Part shown: positions 1 through 64,000 of the stretch, one piece after another
Layout of the letters: the number at the start of each line of letters is the position of its first letter
Position numbering within the stretch: position 1 is the stretch's first letter
Origin: Wolfiporia cocos
Lineage: Eukaryota; Basidiomycota; Agaricomycetes; Polyporales; Phaeolaceae
Assembly: GCA_029448655.1 (NCBI GenBank)
Contig: JACCLO010000001.1
Coordinates: 558,001-622,000, forward strand
Direction: 5' to 3'
DNA: 64,000 nt
Notes under the pieces: generated by a model
Database searches by the model: none
What the model saw: the letters and a program-made list of their open reading frames with translations, nothing else
Told to the model about the DNA's origin: nothing
Program-made: the position numbers and the translations under genes

Positions 1-495
1 TCACCACTTGGACTCCCCGAAGGAGATCCCAAGCGGGCCCCTTACGCCTGGGGGGCGGCTTTGGAAGATTCCCACACCCAACTAAGGGAATACGCCGAAG
101 CGCATATCCCTATGGGGATCCTACTGGTTGTGTTGGGTCCCTGAACAGGGATTGCCAAGACAGGGGGCTGCGCGCACACAGGCAGACAGTCCCCTTTTCC
201 CAATAGGCGGGTCTCAACCGCTGACAGCCGCAACCTTGTCAGGAAGCGGCCGTCTCTCCTTAACCCTGGAGTCCGGGTTCGCAGGACGCATGCTGCTGAT
301 TAGGCAAGCAGCGCCCCACTGGGTGGCAGCAGGCCGCTAAGCCCGCCGCCGATGTATCCCATATCCGCAACCACGGAGCATACATCCCCTTTGCAGGAGA
401 GTAGCGGCCCCTGCGCTATCTCAGACACCTGTTGGAGGAAAAACCCAGGCGCCACCAGTTAAGGAGGCGCAGGGGGGTAGGTAGTTCTATTCTTA
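1..495 (-). other. 5' leader of an LTR-E retrotransposon, cut by window edge
   Basis: This stretch follows the 5' LTR-E at 496-1592 in the minus direction and has no credible coding frame. Its part at about 230-495 resembles the leader of the family-2 element near 23560-23807: both contain a 'ggagtccgggtt' block followed by 'gatgtatccc'. That similarity shows LTR-E and LTR-C elements have related untranslated leaders. The element body lies to the left of the window, so its genes cannot be described. Confidence 0.7.
483..493 (-). promoter_or_regulatory. self-primer binding site of the LTR-E element
   Basis: On the minus strand this reads AGAATAGAACT and starts 2 nt after the LTR end. It is complementary to the LTR segment at 621-631 (minus AGTTCTATTCT), which lies about 30 bp downstream of the TATA box at about 657-664, where transcription should start. 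This is the Tf1-type self-priming arrangement. No match to a tRNA 3' end (TGG start) is present. Confidence 0.75.
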
Positions 496-1592
496 TGACA
501 CAGATGGCTCTGTGGGACTCACCAAGCCAGTATCCTTGTGATGACTTAAGGCGACGAGGTGAGGTAGAGGTTATCAGACACGGTAGTAGGTGGAAGGTTC
601 TTCTACGGCGTACGCCGAGAAGAATAGAACTGAAGTTATAGAGCGCTTGGCTCCTACTTATATACATGTGTACGGGAAGGTCACGTGCTACTAGCTAGCT
701 ATGTCCTTACCGGGTTATGTGGCTTTGCTAAGTGGCGAAGCTTATCTTATCTGATGTTTAGTTACTCTATCTAGAATGGCCGTGGAAGGCCCTAATGGCC
801 GACCCAATCGTAATAGAGGGATTATGTCTTTATTGTGATACTAACGCGGGCTCAGCCCGGGGATAGGTGAAGCCGGTTGCCGGATACCTTGCGGCATAAT
901 GGCGATTGGCCGTGCTTCGTTGGATGACCAAGGCGGGGCGCCGAGGTCGTTATGCTATTGGGCCAGCAGGCACCGTAGCATGTGATATGTCCGGACCGGA
1001 TGGTTACCGGAGCATATGGTGGTCTTAGCCGTGAGGCGAGGACCGGTGTTTGGGCAACGCCGTGATGGCAGAAGCCCAGGACTTGGAGTACGCCGAGTCC
1101 GTGGGAGGCCGAGAAGGCCGTGACCTATAGCAATATTGCCTTGATGCTAATATAGTGCTATTTGGCCGTGTTGCCATTATTATGCGAAGGCGTGGCGCGC
1201 CTGAGGTGCCATTGTGATCAAGGATCTTATGGCGGTGGGAAGCCGTGAAGGCCGACCCAATAGTACAAGGCCGCGAGGCACTGTTTGTACATGTGGACAT
1301 TATTATGCGAGCGTGCCGCGCTCGGCCTATCATTATGATCTAGGATCTATGACGTGGCTGGTCTTGCTCTGACGGGCGAGACCTGTTATGACGTATGCTG
1401 TAGTGTTGCTATTGGACGTGGTTGTACCGTAGCGTTATGTAAGCTGGTCATGTGGTGATAAGCCCAGTTAAGAGCTTGTCGTGGTGGCAATGGGAGTTAA
1501 CCCGTAGATAACTGGTAGTTAGACGTATAAATCCCAGGTAAATTGCTATAATCGTAGGAAAAATGCCGTAAGCCCCAGATAAATCTGTGACA
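496..1592 (-). repeat. LTR-E, 5' LTR of an element running off the left edge
   Basis: The 1097-bp repeat starts TGTCACAGATTTATC and ends CATCTGTGTCA on the minus strand. Nearly identical copies lie at 4216-5310 and 29753-30849, which fixes both ends. A TATA box lies near 657-664. The right flank (cgcag, 1593-1597) is the family-1 pol at 1593-3904, so the element is inserted in that gene. The matching duplicate would lie left of the window. The downstream self-primer site and leader identify this as a 5' LTR, not a solo LTR. Confidence 0.85.
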
Positions 1593-3904
1593 CGCAGACG
1601 GAACAGAAAACGTCGCCGGCCGCTTAACGCAATCAGTGAAAGCATTTATGCAACATGGCACACACAAGGAAAAAATAGGTCTGACGGTCATGCACCTAGA
1701 ACCAGACCTAATCCTTGGCTATGACTGGTTGCGTCTCCACAATCCTACCTTTGATTGGAGGAAAGGAGAAATGGAATATGCACGCTGTACACATGACCAA
1801 CCTTACGCCAGAAAAAAGGGTAACCGCCCTTCTGAGGAGGAACAGTTGAACTCCCAGAAAAGGAAATCATCGAAGTAAATTCGATTTGGGACACTCACGT
1901 GGACATACTAGGAGAGGAGGACCCCGAAAATCCTTTGATCGCTTGGGTGTCAACCCTTGACGACGAGGAAATGAACCTGCTGACACAGTTGGTAGCCGAG
2001 GTACTTGACAAAGACCTCAACGAAGCAGACGACCGTGAGGAAAACACACCATCGATTGACATTGAAAAATGGAAATCGTTAGTGCCCAAACAATACCAAG
2101 AGTATGGGCCAACGGTGTTCTCACAAAAGGCGTCAGAGAGGATGCCGGAACGGAAGCCCTGGGATCACGCCATAGTGCTTGAACCAGATGCGCAGCTTCC
2201 GCCCCCGGTAAAACCATACAAAATGTCTCCCCAAGAGCGTAACAGCTTGGATGAGTGGATAGACACCGAACTACGGAAGGGTTACATTCGACCATCCGAA
2301 AGTCCGATGGCATCCCCGGTCTTCTTCGTCCATAAAAAAGACGGAGGACTGCGGATGGTTGTCGATTACAGGAGGCTAAACGAAATAACCGTAAAAAATC
2401 GTTATCCGATACCTCGGATCGATGATCTCATCGATCAATTGTCCCATGCGACCATCTTCACCAAAATCGACCTTAGATGGGGATATAATAATGTCCGCAT
2501 CAAGGAAGGTGATGAATGGAAGACGGCGTTTATTACACACCGTGGACTATACGAGGCAACGGTAATGTATTTCGGTTTCTGCAATGCCCCCGCAACGTTC
2601 CAAGCGATGATGAATTCTATCCTCGCACCGTTCATTCGCACCGGCAAGGTGGTTGTCTACCTAGACGACATCTTGATTTTCGGGAATGATATGGAGGAAC
2701 ATCGGCGACTTACCAAAGGGGTACTCCAAACCCTGAAGGACTCGGACTTGTATGCAAAGCCCGAAAAGTGCTTTTTCGAACAATCTTCCATCGAATACCT
2801 AGGAATGATCATTTCCGACGGTAATATCATGATGGATCCAAAGAAGTACGCCGGAGTTCAGGACTGGCCCAGACCTACTAAGGTCAAAGAGATTCAAGCT
2901 TTCCTTGGATTCACCAACTTCTACAGGCGATTCATAGAAGGCTTCTCAAAAATAGCCAAACCACTCACCATGCTGACCAAAAAGTCAGAAGCTTGGCATT
3001 GGGACGCCGAGCAGGAAAATGCTTTCCAAACCCTAAAGGAAGCATTTACCAAAGCGCCCGTGCTTCGAATTCCGTCGCACAATCAGCCTTTCCGCGTAGA
3101 AACAGATGCATCAGACTTCGCTACCGGAGCAGTACTATCTCAGTTAGATCCTACGGATAAAAAATTCCACCCCGTGGCGTACTATAGCAAGTCGCTAAGT
3201 GCCCCGGAAAGGAACTACGAGATCTACGACAAGGAAATGTTGGCTGTCATCAGGGCTCTAGAGGAGTGGCGACACTACCTAGAGGGACACCCTGAAAAAT
3301 TCGAGATATGGTCAGATCATCTCAACCTGACCTATTTCAAAACGGCGCAAAAACTGACAAGACGACAAGCCCGTTGGGCACTGTACCTCTCACGCTTCAA
3401 CTTCCAAATGAAGCACAAACCTGGCAAAACAATGCTAACCGCGGATCCTCTGTCCAGGCGGCCAGACCATGAGGAGGGGGTGGATCTCGATAATCGCGAC
3501 CAGGTTCTTCTGAAACCTGAGTGGTTCGAGCAAGAGTACATGGAAATGGCTCTTGATACCTCCCATGCTGCCCCACAATCGGAAGACGAATCGATACTCC
3601 GAGAGATTCGCAAAGCGTTGCTAGACGACAAGGTCACAAAGGATTACAAGGAGCTGCTCTCATCCGGCCCTCGTGAATTCAAAAAAGACCTATCAGAATG
3701 GAACTACGAAGGAGGGTTACTCCTCCGAAGAGGCAAAGTCTACGTTCCAGCTACACCAGCGGATATCAGACGGCAAGTGGTCGAGTATCATCACGATCAC
3801 AAGTCAGCTGGGCATTTCGGACGCTATAAAACGTACGAATTGCTAAGCCGCAACTATTGGTGGCCCGGAATGTTCGTTTACGTCAAAAAATACGTAGACG
3901 GATG
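1593..3904 (+). pseudogene. pol: Family-1 Gypsy pol fragment (protease end, RT, RNase H, start of integrase)
   Basis: The fragment encodes the C-terminal part of the aspartic protease region, reverse transcriptase (VVYLDDILIFG near 2650-2680), RNase H (ETDASDFATGAVLSQ) and the HHCC zinc finger of integrase, where it stops at GCDT. It is almost identical to 43133-47207 and to the minus copy at 10363-14272. One base is missing near 1842 (gaggaacag instead of gaggaagcag), which shifts the frame between protease and RT. The left end is cut by the LTR-E element and the right end by a partial LTR-C at 3905. It cannot make a functional polyprotein. Confidence 0.9.
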
Positions 3905-4215
3905 TGACACAGACTAGACTGTGGGACTCACACTGTAACCTAATAAGCGACTTGAAGGAGTTGCTGGAGGTTGGTGAGGGGCTAGTGGGCGCAAGCAGAG
4001 ATGATATGTAACTGTGCGAATGCAGAGAACAAATCTAAGGCTTATCCGCAGTGATAGCCCTACTTATATACATGCTTTGTTTGGTTACCGGTAAGGGAGC
4101 CAAACATGAAGGTGGTCTGTGCGCAGACATAACTAATATGTTTAAGTCGTAAACTACAATAGACCATGTGCGCCGGTAATGGCCGCACCAGTAAGATTGT
4201 TTGTTTGGACCGTAG
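3905..4215 (-). repeat. Partial LTR-C (subtype C1), remnant 3' LTR of the interrupted family-2 element
   Basis: These 311 bp match the 3' terminal part of the LTR at 47208-47905, including the TATA region, the box GCGCACAGACC and the terminus CTAGTCTGTGTCA on the minus strand. The rest of the LTR is missing and is replaced by LTR-E at 4216. The position and orientation fit the 3' LTR of the family-2 minus element whose 5' LTR is at 23808-24504. The bases left of 3905 (ggatg) do not match the flank after 24504 (gcggg). Confidence 0.8.
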
Positions 4216-5310
4216 TGACACAGATGGCTCTGTGGGACTCACCACGCCAGTATCCTTGCGATGAACTAAGGCGACGAGGTGAGGTAGAGGTTATCAGACG
4301 CTATAGTAGGTGGAAGGTTCTTCTACGGCGTACGCCGAGAAGAATAGAACTAGAGTTATAGGCCGTCAAGGCCCTACTTATATACATAATAATATCAGGT
4401 CATGTGCTACTGTATAGTGCATGCCCGATAAGGAGTGTGGGCTTGGTTGCCATAAGGGCGACCAAGTGATACGCCTACTCTACAAAGGCCGTGACCCGCC
4501 GGTAATGGCCGAGCCAATGGTAAAAGAGAGAGCGTGTGGTCTCATCGTTAGATGGACATGTGAAGACGGGCGCAGCCCGGGTATAAGGGATGCCGGTTGC
4601 CGGATACTTTGAGGTATAATGGCGATTGGCCGGTCATCGTGTGCTGACCAAGGCGGAACGCCGAGGTCGTAATGCTATTGGGCCAGCAGGCACCGTAGCA
4701 TGTGATATGTCCGGACCGGATGGTTACCGGAACATATGATGGTCTTAGCCGTGAGGCGAGGACCGGTGTTTGGGCAACGCCGTGATGGCAGAAGCCCGGG
4801 ACTTGGAGAGCGCCGAGTCCGTGGGAGGCCGAGAAGGCCGTGACCTATAGCGATATAGCCTTGGTGCTATTATAGTGCTGTTTGGTCGTGTTGCCATTAT
4901 TATGCGAAGGCGTGGCGCGCCTGAGGTGCCATTGTGATCAAGGATCTTATGGCGATGGGAAGCCGGGAAGGCCGACCCAATAGTACAAGGCCGCGAGGCA
5001 CTGTTTGTACTTGTGGACATTATTATGCGAGCGTGCCGCGCTCGGCCTATCATTATGATCTAGGATCTATGACGTGGCTTGGTCTTGCTCTGTCGGGCGA
5101 GACCTGTATGACGTAGCCGTACTATGCTATTGGACCGGAAGGTGCCGTAGCGTTACGTAAGCTGGTCATGTGGTGATAAGCCCAGTTAAGAGCTTGTCGT
5201 GGTGGCAATGGGAGTTAGCCCGTAGATAACTTGTAGTTAGACGTATAAATCCCAGGTAAATTGCTATAATCGTAGGAAAAATGCTGTAAGCCCCAGATAA
5301 ATCTGTGACA
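4216..5310 (-). repeat. Solo LTR-E with non-matching flanks
   Basis: A complete LTR-E of 1095 bp. The left flank (cgtag) lies inside LTR-C and the right flank (agttc) lies inside family-2 RNase H, so there is no target duplication. The simplest reading is recombination between two LTR-E insertions, one in the pol gene and one in the 3' LTR of the same family-2 element. This would have deleted integrase, chromodomain, dUTPase and half the LTR. Confidence 0.85.
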
Positions 5311-6322
5311 AGTTCCATTGCGTGTTTTTCTTGGACAGTTCGGTTAACGGCTTAACCACTTTGGAGAAGTCTTTAATGAACCGCCGGTAGTAGTTGGCGA
5401 AGCCAACAAAGGCCTGGACGTCCTTCACCTTGGCAGGTGTAGGCCAGTCCATTACGCCGGCTACCTTCTTAGGGTCCATTTCGACTTTTCCTTTGGAAAT
5501 GATCATTCCCAGGTATTCAATACTGCTTTGTTCGAAGAAGCACTTTTCAGGCTTCGCGCACAAGTCGTTGTCTTGCAAGATTTGTAATACTTGCTTGACA
5601 ATACGACGGTGTTCCAACAGGTCGTTTCCGAACACAAGGATGTCATCTAGGTAGACAATGACCTTTCCTTCTCTGATAAGGTCACCTAGAATATCGTTCA
5701 TCATGTGTTGGAACGTGCTGGGTGCATTACAAAAACTGAAGTACATGACTACAGCTTCGTAAAGGCCGTTAGGCGTAATGAATGCGGTCTTCCATTCATC
5801 TCCCTCCTTGATTCTTACGTTGTTGTAACCCCAACGCAAGTCGAGCTTCGTAAATATCGAAGCCTGGCTAAGCTTATCGATAAGCTCGTCTATGCGTGGG
5901 AGAGGGTAACGGTTTTTAATGGTCAAGTCGTTTACTTTCCGGTAATCGACTACCATTCGGGCTCTGCCGTCTTTTTTAGGGACGAAGAAGACCGGGCTCG
6001 CAATCGGGGATTTTGAGTGTCGGATGTAGCCCTTCCGTAACTCTTTCTGAATCCACTGATCTAGCGAGTTCGCTTCCTGAGGAGACATCTTGTATGCCTT
6101 ACTCGGGGGCGGTAGTACCGCGTCATTGGGGAAGTCGATGGCGTGATCGTATGGTTTCCGTTCGGGCATTCTTTTGGATGCGCGTTGAGAAAATACCGTG
6201 GGACCAAACTCCTGGTATTCCTCCGGAACCAAGGATTTCCATTTCTGGAGATCCGCATCTGTCAGGAATTCATCATCCGACTTCTCCGTTATCGACTGAA
6301 TGGCGTCGATAAGGAGTTCCGT
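5311..6322 (-). pseudogene. pol: Family-2 pol segment: RT and start of RNase H
   Basis: Reading on the minus strand from 6322, the frame is open through the RT domain. It contains KKDGRARMVVDYRKVND, the active site VIVYLDDILVFG and the connection segment up to KKNTQWN, where LTR-E begins. The upstream half lies at 8199-8618, separated by the A element. The joint falls between NTLDEGT and ELLIDAIQ of the intact copy at 51903-56438. No stop codon is seen in the segment. The gene was inactivated by insertion and deletion, not by point mutation. One active-site neighbour differs (YFSFCNAPS instead of YFGFCNAPS). Confidence 0.9.
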
Positions 6323-6870
6323 TGACACAGACTCACTGTCTGTGCGACCCCTGGGCTCAGGGGGATCCATACAGGCCTACAATCGAGGCTACAAGGCACC
6401 GCGCCAGCGCTGAACGCAGAGGCTCATGCACGCATGTCATACGTCGAGATGGCAGCGGCGGCTCACAGACAAGGTAGACGAGATATGGGCCCCGGGCCAG
6501 TAGATCACACAGCAATAAGCGAGAAAGGGTTATACACCATTGTCGAGAATCTGAGAGATGGGGTGTAAGCCCACATCTCGTCGTATTATATACATGCTTG
6601 TGTATACTACCGAGACCGCCCTAAAGACGTGGTCTGTGCACCGCTATCTAATGGGTCATGTGCTAGGTAACGAGACATGTAACAATGTGACCATATGTGA
6701 CGGTACCTGAGGCGCGCGCTACCCTACAGCGCTAACCAAACGACCAGGTGACCTGCAATAACTGGGAGGCGCTGGAGGTGGCTACAGCGCAGAGGCGCGG
6801 CGTACGCCTAGCGCCGCGCGTGCGTCCTATAGCGAGGGAGTACAAACTATTAGTGGAATAATTTGTGACA
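6323..6870 (-). repeat. LTR-A, 3' LTR of element A
   Basis: Starts TGTCACAAATTATTCC and ends GTCTGTGTCA on the minus strand, with the TATA region near 6585-6592. The sequence matches 7651-8198 throughout as far as I can read. It resembles the 559-bp solo LTR at 28553-29111 with several differences. Confidence 0.9.
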
Positions 6871-7650
6871 TTACCCCCCCTCTCGAAAAACGTCGTCCCT
6901 GACGTTCTACCTTGAATCCTACGACGCTCGCTACCTTGGTTGCTTGTTTGACTCGAGGCCCATTCCTTCTTCGCGGAGGATGGGGAGCATCCAGGAGCAC
7001 GGTCCGTCCGCCGGTGGTGGAGCGAAGTGAGCTAGCCTTCAGGAGACATTGGGAGCAAACCGACCATCCCTGTTTCCTTACATCCCGCGACGTGAGTTGG
7101 CGAGGCGCGCCAGCGGTGAGCGTATTGGTACATGTCAAAGTTCATGACTTGCGCCGACATAGCTACGCGTGGCCCACCGACCTTGGGGTATGTGGTTCGC
7201 TCGTTGGTATTCGATAGTCTGTCGTGGTGGATTGCTTTCTGACCTTCGTGATCGTCGGTGTGGGGTTGGAGACCCTTGCGGGTTCCTTCGCATACCCACT
7301 GATCATCAGTTCTTGGTGATACCCTGCCGCCCAGGGGTAAGTGGCCGGACTGCCCTAGACCTCCACGCGCGCGCGCATTCCCTTTGCAGGGGTGACGGCG
7401 GCGGGTCCTCAAACGGGGCTTACGTCGGTCGACCCCTTCTACCTTGCGTTCGAAAGGGGGCGGTCTTGCTTGCTCACTCCGTACGGGTACTTCGCCTGGT
7501 GTAACGCTTCGTGGGGGCTCGTAAGACTACGGACCTCTGGTGCTTCTGCCAGAGGCTGCCCCGCCGCGTTGCCATGGCACCCTGTACGTGGAGAACCCTC
7601 GGCCCCAGCGCAGGTGGCGCCGGAGGGGAGGTAAGATATCTCTCAGATTA
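6871..7650 (-). other. Internal region of element A, non-coding
   Basis: The 780 bp hold no plausible protein gene; the longest frame (126 codons at 7032-7412) has no recognisable motif. Features seen on the minus strand are the primer site after the 5' LTR, a hairpin CCTCTGG-N8-CCAGAGG at 7534-7555 about 95 nt from the LTR, and a block GTGGGTATGCGAAG near 7285-7305. A polypurine run lies just before the 3' LTR. Hairpin and block recur in element D (60423-61131), whose LTRs are different. Confidence 0.7.
7638..7648 (-). promoter_or_regulatory. self-primer binding site of element A
   Basis: On the minus strand ATCTGAGAGAT follows the 5' LTR after a 2-nt gap. It is complementary to the minus-strand LTR segment ATCTCTCAGAT at 7877-7887, which lies about 30 bp downstream of the TATA box at 7913-7920. 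Confidence 0.75.
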
Positions 7651-8198
7651 TGACACAGACTCACTGTCTGTGCGACCCCTGGGCTCAGGGGGATCCATAC
7701 AGGCCTACAATCGAGGCTACAAGGCACCGCGCCAGCGCTGAACGCAGAGGCTCATGCACGCATGTCATACGTCGAGATGGCAGCGGCGGCTCACAGACAA
7801 GGTAGACGAGATATGGGCCCCGGGCCAGTAGATCACACAGCAATAAGCGAGAAAGGGTTATACACCATTGTCGAGAATCTGAGAGATGGGGTGTAAGCCC
7901 ACATCTCGTCGTATTATATACATGCTTGTGTATACTACCGAGACCGCCCTAAAGACGTGGTCTGTGCACCGCTATCTAATGGGTCATGTGCTAGGTAACG
8001 AGACATGTAACAATGTGACCATATGTGACGGTACCTGAGGCGCGCGCTACCCTACAGCGCTAACCAAACGACCAGGTGACCTGCAATAACTGGGAGGCGC
8101 TGGAGGTGGCTACAGCGCAGAGGCGCGGCGTACGCCTAGCGCCGCGCGTGCGTCCTATAGCGAGGGAGTACAAACTATTAGTGGAATAATTTGTGACA
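7651..8198 (-). repeat. LTR-A, 5' LTR of element A
   Basis: 548 bp, with TATA box at 7913-7920. Upstream of it on the minus strand lie the box GCACAGACC and the block TTTAGGGCGG shared with LTR-D, LTR-F and other LTRs in this window. The LTR is followed by the primer site and leader. Confidence 0.9.
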
Positions 8199-8618
8199 TC
8201 CGTTCCTTCGTCAAGGGTGTTCACCCAAGCGACAAAGGGATTCTCAGGCTCCTCTAAGCCGAGAAAATCTATTGGAAAGTTGTTGATGATCTGATAGATG
8301 TTGCGGGGTTCGGTTTCATCTTCTGCCTCAGAAATCGAAACCCGTTTGCCATGTTTACATTTTTCCGTACACCGATATGTGAAGGTTCCTTCCGGCCAAT
8401 TGAAGTCCAGGTTGTGTTTCAGGAACCAGTCATATCCGAGGATCACATCCGCATTTTGTACGTTCATAACGTACAAGAATTCGGTGGACTTGTGTTCTTC
8501 GTGCACCATATAAGCTTTTACTGCCATATTGATATTACCGGCGGTATTAGAGGTACCGTCGGCGTTACGAATCTCGAGAGGCAAAGGTAGTTTCTGAGTG
8601 ACTAACTTTTCCTCGTGT
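8199..8618 (-). pseudogene. pol: Family-2 pol segment between protease and RT
   Basis: The minus-strand frame runs from EKLVTQKLPLPLEIRNADG to NTLDEGT and matches residues about 150-290 of the polyprotein at 51903-56438, including VILGYDWFLKHN. It lies between two insertions: the family-1 element on the right (target duplication cgtgt at 8614-8618 and 18787-18791) and element A on the left. No internal stop was seen. Confidence 0.88.
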
Positions 8619-9184
8619 TAACACAAGATAACACTTACTTGTAATAGTTGCTTGGTTTGCTGGTTAGGCAGGATACGCGGAGTGGTTAACTCGTAGTATG
8701 AATGTAATGAATAGAACTGAGGCAATAGCGCTCAGCAAGTCCAGTATATATACATGATAAATAAGACCCCTAACAGTCTTATTAGATAATACTAGTGTCC
8801 GTATTCGTATGTACAAGTCCCCAGGTACCTAAGTACTTAGTAATATATGATAAATACATATACCGATCAAAACCGGGATATAGAAAGGCGGCGTAGGCCG
8901 CACGAATGGCGTTTTGCGCTCTTGTCATTACAAAGACGGGGCGTGACCAAAGCCCGGTCCGCTGACGTTTATACGCTGACTGCTTCCGGACGGAACGTCC
9001 GATTGGCTAGAACTAGACATGTGACTGATGGTAACCACTAGTGATAAGATAAGACCGTCGTTACGGGAGATAACGCGGCCATCATTCGGCACGTATGTAA
9101 CCGTTAACTTATGAACCAGATAAGCTAGTTATTGGTCTAGAAAGTCGTAGATAATTCGTAGAATTGCCGGAAAAATAGTAAGAA
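8619..9184 (-). repeat. LTR-B, 3' LTR, truncated
   Basis: Matches 18168-18786 but lacks the first approximately 45 bp (TGTCACAAGAATTC...) next to the dUTPase end. It also lacks a 22-bp segment between two caggata repeats, consistent with slippage. Its end is TTGTGTTA, so this LTR family terminates in TA, not CA. Confidence 0.88.
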
Positions 9185-9187
9185 GTA

Positions 9188-9218
9188 GTGCTAGAGCCCA
9201 TTGAAGGGTTAGACTTTA
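9188..9218 (-). other. conserved 3' non-coding motif downstream of dUTPase
   Basis: The plus-strand sequence tgctagagccca...aagggttagactt recurs at about 59083-59114 in family 4, in both cases a few nt beyond the dUTPase stop and before the polypurine tract. LTR and coding sequences of these two families are far less alike, so the motif is probably functional. Its role is unknown. Confidence 0.55.
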
Positions 9219-9232
9219 CGATTTTTCCACTT

Positions 9233-9755
9233 TTATCGTCCTGTCGATCCAAAACCTTGTGTACCGCGCGTAGTTGGCTTGTTGAACTGCTTGTTGTAGG
9301 GCCCACTTCCATGTAGGTGAGGTCGAATTTCTTTTTCGAACTTTTCCTTGGTCATGGATTCCTGTATTTCGGGCGTGATTGCTACTTCGCAAATTAGCTG
9401 AGCAATTCTGTCGCCTTTCTTTACTTGGTACGGGTCTCCAGTGAGGTTCATCAACATGACAAAGACTTCTCCGCGGTAGTCATGGTCTATTACACCTGCA
9501 AGGACGTCAATGCCCTTTTTCGCAAGTCCAGACCTTGGCGCTATCCGATCGTATGTCCCATAAGGAACTTTGATACGAATATCTGTGGGGACCGAAGCGG
9601 ACTTCCATGAATTAATTAGGATATCCTGCGCGGCGTATAGATTGTAGCCGATCGCATCGGTTGTTCCCCTGGTCGGTAGTTTGCCATTGACTCCTACTTC
9701 GATTTCCATGTCTTCGTTGAAATCAACATTGGAATGTACCCATTGCCCTGTAAAG
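9233..9755 (-). pseudogene. Family-1 dUTPase domain, cut from pol by a solo LTR
   Basis: This is the C-terminal domain of the family-1 polyprotein. All five dUTPase motifs are visible: GYNLYA (usual GYDLYA), [17 protein letters not shown] with the catalytic Asp and Tyr, RIAQLI, and GTQGFGSTG at the C terminus. A trimeric dUTPase of this type hydrolyses dUTP to dUMP and would lower uracil incorporation during reverse transcription; that role is inferred from retroviral dUTPases. The solo LTR-D at 9756-10362 separates it from integrase and chromodomain. Motif 1 has Asn for Asp, which may weaken sugar-pocket contacts. Confidence 0.9.
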
Positions 9756-10362
9756 TGTCACGGTAACCACCGTGCCACCCGCCCCAGCGGGGAACCTCTA
9801 TATCCGCCTATCCTAACCCCTAAAGCCCTCCATCCTCCATAGGCGGAGAACAAGAAGGCACGTCAATTGAGACGTCCTGCCGTATTGCACAGACTAGCAG
9901 GTAAAGGAATAAAAGACAAGTGGATGTAATGAATAGAGGCCCCCACGCCCAAGTAGGACGCAGCAGGCTTTGTCGACTAGGACCCTGCACGCAAGAGACA
10001 AGCAGGCAGAGGGTATTGAAAGGTTGCCAGGGGACGCGCCCCCAACGACGAGAAGATAAGTTCTGAGGAGTACCTCAGAACGCTACCTAGTATATATACA
10101 TGTAAACGCAGACTTCTGTAGCTACAAGACCTGCCCTGATGGCGTGGTCTGTGCACACTGTGACTACGCTGCACATGACTATGTAACGCGGGTAACTCCA
10201 GTGACGTACCACATGACCTAAGTAAGAGATAAGATAGGAGAAGCTTATCTATTTCCCATGCACGTGCAGTCCCGGGCGGCTAGGTATAACGTAGCGAATA
10301 TCTGGAGAATAAAGGTGAATAATCAATCAGGGAACCCCTTTATTCCGGGATTTCTTGTGACA
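9756..10362 (-). repeat. Solo LTR-D
   Basis: 607 bp with perfect target duplication taaag (9751-9755 and 10363-10367). It matches the LTRs of element D at 59817-61737 with several substitutions, so it is older than that element. The TATA box reads CATGTATATATA on the minus strand near 10090-10100. It is inserted in the pol coding region between chromodomain and dUTPase. Confidence 0.92.
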
Positions 10363-13300
10363 TAAAGGGGTCGCGCTTGTAGTACACTTTCGGTTGTGTA
10401 GGATCAACATCGTCTCGATATTGGGGCCAATCATCGGGCCAGACACACGTGTCTGAGTCCCAATCTGGCGAGTCAGGGTCGAAGACGGCTATAGTCTGCC
10501 GTGTTCCGCCGAGTCTAGTTGATCGGCGAAGGGGTTGATTTGGATCGGTACTAAGAGCCGAATATTTTGCCTTGTACTCGTCCAGAATCTCCTTAGTGTT
10601 AGCCAGGTGTTCCTCGATTTCCCATGTGTCTTCCGCAGGTCCGGTGCCTTTCCAATGGATAAGGTATTCCCACCGGCCGCGTCGGTTACGATGGTCGAGA
10701 ATGGCTTCCACTTCCCATTCTTCCGGGTCTTCCATTTCCATTGGCCTGTCGGCCGCTGGGGGATGACTTTTCTGACCTTCGATGGTTGATTCCTTGTACA
10801 TGACCAGTTTTGAAGCATGGAACACAGGGTGGTAAGCCCTATATTGTGCGTCCATGTACACCTTGAACGTTACCGGTCCCAATTTCTCCGTGATTCGGAA
10901 TGGGCCGATGTAGCGAGGGGCTAGACTTCTTTCGGTGTCTTGCCAACTTCGCACGTCCACGAGTACTTTGTCGCCCACTTTGAAGGGAACGACTTGCTTC
11001 TTTTGATCATAGTACCAGGACCATCTTTCGGCTGCAATTTTCATTGCCGCCTTAGCTTTCTCTTGTGCAGAGAACCGTGTGTTCGCAATTTCTACTAAGT
11101 CTTTGTTTCGACTTGGTTCGAAACTGCTTGGTCCTGCAATAGGATGACGACCTAATTCCACCAGGAACGGAGATTCCTTGGTAGTTTCGCTGGCTGCATT
11201 ATTGTACGCAAATTCCGCTGTCGGCAGGAACTCCGACCAGTTATCTTTTTGGTACGTGTTAATATAGCACCGTAGATACTGTTCGAGTATTTGATTCACT
11301 CGTTCGGTTTGTCCGTCTGCCTGCGGATGGTACGCAGTAGTCATCGACCTTTGAATTCCCAGCAGGGTGCACCATTCACCAAATAGTTTTGAGGCAAATT
11401 GTGTCCCTCTGTCCGATACTATCTGTTTCGGCAACCCATGTAAGGGATATACCTTTTGATAGAGTATTGTAGCTAGGTCTTTCGTTGAGAAGGTGTTTTC
11501 TATTGGGAAGAACCTTGCTCTTTTGGTCAACCGATCCACTACGACCATGATCGCGTCATGCATTCCCGATGGGGGTAGCTGTGTAATCAGGTCTATTGTC
11601 ACCACTTCCCACGGGCCTGACGGCACCGGTAAGGGTTGCAGGGGGCCGTACGGCTTCTGCGGGTGGTTCTTCATACGTTGGCATGTGTCACATCCGTCTA
11701 CGTATTTTTTGACGTAAACGAACATTCCGGGCCACCAATAGTTGCGGCTTAGCAATTCGTACGTCTTGTAACGTCCGAAATGCCCAGCTGACTTGTGATC
11801 GTGATGATACTCGACCACTTGCCGTCTGATATCCGCTGGTGTAGCTGGAACGTAGACTTTGCCTCTTCGGAGGAGTAACCCTCCTTCGTAGTTCCATTCT
11901 GATAGGTCTTTTTTGAATTCACGAGGGCCGGATGAGAGCAGCTCCTTGTAATCCTTTGTGACCTTGTCGTCTAGCAACGCTTTGCGAATCTCTCGGAGTA
12001 TCGATTCGTCTTCCGATTGTGGGGCAGCATGGGAGGTATCAAGAGCCATTTCCATGTACTCTTGCTCGAACCACTCAGGTTTCAGAAGAACCTGATCGCG
12101 ATTATCGAGATCCACCCCCTCCTCATGGTCTGGCCGCCTGGACAGAGGATCCGCGGTTAGCATTGTTTTGCCAGGTTTGTGCTTCATTTGGAAGTTGAAG
12201 CGTGAGAGGTACAGTGCCCAACGGGCTTGTCGTCTTGTCAGTTTTTGCGCCGTTTTGAAATAGGTCAGGTTGAGATGATCTGACCATATCTCGAATTTTT
12301 CAGGGTGTCCCTCTAGGTAGTGTTGCCACTCCTCTAGAGCCCTGATGACAGCCAACATTTCCTTGTCGTAGATCTCGTAGTTCCTTTCCGGGGCACTTAG
12401 CGATTTGCTATAGTACGCCACGGGGTGGAATTTTTTATCCGTAGGATCTAACTGAGATAGTACTGCTCCGGTAGCGAAGTCTGATGCATCTGTTTCTACG
12501 CGGAAAGGCTGATTGTGCGACGGAATTCGAAGCACGGGCGCTTTGGTAAATGCTTCCTTTAGGGTTTGGAAAGCATTTTCCTGCTCGGCGTCCCAATGCC
12601 AAGCTTCTGACTTTTTGGTCAGCATGGTGAGTGGTTTGGCTATTTTTGAGAAGCCTTCTATGAATCGCCTGTAGAAGTTGGCAAATCCAAGGAAAGCTTG
12701 AACCTCTTTGACCTTAGTAGGTCTAGGCCAGTCCTGAACTCCGGCGTACTTCTTTGGATCCATCATGATGTTACCGTCGGATATGATCATTCCTAGGTAT
12801 TCGATGGAAGATTGTTCAAAAAAGCACTTTTCGGGCTTCGCATACAAGTCCGAGTCCTTCAGGGTTTGTAGAACCCCTTTGGTAAGTCGCCGATGTTCCT
12901 CCATATCATTCCCGAAAATCAAGATGTCATCTAGGTAGACAACCACCTTGCCGGTGCGAATGAACGGTGCGAGGATAGAATTCATCATCGCTTGGAACGT
13001 TGCGGGGGCATTGCAGAAACCGAAATACATTACCGTTGCCTCGTATAGTCCACGGTGTGTAATAAACGCCGTCTTCCATTCGTCACCTTCCTTGATGCGG
13101 ACATTGTTATATCCCCATCTAAGGTCAATTTTGGTGAAAATGGTCGCATGGGACAATTGATCGATGAGATCATCGATCCGAGGTATCGGATAACGATTTT
13201 TCACGGTTATTTCGTTTAGCCTCCTGTAATCGACAACCATCCTCAGTCCTCCGTCCTTTTTATGGACAAAGAAGACCGGGGATGCCATTGGACTTTCGGA

Positions 13301-14272
13301 TGGTCGAATGTAACCCTTCCGTAGTTCGGTGTCTATCCACTCATCCAAGCTATTACGCTCTTGGGGAGACATTTTGTATGGTTTTACCGGGGGAGGAAGC
13401 TGCGCATCTGGTTCAAGCACTATGGCGTGATCCCAGGGCTTCCGTTCCGGCATCCTCTCTGACGCCTTTTGTGAGAACACCGTTGGCCCATACTCTTGGT
13501 ATTGTTCGGGCACTAACGATCGCCATTTTTCAATGTCTATCGGTGGTGTGTTTTCCTCATGGTCGTCTGCTTCGTCGAGGTCTTTGTCAAGTACCTCAGC
13601 TACCAACTGTGTCAGCAGGTTCATTTCTTCGTCGTCAAGGGTTGCCACCCAAGCGATCAAAGGGTTTTCGGGGTCCTCCTCTCCTAATATGTCCACGGGA
13701 GTGTCCCAAATCGAATTTACTTCGATGATTTCCTTTTCTGGGAGTTCAACTGCTTCCTCCTCAGAAGGGCGGTTACCCTTTTTTCTGGCGTAAGGTTGGT
13801 CGTGTGTACAGCGTGCATATTCCATTTCTCCTTTCCTCCAGTCAAAGGTAGGATTGTGGAGTCGCAACCAGTCATAGCCAAGGATTAGGTCTGGTTCTAG
13901 GTGCATGACCGTCAGACCTATTTTTTCCTTGTGTGTGCCATGTTGCATAAATGCTTTTACTGATTGCGTTAAGCGGCCGGCAACGTTTTCTGTTCCGTCT
14001 GCGTTTGTAACTGTAATGGGAAATGCTAGTTTGTCGGTGACCAGCTTATGTTTATCGACCAATCGTTGTGATATGACCGATATGGTTGCACCGCTGTCGA
14101 TTAAAGCCAGAGCCTGCACTTTTTGCCCATATACCCAGAGTGTTACTTCGACACGGAATGATCGAGCGAAGTCGCGCGCATCGTTGCCAAAAATGTGATA
14201 CATTGACTCGAATACACTCTTTACAGCGGGTACGGGACTAAAACTACATGGGAGCACAAGTGGGCAGGTCAT
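10363..14272 (-). pseudogene. pol: Family-1 pol polyprotein: protease, RT, RNase H, integrase, chromodomain (interrupted)
   Basis: The frame opens at ATG 14272-14270, which shares its A with the gag stop (TGATG). In order it holds protease (ALIDSGATIS), RT (VVYLDDILIFG), RNase H (ETDASDFATG), and integrase with the HHCC finger (HHDH...CDTCQRMK) and DDE residues in TIDLITQL, VSDRGTQF and TERVNQ. The GPF/Y module (APRYIGPF) and a chromodomain (EEWEVEAILDHR...HWKGTG) follow. About 1300 codons are open without a stop until the solo LTR-D, beyond which the dUTPase follows at 9233-9755. Product sites: virus-like particle for RT, nucleus for integrase; the chromodomain would guide integration to modified histones. 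Confidence 0.92.
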
Positions 14273-16509
14273 CACATGTGCTCGGTGGGAAAACCCGAGG
14301 CAGAGCTTCCGTAGATGCCCAGGGTGTTTGCGGAGTCGGCTATCCGCTTGCGAAGCCAGGGCAGATGTGTCCTGATGGAGTCGCCCGACGGTGTAGGCGC
14401 AGTCGAAGTCGAACCAGTCGACTGGGTCTGGACGGGGCTGGTGCTTTCTGCCGATCGCACCGGGCTCCCGCTTTTCTCCTCATCGCTGATGCGCGTAGTG
14501 GGGGCCAGAGGAACCACCTCTGGTTGGTTCGGAACGTTGGTCCGGATGGTCCCTACGGTGGCTTGGGGGGACTCATCTTCGTCGTCAGTCACCAGTTCCT
14601 GGGTGCTGACAATTCGGACCTTGTATTTTTTCTTCGGGTCCAATTTCTTCTGGCCCGACTGTTGCGTTCCGCTCGACGAGCCTGTCGGCTTCGTCGTTCC
14701 GCTTCCACTACTGGCCGGCTTGGCTTCTTTCGGCTTGTTCTTAGGGTTCTCAGGACAGTCGCCCCATTTGTGTTGTCCAGGGTGCTTGCGACAGTCCTTC
14801 CCGTAAGAGCCGGTTTCCTTTGCCTTGCCTTTGCCTTTGTCATCAGCCTTGGCAGGCTTTGACGTAGCTTTGTCGGCGGTCTTGCCAGACCCCGACGACT
14901 CCTTCCTTTTTTCTTCCTCAAAGATCTTGCCTTTGAGCTTATCCGGGTATTGCCTCTTATAGAGGTCGATGGCCATATCGAGGTATACCTCCCAGTCGGT
15001 CGGCATTGTAAAGCCGGGGACCGATTCTAAGGTAGCGAGGGTTTCTCGCACCTTTTCCGGGAGTATCCGTTTGATGTGGCTGAACAACGTCTTGTTGTCA
15101 GTCTTGGCCAGGCGAGCCAGGGTCCTGAGCTTCTGTGCCCAAGAGAAGAAGTCCGATTGGAGCTTCTTTTTCCCTTCGTCTCCGAAGTACCCTTCAATCT
15201 CCTTTTCGGCAATCTCTTTGTCCGTCTTCTTGCCGTACACCTTCTCGATTGTTTCCGCAAACGTTTTCCAGGTGTGCCCCGAGGTTTGTCCGGCGGCGAT
15301 TTTATCAACTACCGGTGACATGTACTGGTAGGCCTCGCCCGTGAGTCGTAGCAGGGCTTGGCGAACCTTGTCTTCCTCGAGGGTTACCTTGGCGTCCGCG
15401 AAATACATGCCCATTTTTTGGATCCACTCTTTCGACGAGATGGAGTCCTTGGGGCCCGAGAATTTGGGCGGCTGAGTCGGTTTGGTCTGTTGGAAGTTGA
15501 CCGTTGTGGCGGCTGCTGTCGCGGCTGCCGGTGCGTTTTTTAGAGCGGTTAACTCCGCTTCGAGTTGGTCAATTCTATTAATTAGTGCCGTGACCTGGGC
15601 ACCGCTGGGTCCCGCGGTTGGGACTGCCGGACGCTTTTGCAGTACTGCGATATCTTTTTCTATGCGGACGAATCGATTTTCGGAAAGGGTATCCAATTGT
15701 TGCCGCAAACTCTCCGCTTCCTCTAGTGCTTCGATTCTATTTTGAAGCACCTGGTTGTGACTCCGAATCTGGTTGGTCTTGTTCCAGACCATTTCCATAT
15801 CCGTGTCTACCCAGCTTTTGTATGCCGCGAGGTTGCTGTAGAGATGGTTCTTGGCTTGGTACAGCGCCTCCCTGTAAGCTTCTTTTCCCACCTGCAGAAC
15901 TGCGTCTGGGGCGGCCACTTCCAGAGTGCGCTGCAGCCTTCCCATCAATTCATTTTTGCTCCTTTCCGGCTGCGCGACTATTTCCAGGGTTCCCCTTTCA
16001 TAGGAGGGGAGGAGATCGGGGAGCGACCCAAATAGGGGCTCCGAGTCGATTGGTTCCTCCTGTCGTGGAGTCTCGCTGCCTTCGGGGGTGATGACTGCTC
16101 GGCGTGCGGGTGTTTCCGGGTTGAAGAGCCTGGCGGCTCTCGTGCGTGGCGACGCTTCTTCCTGGGATTACCAGTGGACGTCACCGTAGTAGACTATGAG
16201 GTCCGACAGGGGAATGGCGGTGCAATAGTTGTCCCACCTCCACCACGATATGTGGTTCCTGGTCGAATCTTCCCCATAGTACTTGATGTACGCCGTGTGG
16301 TTTACGTTCAGGAATGGGCGCACATGCGCCAGAATTGAGTTGAAGGAGGTGACACTCCCCCTAACTCTGATGCCGAATACGACTCGCAGGTAGTCCATCA
16401 AGCAGGTTTGCTCTCCGGGCCACGCGTGCTTGCCGACGGCGGGGTGGTAGGCCGTAGCCACCTTGTGGGTGTTGTACAAAGCGCCTTGGACGATTGTGTA
16501 AGACACCAT
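14272..16509 (-). pseudogene. gag: Family-1 gag with in-frame TAA
   Basis: The likely start is ATG at 16509 (MVSYTIVQGALYNTHK, context gcaATGg). An in-frame TAA at 16170-16168 follows GDVHW, and the same frame then stays open to TGA at 14274-14272. The part after the TAA holds a coiled-coil N region, an alanine linker, and the capsid-like retrotransposon gag domain (PPKFSGPKDSISSKEWIQKM... YGKKTDKEIAEKEIEGYFG). A basic tail with an irregular Cys/His cluster (CRKHPGQHKWGDC) follows. The copy at 24551-26788 carries the same TAA, whereas 42331-43132 has TAC there. The stop may be a lesion shared by sister copies, a recoded stop, or the end of a separate small ORF. Confidence 0.8.
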
Positions 16510-16559
16510 TGCTGGACAGTATTCGTCAGCTTGAGTTATTTTCTTCCTTAAACGATAAT

Positions 16560-16655
16560 TCAAGAAAAAAGTGCCTTTTCAGGACTTAAGTGCCTTTTCA
16601 GGACTTTTTGCAATCAATGCCATGCACCAAAAAAAATGCCTTTTCAGGACTTTCT
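16560..16655 (-). repeat. three copies of a 15-bp motif between preGag and gag
   Basis: The minus-strand motif AGTCCTGAAAAGGCA occurs three times in about 90 bp between the preGag stop and the gag start, with short A/T-rich spacers. The same three-copy arrangement lies at 26845-26935 and 42185-42272. It may act in translation of gag from the downstream ORF or as an internal promoter; neither is shown. Confidence 0.8.
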
Positions 16656-16660
16656 ATCTA

Positions 16661-17466
16661 CTACAACTGGGGTTTGCCGAGGTCGAAGTTGAGACCGCTA
16701 TGTACTAAATGTGTCTTTAAGTACGTAACGTGCTGTTTCACGTCCAGATCTCCAAAAACGTGCTCCACCCTCCTGAGATATTTTTCGAGGCGGCGGAGGT
16801 CTTCGTTCTTCATGGAGTCCTGACGGACCCTTTGCTCCAGGTGTGTGGAGAGATCGTCGAAGTCGGTGACGAGGGTGCTATTATCGGGGCCGTGGTGGTT
16901 GCGTCGGGGACTTTCCAAAGCCGGAAAAGGTTCTTGTGGGCGGCGTTCATCTGTTTGTCGACGTCCAAGAACCAGTCCCACTTCTTTTCCGTGCAGTGGA
17001 CGTCCCTGGGGTTTGCAAGTCCCCGCTTCTCGATCCACTCGGCCGGCATCCTAAGCTCCTCCACTCTCTCTAACAGCGACTTCTTTGGGGGCTCAATTCG
17101 CTCCCGAAGACTCCTCACCATTCTCTCTTCCTCAACCCTCTTCCTGGCTGCCTCGGCGATTAGCTGATCCAGGCTTTGCTTCTGGATCCGAGCCTCGAGC
17201 TTCTCCTTCTGTCGGAGGAGCTTGTTGAGCTTCTTTCGCCTGATGTCGTCGAGGGCGGCCTCGTGGTTGACCCTTCGGATCTCCTCTGGGTCGGGGTTTG
17301 GCTTCTTGTAGAAGACGTCTTTGCCCTTTCGGGACTTTCCTCGCTTTGGGGCTGTGACCGCGGAGATGCGGTCTTCGAGCGATTTAGAGGCGGCAATGTG
17401 CCATTCCTCGCGCTCCCCCGTAGCGGCGTTTCTCGGGGTAACCGTGAAACGTGGTGCTTTCGGCAT
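16661..17466 (-). pseudogene. Family-1 preGag ORF, frameshifted copy
   Basis: The start ATG at 17466 begins MPKAPRFTVTPRNAATG. The frame matches the intact copies at 26944-27759 and 41364-42179 until about 16885. There, roughly 10 bp are missing relative to the others (around APIIAKFTALITDF), which shifts the frame. The C-terminal part (DFDDLSTHLEQRVRQDSM... to GKPQL) continues in another frame to TAG at 16661. No known family was recognised. See the intact copy at 41364 for domains. Confidence 0.85.
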
Positions 17467-18167
17467 GACTACGTAAAAAGAAGTCTAAGTAAGCTATTCT
17501 AGTGGAAATCACGCGGTCTTCTGTCGGGGCTTATCGTCGCTTCTTGATGTGTCGTGCGCTTATCCTCCGGCGTCAATGGGCGCTCCGCCCTCGACCGGAG
17601 TTAGTGTCGGCGACTGGATTGCGTCTCTCTCACGCTACCAGGTGGGGGATACAGCAGGTCGTCTTCCCTTGACGCCTGGGAATGCAGGATTTGGGGTATT
17701 ACACCCCGCATGTGCCCACGCCTCACTCCAGTTAGGTGGCTGCCAGTGTTTAAACCAAACCCATGCCCTGAGGGACTTAGAGGGCGCCAAGGCCAGAACT
17801 CCATCGTTCTGAAGCCGTATCGGCATCGGTTTTAGGCAGGGCAACTCGTGCCCACCATCCCAACTCTAAATAGAGTGGCCCCTGTACGCCTGGGGATAGG
17901 CGAGAAGGTCGTCTCCGGCCCGGTCAAGAGTTTACACCGTTGCCATCGATTCCCAACATATGGGGAAAGGCTTGGCAGCCAGTCCCCTGGTTCCGCTTAA
18001 GCCTACGGTCCGGCTATTTGCCCGAAGGCGGTGATCCCCCAGAGCCCACTAAGGATACCCCGCTGCCTGGCGGCAAGTAGGGGTGCGCAGACGGCGACTA
18101 AAACCCCTAAGAAGAAAAAATCCCGGACCCTCAAAGAGGGCGGGGGCGAAAGCGAGTTCTATTCATA
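17467..18167 (-). other. Family-1 5' leader (about 700 nt)
   Basis: A non-coding leader between the 5' LTR-B and preGag, nearly identical in the copies at 27760-28459 and 40659-41363. It holds the self-primer site beside the LTR and a hairpin at 17693-17707 (GGGGT-GTAAT-ACCCC on the minus strand). Several short upstream ATGs would hinder simple scanning to preGag. No splice sites could be assigned with confidence. Confidence 0.75.
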
Positions 18168-18786
18168 TAACACAAGATAACACTTACTTGTAATAGTTGC
18201 TTGGTTTGCTGGTTAGGCAGGATAGTAGTAAGAGTTAAGCAGGATACGTGGAGTGGTTAACTCGTAGTATGAATGTAATGAATAGAACTGAGGCAATAGC
18301 GCTCAGCAAGTCTAGTATATATACATGATAAATAAGACCCCTAACAGTCTTATTAGATAATACTAATGTCCGTATTCGTATGTACAAGTCCCCAGGTACC
18401 TAAGTACTTAGTAATATACGATAAATACATATGCCGATCAAAACCGGGATATAGAAAGGCGGCGTAGGCCGCACGAATGGCGTTTTGCGCTCTTGTCATT
18501 ACAAAGACGGGGCGTGACCAAAGCCCGGTCCGCTGACGTTTATACGCTGACTGCTTCCGGACAGAACGTCCGATTGGCTAGAACTAGACATGTGACTGAT
18601 GGTAACCACTAGTGATAAGATAAGACCGTCGTTACGGGAGATAACGCGGCCATCATTCGGCACGTATGTAACCGTTAACTTATGAACCAGATAAGCTAGT
18701 TATTGGTCTAGAAAGTCGTAGATAATTCGTAGAATTGCCGGAAAAATAGTAAGAAATATAGGGAAACTAGGAGAATTCTTGTGACA
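18168..18786 (-). repeat. LTR-B, 5' LTR of the full-length family-1 element
   Basis: 619 bp, minus strand start TGTCACAAGAATTC and end CTTGTGTTA. The TATA box (CATGTATATATA) lies near 18318-18326. The putative transcript start AGTTCTATTCA about 34 bp downstream is complementary to the primer site after the LTR. It is the same length as the LTR at 40040-40658. Confidence 0.92.
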
Positions 18787-19195
18787 CGTGTACGAGTTTC
18801 TTATCGATGACGCTTATTGATGCACCGGTGTCGATTAATGCCATGGCGTTTACTTTCTTTCCATATACCCACAGTTCCACTTCGATAGAGAACGATTTAT
18901 TGTCGTCTCGAGAATCGTTTCCATGTACATTATACAAAGTGAAAAATTTCAATGCGAGCGGGTCAGGCGAAAAGCATTTTACAGGAGGGGCACGTGTAGC
19001 TAGTGTCCTTGTCCTCCGGGCAAAGTCCATTGCCGAGTTACCGAATATGCCGAGATGGGATACCGGGTGACGTACAACCGCCTTATCTTCCCACAAGATA
19101 AGGGGTCCTTGTGAAGCCCCTTCGTAGGGGTGCTCTTCTTCGGGGAGCTGTATGCTCCCAGTCGCTGCGGGGCTGGTGCATTCTTCACAAGACAT
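18787..19195 (-). pseudogene. pol: Family-2 pol N-terminal segment with protease
   Basis: From ATG 19195-19193 (MSCEECTSPAATG) the minus frame runs through HLGIFGNSAMDFARR to the aspartic protease motif ALIDTGASISVIDKKLV, where the family-1 element is inserted. The ATG lies 8 nt before the gag TGA at 19187-19185, in the +1 frame. The continuation lies at 8199-8618. The protease would cut Gag and Pol in the particle. The plus copy at 51903 has ACG where this ATG stands, so start selection may differ between copies. Confidence 0.85.
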
Positions 19196-21748
19196 CTTCG
19201 AGACGTGTAGTGGGGGCGAGGGGAACCGAAAGGGTCCCGACTGTGGCGACGGTGGTGGCGGGGGCCGAGGATCCTGCTGAGCTTGAGTCAGCCGTGACTT
19301 CTTCCCAAATGTATCGGGCACGATACGTCTTGCCATCCGCGGGGGGCGCCGAGTACGGCTTCTTGCCAGAAGCCTGTCCCTTTCCACTACCCAAAGGAGC
19401 AGCGGACCTCTTGTCAGAAGCTGCCGCATCCTTCGCCCTTTGTTGTTCGGCTCGCTGAGCGGCAGGCACGAACGTTCCCGCAGCTTTGTCCGCGGCAAGC
19501 TTAGGACACTTGTTGAAGTAGTGTCCCGTCTGCTTGCAGTAAGTGCAGACGGCGTTGGCGGTGTCGGCGGGGGCTTTGGCGGGCGCCTTTCCCTTGTCCT
19601 TCTTTTTCTCCGACTTCTTCGCAGAAGCGGAGGACATCTCCTTCTTTTCGGCAGGGGCCGAGTCCTTCTTGCCGGCCTTCTCGAAGATCGAGCCCTTGAT
19701 CTTGTCTGGATATGACGTTTGGTACATTTCCAGAGCAAAGTCGATGAGGGGCTCGATGTCAGTCGGGGCCTTGAAGAACGGGGTTTTGCCGAGGACGTTC
19801 AAGGTGTCCTTAACCTTTTCGGGGAGTGTTTCGGTGAACTCCCACACCAGGGTCTCGTTGGCGGTTTCCGATAGGCGACCGAGGGTACGGAAACGCTCGC
19901 AGTAGTTGAAGTAATTCGACTCGGCGAGCTCCTTGCCCTTGGCGCTATAGTAACCATGGATATCCTTCTTTGCGATTTCCTTGTCCGTCATCTTACCGTA
20001 TTGGACCATCACTGATTTAGTGAAGTCCTCCCATGTACCGAGGGGTTCGCCGTTTCCTGCCTTTTTGATAAGAGGCGAGAAGAACTTGTAGGCGTCCCCT
20101 GTTACTCGGAACAGGGCAGTGGTGATGCGGTCGTGGTCGTCGTAAACTCGGAGGGTGCCGAAGTAGAGACCCATCTTCTCCACCCATTCCTGTGCGGTCA
20201 CCTTTCCAGATGACCCGGAGAATTCTGGGGGAGGGGGGATTTTCAGGTTTTGAGGCAGACCTGGAATCTGCGGGGCGACGGCTGCTGCAGCAGCGGCTGC
20301 AGCTTGTGCGGCGGCAGCGGCCTCGGCTGCACGGGCTTGAGCATTGCCGGGGGTCGGTGCGGGTTCTTCCGGGGGCGTGCGGACACCGGGAGGGTTGGGA
20401 ACGGAGGGATTCTTGCGGCTCCTCCGAAGTTCTTCCTCAACCTTCTCCATACGCTCGGCGAACGCATCCTCGAGGTCGTCGAGCCGAGACCGGTAATCCT
20501 TCCGGAGCTCTTTCTCCATTGCGGAGAACTTGGCGGTGTACTCCTGTCGGAGTTCCTTGCCGAGGTCCACCATAGTGGACACAACCTCGTTGCGGACCGA
20601 GTTGACCGCTTCGTGTAGCTCGTCTTGGGCCTTATGTTCGATTGCCCTGGATTGCCCAGCCAGGGAGTCGATTTTGTCATGGATTCGCTCCAGACGCGCG
20701 TGCACCATTCGGCCGAGGGTGTCGACCTTGTCGTGGCTGATTGCCGCACTTCGTTGTACGGCGGCGTCGAGGATTGCCCCATGCAGGGGGGCATCCACCT
20801 TGTGTTGTTCCTCCTCTGGGAGGTAAGCCTTGAGGCCCCTCTCGACCTCGTCGTTGGTTCGGCGGACCGGCCCTGAGAATTCCATGACGAGGGCCGTGAC
20901 GGACCCAATTGGTCGGGTGTAACGGGCCGGCGGGTATCCGGGAATAGGCGTACCCGGACACGTTCCCATGGGGTTGGATGGGGATTCCCTTTGTGGGGGA
21001 ACTTCCTCTCCTTCGTCTTCCTCTTCTTCTTCTTCCTCTTCCTCGCTTAGGTGCTCCAAGGTCACCAGGGGTTGAGTCCCTGAGGGCCCTGCTACCGGGG
21101 TCACCGTGTCACAGAATTCCCAGTGGGGGGTTCTACATTCCTTCGCTATAGGTATTATAGGCGCCGCTAGGTGCGCGCGCGCTTCCCTGATCCTCAGCCA
21201 CCTCCAGCGCCCGTCCAGGACTCTATTTAGATCATCTGACCATAGGTTAGCGCTGTAGGGTAGCGCGCACCTTAGGTACTCACGTTAGGGTCACACCGTC
21301 ACATGTCGTTACAGGTAGCTACATTATCATGTGCCCTCTTAGTTACTGCGCACAGGCCGCGACTTTAGGGCGACCATTACTGGTCAGCTCCCCATGTATA
21401 AGTACGACAAGATGGGGACTTACTTCCCCATCTTTAGGATTCTCGACAACTGAGCTTAGGCTCCTCTCTCATCTGTCTCTGTGTGCGTCTCTGCCCCGGG
21501 GGCCCTCATCCTCTTGCTTGACTGTGTGCTAAGTCGACTACGCCGTCGTACACAAGGGATGTCATAGCTCCCACGTTGCCTCTGCGACAGGCCTCTGGCC
21601 GGTTGGTACACCGCCTTGTAGGCGTGTTAGGGACTCCCCTGTAGCCAGGGTCCCACAGAGCTGTGAGTCTGTGTCACACCGGGCCTTCTGAGTGGAGGCG
21701 CATCTTGCGGGGAGCGAGGGGAGTGCTGACGGAGGAGGTGGAAGACAT
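19185..21748 (-). pseudogene. gag: Family-2 gag interrupted by solo LTR-F
   Basis: The start is ATG 21748-21746 (MSSTSSVSTPLAPRKM in the intact copy). After about 24 codons the solo LTR at 21107-21676 interrupts it, and the rest runs from 21106 to TGA at 19185. The product has an acidic N region, a long coiled-coil-like region (DELHEAVNSVRNEV... EFRAERMEKVEEELRR), an alanine-rich linker, a gag capsid-like domain (PPPEFSGSSGKVTAQEWVEKM) and a CCHC zinc knuckle CTYCKQTGHYFNKC. It is nearly the same as 49970-51961. Without the LTR the frame would be open. Confidence 0.88.
21107..21676 (+). repeat. Solo LTR-F
   Basis: 570 bp from TGTCACAGAATTCCC to GTGAGTCTGTGTCA with a perfect target duplication caccg (21102-21106 and 21677-21681). 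It is distantly related to LTR-A: both share GCGCGCTACCCTACAGCGCTAA-like blocks, the box GCGCACAGGCC and TTTAGGGCG upstream of the TATA-like CATGTATAAG near 21394-21402. No internal region remains. Confidence 0.92.
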
Positions 21749-21963
21749 TTTGTGAATCTGTTTGTGACGAATGTTAGTTCCGGTTACTCATTGTCTTAGA
21801 TTCTTTAAGAAGGGATTTTAGTTTGAAAGCTGCAACTTTCGTTATAGATCACACTCGCACTCTATTTCAGAGTTAAAAGACGATAGTATTTTCTACTATA
21901 CAGTCGCGAGTATATCCTCTTCTACCGAAGTAGTTGAGGGCCCTGCCACCTTGTCAGGTGGTG

Positions 21964-22785
21964 TTACACCGTAATTTGTAGCGCTACGCATTCTGCTACG
22001 ATACGGGCCAAGTCCGTACGCCAATCCAAAAAGGAAATATTGCCGAGCTGTTTGCAATACTTTTTCATAATTCTCCAGTCTCTATTGGTGATCCTCCCTC
22101 GTCTCGCTCTATCCTTTACGTTATCCACCAAGTCCTCCAATTCTACTACCATAGTATGGAAACGCATGTCGTTTTCCATATGGAAGCCTGGGTAATTAGG
22201 GGGGTGGTTGGCGAGAGGAGTAAGACGAGTGAGAGTGCCTTCTAGCATGGGAATAACTTGATCGCATGCTTGGAGGGGTTTCTTCTTTCCGAAGACGAGG
22301 GAAGGGTCGAGAATCTTGTGGTTGGCCGGAACAGAAGGTCCGGCCGTCGGGCTGGAGAGACGGAGGGCCAGTGAAGAAGCTACTTGCTTGGCTTCCTTGG
22401 CGGCTTGTTTGGCGGCGATTCGCTTATTCAGCTTATCGCGGGCGAGCTTGAGCTTGTTGAGTTCGCGGAGTTCGATTAGGTTCTCCATGGCGGTAATGGA
22501 AGCGGCTAGCTTCTCTTCCTCTGTCCAGATTCGCTTGGCGAGCGGAACTGGCTTGGGAGGTCGAGGAGCGGGTTTCCCAGCCTCAGCAATGTGCTTTGGC
22601 ATGTGGACGGGAATCTCCCAAAGATGGAGCTTCCCGGTGTAGTCTTCCTTTACAGGAAGAGTGTAGGTGACGTCCTCTGCCCGAGGAATGTCGGCGGTGT
22701 CGATGCGGCTGAGAAGGGACCGCTTCGCCGGTTTAACGTAGGGGGCAGTGGAGGAGCCACGGGTGCGACGGGTAACGCGGGGCAT
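21964..22785 (-). CDS. Family-2 preGag ORF (minus copy)
   Basis: The frame starts at ATG 22785 (MPRVTRRTRGSSTAPYVK); an in-frame ATG at 22809 is also possible. It ends at TAA 21964, about 270 codons. It has a basic N terminus, a short LHLWEIP motif, a Lys/Ala-rich helix likely to form a coiled coil, and a C-terminal helical part with KKPLQACDQVIPML and RITNRDWRIMKKYCK. The copy at 48927-49826 is longer by about 30 residues at its C end. Similar ORFs sit before gag in families 1 and 3. No named domain was recognised; a role in RNA binding or particle assembly is only a guess. Confidence 0.85.
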   Translation of the reverse strand: MPRVTRRTRGSSTAPYVKPAKRSLLSRIDTADIPRAEDVTYTLPVKEDYTGKLHLWEIPVHMPKHIAEAGKPAPRPPKPVPLAKRIWTEEEKLAASITAMENLIELRELNKLKLARDKLNKRIAAKQAAKEAKQVASSLALRLSSPTAGPSVPANHKILDPSLVFGKKKPLQACDQVIPMLEGTLTRLTPLANHPPNYPGFHMENDMRFHTMVVELEDLVDNVKDRARRGRITNRDWRIMKKYCKQLGNISFLDWRTDLARIVAECVALQITV

Positions 22786-22809
22786 GATTCTAGAAAGTGC
22801 AGCATTCAT

Positions 22810-23807
22810 GAGAAACGAAGTTTCCCAGTGATACGTCCAAGAACAGGAATAGAAGGGATTATGTAAGGTAGGGTAGTGGACTCCTTTTCAGGAGCAAAGA
22901 AGGTGTACTACGGGGCATAATTACTCTTATGTTGCGCGCAAACCCTGTGCCGAGACGGCGCGGATATTCGCATGACCCTAACGGTCAGAGGCGCCGACTC
23001 CAGGGGTAGAGTTGCTGACTGCCAGGCCGGTTCCTGGGTCAGATGATTGGGATTCGGATACACGACACCGCCCCGGAGGGACGATGCCGGAAAGTGGCTG
23101 GGATTTTACATCCCTTAGCCTGTCCATGCTTCAACAATGAGGTTGCCGTCTACAGACTATCACGGGGACTTTTTCAGGACATTGGAATACCATCGCGTCC
23201 ACAGGTAAGTGGATTAGCCCTAAGGCGCGCAAGTGTACCCCTTTGCCCTATTTGACCCTATGACGTGCACGCCGAACTGCCCGGAGAACTTATGTTTTGT
23301 GGCTACCGCACTTGTCCTTTGGCAGGATTATCCGAAGATGATCCCCCTCACTGCTTTTCCCATAACGGGTTCAAAGCAGGTCCCTTACGCCTGGGAGGCG
23401 GCTTTGGAAAATTCCCGTGCCATCATAATGATGACCCTGTGGATAGTGATGGGGCGCTGAACAACGCTTGCCATGACAGGGGGTTGGGCGCACACAGGCA
23501 GACCGTCCCCTTTTTTCCACAGGTGGGTCTTAACCGCTCACAGTCCAAGCTTGTCAGCGAGGACCGTGTCTCCTTGACCCTGGAGTCCGGGTTAGGTAGG
23601 CCTCCTGCCTAAAAAGGCGGTGTGGCTTCCCTGGTTGCCAATCCTCTGCCGAGGATGGCGATGTATCCCCCAGATCTCAACTATCACCCCAATCGCCTTG
23701 TCAGGCAGAAAGAGATGTGCGCAGCAACGAGCAATAACCCCTGTAGGATAGAAACCCAGACCCAAGCGCAAGCGCAAGGGCGGGGGTAGGGGGCAGATTT
23801 GTTCTTA
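22810..23807 (-). other. Family-2 5' leader (about 1 kb)
   Basis: A non-coding stretch between the 5' LTR-C and preGag, closely matched by 47906-48926. It holds a self-primer site at its LTR end, the leader hairpin GGGAT-GTAAA-ATCCC on the minus strand near 23099-23113, and a CTCCTGAAAAGGAG block near 22880-22895. Several short upstream ORFs are present. Its LTR-proximal 250 bp resemble the leader of the LTR-E element at 1-495. Confidence 0.75.
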
Positions 23808-24504
23808 TGACACAGACTAGACTGTGGGACTCACACTATAACCTTATAGGCGACTTGAAGGAGTTGCAGAAGGTTGGTGAGGAGACTAGTGGGTGCAAGC
23901 AGAGATGATATGTAGCTGTGCGAATGCAGAGAACAAATCTAAGGCTTATCGTAGCGATAGCCCTACTTATATACATGTAGTGTTTGGTTACCAGCAAGGG
24001 AGCCAAACATTGAGACGGTCTGTGCGCAGACGTAACTAATACAGCTAAGTCGTAAACTACAGTAGACCATGTGCGCCGGTAATGGCCGCACCAGTAAGAA
24101 GCGTTGTTTGGACCGTAGGTCCATGTTGTGATAGTGGCGTTGCTACGTTAGTAAGCCATGCACGTGATAACTATATACCGGTATCGGGATATGAGTAATC
24201 GTAAAGGCATTGGCTTGTGATAACGAGCGGGCCGCTTATCCAATTGGAGTGACATAGCCCGATAACGGGATATGAGTACAGCGCGTGACACCGGAGGTTA
24301 GTCCGCTGAGTCATTGACGCGTACATACGTGTTATGTACGTGTTGTTATGACAGGTGGACGTATACCGCGTTGTGTACGTGTTGTTTGGTTGCGTGTATG
24401 TGTAGACGGGCGCTTAGCAGCGTAAATGTCTACAAGGTTGTAGAAATACCAGATAAATAGGTAAAAATACGGGAAAAATAGTGGCATGTCCCAAATCTGT
24501 GACA
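23808..24504 (-). repeat. LTR-C (subtype C2), 5' LTR of the interrupted family-2 element
   Basis: 697 bp, minus start TGTCACAGATTTGGGAC, end CTAGTCTGTGTCA. It is closer to the LTR at 56478-57174 (both have ACGCGCTGTACTC and ACACTACATGTATATAAG) than to 47208-47905. The TATA box lies near 23968-23976. Two palindromic ATATCCCG...CGG sites lie upstream of it. The right flank (gcggg) lies in family-1 pol, codon about 18. Confidence 0.9.
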
Positions 24505-24550
24505 GCGGGTACGGGACTAAAATTACACGGGAGCACAAGTGGGCAGGTCA

Positions 24551-26788
24551 TCACATGTGCTCGGTGAGAAAACCCGAGGCAGAGCTTCCGTAGATGCCCA
24601 GGGTGTTGGCGGAGTCGGCTATCCGCTTGCGAAGCCAGGGCAGATGTGTCCTGATGGAGTCGCCCGACAGTGTAGGCGCAGCCAAAGTCGAACCGGTCGA
24701 CTGGGTCTGGACGGGGCTGGTGCTTTCTGCTGATCGCACCGGGCTTCCGCTTTTCTCCTCATCGCTGATGCGCGTAGTGGGGGCCAGAGGAACCACCTCT
24801 GGTTGGTTCGGAACGTTGGTCCGGATGGTCCCTATGGTGGCTTGGGGGGATTCATCTCCGTCGTCAGTCACCAGTTCCTGGGTGCTGACAATTCGGACCT
24901 TGTATTTCTTTTTCGGGTCCAATTTCTTCTGGCCCGACTGTTGCGTTCCGCTCGATGAGCCTGTCGGCTTCGTCGTTCCGCTTCCACTACTGGCCGGCTT
25001 GGCTTCCTTCGGCTTGTTCTTAGGGTTCTCGGGACAGTCGCCCCATTTGTGTTGTCCGGGGTGCTTGCGACAGTCCTTCCTGTAAGAGCCGGTTTCCTTT
25101 GCCTTGCCTTTGCCTTTGTCATCAGCCTTGGCAGGCTTCGACGTAGCTTTGTCGGCGGTCTTGCCAGACCCCGACGACTCCTTCCTTTTTTCTTCCTCAA
25201 AGATCTTGCCTCTGAGCTTGTCCGGGTATTGCCTCTTGTAGAGGTCAATGGCCATATCGAGGTATACCTCCCAGTCGGTCGGCATTGTAAAGCCGGGCAC
25301 CGATTCCAAGGTAGCGAGGGTTTCTCGCACCTTTTCCGGGAGGATCCGTTTGATGTGACTGAACAACGTCTTGTTGTCAGTCTCGGCCAGGCGAGCCAGG
25401 GTCCTGAGCTTCTGTGCCCAAGAAAAGAAGTCCGATTGGAGCTTCTTTTTCCCTTCGTCTCCGAAGTACCCTTCGATCTCTTTTTCGGCAATTTCCTTGT
25501 CCGTCTCCTTGCCATACACCTTCTCGATTGTTTCCGCAAACGTTTTCCAGGTGTGCCCCGAGGTTTGTCCGGTGGCAATTTTATCAACTACCGGCGACAT
25601 GTATTGGTAGGCCTCGCCCGTAAGCCGAAGCAGGGCTTGGCGGACCTTGTCTTCCTCGAGGGTCACCTTGGCGTCCGCGAAATACATGCCCATCTTTTGG
25701 ATCCATTCTTTCGACGAGATGGAGTCCTTAGGGCCCGAAAATTTGGGCGGCTGAGTCGGTTTGGTCTGTTGGAAGTTGACCGTTGTGGCGGCTGCTGTCG
25801 CGGCTGCCGGTGCGTTTTTTAGAGCGGTTAACTCCGCTTCGAGTTGGTCAATTCTATTAATGAGTGCCGTGACCTGGGCACCGCTGGGTCCCGCGGTTGG
25901 GACTGCCGGACGCTTTTGCAGTACTGCGATATCTTTTTCTATGCGGACGAATCGATTTTCGGAAAGGGTATCCAATTGTTGCCGCAAACTCTCCGCTTCC
26001 TCTAGTGCTTCGATTCTATTTTGAAGCACCTGGTTGTGACTCCGAATCTGGTTGGTCTTGTTCCAGACCATTTCCATATCCGTGTCTACCCAGCTTTTGT
26101 ATGCCGCGAGGTTGCTGTAGAGATGGTTCTTGGCTTGGTACAGCGCCTCCCTGTAACGTTCTTTTCCCACCTGCAGAACTGCGTCTGGGGCGGCCACTTC
26201 CAGAGTGCGCTGCAGCCTTCCCATCAATTCGTTTTCGCTCCTTTCCGGCTGCGCGACTATTTCCAGGGTTCCCCTTTCATAGGAGGGGAGGAGATCGGGG
26301 AGCGACCCAAATAGGGGCTCCGAGTCGATTGGTTCCTCCTGCCGTGGAGTCTCGCTGCCTTCGGGGGTGATGACTGCTCGGCGTGCGGGTGTTTCCGGGT
26401 TGAAGAGCCTGGCGGCTCTCGTGCGTGGCGACGCTTCTTCCTGGGATTACCAGTGGACGTCACCGTAGTAGACTATGAGGTCCGACAGGGGAATGGCGGT
26501 GCAATAGTTGTCCCACCTCCACCACGATATGTGGTTCCTGGTCGAATCTTCCCCATAGTACTTGATGTACGCCGTGTGGTTTACGTTCAGGAATGGGCGC
26601 ACATGCGCCGGAATTGAGTTGAAGGAGGTGACACTCCCCCTAACTCTGATGCCAAATACGACTCGCAGGTAGTCCATCAAGCAGGTTTGCTCTCCGGGCC
26701 ATGCGTGCTTGCCGACGGCGGGGTGGTAGGCCGTAGCCACCTTGTGGGTGTTGTACAGAGCACCTTGGGTGATTGTGTAAGACACCAT
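24551..26788 (-). pseudogene. gag: Family-1 gag (second minus copy) with in-frame TAA
   Basis: Nearly the same as 14272-16509. ATG at 26788 (MVSYTITQGALYNTHK), TAA at 26449-26447 after GDVHW, then an open frame through coiled coil, gag capsid-like domain and basic tail to TGA at 24553-24551. The stop overlaps the pol ATG as TGATG. The zinc-knuckle position reads CRKHPGQHKWGDC, an irregular Cys/His pattern. Codons on both sides of the TAA differ from the plus copy mainly at third positions, which suggests that both sides were translated in this frame. Confidence 0.8.
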
Positions 26789-26844
26789 TGCTGGACAGTA
26801 TTCGTCAGCTTGAGTTATTTTCTTCCTTAAACGATAATTCAAGA

Positions 26845-26935
26845 AAAAAAAGTGCCTTTTCAGGACTTAAATGCCTTTTCAGGACTTTTTCGCAATCAAT
26901 GCCATGCACCAAAGATAAATGCCTTTTCAGGACTT
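26845..26935 (-). repeat. three copies of the preGag-gag spacer motif
   Basis: The same AGTCCTGAAAAGGCA motif (minus strand) as at 16560-16655, three times, between the preGag stop at 26944 and the gag start at 26788. Confidence 0.8.
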
Positions 26936-26943
26936 TCTATCTA

Positions 26944-27759
26944 CTACAACTGGGGTTTGCCGAGGTCGAAGTTGAGACCGCTATGTACTAGATGAGTCTT
27001 TAAGTACGTAACGTGCTGTTTCACGTCTAAGTCTCCAAAAACGTGCTCCACCCTCCTGAGATATTTTTCGAGGCGGCGGAGATCCTCGTTCTTCATGGAG
27101 TCCTGACGGACCCTTTGCTCCAGGTGTGTGGAGAGATCGTCGAAGTCGGTGATGAGGGCGGTGAATTTTGCTATGATGGGGGCCGTGGTGGTTGCGTCGG
27201 GGGCCTTCCATAGCCGGAAAAGGTTCTTGTGGGCCGCGTTCATCTGTTTGTCGGCATCCAAGAACCAGTCCCACTTTTTCTCCGTGCAATGGACGTCCCT
27301 GGGGTTCGCAAGACCCCGTTTCTCGACCCACTCGGCCGGCATCCTCAGCTCCTCCACTCTCTCCAACAGCGACTTCTTTGGGGGCTGGATTCGCTCCCGA
27401 AGACTCCTCACCATTCTTTCATCCTCAACCCTCTTCCTGGCTGCCTCGGCAATTAGCTGATCCAGGCTATGTTTCTGGATCCGAGCCTCGAGCTTCTCCT
27501 TCTGTCGGAAAAGCTTGTCCAGCTTCTTCTGCCTAATGTCGGCGAGGGCGGCCTCATGGTTGACCCTTCGGATCTCCTCCGGGTTGGGGTTTGGCTTCTT
27601 GTAGAAGACGTCTTTGCCCTTTCGGGACTTTCCTCGCTTTGGGGCTGTGACCGCGGAAATGCGGTCTTCGAGCGATTTAGAGGAGGCTATGTGCCATTCC
27701 TCGCGCTCCCCCGTAGCGGCGTTTCTCGGGGTAACCGTGAAACGTGGTGCTTTCGGCAT
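26944..27759 (-). CDS. Family-1 preGag ORF, intact minus copy
   Basis: 271 codons from ATG 27759 (context gtcATGc) to TAG 26944. It has an N-terminal part with WHIASSKSLEDRI and a Lys/Arg-rich stretch, a central charged region predicted by eye to be coiled coil (RQKKLDKLFRQKEKLEARIQ), and then the block PAEWVEKRG...CTEKKWDWF also seen in family 3. A C-terminal helical region (DLSTHLEQRVRQDSMKNEDL) follows. Conserved length and open frame in two of three copies argue that it encodes a protein. It precedes gag by about 155 nt. The function is unknown. Confidence 0.87.
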   Translation of the reverse strand: MPKAPRFTVTPRNAATGEREEWHIASSKSLEDRISAVTAPKRGKSRKGKDVFYKKPNPNPEEIRRVNHEAALADIRQKKLDKLFRQKEKLEARIQKHSLDQLIAEAARKRVEDERMVRSLRERIQPPKKSLLERVEELRMPAEWVEKRGLANPRDVHCTEKKWDWFLDADKQMNAAHKNLFRLWKAPDATTTAPIIAKFTALITDFDDLSTHLEQRVRQDSMKNEDLRRLEKYLRRVEHVFGDLDVKQHVTYLKTHLVHSGLNFDLGKPQL

Positions 27760-28459
27760 GACTACGTAAAAGAAGTCTAAGTAAGCTATTCTAGTGGAAA
27801 TCACGCGGTCTTCTGTCGGGGCTTATCATCGCTTCTTGATGTGTCGTGCGCTTATCCTCCGGCGTCAATGAGCGCTCCGCCCTCGACCGGAGTTAGTGTT
27901 GGCGACTGGATGGCGTCTCTCTCACGCTACCAGGTGGGGGATACAGCAGGTCGTCTTCCCTTGACGCCTGGGAATGCAGGATTTGGGGTATTACACCTCG
28001 CATGTGCCCACGCCTCACTCCAGTTAGGTGGCTGCCAGTGTTTAAACCAAACCCATGCCCTGAGGGACTTAGAGGGCGCCAAGGCCAGAACTCCATCGTT
28101 CTGAAGCCGTATCGGCATCGGTTCTAGGCAGGGCAACTCGTGCCCACCATCCCAACTCTAAATAGAGTGGCCCCTGTACGCCTGGGGATAGGCGAGAAAG
28201 GTCGTCTCCGGCCCGGTCAAGAGGTTACACCGTTGCCATCGATTCCGAACATATGGGGAAAGGCTTGGCAGCCAGTCCCCGGTTCCGCTTAAGCCTACGG
28301 TCCGGCTATTTGCCCGAAGGCGGTGATCCCCCAGAGCCCACTAAGGATACCCCGCTGCCTGGCAGCGAGCAAGGGTGCGCAGACGGCGACGAAAACCCCT
28401 AAGAAGAAAAAATCCCAGACCCTCAAGGAGGGCGGGGGCAAAAGCAAGTTCTATTCATA
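27760..28459 (-). other. Family-1 leader (second minus copy)
   Basis: Matches 17467-18167. The leader hairpin at 27985-27999 has one substitution (cacctc for cacccc) that breaks a stem pair. The self-primer site is next to the LTR at 28460. Confidence 0.75.
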
Positions 28460-29640
28460 TAACACAAGATAACACTTACTTGTAAGGTTCTTGGTATTTG
28501 CTGGTTAGGCAAGGGATAAGCAGGTGTTAAGCAGGATACGTTGAGTGGTTAATGTCACAAATTATTCCACTAATAGTTTGTACTCCCTCGCTATAGGACG
28601 CACGCGCGGCGCTAGGTGTACGCCGCGTCTCTGCGCTGTAGCCACCTCCGGCGTCTCCCAGTTATTGCAGGTCACCTGGTCGCCTGGTTAGCGCTGTAGG
28701 GTAGCGCGCGCCTCAGGTACCGTCACTTATGGTCACATTGTTACATGACTTGTTACCTAGCACATGACCCATTAGATAGCGGTGCACAGACCACTACTTT
28801 AGGGCGGTCTCGGTAGTATACACAAGCATGTATATAATACGACGAGATGTGGGCTTACACCCCATCTCTCAGATTCTCGACAATGGTGTATAACCCTTTC
28901 TCGCTTAACGCTGTGTGATCTACTGGCCCGGGGCCCATATCTCGTCTACCTTGACTGTGAGCCACCGCCGCTATCTCGACGTACACAAGGGAACTAGCCA
29001 CTCCCACGTTGCCTCTGCGTTCAGCGCTGGCGCGGTGCCTTGTAGGCTCGATTGTAGGCCTGTATGGATCCCCCTGAGCCCAGGGGTCGCACAGACAGTG
29101 AGTCTGTGTCAGTTAACTCGTAGTATGAATGCAATGAATAGAACTGAGGCAATAGCGCTCAGCAAGTCTAGTATATATACATGATAAATAAGACCCCTAA
29201 CAGTCTTATTAGATAATACCGATATCCGTATTCGTATGTACAAGTCCCCAGGTACCTAAGTACTTAGTAATATACGATAAATACATATGCCGATCAAAAC
29301 CGGGATATAGAAAGGCGGCGTAGGCCGCACGAATGGTGTTTTGCGCTCTTGTCATTACAGACAGGGCGTGACCAAAGCCCGGTCCACTGACGTTTATACG
29401 CTGACTGTTTCCGGACGGAATGTCCGGTTGGCTAGAACTAGACATGTGACTGATGGTAACTACTAGTGATAAGATAAGACCGTTGTTACGGGAGATAACG
29501 CGGCTATCATTCGGCACGTATGTAACCGTTAACTTATGAACCAGATAAGCTAGTTATTGGTCTAGAAAGTCGTAGATAATTCGTAGAATTGCCGGAAAAA
29601 TAGTAAGAAATATAGGAAAACTAGGAGAATTCTTGTGACA
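28460..29640 (-). repeat. LTR-B, 5' LTR split by solo LTR-A
   Basis: The LTR-B halves 28460-28552 and 29112-29640 join into an LTR of about 617 bp once the nested solo LTR-A and one 5-bp duplicate are set aside. The start TGTCACAAGAATTC lies at 29640 on the minus strand. Confidence 0.92.
28553..29111 (+). repeat. Solo LTR-A inside LTR-B
   Basis: 559 bp from TGTCACAAATTATTCC to GTGAGTCTGTGTCA, with the perfect target duplication gttaa at 28548-28552 and 29112-29116. The box GTGCACAGACC is at about 28783-28792, TTTAGGGCGG at 28798-28806, and the TATA box at 28829-28836. The uninterrupted target is seen in the other LTR-B copies. Confidence 0.95.
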
Positions 29641-31103
29641 CTTATGGTCGGATAGCACCCAGATCAGGCATGGCAAAAAAGGGCTTAGACGTCCTCGCTG
29701 GTGTCATAGATCACGACTACTGAGGTGAAATCTTCGTGATGTTGATGAACTTTGACACAGATGGCTCTGTGGGACTCACCAAGCCAGTATCCTTGCGATG
29801 AACTAAGGCGACTAGGTGAGGTAGAGGTTATCAGACGCAATAGTAGATGGAAGATTCTTCTACGGCGTACGCCGAGAAGAATAGAACTAAAGTTAAAGAG
29901 CGCTTGGCTCCTACTTATATACATGTGTGCGGGAAGGTCACGTGCTACTAGCTAGCTATGTCCTTACTGGGTTATGTGGCTTTGCCAAGTGGCGAAGCTT
30001 ATCTTATCTGATGTTTAGTTACTCTATCTAGAATGGCCGTGGAAGGCCCTAATGGCCGACCCAATCGTAATAGAGGGATTATGTCTTTATTGTGATACTA
30101 ACGCGGGCGCAGCCCGGGTATAGGTGAAGCCGGTTGCCGGATACCTTGCGGCATAATGGCGATTGGCCGTGCTTTGTTGGATGACCAAGGCGAGACGCCG
30201 AGGTCGTTATGCTATTGGACCGTTAGGTACCGTAGCATGTGATATGTCCGGACCGGAAGGTTACCGGAACATATGTTGGTCTTAGCCGTGAGGCGAGGAC
30301 CGGTGTTTTGGGCAACGCCGTGATGGCAGAAGCCCGGGACTTGGAGTACGCCGAGTCCGTGGGAGGCCGAGAAGGCCGTAGCCTATAGCGATATTGCCTT
30401 GATGCTAATTTAGTGCTATTTGGCCGTGTTGCCATTATTATGCGAAGGCGTGGCGCGCCTGAGGTGCCATTGTGATCTAGGATCTTATGGCGATGGGAAG
30501 CCGGGAAGGCCGACCCAATAGTACAAGGCCGCGAGGCACTGTTTGTACTTGTGGACATTATTATGCGAGCGTGCCGCGCTCGGCCTATCATTATGATCTA
30601 TGATCTATGACGTGGCTTGGTCTTGCTCTGTCGGGCGAGACCTGTATGACGTAGCCGTACTATGCTATTGGACCGGAAGGTGCCGTAGCGTTATGTAAGC
30701 TGGTCATGTGGTTGACGAGCCCAGTTAAGAGCTTGTCGTGGTGGCAATGGGAGTTAACCCGTAGATAACTTGTAGTTAGACGTATAAATCCCAGGTAAAT
30801 TGCTATAATCGTAGGAAAAATGCTGTAAGCCCCAGATAAATCTGTGACAAACTTAACTGGTGACCCGTATCAAATACGGAAGGGGGATCAAATCGCACAA
30901 CTAATCTGCGAAGTAGCAGTAGTACCCGAAATTCGCCTCTCCTACACACCTGAATCAACTGAAGAGTTGGGGTGTGAAATGAGAGAAAGGCAATTAAAGG
31001 ACCCATACTACGAGCCTGACCAAGTAAACGAAGAGGTGTACTAGGGCCGGAGCAGAAAAGACTAGTGCGAGGAACTCAAGGTTTTGGTTCGACAGGAAGA
31101 TAA
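29641..31103 (+). pseudogene. Element-G dUTPase end, split by solo LTR-E
   Basis: Two fragments (29641-29752 and 30850-31103) encode dUTPase motifs: [36 protein letters not shown], and RGTQGFGSTGR at the end (31068-31103). There is a TGA after DHDY in the first part and a frame change before the last motif. The region is the 3' end of another Gypsy pol whose 5' part is lost; LTR-B begins directly at 29640. It shows that element G also carried a dUTPase. Confidence 0.85.
29753..30849 (-). repeat. Solo LTR-E
   Basis: 1097 bp with perfect target duplication aactt (29748-29752 and 30850-30854), inserted in the dUTPase of element G. This copy confirms the LTR-E ends. Confidence 0.94.
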
Positions 31104-31135
31104 GAAAACTTACTTCAACAGGGTCGTTGAAATTT

Positions 31136-31152
31136 AAAGGGGGGGGGGGGGG
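31136..31152 (+). other. polypurine tract with a run of 14 G
   Basis: AAA followed by 14 consecutive G, then TAA and the LTR start. This is the plus-strand primer of element G. Other tracts in the window are 5-9 G long. Confidence 0.8.
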
Positions 31153-31155
31153 TAA

Positions 31156-31797
31156 TGTCACAAGATTTTCCTAGTATTACTACTATTTTTCCTGAATTCC
31201 TACGAATTTATCTACGGTTTATATGTCTACCTAGGGCTTAACTGATTGGTAACTATTCGTAACATGCAAGCCAAATGATGGCCGTGTTATCTCCCGTAGC
31301 AACGGTATCTAATCACGGTAGTTCCCGTTATAAGTCACATGTCTATTCTTGCAGCCAATCGGACATCTCGTCCGATAGACGTCATATCCATTAGATCAGC
31401 GGACCGGCGTTTGGTCACGCCTCCAACTGACTAATGATTGCGCACTATACGCCATTCGCGTGGCCTACGCCGCACACCTATATCCCGGTTTTGATCGGCA
31501 TATGTATTTATGGTGTATTACTAATTACTTAGGTCTCCGAGGACTTGCCTGTACGGATTGGGGTAATTATATTAGATTATCAGACTGTTAGGAGTCTTAT
31601 ATATATACTTCGATATCTGAGCATTAACACCTCAAATTATATTCATTGCATTTGCACTCTGAGATAACATCTCATCGCGCCCTGCTCTACCTCGCTTTAC
31701 AAGTTCTTGTCTACTCGACAACCTCAAAGCTACCGCCTCACCAGCAACCCTCAAAGCTTATAAGAATAAGTGAGTAGTCTTGTGTCATCACGCTGAT
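31156..31797 (+). repeat. LTR-G, 3' LTR of element G
   Basis: 642 bp from TGTCACAAGATTTTCC to CTTGTGTCA, distantly related to LTR-B (shared blocks near TATCCCGGTTTTGATCGGCATATG). A TATA-like run (tatatatac) lies near 31600-31608. It follows the polypurine tract, so it is a 3' LTR. The next bases, tcacg, would be the target duplicate, but the 5' partner is missing. Confidence 0.85.
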
Positions 31798-32438
31798 ACT
31801 AAGAGGTTGTCGCCGTGGGCGCCACAGGCAGGAGTGGAGGTCAGAGACTACTGCTCTGTGGTGGATCTTTCATAGCCCCTTCTAATACTAGCCGGCTCTA
31901 CTGATATGAATAAAATTGAACTTTGATTGGCACTGTACTATATGTATTAATATTAATATATTCTATGAGCTGCATTTCTGGAACTGGTACCCTAGAGCAG
32001 CGCCCCTGCTCCACCAACCACCCAAGGGACCACTATTGTGAGGTCCTCACAATAGCAAGGGCCTCAGCTAATGTCCTCGCAATAGCGAGGGCCTCAGGTC
32101 CTCGCAACAGCACGGGCCTGGGCGCCACGTCCTTGCAAGAACGCGTCCCTTGGGCGCTTGCTATTGCGCGGACCTGCTACTATAAGGGGGTTATACATGA
32201 CTATACCGGTCCGGCTACATTTACAGGACCTGCTAGGTATATCTACGTAGATCTACGGTCTCGCACTTTGCTGATGCCCCCGGTGTAATGACTGATCGAT
32301 CGAACCAGAAGTTGCAGTCTCGTGACCAGACGGTAAACTCCGACGTCGCGGTGGTTGTTGCTGTGGTTGTTGCTTGTCCCCACGACTCTGTCTCACTCAA
32401 GCCTCGATACATTCCCCTGCCGCTCGCCCTTGTTCACT
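31798..32438. other. apparently non-transposon flank upstream of the kinase gene
   Basis: No LTR or Gypsy sequence is recognised here. It has a cluster of short repeats at 32038-32115 and an A/T-rich stretch near 31915-31975. It would contain the promoter and 5' UTR of the gene at 32439, but no clear TATA box was assigned. Confidence 0.5.
32038..32115. repeat. three degenerate copies of a short palindromic repeat
   Basis: The unit gtcctcgcaatagcgagggc occurs three times with changes (cacaatagcaag, cgcaatagcgag, cgcaacagcacg). The best copy is a near-perfect inverted repeat CCTCGC-AATA-GCGAGG. A fourth, poorer trace lies near 32129-32145. Confidence 0.6.
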
Positions 32439-34451
32439 ATGGCGAATACCCAGCGGCAACGCTTCATACCTGTTGCTGTGGTTGACTTCTTTAGCGACGA
32501 CCATCGCCTCCATTTCCTCTATGATCATCCTCTCATAGCACCCTTCAATCCTCAAGAGACGACCATAGACGAGATTTGGCAGTGGGTCGCTGAGGAAAGC
32601 AAAGCAGATAAACGTTTGGTTACTCTGTGGAAGGTTTGTCGCCAACGTATCTTCACGTATTGCATTCAATCAACGCCTGGAACAGCCGAAGGAGTACCTC
32701 ACACGCCAGAATATGAACCAGCTCGAAGAGTTCCTTAAAGACAATGACTCTAAACTTGAGGCCTTCTGCGATAATATCTCGGACGATGGCGAAAGTCTCC
32801 TTAGCTCCTTGCTCGCCGATCAGTCGAGACCGCGTGATGCCAAGTTGCCACTGCTTGTGGCACGGATACGAAAGGATCAGCCGTTCAAGCGGAAGAGAAG
32901 TGATCAAGAAATTGGTGTAGAGATGGATGAGGCCATAACGAGCGAGTTAAGACCATTGATTAAGCGTGCGTCACATTGAACTGTTTTTCTCAGCCACCGC
33001 TTCAACATCATAATACAGGATATAAGCAATCGCTCCTTGGCGAAGCCCCCAGTCCGTCTGTCGCTGCGCAACCACGGGAATATTATAATTTCCAGAACGG
33101 AGTCAGTCCTATCGCTGATGGCCGGTATGCTTCCAGAAGACCAGTTGTCGCAGCACCGATTGTGATATACGATTCTATCTTCGCGACCTTCATTGCGGAC
33201 GTTAACAGCTCGGAGCCGCTGAATGACGCTGTCCTGGTGCGGCAAACAGAGGAGTTTATGGAATCTGTGTCGGAGATTCGCTGCGCGGAGAACGAGAGCT
33301 ACGCATCCAACCGCATGGCGCTTAAAGGAATTCTTGAGATTGCCCTCGAGAGCATGGCCACCCACACCGATGGGCCAGAATCCGACCATATTATCCCGTA
33401 CCTTTGTGAGGTGGAGCCCCATGAGGCAGCTGCTCTTGGGATTATAGAGGAGAAAGCTGGGGTCGGCAAGAGCGGAGATGCTACTGTTCAGGCTGAATTC
33501 TATTATCGTCTGTATTGGAAGGAACGCAGTGTGCGTCCTGCGCTTTATCTGTGATACCCCTGTCTCACAACCTTGCAGGATCTCCTCGACGCGAGCTTTT
33601 CCTCAACGTTCCTCATCGGCTTGATGGGACCCTATCTGTCGATCAGTGGTGCGATTTGGACCACTGACATAGTTGTGCAGCCTCTCGCCTCGGGGCTCCT
33701 CTGGCTCGGCTCCCCTCCACTGATTAGTGACGTTGAGATCATCCGGGTTGCGCGTGTATTCGGTGCGCTGAAGAAAGGCTTGAAATCTCTACACGACCAA
33801 TATAAATGCCTCAAGCCCCCCGTTGGCAATATTCTAAGGAGATTTTTCCCACTGGCAACTACCTTCACCTACTCCGGCAAGGAGGTCTCCTTCAAATATC
33901 AAAAGTATCTCAAGTCGAAGTCCGCGTCGTGCTTGGTTTTCTCTGCCATTCTGGACAAGGAAGTGATCGGCGACGAGCAGCAAGTGGTTGTCAAATTCGT
34001 CGAGCGGTACGGCGAGGACGCACACAAACTTCTAGCAAAGGAGGGTCTTGCACCGAAGTTGTATTACTGCGGCGACATCTGGCACAAAGATCCCGTGGCA
34101 AACACGGGCTGCGGCTCACGAAAGATGGTCGTGATGGAGTACGTCCAGGGTCGGTCTGCCACGCGCACTGATTGTACCAATCATTACGAGGTGCTGTCTA
34201 AGGCGGTTAAGCTCCTCCATGACAAGGGCATGGTCCACGGGGATCTCCGTCGGCCGAATGTCATAGCTACCGACAATCCTAATGCACCGCTCAAGATCCT
34301 CGACTTCGACTGGGCTGGGATGCAGGGGAAGGTGAGATACCCACTTAGATTATCCAAGGAGGTTCGTTGGGAGCCGTCGGTGGGCGACTACGCGCTGATA
34401 GAATATAAACATGACGATTTTATGTTGCATAAGCTTACTGCCGCGTTGTAG
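32439..34451 (+). CDS. Fungal kinase-like protein, four exons
   Basis: Proposed exons are 32439-32633, 32710-32965, 33019-33530 and 33579-34451; introns begin GT (gtttgt, gtgcgt, gtgcgt) and end CAG, are 48-76 nt long, and keep one frame of about 611 codons. The ATG has A at -3. The C-terminal half is a protein-kinase-like fold: VVKFVERYGEDAH (Lys of the N lobe), MEYVQG hinge, HGDLRRPNV catalytic loop at about residue 541, and LKILDFDWAG in the DFG position (DFD). The region before it (VGKSGDATVQA... FLIGLMGPYLSISGAIWTTD) resembles a family I associate with Agaricomycete kinase-like proteins. The substrate is unknown. It is the only host-like gene in the window; the first splice acceptor is the least certain. 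Confidence 0.75.
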
Positions 34452-35024
34452 CCATGCACTTCGCATCGATTGGGAACAGTATTTGTGTTCGTTAGTACTA
34501 CGTAATTTGTTCGACGGACGGCAGTCGCCGTTTGTTCTCTATAGTGTTACTGTGTTCGAGTGTTCTCTCCCCCCCTAGGCTAGTAGGACCACTGGCACAA
34601 TTTATCTCCCGTCCTAGTGCTGTTGACCGCCGGGCCTACTGGTAATAATATCGACTATACAAAAACCCCATTGTGCATCCCATTGGTGTTGGCCGCTGGA
34701 ATGCTCTGCCTATGATGATCTCGCTGATGGCATGTCAGCCCACACAGGCTGGAGAGCTCAAGCATGCTAGATCATACACAACTAGGGATGCACGCAGCGC
34801 CATAGAACTTGAAGTGGGGAGGGGCAATCCTATGCCAACGGCATCTCCCGGATGTCCTTTGTCTGTCTGAGCGAGTTGGCGCGCGCTACTTGCGTGCTAG
34901 CGCGCTAGTACCTTTATCTCGACAGCGTCTAATGATAGGATTTGATGGTATCAGCACGGCGCGGCGCGGCGAACGCCTGCTGCCCCTGTAGCGCTCACTG
35001 GACCATGGTGTTTTTCTACAGATA
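34452..35024. other. intergenic, nothing recognised
   Basis: Contains no convincing ORF, LTR or RNA gene. A GCGC-rich patch lies near 34875-34985. It probably contains the 3' UTR of the kinase gene. Confidence 0.5.
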
Positions 35025-35471
35025 TGACGCAAACTCACTTGTTATTCTTCTGGACGGGCTTCGTAGGAAGGCTTGTCTTGTGAAGTTGAGAGAGTTAAGT
35101 GCAGTCAGAGTTTATGAGCTGAGACGGCGTAGTATGCAATTGAAAGTTCTAAGATTGTAATGCCTTAGAACGTCGGTATATATACATGTAGGGCACTACT
35201 CAAGAACTGTCTGCCCTAATGCTATGTGGTCTGTGCGCTGAGCGGTAATACTCAGCGTCTACGGTATGGTGCCATAATGGCATGATATGTTCTAGCGTAA
35301 GCTAGATATGATAAGCGGACTAAAGGCCGTAGAGCGTTAACGCGGGGCCGATGACCGATCAGTTATGACTATGTAGTCCAGACTCTGACGTAGGATCTAC
35401 AGGTCACGTGCCATCCTGTGGTTAGGTTTGCTAACGTAGTTAGATAGGACTTGTTGTTAGATAAGTCCTAG
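35025..35471 (-). repeat. Truncated LTR-J
   Basis: On the minus strand the end reads GTGAGTTTGCGTCA (35025 onward). A TATA box CATGTATATATA lies near 35174-35188 with the box GCGCACAGACC and CCCTAATGC-type block upstream, as in other LTRs here. The 5' end is cut by LTR-A at 35472. No internal region is left. Confidence 0.65.
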
Positions 35472-36030
35472 TGTCACAAATTATTCTACTAATAGCTTGT
35501 ACTCCCTCGCTATAGGACGCACGCGCGGCGCTAGGCGTACGCCGCGTCTCTGCGCTGTAGCCACCTCCGGCGTCTCCCACTTATTGCAGGTCACCTGGTT
35601 GCCTGGTTAGCGCTGTAGGGTAGCGCGCGCCTCAGGTACCGTCACTTATGGTCACATTGTTACATGACTTGTTACCTAGCACATGACCCATTAGATAGCG
35701 GTGCACAGACCACTACTTTAGGGCGGTCTCGGTAGTATACACAAGCATGTATATAATACAATGAGATGTGGGCTTACACCCCATCTCTCAGATTCTCGAC
35801 AATGGTGTATAACCCGTTCTTACTTAACGCTGTGTGACTTGCTGGCCCGGGGCCCACATCTCTGCGCCCTTGTCTGTGAGCCACCGCCGCTATCTCGACG
35901 TACACAAGGGATCTTGCCAATCCCACGTTGCCTCTGCGTTCAGCGCTGGCGCGGTGCCTTGTAGGCTCGACTGGTGTCGAGTATGGTTCCCCCTGAGCCC
36001 AGGGGTCGCACAGACAGTAAGTCTGTGTCA
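35472..36030 (+). repeat. LTR-A without matching flanks
   Basis: 559 bp, close to 28553-29111. The left flank is cctag (LTR-J) and the right flank ggcca (RT fragment), so no target duplication exists. It may be the product of recombination between two LTR-A insertions. Confidence 0.88.
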
Positions 36031-36567
36031 GGCCACTCCTTGATTCCATTGAGTTTCGCTGGGTCCATCTGGATATTTCCTGGGGTGATGACTAGTCCCA
36101 GAAATTCGACCCTGTTGACACCAAAAGCGCATTTCTCGGGTTTCACAAAGAGATGGTTGTCCACCAATCTCTGAAGGACCCGCCGCTCCCGTTCCTTGTG
36201 TATTTTCTCGTTTTCTGAGAAAATGAGGATGTCATCCATATAAACAAGCACCATCCTTCGAGGATTTCTTCTTTCAGGATTTCGTTCATCATTGCCTGAA
36301 AGGTTCCGGGTGCGTTGCACAGTCCGAAAAACATAACTGTGGGCTCGTACAACCCTCGGTTTGTTTTGAAGGCTGCTTTCCATTCATCTCCCTTCTTGAT
36401 CCGCACGTTGTTGTATCCCGCTCTAAGGTCCATTTTTGTGAAGATCTTTGCTCCTTTTAGCTTTTCCAGGAGCTCTGAGATCAGTGGCAAGGGATAGACG
36501 TTCTTTATCGTCCCTTCGTTCAGATATCGATAATCTTGACAGGGTCGTAAGCCGCTGTCTTTCTTTG
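36031..36567 (-). pseudogene. pol: RT fragment of a different Gypsy lineage
   Basis: The minus strand encodes [72 protein letters not shown] and PEKCAFGVNRVEFLGL, with a frame break near 36260. The motifs ([13 protein letters not shown]) differ clearly from families 1, 2 and 4 (YLDD, VVDYRRLN), so this belongs to another Ty3/Gypsy group. Both ends are cut by LTR sequence. Confidence 0.85.
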
Positions 36568-36616
36568 TGACGCAGACACTCACTAAGACTGAAATATAAG
36601 GGTTGAGGGGCGGTGT
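36568..36616 (-). repeat. 3' terminal ~50 bp of LTR-H
   Basis: TGACGCAGACACTCACTAAG and the following ggggcggtgtc match 57514-57563. It lies where the 3' LTR of the family-3 element should end, and joins directly to the gag C-terminal codons. A deletion from gag to near the LTR end therefore seems likely. Confidence 0.65.
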
Positions 36617-38441
36617 CGTTATCGGCGTCCGAGTCCGTCGCCGCGACCTCCTCAATGTGCGCGCGGGTGAGCGTCCCCACGGTGGATGTGGTGGCACTCT
36701 GCCCCTCGTCGTTGTCCTCCTCGTCCGTCTCATATCTCTCAATGATGCGGACGAATCGGCGCTTCTTGCCGTCGTTAGCAGGTGCCGGCCTGCTCGACGT
36801 TGATGATGTGTTTGATGACGACCCGGCTGTCGTCTTTGGCGCGGAGGGGGCGGTTCCCTTCGGCTGGCCCTTCCACTTGCAATCGTTCCAGCCGGTTGTA
36901 CAGTTGTCGCGACCGCACTGGGCGCACTTGTGGGGGGGAGAGACTAGAATCCTCTTCCCGTCCTTGAGTACGCGCCACGATGCATCGGGCCTAGCGTTAT
37001 CGGGCAAACTTTGTCCCGCCTTCTTTGCCTTGGAGTCCCCACCGCTGGCGGTCTTTACAGATCCGCTGGTTTGGGATGTAGTGATGGTGGCGGCCTTCTT
37101 GCCGCCCGAGCGAACCTCTGCCTTCTTCGTCTCCTTCTTCCCGTCTTCAAAGATACTCCCGGTAATAGCATCGGGGTACGCGTCCTTGTAGAACTCGATA
37201 GCCATATCGAGATAGTTTTCCCACTCGGTGGGGGCGGGGTGCTTGATGATTTTCAACATCGAGAAGCCGTCGCGTACCTTCTCAGGTAACGCGTCCTTGA
37301 GCTCCTCCAGCACCGTCGAGTTCTCGAGCTCCTCCAGCACCGTCGAGTTCTCGGACTTCGCCGCTTTGACAAGTTGGCGGAGTCTCTCTGCATACGTGAA
37401 AAAGTTGGCTTTCGCCTTCTTCTTCCCCTCGTCGCCGAAATACCCTTTGATCTCCTTACGGGCCACCTCCTGATCCGTCTTCTTCCCGTAGACGCACTCC
37501 ATGTCGTCCTCAAACTCCTTCCACGTTCCTAGGGATTTCGTTACGTCTACCAGATCCCTAATCCTCTTTTCCTGATACTGGAACGCTGACCCTGATAGAC
37601 GCTGCAGGGCTTCGACGATCTGCTCCCGCTCCTGGTAGATTTTCGCTACCGAGAAGTACATGATGCACTTCTGGAGCCATTCCTTTACCGGGATCTTGGA
37701 TCCATCTCCGGTGAAGGTCGGGGGAGGCGTCGCCTTGGGGCGAAGAGGTGCTACTCCGGCAGGAGCAGCGGTGGTGGTTGCGGAAGTGGAGGCCGGTGCC
37801 GCCGCGGCAGCGGCCTCGAGTTTGGCGAGGCGATCGGCGAGATCGCGCGTGGTCGTGGACTCCAATTTACGGAGTCTGGTGAGGGCGGAGTCGAGGTCGT
37901 CACGGGCCGACTTGACCCGGTTTTCCGATGCTGCCAGGCGCGCCTCCAGGAATTTGGTGCACTGGCGGTGCTCGTCTGCCCTGTGAAGGACCAGACGCAG
38001 CCTGGAGTCTAGAGCGTATCGGAATCGACGAAGTTCCTCGTCCGTGTACCTTGCTGCGACGTTGGCGTTCTTGCTCATGAAATTTAGACATAGTTGAAAT
38101 GTCTGGCGGAGGGCGGCATGTTCGGCTTCGGGAATGCCGTCGAACGCGTCTTCGGCCACCTCGAATTCCTCCCTGACGGGTAGGACCTCCTGACTTTCAA
38201 ACTCCAGGGCCGTGTACTCGCCATAGATAGGCGGTAACTGCTCGTTCCCTATTACGGGACCCGAGAAGTGAGTTGGCCAGAGTTCTGACGGTGGGAGTCT
38301 GGGGCGAGGAGCTGAGCGGGGAGCGGGCGTCCGTGGTGGACGCGAGACGGGTGTGGGGGAGGTGGTTCGCTCCGGGGTGTGCACAGGCGAGTTGACCGCA
38401 GTGCGGGAACCGGAAGCTTCGGGTTGCGGGGTCTGCGACAT
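36617..38441 (-). pseudogene. gag: Family-3 gag
   Basis: The frame from ATG 38441 (MSQTPQPEASGSRTAV) is open for about 600 codons to the LTR-H remnant. It has a Pro/Ser/Thr-rich N end, a helical region (NRVKSARDDLDSALTRLRKLE), an alanine linker, a gag capsid-like domain (PPPTFTGDGSKIPVKEWLQKC... YGKKTDQEVARKEIKGYFG) and a Cys cluster [16 protein letters not shown]. That cluster has four Cys in place of CCHC. A tandem duplication of 27 bp (NSTVLEELE twice) lies near 37310-37355. Its natural C terminus and the pol are missing. Confidence 0.82.
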
Positions 38442-38633
38442 GGCTAAAAACCTGGTAAGCACTTGTTTGATAAAGCGCGGGAAGCCCTGTGAAAGGAGGA
38501 GAACCGGAAAAAAGGTACGTAATTACTAAAAGGTATCTACTGCCATGTGTTGTGCCTTTCTTGAGCGCGAGCTTGAAGTCACACGATAAGAAGCGATAAA
38601 GCAAGATCCCTTCTCAGGTGATCTGCGAGGGTG

Positions 38634-39536
38634 TTACATTTGGTGGACTGGGAACCATACATTGAGGGCATTGAGGCCCCGTATTATACGTTGTATGTGC
38701 TCCCTATCTACGCTAGGATACCCAGTCATAAAGTTCCCTATGATCTTACAGTTCTTAACCAACAAGCGCATCTGCTTGTTATCGATCCGATCCATGAGGA
38801 CCGCCTCGATGAATCCCTTGCACACTGTCTGGAGATCCCGTATGAGGTTGGTTACCTCGTATGTGGGATGACCGTTGCAGAGGTCTGCGTTCGCCACGAT
38901 GCAGGCATACACCGGGGAAAGTACCTTTGCGGTCTCCAGAAGGGTAGGAATTACCTTAGCACCCCAGTCAAACTTTTTCTCCGTGCAGGAGATGTCGAAG
39001 ACGTTGAAGTCCCGAGGGATGTCGTAGAGGCGTCTTTCAGCCCACTCGGCCCGCGGCAAGCGGACGAGGTCGACGATTTTTTGGAGTTCGTCGGGCGTGA
39101 GGATGCGGTTCATAAGCGACTGATCGGGGGGCGGAGGCGCGCGTCGTGCGCGGGAAGCGGCGTCGGCCTCGACATGGCGAGCTACTTCGGCTTCTTCCTC
39201 TAAGCGTCGCTCGCGGGCGCGCTTAGCAGAAAGGGCCGCGTACTCTCCCATGGCCTTGGCTTCTTCCTCCGCTATCTGCTGGTTTCTTGTCTTGATGGTA
39301 ACGGGGCCGAGGCGAGGCCCGTGGTACTTGGGCTTCCGGATGAGGTCTTCCACCTCCTTTCCGCTCTTGGACGGAATGTTCCAGAGCTCCGGTTTACCGT
39401 TGGCCGCGTTGGTAACGACCATCTTGTCCGGCATCTTGCCGGTGTCACCCTTCTGCTTCTGCTTCTTGATAATCGGGCCGGCCCTCAGGCGCGCCTCGAG
39501 CATCTTGATGGACTTCTCTTGTCGCTCGGCAGGCAT
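38634..39536 (-). CDS. Family-3 preGag ORF
   Basis: About 300 codons from ATG 39536 (MPAERQEKSIKM) to TAA 38634. It contains LWNIPSKSGKEVEDLI, matching WHIASSKSLEDRI of family 1, and a long charged helix (EEEAKAMGEYAALSAKRARE). The block AEWAERRLYDIPRD...CTEKKFDW (family 1: AEWVEKRG...CTEKKWDW) follows, and a C-terminal helical region with RIDNKQMRLLVKNCKIIGN matches RITNRDWRIMKKYCKQLGN of family 2. It therefore links the three preGag ORFs as one family. The frame is intact although its element is truncated. No known domain was recognised. Confidence 0.87.
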   Translation of the reverse strand: MPAERQEKSIKMLEARLRAGPIIKKQKQKGDTGKMPDKMVVTNAANGKPELWNIPSKSGKEVEDLIRKPKYHGPRLGPVTIKTRNQQIAEEEAKAMGEYAALSAKRARERRLEEEAEVARHVEADAASRARRAPPPPDQSLMNRILTPDELQKIVDLVRLPRAEWAERRLYDIPRDFNVFDISCTEKKFDWGAKVIPTLLETAKVLSPVYACIVANADLCNGHPTYEVTNLIRDLQTVCKGFIEAVLMDRIDNKQMRLLVKNCKIIGNFMTGYPSVDREHIQRIIRGLNALNVWFPVHQM

Positions 39537-40039
39537 GGCTATGTAACTACGTGAGAAAGCTTGTACTAAATGACTACGTAAAAAGGTCCGGAAACGGCCG
39601 TTCTTGATGCGATAAGGTGTCATGTCGGTGAGTCGACGACGGCGTGCATCTCTCTCATACACGTCTGGAGTGGAAGATACAACGAGTCCCGCTTCCCTTG
39701 CGGTCTCGGTAACAGGCCAGATTAGGGTATTACACCCATGGTGGCTAGCCGCAGCACTCCCAAACGTCCACCGCAGGCAAGCTAGCCGCCGCTGAGAAGT
39801 GGTGACCGGGAGATCCCGTTAAGGTTCAATCCCATGTGGTCATTAGGCCGGCAAGCCGGGTTTTAGTCTGGTTCCCGAAGGAACGAGGCTGTGTCCTTAC
39901 GTCTGGACAATAAACGTGTTACTAAGTGACGAGGATAGGTCTGGGGCATCGCCCATGTCTGATCCACCGCCGCTGTTCACATTAACGGCCCTTTGCAGGT
40001 GCCGCTAATAACCCATTGAATGGCTGGTCGTTGCCATGT
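39537..40039 (-). other. Family-3 leader, truncated by LTR-B
   Basis: Non-coding on both strands as far as seen. It carries the leader hairpin (minus GGGT-GTAAT-ACCC, about 39725-39737), flanked by pairing CCA/TGG. The family-1 element begins at 40040, so LTR and primer site are lost. Confidence 0.7.
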
Positions 40040-40658
40040 TGTCACAAGAATTCTCCTAGTTTCCCTATATTTCTTACTATTTTTCCGGCAATTCTACGAA
40101 TTATCTACGACTTTCTAGACCAATAACTAGCTTATCTGGTTCATAAGTTAACGGTTACATACGTGCCGAATGATGGCCGCGTTATCTCCCGTAACGACGG
40201 TCTTATCTTATCACTAGTGGTTACCATCAGTCACATGTCTAGTTCTAGCCAATCGGACGTTCCGTCCGGAAGCAGTCAGCGTATAAACGTCAGCGGACCG
40301 GGCTTTGGTCACGCCCCGTCTTTGTAATGACAAGAGCGCAAAACGCCATTCGTGCGGCCTACGCCGCCTTTCTATATCCCGGTTTTGATCGGTATATGTA
40401 TTTATCATATATTACTAAGTACTTAGGTACCTGGGGACTTGTACATACGAATACGGACACTAGTATTATCTAATAAGACTGTTAGGGGTCTTATTTATCA
40501 TGTATATATACTGGACTTGCTGAGCGCTATTGCCTCAGTTCTATTCATTGCATTCATACTACGAGTTAACCACTCCGCGTATCCTGCTTAACTCTTACTA
40601 CTATCCTGCCTAACCAGCAAACCAAGCAACTATTACAAGTAAGTGTTATCTTGTGTTA
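40040..40658 (+). repeat. LTR-B, 5' LTR (plus copy)
   Basis: 619 bp, TGTCACAAGAATTC to CTTGTGTTA. TATA at 40503-40510 and the putative transcript start AGTTCTATTCAT at 40537-40548. Confidence 0.92.
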
Positions 40659-40660
40659 TA

Positions 40661-40671
40661 TGAATAGAACT
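40661..40671 (+). promoter_or_regulatory. self-primer binding site, family 1
   Basis: TGAATAGAACT, 2 nt after the LTR, complementary to AGTTCTATTCA at 40537-40547, about 34 bp downstream of the TATA start. Confidence 0.78.
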
Positions 40672-41120
40672 CGCTTTCGCCCCCGCCCTCTTTGAGGGTC
40701 TGGGATTTTTTTTCTTCTTAGGGGTTTTTCGTCGCCGTCTGCGCACCCCCGCTCGCCGCCAGGCAGCGGGGTATCCTTAGTGGGCTCTGGGGGATCACCG
40801 CCTTCGGGCAAATAGCCGGACCGTAGGCTTAAGCGGAACCGGGGACTGGCTGCCAAGCCTTTCCCCATATGTTGGGAATCGATGGCAACGGTGTAAACTC
40901 TTGACCGGGCCGGAGACGACCTTCTCGCCTATCCCCAGGCGTACAGGGGCCACTCTATTTAGAGTTGGGATGGTGGGCACGAGTTGCCCTGCCTAGAACC
41001 GCTGCCGATACGGCTTCAGAACGATAGAGTTCTGGCCTTGGCGCCCTCTAAGTCCCTCAGGGCATGGGTTTGGTTTAAACACTGGCAGCCACCTAACTGG
41101 AGTGAGGCGTGGGCACATGC

Positions 41121-41135
41121 GGGGTGTAATACCCC
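41121..41135 (+). promoter_or_regulatory. leader hairpin, family 1
   Basis: Stem GGGGT/ACCCC with loop GTAAT. The corresponding element in family 2 is GGGAT/ATCCC with loop GTAAA (48598-48612) and in family 3 GGGT/ACCC with loop GTAAT. The fourth stem pair changes on both sides. Confidence 0.65.
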
Positions 41136-41363
41136 AAATCCTGCATTCCCAGGCGTCAAGGGAAGACGACCTGCTGTATCCCCCACCTGGTAGCGTGAGA
41201 GAGACGCCATCCAGTCGCCGACACTAACTCCGGTCGAGGGCGGAGCGCCCATTGACGCCGGAGGATAAGCGCACGACACATCAAGAAGCGACGATAAGCC
41301 CCGACAGAAGACCGCGTGATATTCCACTAGAATAGCTTACTTAGACTTCTTTTTTACGTAGTC

Positions 41364-42179
41364 ATGCCGAAAGCACCACGTTTCACGGTTACCCCGAGAA
41401 ACGCCGCTACGGGGGAGCGCGAGGAATGGCACATTGCCGCCTCTAAATCGCTCGAAGACCGCATCTCCGCGGTCACAGCCCCAAAGCGAGGAAAGTCCCG
41501 AAAGGGCAAAGACGTCTTCTACAAGAAGCCGAACCCCGACCCAGAGGAGATCCGAAGGGTCAACCACGAGGCCGCCCTCGACGACATCAGGCGAAAGAAG
41601 CTCAACAAGCTTCTCCGACAGAAGGAAAAGCTCGAGGCTCGGATCCAGAAACAAAGCCTGGATCAGTTAATCGCCGAGGCAGCCAGGAAGAGGGTTGAGG
41701 AAGAGAGAATGGTGAGGAGTCTTCGGGAGCGAATTGAGCCCCCAAAGAAGTCGCTGTTAGAGAGAGTGGAGGAGCTTAGGATGCTGGCCGAGTGGGTCGA
41801 GAAGCGGGGTCTTGCGAACCCCAGGGACGTCCACTGCACGGAAAAGAAGTGGGACTGGTTCTTGGACGTCGACAAACAGATGAATGCCGCCCACAAGAAC
41901 CTTTTCCGGCTATGGAAGGTTCCCGACGCAACCACCACGGCCCCCATCATAACGAAATTCACCACCCTCATCACCGATTTCGACGATCTCTCCACACACC
42001 TGGAGCAAAGGGTCCGTCAGGACTCCATGAAGAACGAAGACCTCCGCCGCCTCGAAAAATATCTCAGGAGGGTGGAGCACGTTTTTGGAGATCTGGACGT
42101 GAAACAGCACGTTACGTACTTAAAGACACATTTAGTACATAGCGGTCTCAACTTCGACCTCGGCAAACCCCAGTTGTAG
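41364..42179 (+). CDS. Family-1 preGag ORF, intact plus copy
   Basis: 271 codons, ATG 41364 to TAG 42179. Residues about 1-50 are basic with EEWHIAASKSLEDRI, and 60-120 form a charged helix with heptad-like spacing. Residues about 145-170 hold LAEWVEKRG...CTEKKWDWF, and 190-271 form a helix-rich C terminus. No Cys/His finger, protease or polymerase motif is visible. Differences from 26944-27759 are few and mostly conservative. The position directly before gag, the shared family across three element types, and maintained frames support a real protein that may join the particle; this is inference. Confidence 0.88.
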   Translation: MPKAPRFTVTPRNAATGEREEWHIAASKSLEDRISAVTAPKRGKSRKGKDVFYKKPNPDPEEIRRVNHEAALDDIRRKKLNKLLRQKEKLEARIQKQSLDQLIAEAARKRVEEERMVRSLRERIEPPKKSLLERVEELRMLAEWVEKRGLANPRDVHCTEKKWDWFLDVDKQMNAAHKNLFRLWKVPDATTTAPIITKFTTLITDFDDLSTHLEQRVRQDSMKNEDLRRLEKYLRRVEHVFGDLDVKQHVTYLKTHLVHSGLNFDLGKPQL

Positions 42180-42184
42180 TAGAT

Positions 42185-42272
42185 AGAAAGTCCTGAAAAG
42201 GCATTTTTTTTGGTGCATGGCATTGATTGCGAAAAGTCCTGAAAAGGCACTTAAGTCCTGAAAAGGCACTTT
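42185..42272 (+). repeat. three copies of AGTCCTGAAAAGGCA between preGag and gag
   Basis: Copies begin near 42187, 42234 and 42252. The spacer between the preGag stop and the gag ATG at 42331 is about 150 nt. The first and second copies are separated by a T-rich run and gtgcatggcattgattgc. Confidence 0.85.
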
Positions 42273-42330
42273 TTTCTTGAATTATCGTTTAAGGAAGAAA
42301 ATAACTCAAGCTGACGAATACTGTCCAGCA

Positions 42331-43132
42331 ATGGTGTCTTACACAATCGTCCAAGGCGCTTTGTACAACACCCACAAGGTGGCTACGGCCTACCACCCCG
42401 CCGTCGGCAAGCACGCGTGGCCCGGAGAGCAAACCTGCTTGATGGACTACCTGCGAGTCGTATTCGGCATCAGAGTTAGGGGGAGTGTCACCTCCTTCAA
42501 CTCAATTCCGGCGCACGTGCGCCCATTCCTGAATGTAAACCATACGGCGTACATCAAGTACTATGGGGAAGATTCGACCAGGAACCACATCTCGTGGTGG
42601 AGGTGGGACAACTATTGCACCACCATCCCCCTGTCGGACCTCATAGTCCTGTACGGTGACGTCCACTGGTACTCGCAGGAAGAGGCGTCGCCACGCACAA
42701 GAGCCGCCAGGCTCTTCAACCCGGAAACACCCGCACGCCGAGCAGTCATCACCCCCGAAGGCAGCGAGACTCCATGGCCGGAGGAACCAGTCGACACGGA
42801 GCCCCTATTTGGGACGCTCCCCGATCTCCTCCCCTCCTATGAAAGGGGAACCCTGGAAATAGTCGCGCAGCCGGCAGCCGCGACAGCAGCTGCCACAACG
42901 GTCAACTTCCAACAGACCAAACCGACTCAGCCGCCCAAATTCTCGGGCCCCAAGGATTCCATCTCGTCAAAAGAGTGGATCCAAAAAATGGGCATGTATT
43001 TCGCAGACGCCAAGGTGACCCTCGAGGAAGATAAGGTTCGCCAAGCCCTGCTACGGCTTACGGGCGAGGCCTACCAATACATGTCACCGGTAGTTGATAA
43101 AATCGCCGCCGGACAATCCTCGGGGCACACAT
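42331..43132 (+). pseudogene. gag: Family-1 gag, C-terminally deleted, without the internal TAA
   Basis: ATG 42331 (MVSYTIVQGALYNTHK). In this copy GDVHW is followed by TAC, so the N-terminal region and the gag domain form one frame. A piece that would encode the coiled coil (MGRLQRTLEV... to AALKN) is absent after EIVAQP. The capsid-like domain then runs to GQSSGHT, where the frame meets TGA at 43130-43132 because of the deletion to protease. The copy cannot make full Gag, but it shows that the N-terminal segment can be fused to gag. Confidence 0.8.
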
Positions 43133-46100
43133 GAGGAAAAAATAGGTCTGACGGTCATGCACCTAGAACCAGACCTAATCCTTGGCTATGACTGGTTGCG
43201 TCTCCACAATCCTACCTTTGATTGGAGGAAAGGAGAAATGGAATATGCACGCTGTACACATGACCAACCTTACGCCAGAAAAAAGGGTAACCGCCCTTCT
43301 GAGGAGGAAGCAGTTGAACTCCCAGAAAAGGAAATCATCGAAGTAAATTCGATTTGGGACTCTCCCGTGGACATACTAGGAGAGGAGGACCCCGAAAATC
43401 CTTTGATCGCTTGGGTGTCAACCCTTGACGACGAGGAAATGAACCTGCTGACACAGTTGGTAGCCGAGGTACTTGACAAAGACCTCGACGAAGCAGACGA
43501 CCGTGAGGAAAACACACCATCGATTGACATTGAAAAATGGAAATCGTTAGTGCCCGAACAATACCAAGAGTATGGGCCAACGGTGTTCTCACAAAAAGCG
43601 TCAGAGAGGATGCCGGAACGGAAGCCATGGGATCATGCCATAGTGCTTGAACCAGATGCGCAGCTCCCTCCACCGGTAAAACCATACAAAATGTCTCCCC
43701 AAGAGCGTAATAGCTTGGATGAGTGGATAGACACCGAACTACGGAAGGGTTACATTCGACCATCCGAAAGTCCAATGGCATCCCCGGTTTTCTTCGTCCA
43801 CAAAAAGGACGGAGGACTGCGGATGGTTGTCGATTACAGGAGGCTAAACGAAATAACCGTGAAAAATCGTTATCCGATACCTCAGATCGATGATCTCATC
43901 GATCAATTGTCCCATGCGACCATCTTCACCAAAATCGACCTTAGATGGGGATATAACAATGTCCGCATCAAGGAAGGTGATGAATGGAAGACGGCGTTTA
44001 TCACACACCGTGGACTATACGAGGCAACGGTAATGTATTTCGGTTTCTGCAATGCCCCCGCAACGTTCCAAGCGATGATGAATTCTATCCTCGCACCGTT
44101 CATTCGGACCGGCAAGGTGGTTGTCTACCTAGACGACATCTTGATTTTCGGGAATGATATGGAGGAACATCGGCGACTTACCAAAGGGGTTCTACAAACC
44201 CTGAAGGACTCGGACTTGTATGCTAAGCCCGAAAAGTGCGTTTTCGAACAGTCTTCCATCGAATACCTAGGAATGATCATATCCGACGGTAACATCATGA
44301 TGGACTCGAAGAAGTACGCCGGAGTTCAGGACTGGCCCAGACCTACTAAGGTCAAAGAGGTTCAAGCATTCCTTGGATTCGCCAACTTCTACAGGCGATT
44401 CATAGAAGGCTTCTCAAAAATAGCCAAACCACTCACCATGCTGACCAAAAAGTCAGAAGCTTGGCATTGGGACGCCAAGCAGGAAAATGCTTTCCAAACC
44501 CTAAAGGAAGCATTTACCAAAGCGCCCGTGCTTCGAATTCCGTCGCACGATCAGCCTTTCCGCGTAGAAACAGATGCATCAGACTTCGCTACCGGAGCAG
44601 TACTATCTCAGTTAGATCCTACGGATAAAAAATTCCACCCCGTGGCGTACTATAGCAAGTCGCTAAGTGCCCCGGAAAGGAACTACGAGATCTACGACAA
44701 GGAAATGTTGGCTGTCATCAGGGCTCTAGAAGAGTGGCGACACTACCTAGAGGGACACCCTGAAAAATTCGAGATATGGTCGGATCATCTAAACCTGACC
44801 TATTTCAAAACGGCGCAAAAACTGACGAGACGACAAGCCCGTTGGGCACTGTACCTCTCACGCTTCAACTTCCAAATGAAGCACAAACCTGGCAAAACAA
44901 TGCTAACCGCGGATCCTCTGTCCAGGCGGCCAGACCATGAGGAGGGGGTGGATCTCGATAATCGCGACCAGGTTCTTCTGAAACCTGAGTGGTTCGAGCA
45001 AGAGTACATGGCAATGGCTCTTGATACCTCCCATGCTGCCCCACAATCGGAAGATGAATCGATACTCCGAGAGATTCGCAAAGCGTTGCTAGACGACAAG
45101 GTCACAAAAGACTACAAGGAGCTGCTCTCATCCGGCCCTCGTGAATTCAAAAAAGACCTATCAGAATGGAACTACGAAGGAGGGTTACTCCTCCGAAGAG
45201 GCAAAGTCTACGTTCCAGCTACACCAGCGGATATCAGACGGCAAGTGGTCGAGTATCATCACAATCACAAGTCAGCTGGGCATTTCGGACGTTACAAAAC
45301 GTACGAATTGCTAAGCCGCAACTATTGGTGGCCCGGAATGTTCGTTTACGTCAAAAAATACGTAGATGGATGTGACACATGCCAACGTATGAAGAACCAC
45401 CCGCAGAAGCCGTACGGCCCCCTGCAACCATTACCGGTGCCGTCAGGCCCGTGGGAAGTGGTGACAATAGACCTGATTACTCAGCTACCCCCATCGGGAA
45501 TGCATGACACGATCATGGTCGTAGTGGATCGGTTGACCAAAAGAGCAAGGTTTTTCCCAATCGAAAATACCTTCTCAACAAAAGACCTAGCTACGATACT
45601 CTATCAAAAGGTATATCCCTTACACGGGTTACCGAAACAGATAGTATCGGACAGAGGGACACAATTCGCCTCAAAACTATTTGGTGAATGGTGCACCCTG
45701 CTAGGGATTCAAAGGTCGATGACTACTGCGTACCATCCACAGGCAGATGGACAAACCGAACGAGTGAATCAAATACTCGAACAGTATCTACGGTGCTACA
45801 TAAACACGTACCAAAAAGATAACTGGTTGGAGTTCCTGCCAACAGCGGAATTTGCGTACAATAATGCAGCTAGCGAAACTACCAAGGAATCCCCATTCCT
45901 GGTGGAATTAGGTCGTCATCCTATTGCAGGACCAAGCAGTTTCGAACCAAGTCGAAACAAAGACTTAGTAGAAATTGCGAACACACGGTTCTCTGCACAA
46001 GAGAAAGCTAAGGCGGCAATGAAAATTGCAGCCGAAAGATGGTCCTGGTACTATGACCAAAAGAAGCAAGTCGTCCCCTTCAAAGTGGGCGACAAAGTAC

Positions 46101-47207
46101 TCGTGGACGTGCGAAGTTGGCAAGACACCGAAAGAAGTCTAGCCCCTCGCTACATCGGCCCATTCCGAATTACGGAGAAATTGGGACCGGTAACGTTCAA
46201 GGTGTACATGGACGCACAATATAGGGCTTACCACCCTGTGTTCCATGCTTCAAAACTGGTCATGTATAAGGAATCAACCATCGAAGGTCAGAAAAGTCAT
46301 CCCCCAGCGGCCGACAGGCCAATGGAAATGGAAGACCCGGAAGAATGGGAAGTGGAAGCCATTCTCGACCATCGTAACCGACGCGGCCGGTGGGAATACC
46401 TTATCCATTGGAAAGGCACCGGACCTGCGGAAGACACGTGGGAAATCGAGGAACATTTGGCTAACGCTAAGGAGATTCTGGACGAGTACAAGGCAAAATA
46501 TTCAGCCCTTAGTACCGACCCAAATCAACCCCTTCGCCGATCAACTAGACTCGGCGGAACACGGCAGACAATAGCCGTCTTCGACCCTGATTCACCAGAT
46601 TGGGACTCGGACACATGTGTCTGGCCCGATGACTGGCCCCAATATCGAGACGATGTCGACCCTACACAACCGAAAGTATACTACAAGCGCGACCCTTTTA
46701 CAGGGCAATGGGTACATTCCGATGTTGAGTTCAACAAAGACTTGGAAATCGAAGTAGGAGTCAATGGCAAACTACCGACCAGGGGAACAACCGATGCGAT
46801 CGGCTACGATCTATACGCCGCGCAGGATATCCTAATTAATTCATGGAAATCCGCCTCGGTCCCCACAGATATTCGTATCAAAGTCCCTTATGGGACATAC
46901 GGTCGGATAGCGCCAAGGTCTGGACTTGCGAAAAAGGGCATCGATGTCCTCGCAGGAGTAATAGACCATGACTACCGCGGAGAAGTCTTTGTCATGTTGA
47001 TGAACCTCACGGGAGACCCGTACCAAGTAAAGAAAGGCGACAGAATTGCTCAGCTAATCTGCGAAGTAGCGATCATGCCCGAAATACAGGAATCCATGAC
47101 CAAGGAGAAGTTCGAGAAAGAAATTCGACCTCACCTACATGGAAGTGGGCCCTACAACGAGCAGTTCAACAAGCCAACCAAGCGTGGTACACAAGGTTTT
47201 GGATCGA
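43133..47207 (+). pseudogene. pol: Family-1 pol: protease remnant, RT, RNase H, integrase, chromodomain, dUTPase
   Basis: From EEKIGLTVMHLEPDLILGYDW the frame is open for about 1350 codons. It holds RT (VVYLDDILIFG), RNase H, integrase (HHNH...CDTCQRMK; TIDLITQL, VSDRGTQF, TERVNQ), the GPF module (APRYIGPF), chromodomain (EWEVEAILDHRNRRGRWEYL) and a dUTPase with [29 protein letters not shown] and GTQGFGS. The protease active site is deleted, and the last two or three codons are replaced by LTR-C. This copy shows directly that chromodomain and dUTPase are one continuous frame, joined by a linker of about 100 residues rich in D and W (DPDSPDWDSDTCVWPDDWPQ). Confidence 0.9.
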
Positions 47208-47905
47208 TGTCACAGATCTGGGACATGCCACTATTTTTCCCGTATTTTTACCTATTTATCTGGTATTTCTACGACCTTGTAGACATTTACGCTGCTAAGC
47301 GCCCGTCTACACGTACACGCAACCAAACAACACGTACACAACGCGGTATACGTCCACTTGTCATAACAACACGTACATAACACGTTTGTACGCGTCAATG
47401 ACTCAGCGGATTAACCTCCGGAGTCACGTGCCTTACTCATATCCCGGTACCGGGCTATGTCAGTACAATTGGATAAGCGGCCCGCTCGTTATCATATGCC
47501 AATGACCTTACGATTACTCATATCCCGATACCGGAATATAAGAATCACATGCATGGCTTACTAACGTAGCTACAGCCACTTCCACAACATGGACCTACGG
47601 TCCAAACAAACGATCTTACTGGTGCGGCCATTACCGGCGCACATGGTCTATTGCAGTTTACGACTTAACCATATTAGTTATGTCTGCGCACAGACCACCT
47701 TCATGTTTGGCTCCCTTACCGGTAACCAAACAAAGCATGTATATAAGTAGGGCTATCGCTACGATAAGCCTTAGATTTGTTCTCTGCATTCGCACAGTCA
47801 CATATCATCTCTGCTTGCGCCCACTAGTCTCCTCACCAACCTCCAGCAACTCCTTCAAGTCGCTTATTAGGTTAAAGCGTGAGTCCCACAGTCTAGTCTG
47901 TGTCA
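47208..47905 (+). repeat. LTR-C (subtype C1), 5' LTR
   Basis: 698 bp, TGTCACAGATCTGGGAC to CTAGTCTGTGTCA. TATA at 47739-47746. Palindromic sites ATATCCCGGTACCGGG and ATATCCCGATACCGG lie near 47448-47463 and 47520-47534. The box GCGCACAGACC lies near 47686-47696. Confidence 0.92.
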
Positions 47906-47907
47906 TA

Positions 47908-47918
47908 AGAACAAATCT
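47908..47918 (+). promoter_or_regulatory. self-primer binding site, family 2
   Basis: AGAACAAATCT, 2 nt after the LTR, is complementary to AGATTTGTTCT at 47773-47783, 33 bp downstream of the TATA box start. Confidence 0.8.
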
Positions 47919-48597
47919 GCCCCCTACCCCCGCCCTTGCGCTTGCGCTTGGGCCTGGGTCTCTATCCTACAGGGGTGTATTGCTCGTTGCCGCGCACATT
48001 CCTTTCTGCCTGACAAGGCGATAGGGATGATAGTTGAGATCTGGGGGATACATCGCCATCCTCGGCAGAGGATTGGCAACCAGGGAAGCCACACCGCCTT
48101 TTTAGGCAGGAGGCCTACCTAACCCGGACTCCAGGGTCAAGGAGACACGGTCCTCGCTGACAAGCTTGCACTGTGAGCGGTTAAGACCCGCCTGTGGAAA
48201 AAAGGGGACGGTCTGCCCGTGTGCGCCCAACCCCCTGTCATGGCAAGCGTTGTTCAGCGCCCCATCACTATCCACAGGGTCATCATTATGATGGCACGGG
48301 AATTTTCCAAAGCCGCCTCCCAGGCGTAAGGGACCTGCTTAACCCGTTATGGGAAAAGCAGTGAGGGGGATCATCTTCGGATAATCCTGCCAAAGGACAA
48401 GTGCGACAGCCACAAAACATAAGTCCTCCGGGCAGTTCGGCGTGCACGTCATGGGGTCAAATAGGGCAAAGGGGTACACTTGCGCGCCTTAGGGCTTTTC
48501 CACTTACCTGTGGACGCGATGGTATTCCAATGTCCTGAAAAAGTCCCCGTGATAGTCTGTAGACGGCAACCTCATTGTTGAAGCATGGACAGGCTAA

Positions 48598-48612
48598 GGG
48601 ATGTAAAATCCC
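48598..48612 (+). promoter_or_regulatory. leader hairpin, family 2
   Basis: Stem GGGAT/ATCCC, loop GTAAA, outer helix GGCT/AGCC with a 2-nt bulge. It is the counterpart of the family-1 hairpin at 41121-41135. Confidence 0.65.
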
Positions 48613-48926
48613 AGCCACTTTCCGGCATCGTCCCTCCGGGGCGGTGTCGTGTATCCGAATCCCAATCATCTGACCCAGGAACCGGCCTGGCAGTCAGCAA
48701 CTCTACCCCTGGAGTCGGCGCCTCTGACCGTTAGGGTCATGCGAATATCCGCGCCGTCTCGGCACAGGGTTTGCGCGCAACATAAGAGTAATTATGCCCC
48801 GTAGTACACCTTCTTTGCTCCTGAAAAGGAGTCCACTACCCTACCTTACATAAACCCTTTCATTCCTGTTCTTGGACGTATCACTGGGAAACTTCGTTTC
48901 TCATGAAAGCTGCACTTTCTAGAATC

Positions 48927-49826
48927 ATGCCCCGCGTTACCCGTCGCACCCGTGGCTCTTCCACTGCCCCTTACGTTAAGCCGGCGAAGCGGTCTCTTCT
49001 CAGCCGCATCGACACCGCTGACATTCCTCGGGCAGAGGACGTCACCTACACTCTTCCTGTAAAGGAAGACTATACCGGGAAACTCCATCTTTGGGAGATT
49101 CCTGTCCACATGCCAAAGCACATCGCTGAGGCTGGGAAACCTGCTCCTCGACCTCCCAAACCAGTTCCGCTCGCTAAGCGAATCTGGACAGAGGAACAGA
49201 AGCTAGCGCAATCCATTACCGCCATGGAGAACCTTATCGAACTCCGCGAACTCAACAAGCTCAAGCTCGCCCGCGATAAGCTGAATAAGCAAATCGCCGC
49301 CAAACAAGCCGCCAAGGAAGCCAAGCAAGCATCTTCTTCACTGGCCCTCCGTCTCTCCAGTCCGGCGGCCGGACCTTCTGTTCCGGCCAACCACAAAATT
49401 CTCGACCCTTCCCTCATCTTCGGGAAGAAGAAGCCTCTCCAAGCATGCGATCAAGTCATTCCCATGCTAGAAGGCACTCTCACCCGTCTCACTCCTCTCG
49501 CCAACCACCCCCCTAATTACCCAGGCTTCCATATGGAAAACGACATGCGTTTCCATACTATGGTAGTAGAATTGGAGGACTTGGTGGATAACGTAAAGGA
49601 TAGAGCGAGACGAGGGAGGATCACAAATAGAGATTGGAGAATTATGAAAAAGTACTGTAAACAGCTCGGCAGTATTTCCTTTTTGGATTGGCGTACGGAC
49701 TTAGCTCGTATAGTAGCAGAATGCATAGCGCTACAAGTTACTTTTGCCTTCGGTGTAACACCACCTGACAAGGTGGCAGGGCCCTCAACTACTTCGGTAG
49801 AAGAGGATATACTCGCGATTGTATAG
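48927..49826 (+). CDS. Family-2 preGag ORF (plus copy)
   Basis: About 299 codons from ATG 48927 (MPRVTRRTRGSS); an upstream in-frame ATG at 48903 would add eight residues. The order is basic N terminus, LHLWEIPVHMPK, Lys/Ala-rich coiled-coil-like helix (ELNKLKLARDKLNKQIAAKQ), KKKPLQACDQVIPML, and helical C part with RITNRDWRIMKKYCKQLG. Compared with the minus copy (21964-22785) it has a C-terminal tail of about 30 residues, so the true end is uncertain. The family match to families 1 and 3 is weaker at the N terminus and best in the C-terminal half. Function unknown. Confidence 0.85.
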   Translation: MPRVTRRTRGSSTAPYVKPAKRSLLSRIDTADIPRAEDVTYTLPVKEDYTGKLHLWEIPVHMPKHIAEAGKPAPRPPKPVPLAKRIWTEEQKLAQSITAMENLIELRELNKLKLARDKLNKQIAAKQAAKEAKQASSSLALRLSSPAAGPSVPANHKILDPSLIFGKKKPLQACDQVIPMLEGTLTRLTPLANHPPNYPGFHMENDMRFHTMVVELEDLVDNVKDRARRGRITNRDWRIMKKYCKQLGSISFLDWRTDLARIVAECIALQVTFAFGVTPPDKVAGPSTTSVEEDILAIV

Positions 49827-49969
49827 TAGAAATACTATCATCTTTTAACTCTGAAATAGAGTGCGAGTGTGATCTATAACGAAAGTTGCAGCTTTCAAAA
49901 CCAATCCCTTCTTAAGAATCTAAGACAATGAGTAACCGGAAACTAACATTCGTCACAAACAGATTCACG

Positions 49970-51961
49970 ATGTCCTCCACCTCCTCCGTTAGCACTCCCC
50001 TCGCCCCCCGCAAGATGCGCCTCCGCTCAGAAGGCCCGGTGACACCGGAAGCTGGTCCCTCGGGAACACAGCAGCTGGTGACGCTGGAGCATCTAAGCAA
50101 GGAAGAGGAAGAGGAAGAGGAAGAAGAAGTGCCGGAGTTCATTCCCCCGCAAAGAGAATCTCCGACCAACCCCATGGGTACACGCCCAGGCACTCCCATC
50201 GCCGGTTACCCACCGGCTCGTCGCACCCGCCCGATCGGGCCCGCCACACATCTCGAACGAGAATTTTCCGGCCCAACACGGCAAACCAATGCCGCCGTCG
50301 AAAACAATCTCAAGGCGTACCTCCCCGAGGAGGAACACCACAAGGTGGACGGGTCCATACATGGGCCAATCCTTGATGCTGCCGTGCAACGAAGCGCGGC
50401 AATTAGTCACAACACCACCGACGTTCTCGGTCGAATGGTGCACGCTCGCCTGGAGCGAATCCACGGCAGAATCGACTCCCTGGTTGGGCAATCCAGGGCC
50501 ATCGAACAAAAGGCCCAAGACGAGCTGCACGAAGCGGTCAACTCGGTCCGCAACGAGGTGTTGTCCACCATGGTGGACCTTGGCAAGGAACTCCGGCAGG
50601 AGTACACAGCCAAGTTCTCCGAAATGGAGAAACAGCTCCGGAAGGACTACCGGTCCCGGCTTGACGACCTCGAGGATGCGTTCGCCGAACGCATGGAGAA
50701 GGTCGACGAGGAACTCCGGAGGATTCGCAAGAATCCCTCTGTTCCCAACCCTCCCGGTGTCCGCACGCCCCCGGAAGACCCACCAGCGGCCCCCGGTAAC
50801 GCTCAAACCCGAGCAGCCGGAGCCGCTGCCGCCGCACAAGCTGCAGCCGCTGCCGCAGCAGCCGTCGCCCCGCAGATTCCAGGTCTGCCTCAAAACCTGA
50901 AAATCCCCCCTCCCCCAGAATTCTCTGGGTCATCTGGAAAGGTGACCGCACAGGAATGGGTGGAGAAGATGGGTCTCTACTTCGGCACCCTCCGAGTTTA
51001 CGACGACCACGACCGCATTACCACCGCCCTGTTCCGAGTAACGGGGGACGCCTACAAATTTTTCTCGCCTCTTATCAAAAAGGCAGGAAACGGCGAGCCC
51101 CTCGGCACATGGGAGGACTTCACCAAGTCGGTGATGGTCCAATACAGTAAAATGACGGACAAGGAAATCGCGAAAAAGGAGATCCGAGGCTACTACGGTA
51201 CCAAGGGCAAGGAACTCGCCGAATCGAACTATTTCAATTACTGCGAGCGTTTCGGTACCCTCGGCCGCCTATCGGAAACCGCCAAAGAGACCCTGGTGTG
51301 GGAGTTCACCGAAACACTCCCCGAAAAGGTTAAGGACACCTTGAACGTCCTCGGCAAAACCCCGTTCTTCAAGGCCCTGACCGACATCGAGCCCCTCATC
51401 GACTTTGCTCTGGAAATGTACCAAACGTCATATCCAGACAAGATCAAGGGCTCGATCTTCGAGAAGGCCGGCAAGAAGGACTCGGTCCCTGCCGAAAAGA
51501 AGGAGACGTCCTCCGCTTCTGCAAAGAAGTCGGAGAAAAAGAAGGACAAGGGAAAGGCGCCCGCCAAAGCCCCCGCCGACACCGCCAACGCCGTCTGCAC
51601 TTACTGCAAGCAGACGGGACACTATTTCAACAAGTGTCCTAAGCTTGCCGCAGACAAGGCTGCGGGAACGTTCGTGCCTGCCGCTCAGCGGGCCGAACAA
51701 CAAAGGGCGAAGGATGCAGCTGCCGCGTCTGGAAAGACCACGGCTGCCCCTTCGGGTAGTGGAAAGGGACAGGCTTCTGGCAAGAAGCCGTACTCGGCGC
51801 CCCCCGCGGATGGCAAGACGTATCGTGCCCGAACGATCTGGGAAGAAGTGACGGCTGACTCAAGCTCAGCAGGACCCTCGGCCCCCGCCACCACTGTCGC
51901 CAATGTCGGGACCATCTCGGTTCCCCTCACCCCAACCACACGTCTCGAAGACGTTCTGTGA
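49970..51961 (+). CDS. gag: Family-2 gag
   Basis: ATG 49970 is chosen because the minus copy keeps this start, while the upstream in-frame ATG at 49928 is followed by a stop there. The product has an N region with an acidic run (EEEEEEEEVPEF), coiled-coil-like helices (KAQDELHEAVNSVRNEV; MEKVDEELRRIRK), an alanine linker, a capsid-like gag domain (PPPEFSGSSGKVTAQEWVEKM... KMTDKEIAKKEIRGYYG) and a Lys-rich tail with CCHC knuckle CTYCKQTGHYFNKC. It would form the particle and bind genomic RNA. The stop TGA at 51959-51961 overlaps the pol frame. Confidence 0.92.
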   Translation: MSSTSSVSTPLAPRKMRLRSEGPVTPEAGPSGTQQLVTLEHLSKEEEEEEEEEVPEFIPPQRESPTNPMGTRPGTPIAGYPPARRTRPIGPATHLEREFSGPTRQTNAAVENNLKAYLPEEEHHKVDGSIHGPILDAAVQRSAAISHNTTDVLGRMVHARLERIHGRIDSLVGQSRAIEQKAQDELHEAVNSVRNEVLSTMVDLGKELRQEYTAKFSEMEKQLRKDYRSRLDDLEDAFAERMEKVDEELRRIRKNPSVPNPPGVRTPPEDPPAAPGNAQTRAAGAAAAAQAAAAAAAAVAPQIPGLPQNLKIPPPPEFSGSSGKVTAQEWVEKMGLYFGTLRVYDDHDRITTALFRVTGDAYKFFSPLIKKAGNGEPLGTWEDFTKSVMVQYSKMTDKEIAKKEIRGYYGTKGKELAESNYFNYCERFGTLGRLSETAKETLVWEFTETLPEKVKDTLNVLGKTPFFKALTDIEPLIDFALEMYQTSYPDKIKGSIFEKAGKKDSVPAEKKETSSASAKKSEKKKDKGKAPAKAPADTANAVCTYCKQTGHYFNKCPKLAADKAAGTFVPAAQRAEQQRAKDAAAASGKTTAAPSGSGKGQASGKKPYSAPPADGKTYRARTIWEEVTADSSSAGPSAPATTVANVGTISVPLTPTTRLEDVL

Positions 51962-54900
51962 AGAACACACCAGCCCCGCAGTGGCTGGGAGTGTACAGTG
52001 CCCCGAAGAAGCGCACCTCTACGAAGAGGCTTCACAGAGACCCCTTATCTTGTGGGAAGATAAGGCGGTCGTACGTCACTCGGTATCCCATCTCGGAATA
52101 TTCGGTAACTCGGCAACGGACTTTGCCCGGAGGACAAGGACACTAGCTACACGTGCCCCTCCTGTACAATACTTTCATCCTGACCCCACCGCGCTGAAGT
52201 TTTTTACTTTGTATAATGTACACGGAAATGATTCTCGAGACGACAATAAATCATTTTCCATCGAAGTAGAATTGTGGGTATACGGAAAGAAAGTCAACGC
52301 CATGGCATTAATCGACACCGGTGCATCCATAAGCGTCATCGATAAGAAACTCGTCCATGAGGAGAAGTTAGTCACTCAGAAACTACCTTCACCTCTCGAG
52401 ATTCGCAACGCCGACGGTACCTCTAATACCGCCGGTAATATCAATATGGCAGTAAAAGCTTATATGGTGCACGAGGAACACAAGTCCACCGAATTCTTGT
52501 ACGTAATGGACGTACAAAATGCGGATGTGATCCTCGGATATGACTGGTTCCTGAAACACAACCCGGACTTCAACTGGCCGGAAGGAACCTTCACATATCG
52601 GTGTATGGAAAAATGCAAACATGGCAAACGGGTTTCGATTTCTGAGGAAGAAGATGAAATTGAACCCCGCAACATCTATCAGATCATCAACGACTTTCCA
52701 ATAGATTTTCTCGGCTTAGAGGAGCCTGAGAATCCCTTTGTCGCTTGGGTGAACACCCTTGACGAAGGAACGGAACTCCTTATCGATGCCATTCAGTCGA
52801 TAACGGAGAAGTCGGATGATGAATTCCTGACAGATGCGGATCTCCAGAAATGGAAATCCTTGGTTCCGGAGGAATACCAGGAGTTTGGTCCCACGGTATT
52901 TTCTCAACGCGCATCCGAAAGAATGCCCGAACGGAAACCATACGACCACGCCATCGACTTTCCCGATGACGCGGTACTACCGCCCCCGAGTAAGGCATAC
53001 AAGATGTCTCCTCAGGAAGCGAACTCGCTAGATCAGTGGATCCAGGAAGAGTTACGGAAGGGCTACATCCGACACTCAAAATCCCCGGTCGCAAGCCCGG
53101 TCTTCTTCGTCCCTAAAAAAGACGGCGGAGCCCGAATGGTAGTCGATTACCGAAAAGTAAACGACTTGACCATTAAAAATAGGTACCCTCTCCCACGCAT
53201 AGACGAGCTTATCGATAAGCTTAGCCAGGCTTCGATATTTACGAAGCTCGACTTGCGTTGGGGTTACAACAACGTAAGAATCAAGGAGGGAGATGAATGG
53301 AAGACCGCATTCATTACGCCTAACGGCCTTTACGAAGCTGTAGTCATGTACTTCGGTTTTTGTAATGCACCCAGCACGTTCCAACACATGATGAACGATA
53401 TCCTAGGTGACCTTATCAGAGAAGGAAAGGTCATTGTCTACCTAGACGACATCCTTGTGTTCGGAAACGACTTGTTGGAACACCGTCGTATCGTCAAGCA
53501 AGTATTACAAATCTTGCAGGACAACGACTTGTTCGCGAAGCCTGAAAAGTGCTTCTTCGAACAAAGCAGTATTGAATACCTGGGAATGATTATTTCCAAA
53601 GGGAAAGTCGAAATGGACCCTAAGAAGGTAGCCGGTGTAATGGACTGGCCTACACCTGCCAAGGTGAAGGACGTCCAGGCCTTTGTTGGCTTCGCCAACT
53701 ACTACCGTCGGTTCATTAAAGATTTCTCCAAAGTGGTTAAGCCGTTAACCGAACTGTCCAAGAAAAACACGCAGTGGAACTGGGGACCCGAACAAGCGGA
53801 AGCCTTCCAAACTCTCAAGGAAGCTTTCACATCGGCTCCAATACTCCGGATCCCAAATCAGGAGTCCCCGTTCCACGTGGAAGCGGATTCTTCCGATTAC
53901 GCAACTGGTGCAGTGCTATCGCAATACTCTTCGGAGGATAAGCTCTGGCACCCGGTAGCCTTTTACTCGAAATCTCTATCAGCACCCGAAAGGAACTATG
54001 AGATTTACGATAAGGAGTTGCTTGCAATCATCCGCGCTCTAGAGGAATGGAGACATTACCTCGAAGGACACCCGCACAAATTTGAAGTATGGTCGGATCA
54101 TCTCAATCTGACATATTTCAAATCGGCACAACGGCTAACCCGGAGACAGGCACGTTGGAGTCTTTACCTGACAAGGTTCAACTTCACCATGTGCCACAAA
54201 CCCGGTAAAACAATGCTCACGGCTGACCCTCTGTCACGGAGGCCAGACCATGAAGAGGGGGTGGAACTCGACAATCGCGATCAAATTTTGCTGAAACCGG
54301 AATATTTCACGGTTAGGGCGCTAGAAGCGTCACAGCAGGAGATACAATCAGGCGACGAGGACCTTCTCCGACAAATCCGACAAGCCCTCATGGACGATCA
54401 GATTACCAAGGATTACCAGGAACTACTGAAAAGTGGTCCCAAGGAATTCGGTAAAGATCTCCAGGAATGGAACATGGAGGCCGGATTACTCCTCAGACGA
54501 GGAAAAGTGTACGTTCCAAAAGAGCCTAAGGAATTACGCACGAAGATTCTGGAGTTACATCATGACCATGTAACAGCCGGTCACTTCGGACGATGGAAGA
54601 CCTATGAACTTCTATCACGTAATTACTGGTGGCCTGGAATGACCACGATGGTAAAGCAATACGTGGAAGGTTGTGACACATGTCAACGCATGAAGAACCG
54701 CAACCAGACCCCGTATGGACCCCTGCAACCGCTCCCAGTACCGGAAGCACCCTGGGACACAATCACAATCGACTTCATCGTCCACTTACCGCCCAGCGGC
54801 GAACGCAAACAATTCACTGCTATTATGGTAGTAGTGGACCGATTGACCAAGCGCGCACATTTCATTCCCACGTCAGACAATATCTCGGCAAAGGAATTAG

Positions 54901-56438
54901 CGAACCTCCTGTATCTCCGGATTTATCCGAATCACAGTCTTCCGAAACAAATCATTTCGGACAGAGGACCGCAATTCTCTTCTGAGTTATTCAAGGGATG
55001 GTGCGAGCAATTGGGAATTCAGAGGTCGATGACGACAGCCTACCACCCGCAAGCGGACGGCCAAATGGAGAGAATTAACCAAATTCTAGAACAATACTTA
55101 CGATGCTACATCGACGTTATCCAAAAAGATAACTGGGTATTCTATCTCCCCACGGCAGAGTTCGCGTACAATAACGCGGCTAGTGAGACGACCAAGAATA
55201 GTCCATTCTTCGTCGAACTAGGAAGGCATCCCAATGCAGGACCTACGGATTTGAAGCCGACGCAATATTCGGATTTAAATCAATTTGCTTACGCCAGATG
55301 GTCAGCACAAGAACAAGCTAAGGCAGCTATGAAACTGGCTGCTGAACGCTGGTCTTGGTATTATGATCAACATAAGCGCTCGGTACCGTTTAAAGTCGGC
55401 GACAAAGTACTCGTTGACGCCCGTAGCTGGCAAGACTCCGAAAGAAGTCTTAGTCCACGCTATTTGGGACCATTTAAGATAATTGAACAATTATCTCCGG
55501 TCACCTTTAGGGTACACATGGACGAGCAATACAGGGCTTACCACCCCGTATTTCACGCTTCCAAGTTGGTCATGTACAAGGACCCGGTGCATCAGAAAAA
55601 ACCAGAGCCTCAACCAGAAATGGTCGACGGCGAGGAATTATGGGAAGTCGAGAAGATCTTAGATCATCGTCTCCGCGCAGGAAGAGTTGAATACAGAATC
55701 CGATGGAAGGGATTCGGTATCAATGACGACTCCTGGGTACGCGAAGCCGATCTCGACTCGGCATATGACATTCTGCAGGAATACAAGGCTTCACACCCTA
55801 TCCCGATGCAGGATGTTCCCCTCAGGCGATCAGCTAGAAGGAAAGAAGCAGTTCATGTCTTCGACCCTGACAGCGACGACTGGGAAGCCGACGAATGCAC
55901 GTGGCCAGACGACTGGCCGCAGTATCGCGAAAAATTTGCGAAGGATCCTAAGCAACGCATGGTTAGACACCCCGACGGGGGATGGATGTCAGCGGACATT
56001 AACCAAAATGCGGATTTGAAAATCGTAGTCGGTGAAGGCGGCCGAATGCCGGAAAAAGGAACCAAGGACTCGGTTGGGTTTGACCTGTACACTGCAACAG
56101 GCGATGTTCTGCCAGCTCACGGGCAGACAGAATACAACACCAAACTGAAGATCCAGGTACCTTTCGGCACTTACGGACGTATCGCCCCCCGCTCTAGTCT
56201 TGCCCGCAAAGGCATAGACGTAATGGGTGGCGTTATCGACCACGACTATCAAGGCAAAGTAATCATCATTCTCCGGAATCACTCCGATATATCAATCGAT
56301 ATTCGGGCCGGTGATAAGATTGCTCAGCTTATCTGCGAAGTTGCTAAGGACCCGCACATTACGCTACACGGAAAATCTTACTTTGAAAAGATTAAATCCG
56401 AGCGCGGTACTGGTGGATTCGGCTCCACAGGAAAGTAA
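51903..56438 (+). CDS. pol: Family-2 pol polyprotein with C-terminal chromodomain and dUTPase
   Basis: 1511 codons if started at ATG 51903, in the +1 frame relative to gag and overlapping it by 59 nt. The real start may be a frameshift or reinitiation. Protease D138-T-G, RT active site YLDD at 513-516, RNase H (EADSSDYATGAVLSQ), integrase HHCC (H886, C924, C927) and D957, D1020, E1056 (D,D-35-E) are all present. GPF module, chromodomain about 1245-1297, and dUTPase about 1370-1511 with [29 protein letters not shown] and RGTGGFGSTG follow. All catalytic residues looked for are present. The chromodomain suggests targeting to marked chromatin; the dUTPase suggests control of uracil in cDNA. Both roles are inferred from families. 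Confidence 0.93.
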   Translation: MSGPSRFPSPQPHVSKTFCEEHTSPAVAGSVQCPEEAHLYEEASQRPLILWEDKAVVRHSVSHLGIFGNSATDFARRTRTLATRAPPVQYFHPDPTALKFFTLYNVHGNDSRDDNKSFSIEVELWVYGKKVNAMALIDTGASISVIDKKLVHEEKLVTQKLPSPLEIRNADGTSNTAGNINMAVKAYMVHEEHKSTEFLYVMDVQNADVILGYDWFLKHNPDFNWPEGTFTYRCMEKCKHGKRVSISEEEDEIEPRNIYQIINDFPIDFLGLEEPENPFVAWVNTLDEGTELLIDAIQSITEKSDDEFLTDADLQKWKSLVPEEYQEFGPTVFSQRASERMPERKPYDHAIDFPDDAVLPPPSKAYKMSPQEANSLDQWIQEELRKGYIRHSKSPVASPVFFVPKKDGGARMVVDYRKVNDLTIKNRYPLPRIDELIDKLSQASIFTKLDLRWGYNNVRIKEGDEWKTAFITPNGLYEAVVMYFGFCNAPSTFQHMMNDILGDLIREGKVIVYLDDILVFGNDLLEHRRIVKQVLQILQDNDLFAKPEKCFFEQSSIEYLGMIISKGKVEMDPKKVAGVMDWPTPAKVKDVQAFVGFANYYRRFIKDFSKVVKPLTELSKKNTQWNWGPEQAEAFQTLKEAFTSAPILRIPNQESPFHVEADSSDYATGAVLSQYSSEDKLWHPVAFYSKSLSAPERNYEIYDKELLAIIRALEEWRHYLEGHPHKFEVWSDHLNLTYFKSAQRLTRRQARWSLYLTRFNFTMCHKPGKTMLTADPLSRRPDHEEGVELDNRDQILLKPEYFTVRALEASQQEIQSGDEDLLRQIRQALMDDQITKDYQELLKSGPKEFGKDLQEWNMEAGLLLRRGKVYVPKEPKELRTKILELHHDHVTAGHFGRWKTYELLSRNYWWPGMTTMVKQYVEGCDTCQRMKNRNQTPYGPLQPLPVPEAPWDTITIDFIVHLPPSGERKQFTAIMVVVDRLTKRAHFIPTSDNISAKELANLLYLRIYPNHSLPKQIISDRGPQFSSELFKGWCEQLGIQRSMTTAYHPQADGQMERINQILEQYLRCYIDVIQKDNWVFYLPTAEFAYNNAASETTKNSPFFVELGRHPNAGPTDLKPTQYSDLNQFAYARWSAQEQAKAAMKLAAERWSWYYDQHKRSVPFKVGDKVLVDARSWQDSERSLSPRYLGPFKIIEQLSPVTFRVHMDEQYRAYHPVFHASKLVMYKDPVHQKKPEPQPEMVDGEELWEVEKILDHRLRAGRVEYRIRWKGFGINDDSWVREADLDSAYDILQEYKASHPIPMQDVPLRRSARRKEAVHVFDPDSDDWEADECTWPDDWPQYREKFAKDPKQRMVRHPDGGWMSADINQNADLKIVVGEGGRMPEKGTKDSVGFDLYTATGDVLPAHGQTEYNTKLKIQVPFGTYGRIAPRSSLARKGIDVMGGVIDHDYQGKVIIILRNHSDISIDIRAGDKIAQLICEVAKDPHITLHGKSYFEKIKSERGTGGFGSTGK

Positions 56439-56462
56439 TTGTTCCATTAGGGACAATGAAAC

Positions 56463-56475
56463 CTGAAGAGGTGGT
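56463..56475 (+). other. polypurine tract, family 2
   Basis: TGAAGAGGTGG followed by TAA and the LTR start. It is short and interrupted compared with the G-runs of the other elements. Confidence 0.6.
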
Positions 56476-56477
56476 AA

Positions 56478-57174
56478 TGTCACAGATTTAGGACATGCCA
56501 CTATTTTTCCCGTATTTTTACCTATTTATCTGGTATTTCTACGACCTTGTAGACATTTACGCTGCTAAGCGCCCGTCTACACGTACACGCAACCAAACAA
56601 CACGTACACAACGCGGTATACGTCCACCTGTCATAACAACACGTACATAACACGTATGTACGCGTCAATGACTCAGCGGACTAACCTCCGGTGTCACGCG
56701 CTGTACTCATATCCCGTTATCGGGCTATGTCACTACAATTGGATAAGCGGCCCGCTCGTTATCACATGCCAATGCCCTTAGTATTACTCATATCCCGATA
56801 TCGGTATATTGTTATCACGTGCATGGCTTATTAACGAAGCAACGCCACTATCACAACATGGACCTACGGTCCAAACAACGCCTCTTACTGGTGCGGCCAT
56901 TACCGGCGCACATGGTCTACTGTAGTTTACGACTTAGCTGTATTAGTTATGTCTGCGCACAGACCGTCTCAATGTTTGGCTCCCTTACTGGTAACCAAAC
57001 ACTACATGTATATAAGTAGGGCTATCGCTACGATATGCCTTAGATTTGTTCTCTGCATTCGCACAGTTACATAACATCTCTGCTTGCGCCCACTAGCCTC
57101 CTCACCAACCTCCAGCAACTCCTTCAAGTCGCTTATAAGGTTATAGTGTGAGTCCCACAGTCTAGTCTGTGTCA
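56478..57174 (+). repeat. LTR-C (subtype C2), 3' LTR
   Basis: 697 bp, TGTCACAGATTTAGGAC to CTAGTCTGTGTCA. It differs from the 5' LTR at many sites and groups with 23808-24504. The first palindromic site reads ATATCCCGTTATCGGG; the second, ATATCCCGATATCGG, is a nearly perfect palindrome. Confidence 0.92.
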
Positions 57175-57513
57175 ATTGGGCAAGAGTGTTATCGCTGAGT
57201 AACTGAAACAAGACTACTCACTTATGTTATAAGCTTTGAGGGTTGCTGGTTAGGCGGTAGCTTTGAGGTTGTCGAGTAGACTTAAGCAGGTAGAGCATGT
57301 TACGGGTCGAATACCCGTTCGTATATTCGAGTCGCAAATATAGATCGTTCTTCTGCACGTAGGCACGTCGCCGTATGCAAGGCAAATACTCGTTAGATGC
57401 CTTCGGGTCCTAAGTGAAGTCCTTAGGAGATCGGTTAATATCCAATACGCGTTAGAGGATATAATCTGTTCAAGTGCGAGTCGAATAGAATATAAGACTC
57501 GCCTAAGTCCGAG
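57175..57513 (-). repeat. Degenerate LTR-G-like remnant and unassigned sequence
   Basis: From about 57206 the sequence (tgaaacaagactactcactta...) matches the end of LTR-G (31797 backwards) for about 95 bp, through ggttgtcgagtagac. The remaining part to 57513 is A/T-rich with several gagtcg-type repeats and is not assigned. 57175-57205 is unassigned. Confidence 0.55.
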
Positions 57514-58253
57514 TGACGCAGACACTCACTAAGAATGAATATAACTTGAGGGGCGGTGTCGATAGCGGTGAAGTGTAAGAGTCAAGCAGTTGGTAAGAGC
57601 AACTAGTCGATTGTCGAGGAGAACTATTCTGAGTCTACAACGTACTCAGAGGCCAGCTTATATACATGAAGGGTAAGACCCATAACACCGTAGGTAAGAC
57701 TAGTGATACCGCAGGGCGTAGGGTTATGTACCGGTAATGGTACGACCCGAAGCTTGTGATAGTTCCAAAGGTCGCTGACTGAGCATAAGGCTACAGCATG
57801 TGACGTGAGTTAGGCCGCTGACTGAGCGTGAGCCAGCGGCAGGTGACGCGAGTCACTAGAAAGCCATGTGACGTGTGGCAACGTATGTTGTGAACTCTTT
57901 GTATGGTCACGTGCAGGAAAGATAAGATAGGTCTACAGATAAGATGAGGCGCCGTGATAGGCGCTGAGCTAACGTGCACAAGAGATAAGATAAGAGTTAT
58001 ATCACAAGACGCGCTGCGGACCCAATGCAACGTGCTTATGAGTGGCATAATAGCCACTCCCCCAAAAGGGCTACGATAACAGCTCATGCTGCTATCGAGG
58101 GTCCAGCTATATCTGCAGTTCATATTCCCACGCTCGGCACCTATTAGACACTCTATGGTGTAGGCCATGTATGCCGGCGCCACGTACGGGTAATGTACCC
58201 TAGTTATTGCTCCATAACGTCTATGATATTATGCTTTCGCATTATCTGTGACA
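57514..58253 (-). repeat. LTR-H, 3' LTR
   Basis: 740 bp, minus start TGTCACAGATAATGCG, end GTGTCTGCGTCA. A polypurine tract (minus GTGGGGGTAA) precedes it at 58254-58263, so it is a 3' LTR. The TATA box (minus CATGTATATAAG) lies near 57658-57668. The terminal 50 bp match the remnant beside family-3 gag. Confidence 0.8.
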
Positions 58254-58662
58254 TTACCCCCACTTCAAGGATTAACCGTCTCTGGTTAAGGAGATAACTT
58301 AGGCTGCATCAAGCCGCCCCCGGTACTAAGTATCACTTCTACTATGCTTTGTCATTGTGCCTGGTGAAGGGTACCCCCAATCCCTTATACCATTTGGCTT
58401 ATGACGTGTGTGCCAACCTCTTGAAGGCCCGACTTACACCCTGGATTTTGGGTGCGGGTTAAGGCTATTTAATAGTAGTTTTTACCACGCAAGCTTTGAC
58501 CAATCTTATCCCCTGATACCTTACGGTTATAGAGGGGCCCCATGATACAGGGGGTCACGTGGTGGGTACTTTTCCCTCAGCTGCCAGTGGTTCGGAAGCG
58601 CCCCAGTCAGTGGAAATATTTGCCACCACCCAGGTTCGAACCGGCGACCGGGTGAGCTGTTA
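58254..58662 (-). other. Internal remnant of an LTR-H element
   Basis: About 410 bp without a coding frame. One end carries the polypurine tract; the other joins a partial LTR-H copy. A GGTTCGAACC palindrome near 58635-58644 resembles a tRNA T-arm, but no complete tRNA fold is present. It may be a deletion derivative of an element or another non-autonomous form. Confidence 0.55.
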
Positions 58663-58919
58663 TTATATCACAAGACGCGCTGCGGACCCAATGCAACGTG
58701 CTTATGAGTGGCATAATAGCCACTCCCCCAAAAGGGCTACGGTAACAGCTCATGCTGCTATCGAGGGTCCAGCTATATCTGCAGTTCATATTCCCACGCT
58801 CGGCACCTATTAGACACTCTATGGTGTAGGCCATGTATGCCGGCGCCACGTACGGGTAATGTACCCTAGTTATTGCTCCATAACGTCTATGATATTATGC
58901 TTTCGCATTATCTGTGACA
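58663..58919 (-). repeat. LTR-H, partial (first 257 bp of LTR)
   Basis: Matches 57997-58253 with about one difference (ctacggtaac versus ctacgataac). The TATA region and 3' end are missing. It is fused directly to LTR-I at 58920. Confidence 0.85.
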
Positions 58920-59039
58920 AGTTATCTACGAGAGTGAGATAAGGGTGAGACATAACGTGATACAGAAAGCGAGTAGAACGAGCTGTAGAAAATCAGAGAA
59001 AATAGGGAAAAATAGGGAAAAATAAGAGAAACCGTGACA
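58920..59039 (-). repeat. LTR-I, first 120 bp, 3' LTR of family 4
   Basis: Minus start TGTCACGGTTTCTC, preceded by polypurine tract AGGAGGGGGTAA (59040-59052). It holds a tandem gggaaaaata repeat near 59003-59023. The rest of the LTR is lost at the LTR-H junction. Confidence 0.75.
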
Positions 59040-59082
59040 TTACCCCCTCCTCAAAATTCAGCGTCCCGATGAAGCAGCTAAA

Positions 59083-59114
59083 AATGCTAGAGCCCACTAA
59101 AGGGTTAGACTTTG
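59083..59114 (-). other. conserved 3' non-coding motif, family 4
   Basis: tgctagagcccactaaagggttagactt (shown in parts) matches 9188-9218 downstream of the family-1 dUTPase. It lies between the stop codon and the polypurine tract. Confidence 0.55.
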
Positions 59115-59120
59115 CTTGCG

Positions 59121-59816
59121 CTACTTGCCTGTGCTGCCAAAACCCTTTGTACCTTGTTGACCTTGTTGACCGTGCAAGAGATTGTAGGCGGTGGGCGACG
59201 AGACATGTTCTTCGGGATAGTACATCCGATGAACTAGTAGCTGGGCTACTTTGTCTTTTGCCTTAACTTCGTATGCGGTTGATCCAAGGTTATGAATCAT
59301 GACTTTGACTTCTCCTCTATAGTCCCAGTCGATAACTCCTCCAAGTACGATTAGGCTTTGTTTGGCCATGCTAGACCGGGTTGCCAGCTGTCCGTAATGC
59401 CCGTAAGGGAACAGAACTTGAAGTCCTGTTGATATGGTGGCGGTTTGGCCGGGTTGGATAGTTAATCCTTCCATAGCATAAATATCGTATCCAGCGGAGT
59501 GTGGGGTCCCTTTTACGGGGTAGAGTGGAGTCGCATCTTTGTCACCGAATGGTACGGCGAATTCCAGATAGTCATTGAAGACAATATTGTCTTCTACGAA
59601 GTTTTCGTACGGATCTCTTTTCAGCCATCGGCTGGTGGGTTTGACTGGCCTCTCCTCGTCGGAGTCGTAGCCCTCGGATTCGTCGTCTGCGTTATCCGAG
59701 TGCATGGGCCAGTCATCAGGCCAGAGGTATCGATCTCCCACTTTCCAGTTAGGATCATCGTCGGGTTCAGCAACAGCAATGGTTCGGTGTGCCGAGAGGT
59801 GGTTTGTCTGAGCGTC
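59121..59816 (-). pseudogene. Family-4 dUTPase domain, cut from pol by element D
   Basis: The minus frame begins DAQTNHLSAHRTIAVAEP after element D and ends at TAA 59121. A linker with YLWPDDWPMHSDN resembles the WPDDWPQ linker of families 1 and 2. The dUTPase motifs are AGYDIYA, TRSSMA, GVIDWDYRGEV, KVAQLL and GTKGFGSTG. Without element D the frame would continue directly from the chromodomain (FFDA joined to QTNH). This is the most diverged dUTPase in the window and shows that the domain is old in these elements, or was gained more than once. Confidence 0.9.
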
Positions 59817-60422
59817 TGTCACGGTAACCACCGTGCCACCCGCCTCAGCGGGGAACCTCTATATCCGCCTATCCTAACCCCTAAAGCCCTCCATCCCCCA
59901 TAGGCGGAGAACAAGAAGGCACGTCTATTGAGACGTCCTGCCGTATTGCCCAGACTAGCAGGTAAAGGAATAAAGACGAGGTGGATGCAATGAATAGAGG
60001 CCCCCACGCCCAAGTAGGACGTAGCAGGCTTTGTCGACTAAGACCCTGCACGCAGAGACAAGCAAGCAGACGGTATGGAAAAGGTTGCCAGGGGACGCGC
60101 CCCCAACGACGAGAAGATAAGTTCTGAGGAGTACCTCAGAACGCTACCTAGTATATATACATGTAAACGCAGACTTCTGTAGCTACAAGACCTGCCCTAA
60201 TGGCGTGGTCTGTGCACACTGTGACTACGCTGCACATGACTATGTAACGCGGGTAACTCCAGTGACGTACCACATGACCTAAGTAAGAGATAAGATAGGA
60301 GAAGCTTATCTATTTCCCATGCACGTGCAGTCCCGGGCGGCTAGGTATAACGTAGCGAATATCTGGGGAATAAAGGTTAATAATCGACAGGAAACCCCTT
60401 TATTCCGGGATTTCTTGTGACA
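59817..60422 (-). repeat. LTR-D, 3' LTR of element D
   Basis: 606 bp; minus start TGTCACAAGAAATCCC, end GGTTACCGTGACA. The TATA box (CATGTATATATA) lies near 60150-60160, with GTGCACAGACC upstream near 60209-60220. Confidence 0.93.
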
Positions 60423-61131
60423 TTACCCCCCCCTTAGAATTTTCGTCGGCCCGACGAAGGATGTTCCCCCTAGCTACCCCCTGTCGACGATTCTTCGACG
60501 CTCGCACTCACCGCTGGTCGACCTGAGTGCCCACCTCCAGTTTCGGCACCTAATCCCCAGCCTACCTCCCTAAGCCGGTCCCGTCCTTGCGCTCGCCGCT
60601 TTTGCATTTTCGCCGGCGGTAGGAGCCGTTTTCGGCGCTCTTGGTACTGGCGCTCCCACACGGCGTGCTTGGTTATTTGCGCGCGGTTGGTAGGACGTTG
60701 GTTGGGTGGTGGGTGGTTGCCCTGGTGGCGTTTTGGTCTCTGGGCCTCCTTGGTGGTGGAGGTCGCGTCTGTCGTCTAAGGGTGTCCATAGGTACGGGAC
60801 ACCTGTCGTCCGGCTTCACTTCACTGACCTGCCGACGTGGGGTTGCACCGGGGTGCTTCACATACCCACAAAGGTCTTGTGTCGCCGATTCTTCTCGCTG
60901 CCGAGGGACTCCGCTGTGACCTGCAGAGTCCAACTGGCTTCTTCAATCCGCGGTCGGTCCTGGGCGCTCGTCGCCCTGACAACGCTTATGTGGGGGCTGG
61001 CATGTATGTCTGCCGACCTCTGACGCTTGTGCCAGAGGCTGCCCCGCCACGTCGTCGAACCTATGCGTTGAAGACCCCGAGGGCCCGTATACGACGTCAA
61101 CGGGCAGTCGGGTAGAATAGAACTTATCTTA
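60423..61131 (-). other. Internal region of element D, non-coding
   Basis: No gag or pol motif and no ORF of interest. On the minus strand a hairpin CCTCTGGC...CAGAGG lies at 61017-61038, 94 nt from the 5' LTR, as in element A. The block GTGGGTATGTGAAG near 60862-60878 and the pairing CAACCCCACG nearby are also shared with A. A G-rich tract ends the region. Confidence 0.7.
61119..61129 (-). promoter_or_regulatory. self-primer binding site of element D
   Basis: Minus AGATAAGTTCT, 2 nt after the LTR, complementary to AGAACTTATCT of the LTR (61430-61440), about 30 bp downstream of the TATA box near 61468-61476. Confidence 0.78.
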
Positions 61132-61737
61132 TGTCACGGTAACCACCGTGCCACCCGCCTCAGCGGGGAACCTCTATATCCGCCTATCCTAACCCCTAAA
61201 GCCCTCCATCCCCCATAGGCGGAGAACAAGAAGGCACGTCTATTGAGACGTCCTGCCGTATTGCCCAGACTAGCAGGTAAAGGAATAAAGACGAGGTGGA
61301 TGCAATGAATAGAGGCCCCCACGCCCAAGTAGGACGTAGCAGGCTTTGTCGACTAAGACCCTGCACGCAGAGACAAGCAAGCAGACGGTATGGAAAAGGT
61401 TGCCAGGGGACGCGCCCCCAACGACGAGAAGATAAGTTCTGAGGAGTACCTCAGAACGCTACCTAGTATATATACATGTAAACGCAGACTTCTGTAGCTA
61501 CAAGACCTGCCCTAATGGCGTGGTCTGTGCACACTGTGACTACGCTGCACATGACTATGTAACGCGGGTAACTCCAGTGACGTACCACATGACCTAAGTA
61601 AGAGATAAGATAGGAGAAGCTTATCTATTTCCCATGCACGTGCAGTCCCGGGCGGCTAGGTATAACGTAGCGAATATCTGGGGAATAAAGGTTAATAATC
61701 GACAGGAAACCCCTTTATTCCGGGATTTCTTGTGACA
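61132..61737 (-). repeat. LTR-D, 5' LTR of element D
   Basis: Read by eye it is identical to 59817-60422. It holds the promoter box GTGCACAGACC and a TATA box, then the transcript start segment complementary to the primer site. Confidence 0.93.
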
Positions 61738-64000
61738 GCGTCGAAGAACCGGGCTTTGTATTCGTCCAGTACTTCCTTAGAGTGCTCAAGGTTTTCTTCG
61801 GGTTCCCATGTATCGTCCTTAGACGTAGTGTCTGACCACCGGACGAGGTACTCAAGTTTCCCTCTTCGTTTCCGATGATTAAGGATTTCCGATACTTCCC
61901 ATTCTCTGTCGTCGTCTTCTGATGGTTCAGGGGACGGCGACCGATCTTCAGTTTGGACGTATGGTACTAGCTTGGATGCGTGGAATACAGGGTGATATTG
62001 ACGATATTGTGACCCCATTGTTAATCTGAAGGTCACCGGCGATAAGACTTCTGCAATCTTGAAAGGGCCGATATATCGTGGGGCCAGACTCTTTTCAGAT
62101 GTCTGGTAGTCCTTAGTACTGAGTAGTACTTTATCACCAACGCGTAGATCGAGTTGTTTGTGTCCTCGATCGCTGTACCATTTCCATCGTTCAGAAGCTA
62201 CTAACATAGCGGCTTTCGCTTCTTGTTGTGCTTTCCATCGTTCGTGTGCGATGTCGTTCAAGTCAGGATTGACTGTGCGGGGGAGTTCCTGATCGCTAGG
62301 TCCAGCCAAGGGGTGTCTACCTAATTCGACAAAGAAGGGCGAGTGCCTGGTAGTTTCCGACGCTACGTTATTGTAAGCAAACTCTGCAGTCGGCAGGAGT
62401 CTACTCCAATTGTCTTTTCGATACGAATTGACGTAGCAGCGAAGGTACTGTTCCAGGGTTTGATTAACCCTCTCTGTCTGTCCATCGGTTTGCGGATGAT
62501 AAGCTGTTGACATCGAATGTTCGATATTGAGGAATTGACAGAATTCCTTGAACAGCTTTGACGCGAATTGGACGCCTCTATCGCTAATGATCTGACGAGG
62601 CAGGCCGTGTAACGGGTAAACCCGTGTATACAAGATGTCGGCCAAATCCTTTGTTCCAAACTTGGAACTGATCGGATAGAAATGCGCCCTCTTCGTTAGT
62701 CGGTCCACTACAACCATAATGGAGTCGTAAGTCTTCTTGTTATCGATAGACTTTGGTAGGTACATAATGAAGTCGATTGTAATGACTTCCCATGGCTGGG
62801 TTGGTACGGGGTTAGGTTTAAGTAACCCGTACGGCTTCTCAGGTCGACTCTTCATCTTTTGACAGATGTCGCATTCCTGAACGTACTTCTTAACGAACGT
62901 TGATATGCCTGGCCACCAGAAGTTACGAGTTACTAGTTCGTAGGTCTTCCAGCGTCCGAAGTGACCAGCGGTAATGTGGTCGTGGTGTGCGGCTACTACG
63001 CGTCGGCGTGTCTGCTCGACGTTAGGGACATAGACTTTGCCCTTGTGTAGTAGTAAGCCGTTCTCGTAGTTCCAGTCTTGGAGCTCTTTCTTGAATTCCC
63101 TTGGTCCCGATGAGAGAAGGGATTGATAGGACGATGTTAGCTTATCGTCTTGTAATGCTAAGCGGATAGCCTCGAGTAAGGACTGGTTAGACTCTTCAGC
63201 CATAGACGTGGTTTCGTCAGAAGAGGTTTCCAGGGCCCGAATGGCGAATTCGGTCGCAAAAAATTCCGGTTTAAGGAGGATTTTATCCCTGTTGTCAAGT
63301 TCCACCCCCTCTTCATGATCTGGCCTCCTGGACAGAGGATCCGCGGTAAGCATTGTCTTTCCGGGCTTGTGATACAACTTGAAGTTGAATCGAGTTAGGT
63401 ATAATGCCCAACGTGCCTGTCGTCTGGTAAGCTTTTGCGCCGTCTTGAAGTATGTAAGATTTGCGTGATCTGTCCATACTTCGAATACCTTGGGGTGCCC
63501 CTCGAGATAATGACGCCATTCTTCGAGTGAACGAATAATAGCAAGGAGTTCCTTGTCATATATCTCGTAGTTACGTTCGGCTTCAGTCATAGACTTGCTA
63601 TAGTACGCAACAGGATGGTATAAACCATCCTTAGGGTCTAGTTGTGAAAGGACTGAGCCGGTCGCAAAATCAGAGGCATCGGACTCGATCCTGAAAGGCG
63701 AGTCTTGGTCTGGTATTCTAAGAATTGGCGCAGACGTAAAGGCCTTTTTCAGGTCCTCAAACGCCTGTTGCTCCTTCTCACCCCAAGCCCATTTCTGGTT
63801 CTTGCGGGTGAGCTGTGTGAGTGGCTTGGCCTTGTAAGAGAAGTCCCTAATAAATCGCCTATAGAAATTGGCGAAGCCTAACAAGGCTTGGACTTCCTTG
63901 ACCTTGGTTGGTTGAGGCCAGTCAAGAACACCCTCGTACTTCTTCGGGTCCATTGCAACGGAGTTATGGGAGATAATCATCCCCAAATACTCAATGGACT
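61738..64000 (-). pseudogene. pol: Family-4 pol: end of RT, RNase H, integrase, chromodomain (cut by window edge and element D)
   Basis: The minus frame enters from the right edge in the RT connection (EYLGMIISHNSVAMDPKKY) and continues through RNase H (ESDASDFATGSVLSQ), integrase HHCC (HHDHITAGHF...CDICQKMK), and DDE residues in TIDFIMYL, ISDRGVQF and TERVNQ. The GPF module (APRYIGPF) and chromodomain (REWEVSEILNHRKRRGKLEYLVRW) follow. About 750 codons are open without stops. Element D then separates the dUTPase at 59121-59816. The coding sequence is otherwise undamaged, so the copy was probably functional until the recent insertion. Confidence 0.9.

What the first reader, a model, noticed from the sequence alone, without database searches (positions are those of the whole stretch)
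41364..42179. A conserved extra ORF (preGag) before gag in three divergent Gypsy families
ORFs of about 270-300 codons precede gag in family 1 (41364-42179, 26944-27759, broken 16661-17466), family 2 (48927-49826, 21964-22785) and family 3 (38634-39536). Families 1 and 3 share WxI...SK...ED.I near the N terminus and AEW.E.R...CTEKK.DW in the middle. Families 2 and 3 share RI.N...R...K.CK..GN near the C terminus. All have a basic N part, a charged coiled-coil-like middle and a helical C part. The LTRs and gag N-terminal regions of these families are unrelated by eye, so the ORF seems to be an old, kept component. I know of no named family. Possible roles include RNA chaperone, particle scaffold or nuclear transport; none is shown.
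Basis: partly seen in the sequence, partly recalled or inferred. Interest (0 to 1): 0.88.

Follow-up and report, generated by a model that had tools for sequence, protein, structure and literature searches.

The report
Spliced extra gene before retrotransposon gag
Several families of retrotransposons (copy-and-paste jumping genes) in this likely fungal genome carry a strongly conserved extra gene in front of their shell-protein gene; conserved splice-site sequences suggest that it is made from its own spliced message, and it would most likely handle the element's unspliced RNA.

Summary
The ORFs are real, homologous and under strong purifying selection (pN/pS 0.03-0.09, below gag in the same copies). 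F2 gave 131 genome matches, 130 without a stop. Further sublineages carry preGag, and 6 of 7 distant gags checked have it upstream (one of these cut by a stop). No Pfam or informative fold match; two database searches found relatives only in a Wolfiporia cocos and a Fusarium falciforme record. New here, predicted from DNA alone: (1) in 8 of 8 leaders counted, a single GTRAGT splice donor sits in U5, 16-29 nt before a self-priming primer site; (2) YAG lies 2-4 nt before 12 of 12 preGag ATGs and within 14 nt before 10 of 11 gag ATGs, with a CTRAC branch site at gag in 6 of 11; (3) exon 1 has no AUG, the leader 5-13; (4) bulged GNRA hairpins cluster between preGag and gag (14 against 0.1 expected), and one covaries. 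Best reading: alternative splicing yields a preGag or a gag-pol mRNA, while unspliced RNA keeps the primer site and hairpins; preGag is most likely an oligomeric basic protein acting on that RNA. No RNA or protein evidence exists.

The parts
41364..42179 (+). preGag ORF, family 1 (271 aa), open
26944..27759 (-). preGag ORF, family 1, second copy (271 aa), open
16661..17466 (-). preGag, family 1, third copy, frame broken after about residue 199
48927..49826 (+). preGag ORF, family 2 (299 aa), open
21964..22785 (-). preGag ORF, family 2, second copy (273 aa, C-terminus differs)
38634..39536 (-). preGag ORF, family 3 (300 aa), open
40040..40659 (+). 5' LTR of the family 1 element; inferred RNA start (R) at 40537
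   Evidence: right end approximate
40639..40644 (+). predicted 5' splice donor GTAAGT in U5, family 1
   Evidence: 8 of 8 family 1 copies fetched
40660..40671 (+). self-priming primer-binding site, family 1 (complementary to the R start)
41359..41361 (+). predicted 3' splice acceptor TAG before preGag ATG, family 1
   Evidence: 8 of 8 copies fetched
42234..42271 (+). two GAAA-tetraloop hairpins with a bulged C between preGag and gag, family 1 (a weaker third near 42192)
42311..42328 (+). predicted branch site CTGAC and 3' acceptor CAG before gag ATG (42331), family 1
47208..47905 (+). 5' LTR of the family 2 element; inferred RNA start (R) at 47773
47879..47884 (+). predicted 5' splice donor GTGAGT in U5, family 2
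   Evidence: 30 of 30 copies fetched
47908..47918 (+). self-priming primer-binding site, family 2
48920..48922 (+). predicted 3' splice acceptor TAG before preGag ATG, family 2
   Evidence: 30 of 30 copies fetched
49823..49838 (+). GAAA-tetraloop hairpin over the preGag stop codon, family 2
49943..49962 (+). predicted branch site CTAAC and 3' acceptor CAG before gag ATG (49970), family 2
49928..51961 (+). gag ORF, family 2 (longest ORF; spliced start would be 49970)
51903..56438 (+). pol ORF, family 2: PR, RT, RNase H, INT, chromodomain, dUTPase
39539..39541 (-). predicted 3' splice acceptor TAG before preGag ATG, family 3
   Evidence: YAG here in 27 of 27 copies counted
38604..38624 (-). GNRA hairpin with bulged A after preGag stop, family 3; compensatory changes among copies
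36423..38441 (-). gag ORF, family 3

Best explanation
preGag is a conserved gene of a group of Ty3/gypsy retrotransposons, likely made from its own spliced mRNA, and it most likely encodes an oligomeric basic protein that would act on the unspliced genomic RNA. Proposed working: transcription starts at R, and the U5 donor can join either to the acceptor just before preGag (preGag mRNA) or to the acceptor just before gag (gag-pol mRNA), so that the first AUG decides the product (inferred from conserved sites). RNA that escapes splicing keeps the self-priming site, the structured leader and the hairpins, and would be the only species that can prime its own reverse transcription (follows from the order of the sites). 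preGag, with a basic N-terminal third, a predicted 54-64-residue helix and a predicted C-terminal helical bundle, would bind the unspliced RNA, perhaps at the hairpins, and take it to the particle or out of the nucleus (untested).
For: Homology. Selection: pN/pS 0.073 (F1), 0.083-0.094 (F3), 0.032 (F2), against 0.131, 0.119 and 0.099 for the 5' part of gag; F2 and F3 copies were fetched by protein score, which favours low pN, F1 copies by DNA score. Donor: exactly one GTRAGT between R and preGag ATG in 8 of 8 leaders counted, 95-111 nt from R and 16-29 nt before the PBS; kept in 8 of 8 F1 and 30 of 30 F2 copies and in 24 of the 25 F3 copies where the stretch was found, of 27, also where F1 flanks have diverged. 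Acceptors: YAG 2-4 nt before 12 of 12 preGag ATGs (background 0.14) and within 14 nt before 10 of 11 gag ATGs (background 0.34); CTRAC 11-15 nt before the gag acceptor in 6 of 11, in F5 as TACTAAC. First-AUG logic: exon 1 has 0 ATG in 8 of 8, the leader 5-13; the 11 preGag-gag gaps examined have 1-4 ATGs each. Hairpins: 14 in 2268 nt between preGag and gag against 0.10 in shuffles, no such excess in leader, preGag or gag; covariation in F3 at 3 of 8 pairs, 1 of 500 shuffles, none when slid. Charge and helices.
Against: No transcript, peptide or binding data. The preGag acceptor has a consensus CTRAY branch site in only 1 of 12, and the gag acceptor lacks one in 5 of 11 (F1b and the F3 series); in F3e the nearest YAG is 29 nt before the gag ATG. 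The intron would be about 0.5-1 kb for preGag and longer for gag, long for a fungus (recalled). A purine at -3 is also good start-codon context, so part of the YAG signal could be that. The eight leaders and twelve starts are related sequences, not independent trials. Four searches for spliced junctions in the genome found none (and 105, whose single hit is unspliced); expected if spliced RNA lacks the PBS, but no support. Strict hairpins are absent in F1b, F3d and F3e. Gag, with its own basic tail, could be the hairpin binder instead.
Confidence: 0.45

Rival explanations
1. preGag and gag are both translated from one unspliced RNA: ribosomes shunt over the structured leader to preGag, and reach gag by termination-reinitiation helped by the hairpins, as in plant pararetroviruses.
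For: Long leader with several AUGs and predicted structure; some hairpins sit at or just after the preGag stop codon. Shunting over such leaders is described in PMC5902531 (passages read).
Against: No AUG in the first 95-111 nt, so no short ORF close to the 5' end; 1-4 AUGs lie between preGag stop and gag ATG, though the one in F2 is in frame with gag; does not explain the conserved U5 donor or the TACTAAC-YAG before gag.
Confidence: 0.2
2. preGag is a structural particle component (scaffold or matrix-like partner of Gag) with no specific role for the RNA hairpins.
For: Lies directly upstream of gag, selection as strong as on gag, long predicted helix and helical bundle.
Against: A separate ORF gives no fixed ratio to Gag; does not by itself explain the hairpins or the basic N terminus.
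Confidence: 0.2
3. preGag is an N-terminal part of Gag joined in frame by a small intron or frameshift.
For: It lies next to gag, and Gag N-termini differ between families.
Against: Gap length and frame differ between near-identical copies (151-157 nt in the 7 of 8 F1 copies found, 143-145 in the 12 of 30 F2 copies found, 216 and 217 in L080 and L081); no strong donor downstream of the preGag ATG in 12 of 14 sequences listed.
Confidence: 0.05
4. preGag is an accessory protein aimed at the host, for instance against silencing or for targeting.
For: Between families it has diverged more (21-27% identity) than gag or Pol.
Against: Within families it is as constrained as gag or more so, which is unlike an arms-race protein.
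Confidence: 0.1

Closest known systems
dUTPase-bearing fungal chromoviruses (PosPlaTy3 elements of Postia placenta; elements of Phanerochaete chrysosporium)
   Same: Chromodomain in Pol and dUTPase at the Pol C-terminus as in PosPlaTy3-4; the figure legend lists an 'add. ORF' of unknown function (PMC2864245, passages read).
   Different: The passages do not describe the ORF's position, splice sites, hairpins or conservation, and the figure is not held, so identity with preGag could not be checked.
Retrosat2 ORF0 of rice and relatives
   Same: An extra ORF of unknown function in a plant LTR retrotransposon, diverging faster than the enzyme ORF (PMC3485330, passages read).
   Different: Plant elements with LTRs over 3 kb; no homology test was made here.
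Ogre/Tat elements with an ORF upstream of gag (recalled)
   Same: Extra ORF before gag.
   Different: Plant lineage; not compared by sequence here.
BARE spliced Gag RNA
   Same: Separate RNA pools: a spliced subgenomic mRNA for Gag and a distinct packaged RNA (PMC3735527, abstract and outline read).
   Different: One ORF; splicing favours a Gag-only RNA, not a choice between an upstream gene and gag. That BARE is a Ty1/copia element is recalled.
Complex retroviruses (Rev and its response element; recalled)
   Same: Early donor, alternative acceptors, unspliced genomic RNA, a basic regulatory protein as a proposed analogy.
   Different: env was not searched for, no sequence relation shown, function of preGag untested.

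Membership tests
Ty3/gypsy chromovirus | RT, RNase H, integrase and chromodomain in Pol | tested here: met
   family 2 Pol: RVT_1 2.3e-34, RT_RNaseH 5.5e-35, rve 3.9e-12, Chromo 7.7e-11
Ty3/gypsy chromovirus | Gag with Ty3-type capsid | tested here: inconclusive
   Ty3_capsid E 3.6e-5 (F1), 0.0024 (F2), 0.17 (F3), all below the curated cutoff
Tf1/sushi-type self-priming elements | PBS complementary to the 5' end of the RNA | tested here: met
   11-12 nt complement in the LTR, 114-135 nt upstream, in 8 of 8 leaders counted; that the RNA starts there is inferred
dUTPase-bearing fungal chromoviruses | dUTPase domain in Pol | tested here: met
   dUTPase E 4.4e-32 at residues 1381-1510 of family 2 Pol
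dUTPase-bearing fungal chromoviruses | additional ORF homologous to preGag | not testable with these tools
   their sequences and figure are not held
Gag proteins | recognisable Gag or capsid domain in preGag | tested here: not met
   no Pfam family at gathering score for P0001, P0002, P0005
known folds | fold match of the helical C-terminal part | tested here: inconclusive
Retrovirus-like alternatively spliced elements | single early donor with acceptors before two genes | tested here: inconclusive
   sites conserved, no transcript data
Retrovirus-like alternatively spliced elements | spliced RNAs | not testable with these tools
   no RNA data held
Retrosat2 ORF0 / Ogre ORF1 | sequence homology to preGag | not tested
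   no reference sequences compared

The most novel reading that the evidence does not exclude
These are complex-retrovirus-like fungal retrotransposons: preGag is a Rev-like or phage-coat-like regulator that oligomerises on an array of bulged GNRA-tetraloop hairpins between preGag and gag, which only unspliced RNA and the preGag mRNA itself carry, and so switches RNA from gag-pol mRNA splicing to export and packaging of the genome.
Probability: 0.2. Interest if true: 0.87.

Novelty: new variant of a known kind. Interest (0 to 1): 0.68.

Why it matters
LTR retrotransposons must split one transcript between protein making and genome copying. If the splice sites are used, a group of likely fungal Ty3/gypsy elements solves this with a retrovirus-like choice of acceptor and an extra protein, a use of regulated splicing best known from retroviruses and plant pararetroviruses. 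The prediction is directly testable by RNA sequencing, and it gives a protein family, a profile seed and a candidate RNA target. It would also explain database entries such as the uncharacterised Wolfiporia cocos protein that matches family 2 preGag.

Full report
What is there. The window is C1:558001-622000 of an unnamed 64.4-Mb genome in 76 contigs. That it is a fungus, probably a polypore-like basidiomycete, is inferred: the most similar named Pol relatives are Trametes proteins (74-75%) and a preGag relative comes from Wolfiporia cocos (63% over 191 alignment columns). The window is a nest of Ty3/gypsy elements. The family 2 Pol carries protease, RT, RNase H, integrase, chromodomain and a C-terminal dUTPase. 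The six preGag ORFs are as reported, four of them on the minus strand.

Homology. Single BLASTP comparisons link F1 to F3 (3e-9), F1 to F2 (2e-5) and F2 to F3 (2e-4). Profile comparisons agree. Searching the whole genome with F3 brought 129 matches among 131 scored of 241 candidates: close copies, relatives at 69, 59 and 31-39%, and F1 copies at E of 3e-8 to 1e-6. F2 gave 131 matches among 131 scored of 441 candidates, 1 of 131 with a stop codon. F1 gave 142 among 142 scored of 271, including fragments and relatives at 56-58%; by my count of the listing 22 of 142 contain a stop. These lists are capped and rank by similarity, so decayed copies are under-represented.

Wider spread. Gag of family 3 also found gags 41-44% identical. 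I took the DNA upstream of seven of them. Five have an open ORF of 327-330 aa with the same layout, one (L079) has it cut by a stop, and one (L083) has none; the gag of L083 carries stops. This group, F5, matches the F3 group at 95% (E 1.9e-8) by profile, F1 only weakly and F2 not.

Selection. Between copies pN/pS is 0.073 (F1, 8 loci plus the window copy), 0.094 (F3, 27 loci of 30 fetched; two partial copies and the 69% relative left out) and 0.032 (F2, 30 loci); shifted frames give ratios above 2. One locus in each set is the window copy itself. F2 and F3 loci were chosen by protein score, which lowers pN; F1 loci by DNA score. The 5' part of gag gives 0.131 (540 nt), 0.119 (21 of 27 copies; preGag of these 0.083) and 0.099. 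preGag is thus at least as constrained as gag within families. Between families preGag is the least conserved product (21-27% against gag 31-38% and Pol 63-65%).

Protein features. All three are basic (pI 9.4-9.8), with the positive charge concentrated in the N-terminal third (F1, F3) or the first two thirds (F2). AlphaFold2 models from the five window proteins are of modest confidence (pLDDT 62.5 and 65.6). They agree on a 54- or 64-residue helix followed by a bundle of helices; the N-terminal part is mostly below pLDDT 50 in both. No Pfam family at gathering score, no credible PDB sequence for F3 and no informative fold match.

Leader and splice sites. Just after the 5' LTR, F1, F2, F3, F3d, F3e and three F5 elements have 11-12 nt complementary to a site 114-135 nt upstream in the LTR: Tf1/sushi-type self-priming (type recalled). 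This sets the likely RNA start. Between that start and the preGag ATG there is exactly one GTRAGT in 8 of 8, 95-111 nt from the start and 16-29 nt before the PBS. If the eight were independent, the chance of a GTRAGT so close to the PBS in each would be about 10^-15.9; they are related, so this overstates it. A ninth leader, F1b, was not counted because an inserted LTR interrupts it. Across copies the hexamer is kept in 8 of 8 F1 and 30 of 30 F2; of 27 F3 copies, 24 have GTGAGT, 1 GTGGGT, and in 2 the stretch was not found. In F1 it is kept although bases just before it differ.

Acceptors. In 12 of 12 preGag starts a YAG ends 2-4 nt before the ATG, where 14% of all window ATGs have one. In F3 copies the site alternates between CAG (19) and TAG (8), so a stop codon is not what is kept. 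For gag, 8 of 11 have YAG within 4 nt and 10 of 11 within 14 nt (background 34%). F1, F2 and all four F5 sequences counted there have CTRAC 11-15 nt before the acceptor, in F5 as TACTAAC. F1b and the F3 series lack it, in F3e the nearest YAG is 29 nt away, and only 1 of 12 preGag acceptors has CTRAY. The branch consensus is recalled.

Why splicing fits. Exon 1 has no ATG in 8 of 8, while the leader has 5-13, and the preGag-gag gap has 1-4 in each of the 11 examined, the one of F2 being in frame with gag and the F3 gap taken as 190 nt because the gag start of that copy was not found. Splicing would make preGag or gag the first AUG. The donor lies before the PBS, so spliced RNA could not self-prime; this fits the absence of spliced copies in four pattern searches but does not prove splicing.

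Hairpins. In eleven preGag-gag gaps hairpins with a GNNA tetraloop number 12 against 0.35 in 2000 shuffles (maximum 4). With a stricter GNRA rule and 30 nt more upstream there are 14 in 2268 nt against 0.10, while leader (2 in 6489 nt, 0.16 expected), preGag ORF (2 in 9855, 0.40) and gag (1 in 4236, 0.13) show no such excess. Nine of the 14 are from F5; F1b, F3d and F3e score none under the strict rule. The form is mostly GNRA loop, three base pairs, one bulged base, then more pairs. The rule was set after seeing examples, so these counts are partly fitted. A separate test is the F3 hairpin across 26 sequences (25 of the 27 F3 loci plus L038; 23 distinct): 98.4% of cells pair, 3 of 8 pairs have changes on both sides (1 of 500 shuffles), and slid versions have none. 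The structure came from one of these sequences, which favours it over slid versions. A second hairpin, with a symmetric internal loop, follows the PBS in 7 of 8 leaders by RNAfold. The likeness of the bulged hairpin to phage MS2 operators and lambda boxB is recalled and only suggestive.

Interpretation. Shown: homology, selection, position, conservation of the sites, the covarying hairpin. Inferred: use of the splice sites, preGag as a separate protein, unspliced RNA as the only genome. Untested: that preGag binds RNA, and where. I put about 0.9 on preGag being a real, selected gene, about 0.65 on alternative splicing, and 0.45 on the whole statement including action on unspliced RNA.

Known work. 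Nine literature searches listed no paper that, by title, abstract or the passages I read, describes this gene, its splice sites or its hairpins; the library lacks most subscription papers. Nearest are PMC2864245 (an 'add. ORF' in a figure legend; passages read), PMC2774666 (a clade of fungal chromoviruses said to carry additional genes; passages read), PMC3485330 (Retrosat2 ORF0; passages read), PMC3735527 (BARE spliced Gag; abstract and outline) and PMC5902531 (shunting; passages read).

Noticed in passing
P0126 (database protein) against window 48927-49826: A Fusarium falciforme record (longest contig 23,865 bases) encodes a protein 97% identical over 195 residues to the family 2 preGag: contamination of that assembly or a recent horizontal transfer.
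   Followed up: partly
window 6323-8199: Two identical 549-bp repeats 1328 bp apart, lying inside a family 2 pol stretch: looks like a young small non-autonomous LTR element (TRIM-like). Related single copies lie at 28550-29112 and 35469-36031.
   Followed up: no
window 59817-60422 and 61132-61737: A 606-bp pair, 100% identical and 1315 bp apart, also present once (97%) at 9756-10362 inside a family 1 pol: another possible small LTR element.
   Followed up: no
window 42331-42874: Family 1 Gag starts with about 180 residues that have no BLASTP match in the Gags of families 2 and 3; the copy at 42277-43134 seems to have an internal deletion joining this part to the capsid region.
   Followed up: no
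window 40660-40720, 47908-47960 and L010, L085-L089: A hairpin with a symmetric internal loop follows the self-priming site in 7 of 8 leaders folded; possible packaging or reverse transcription element.
   Followed up: partly
window 51903-56438, residues 1381-1510: dUTPase domain at the Pol C-terminus, behind the chromodomain.
   Followed up: no
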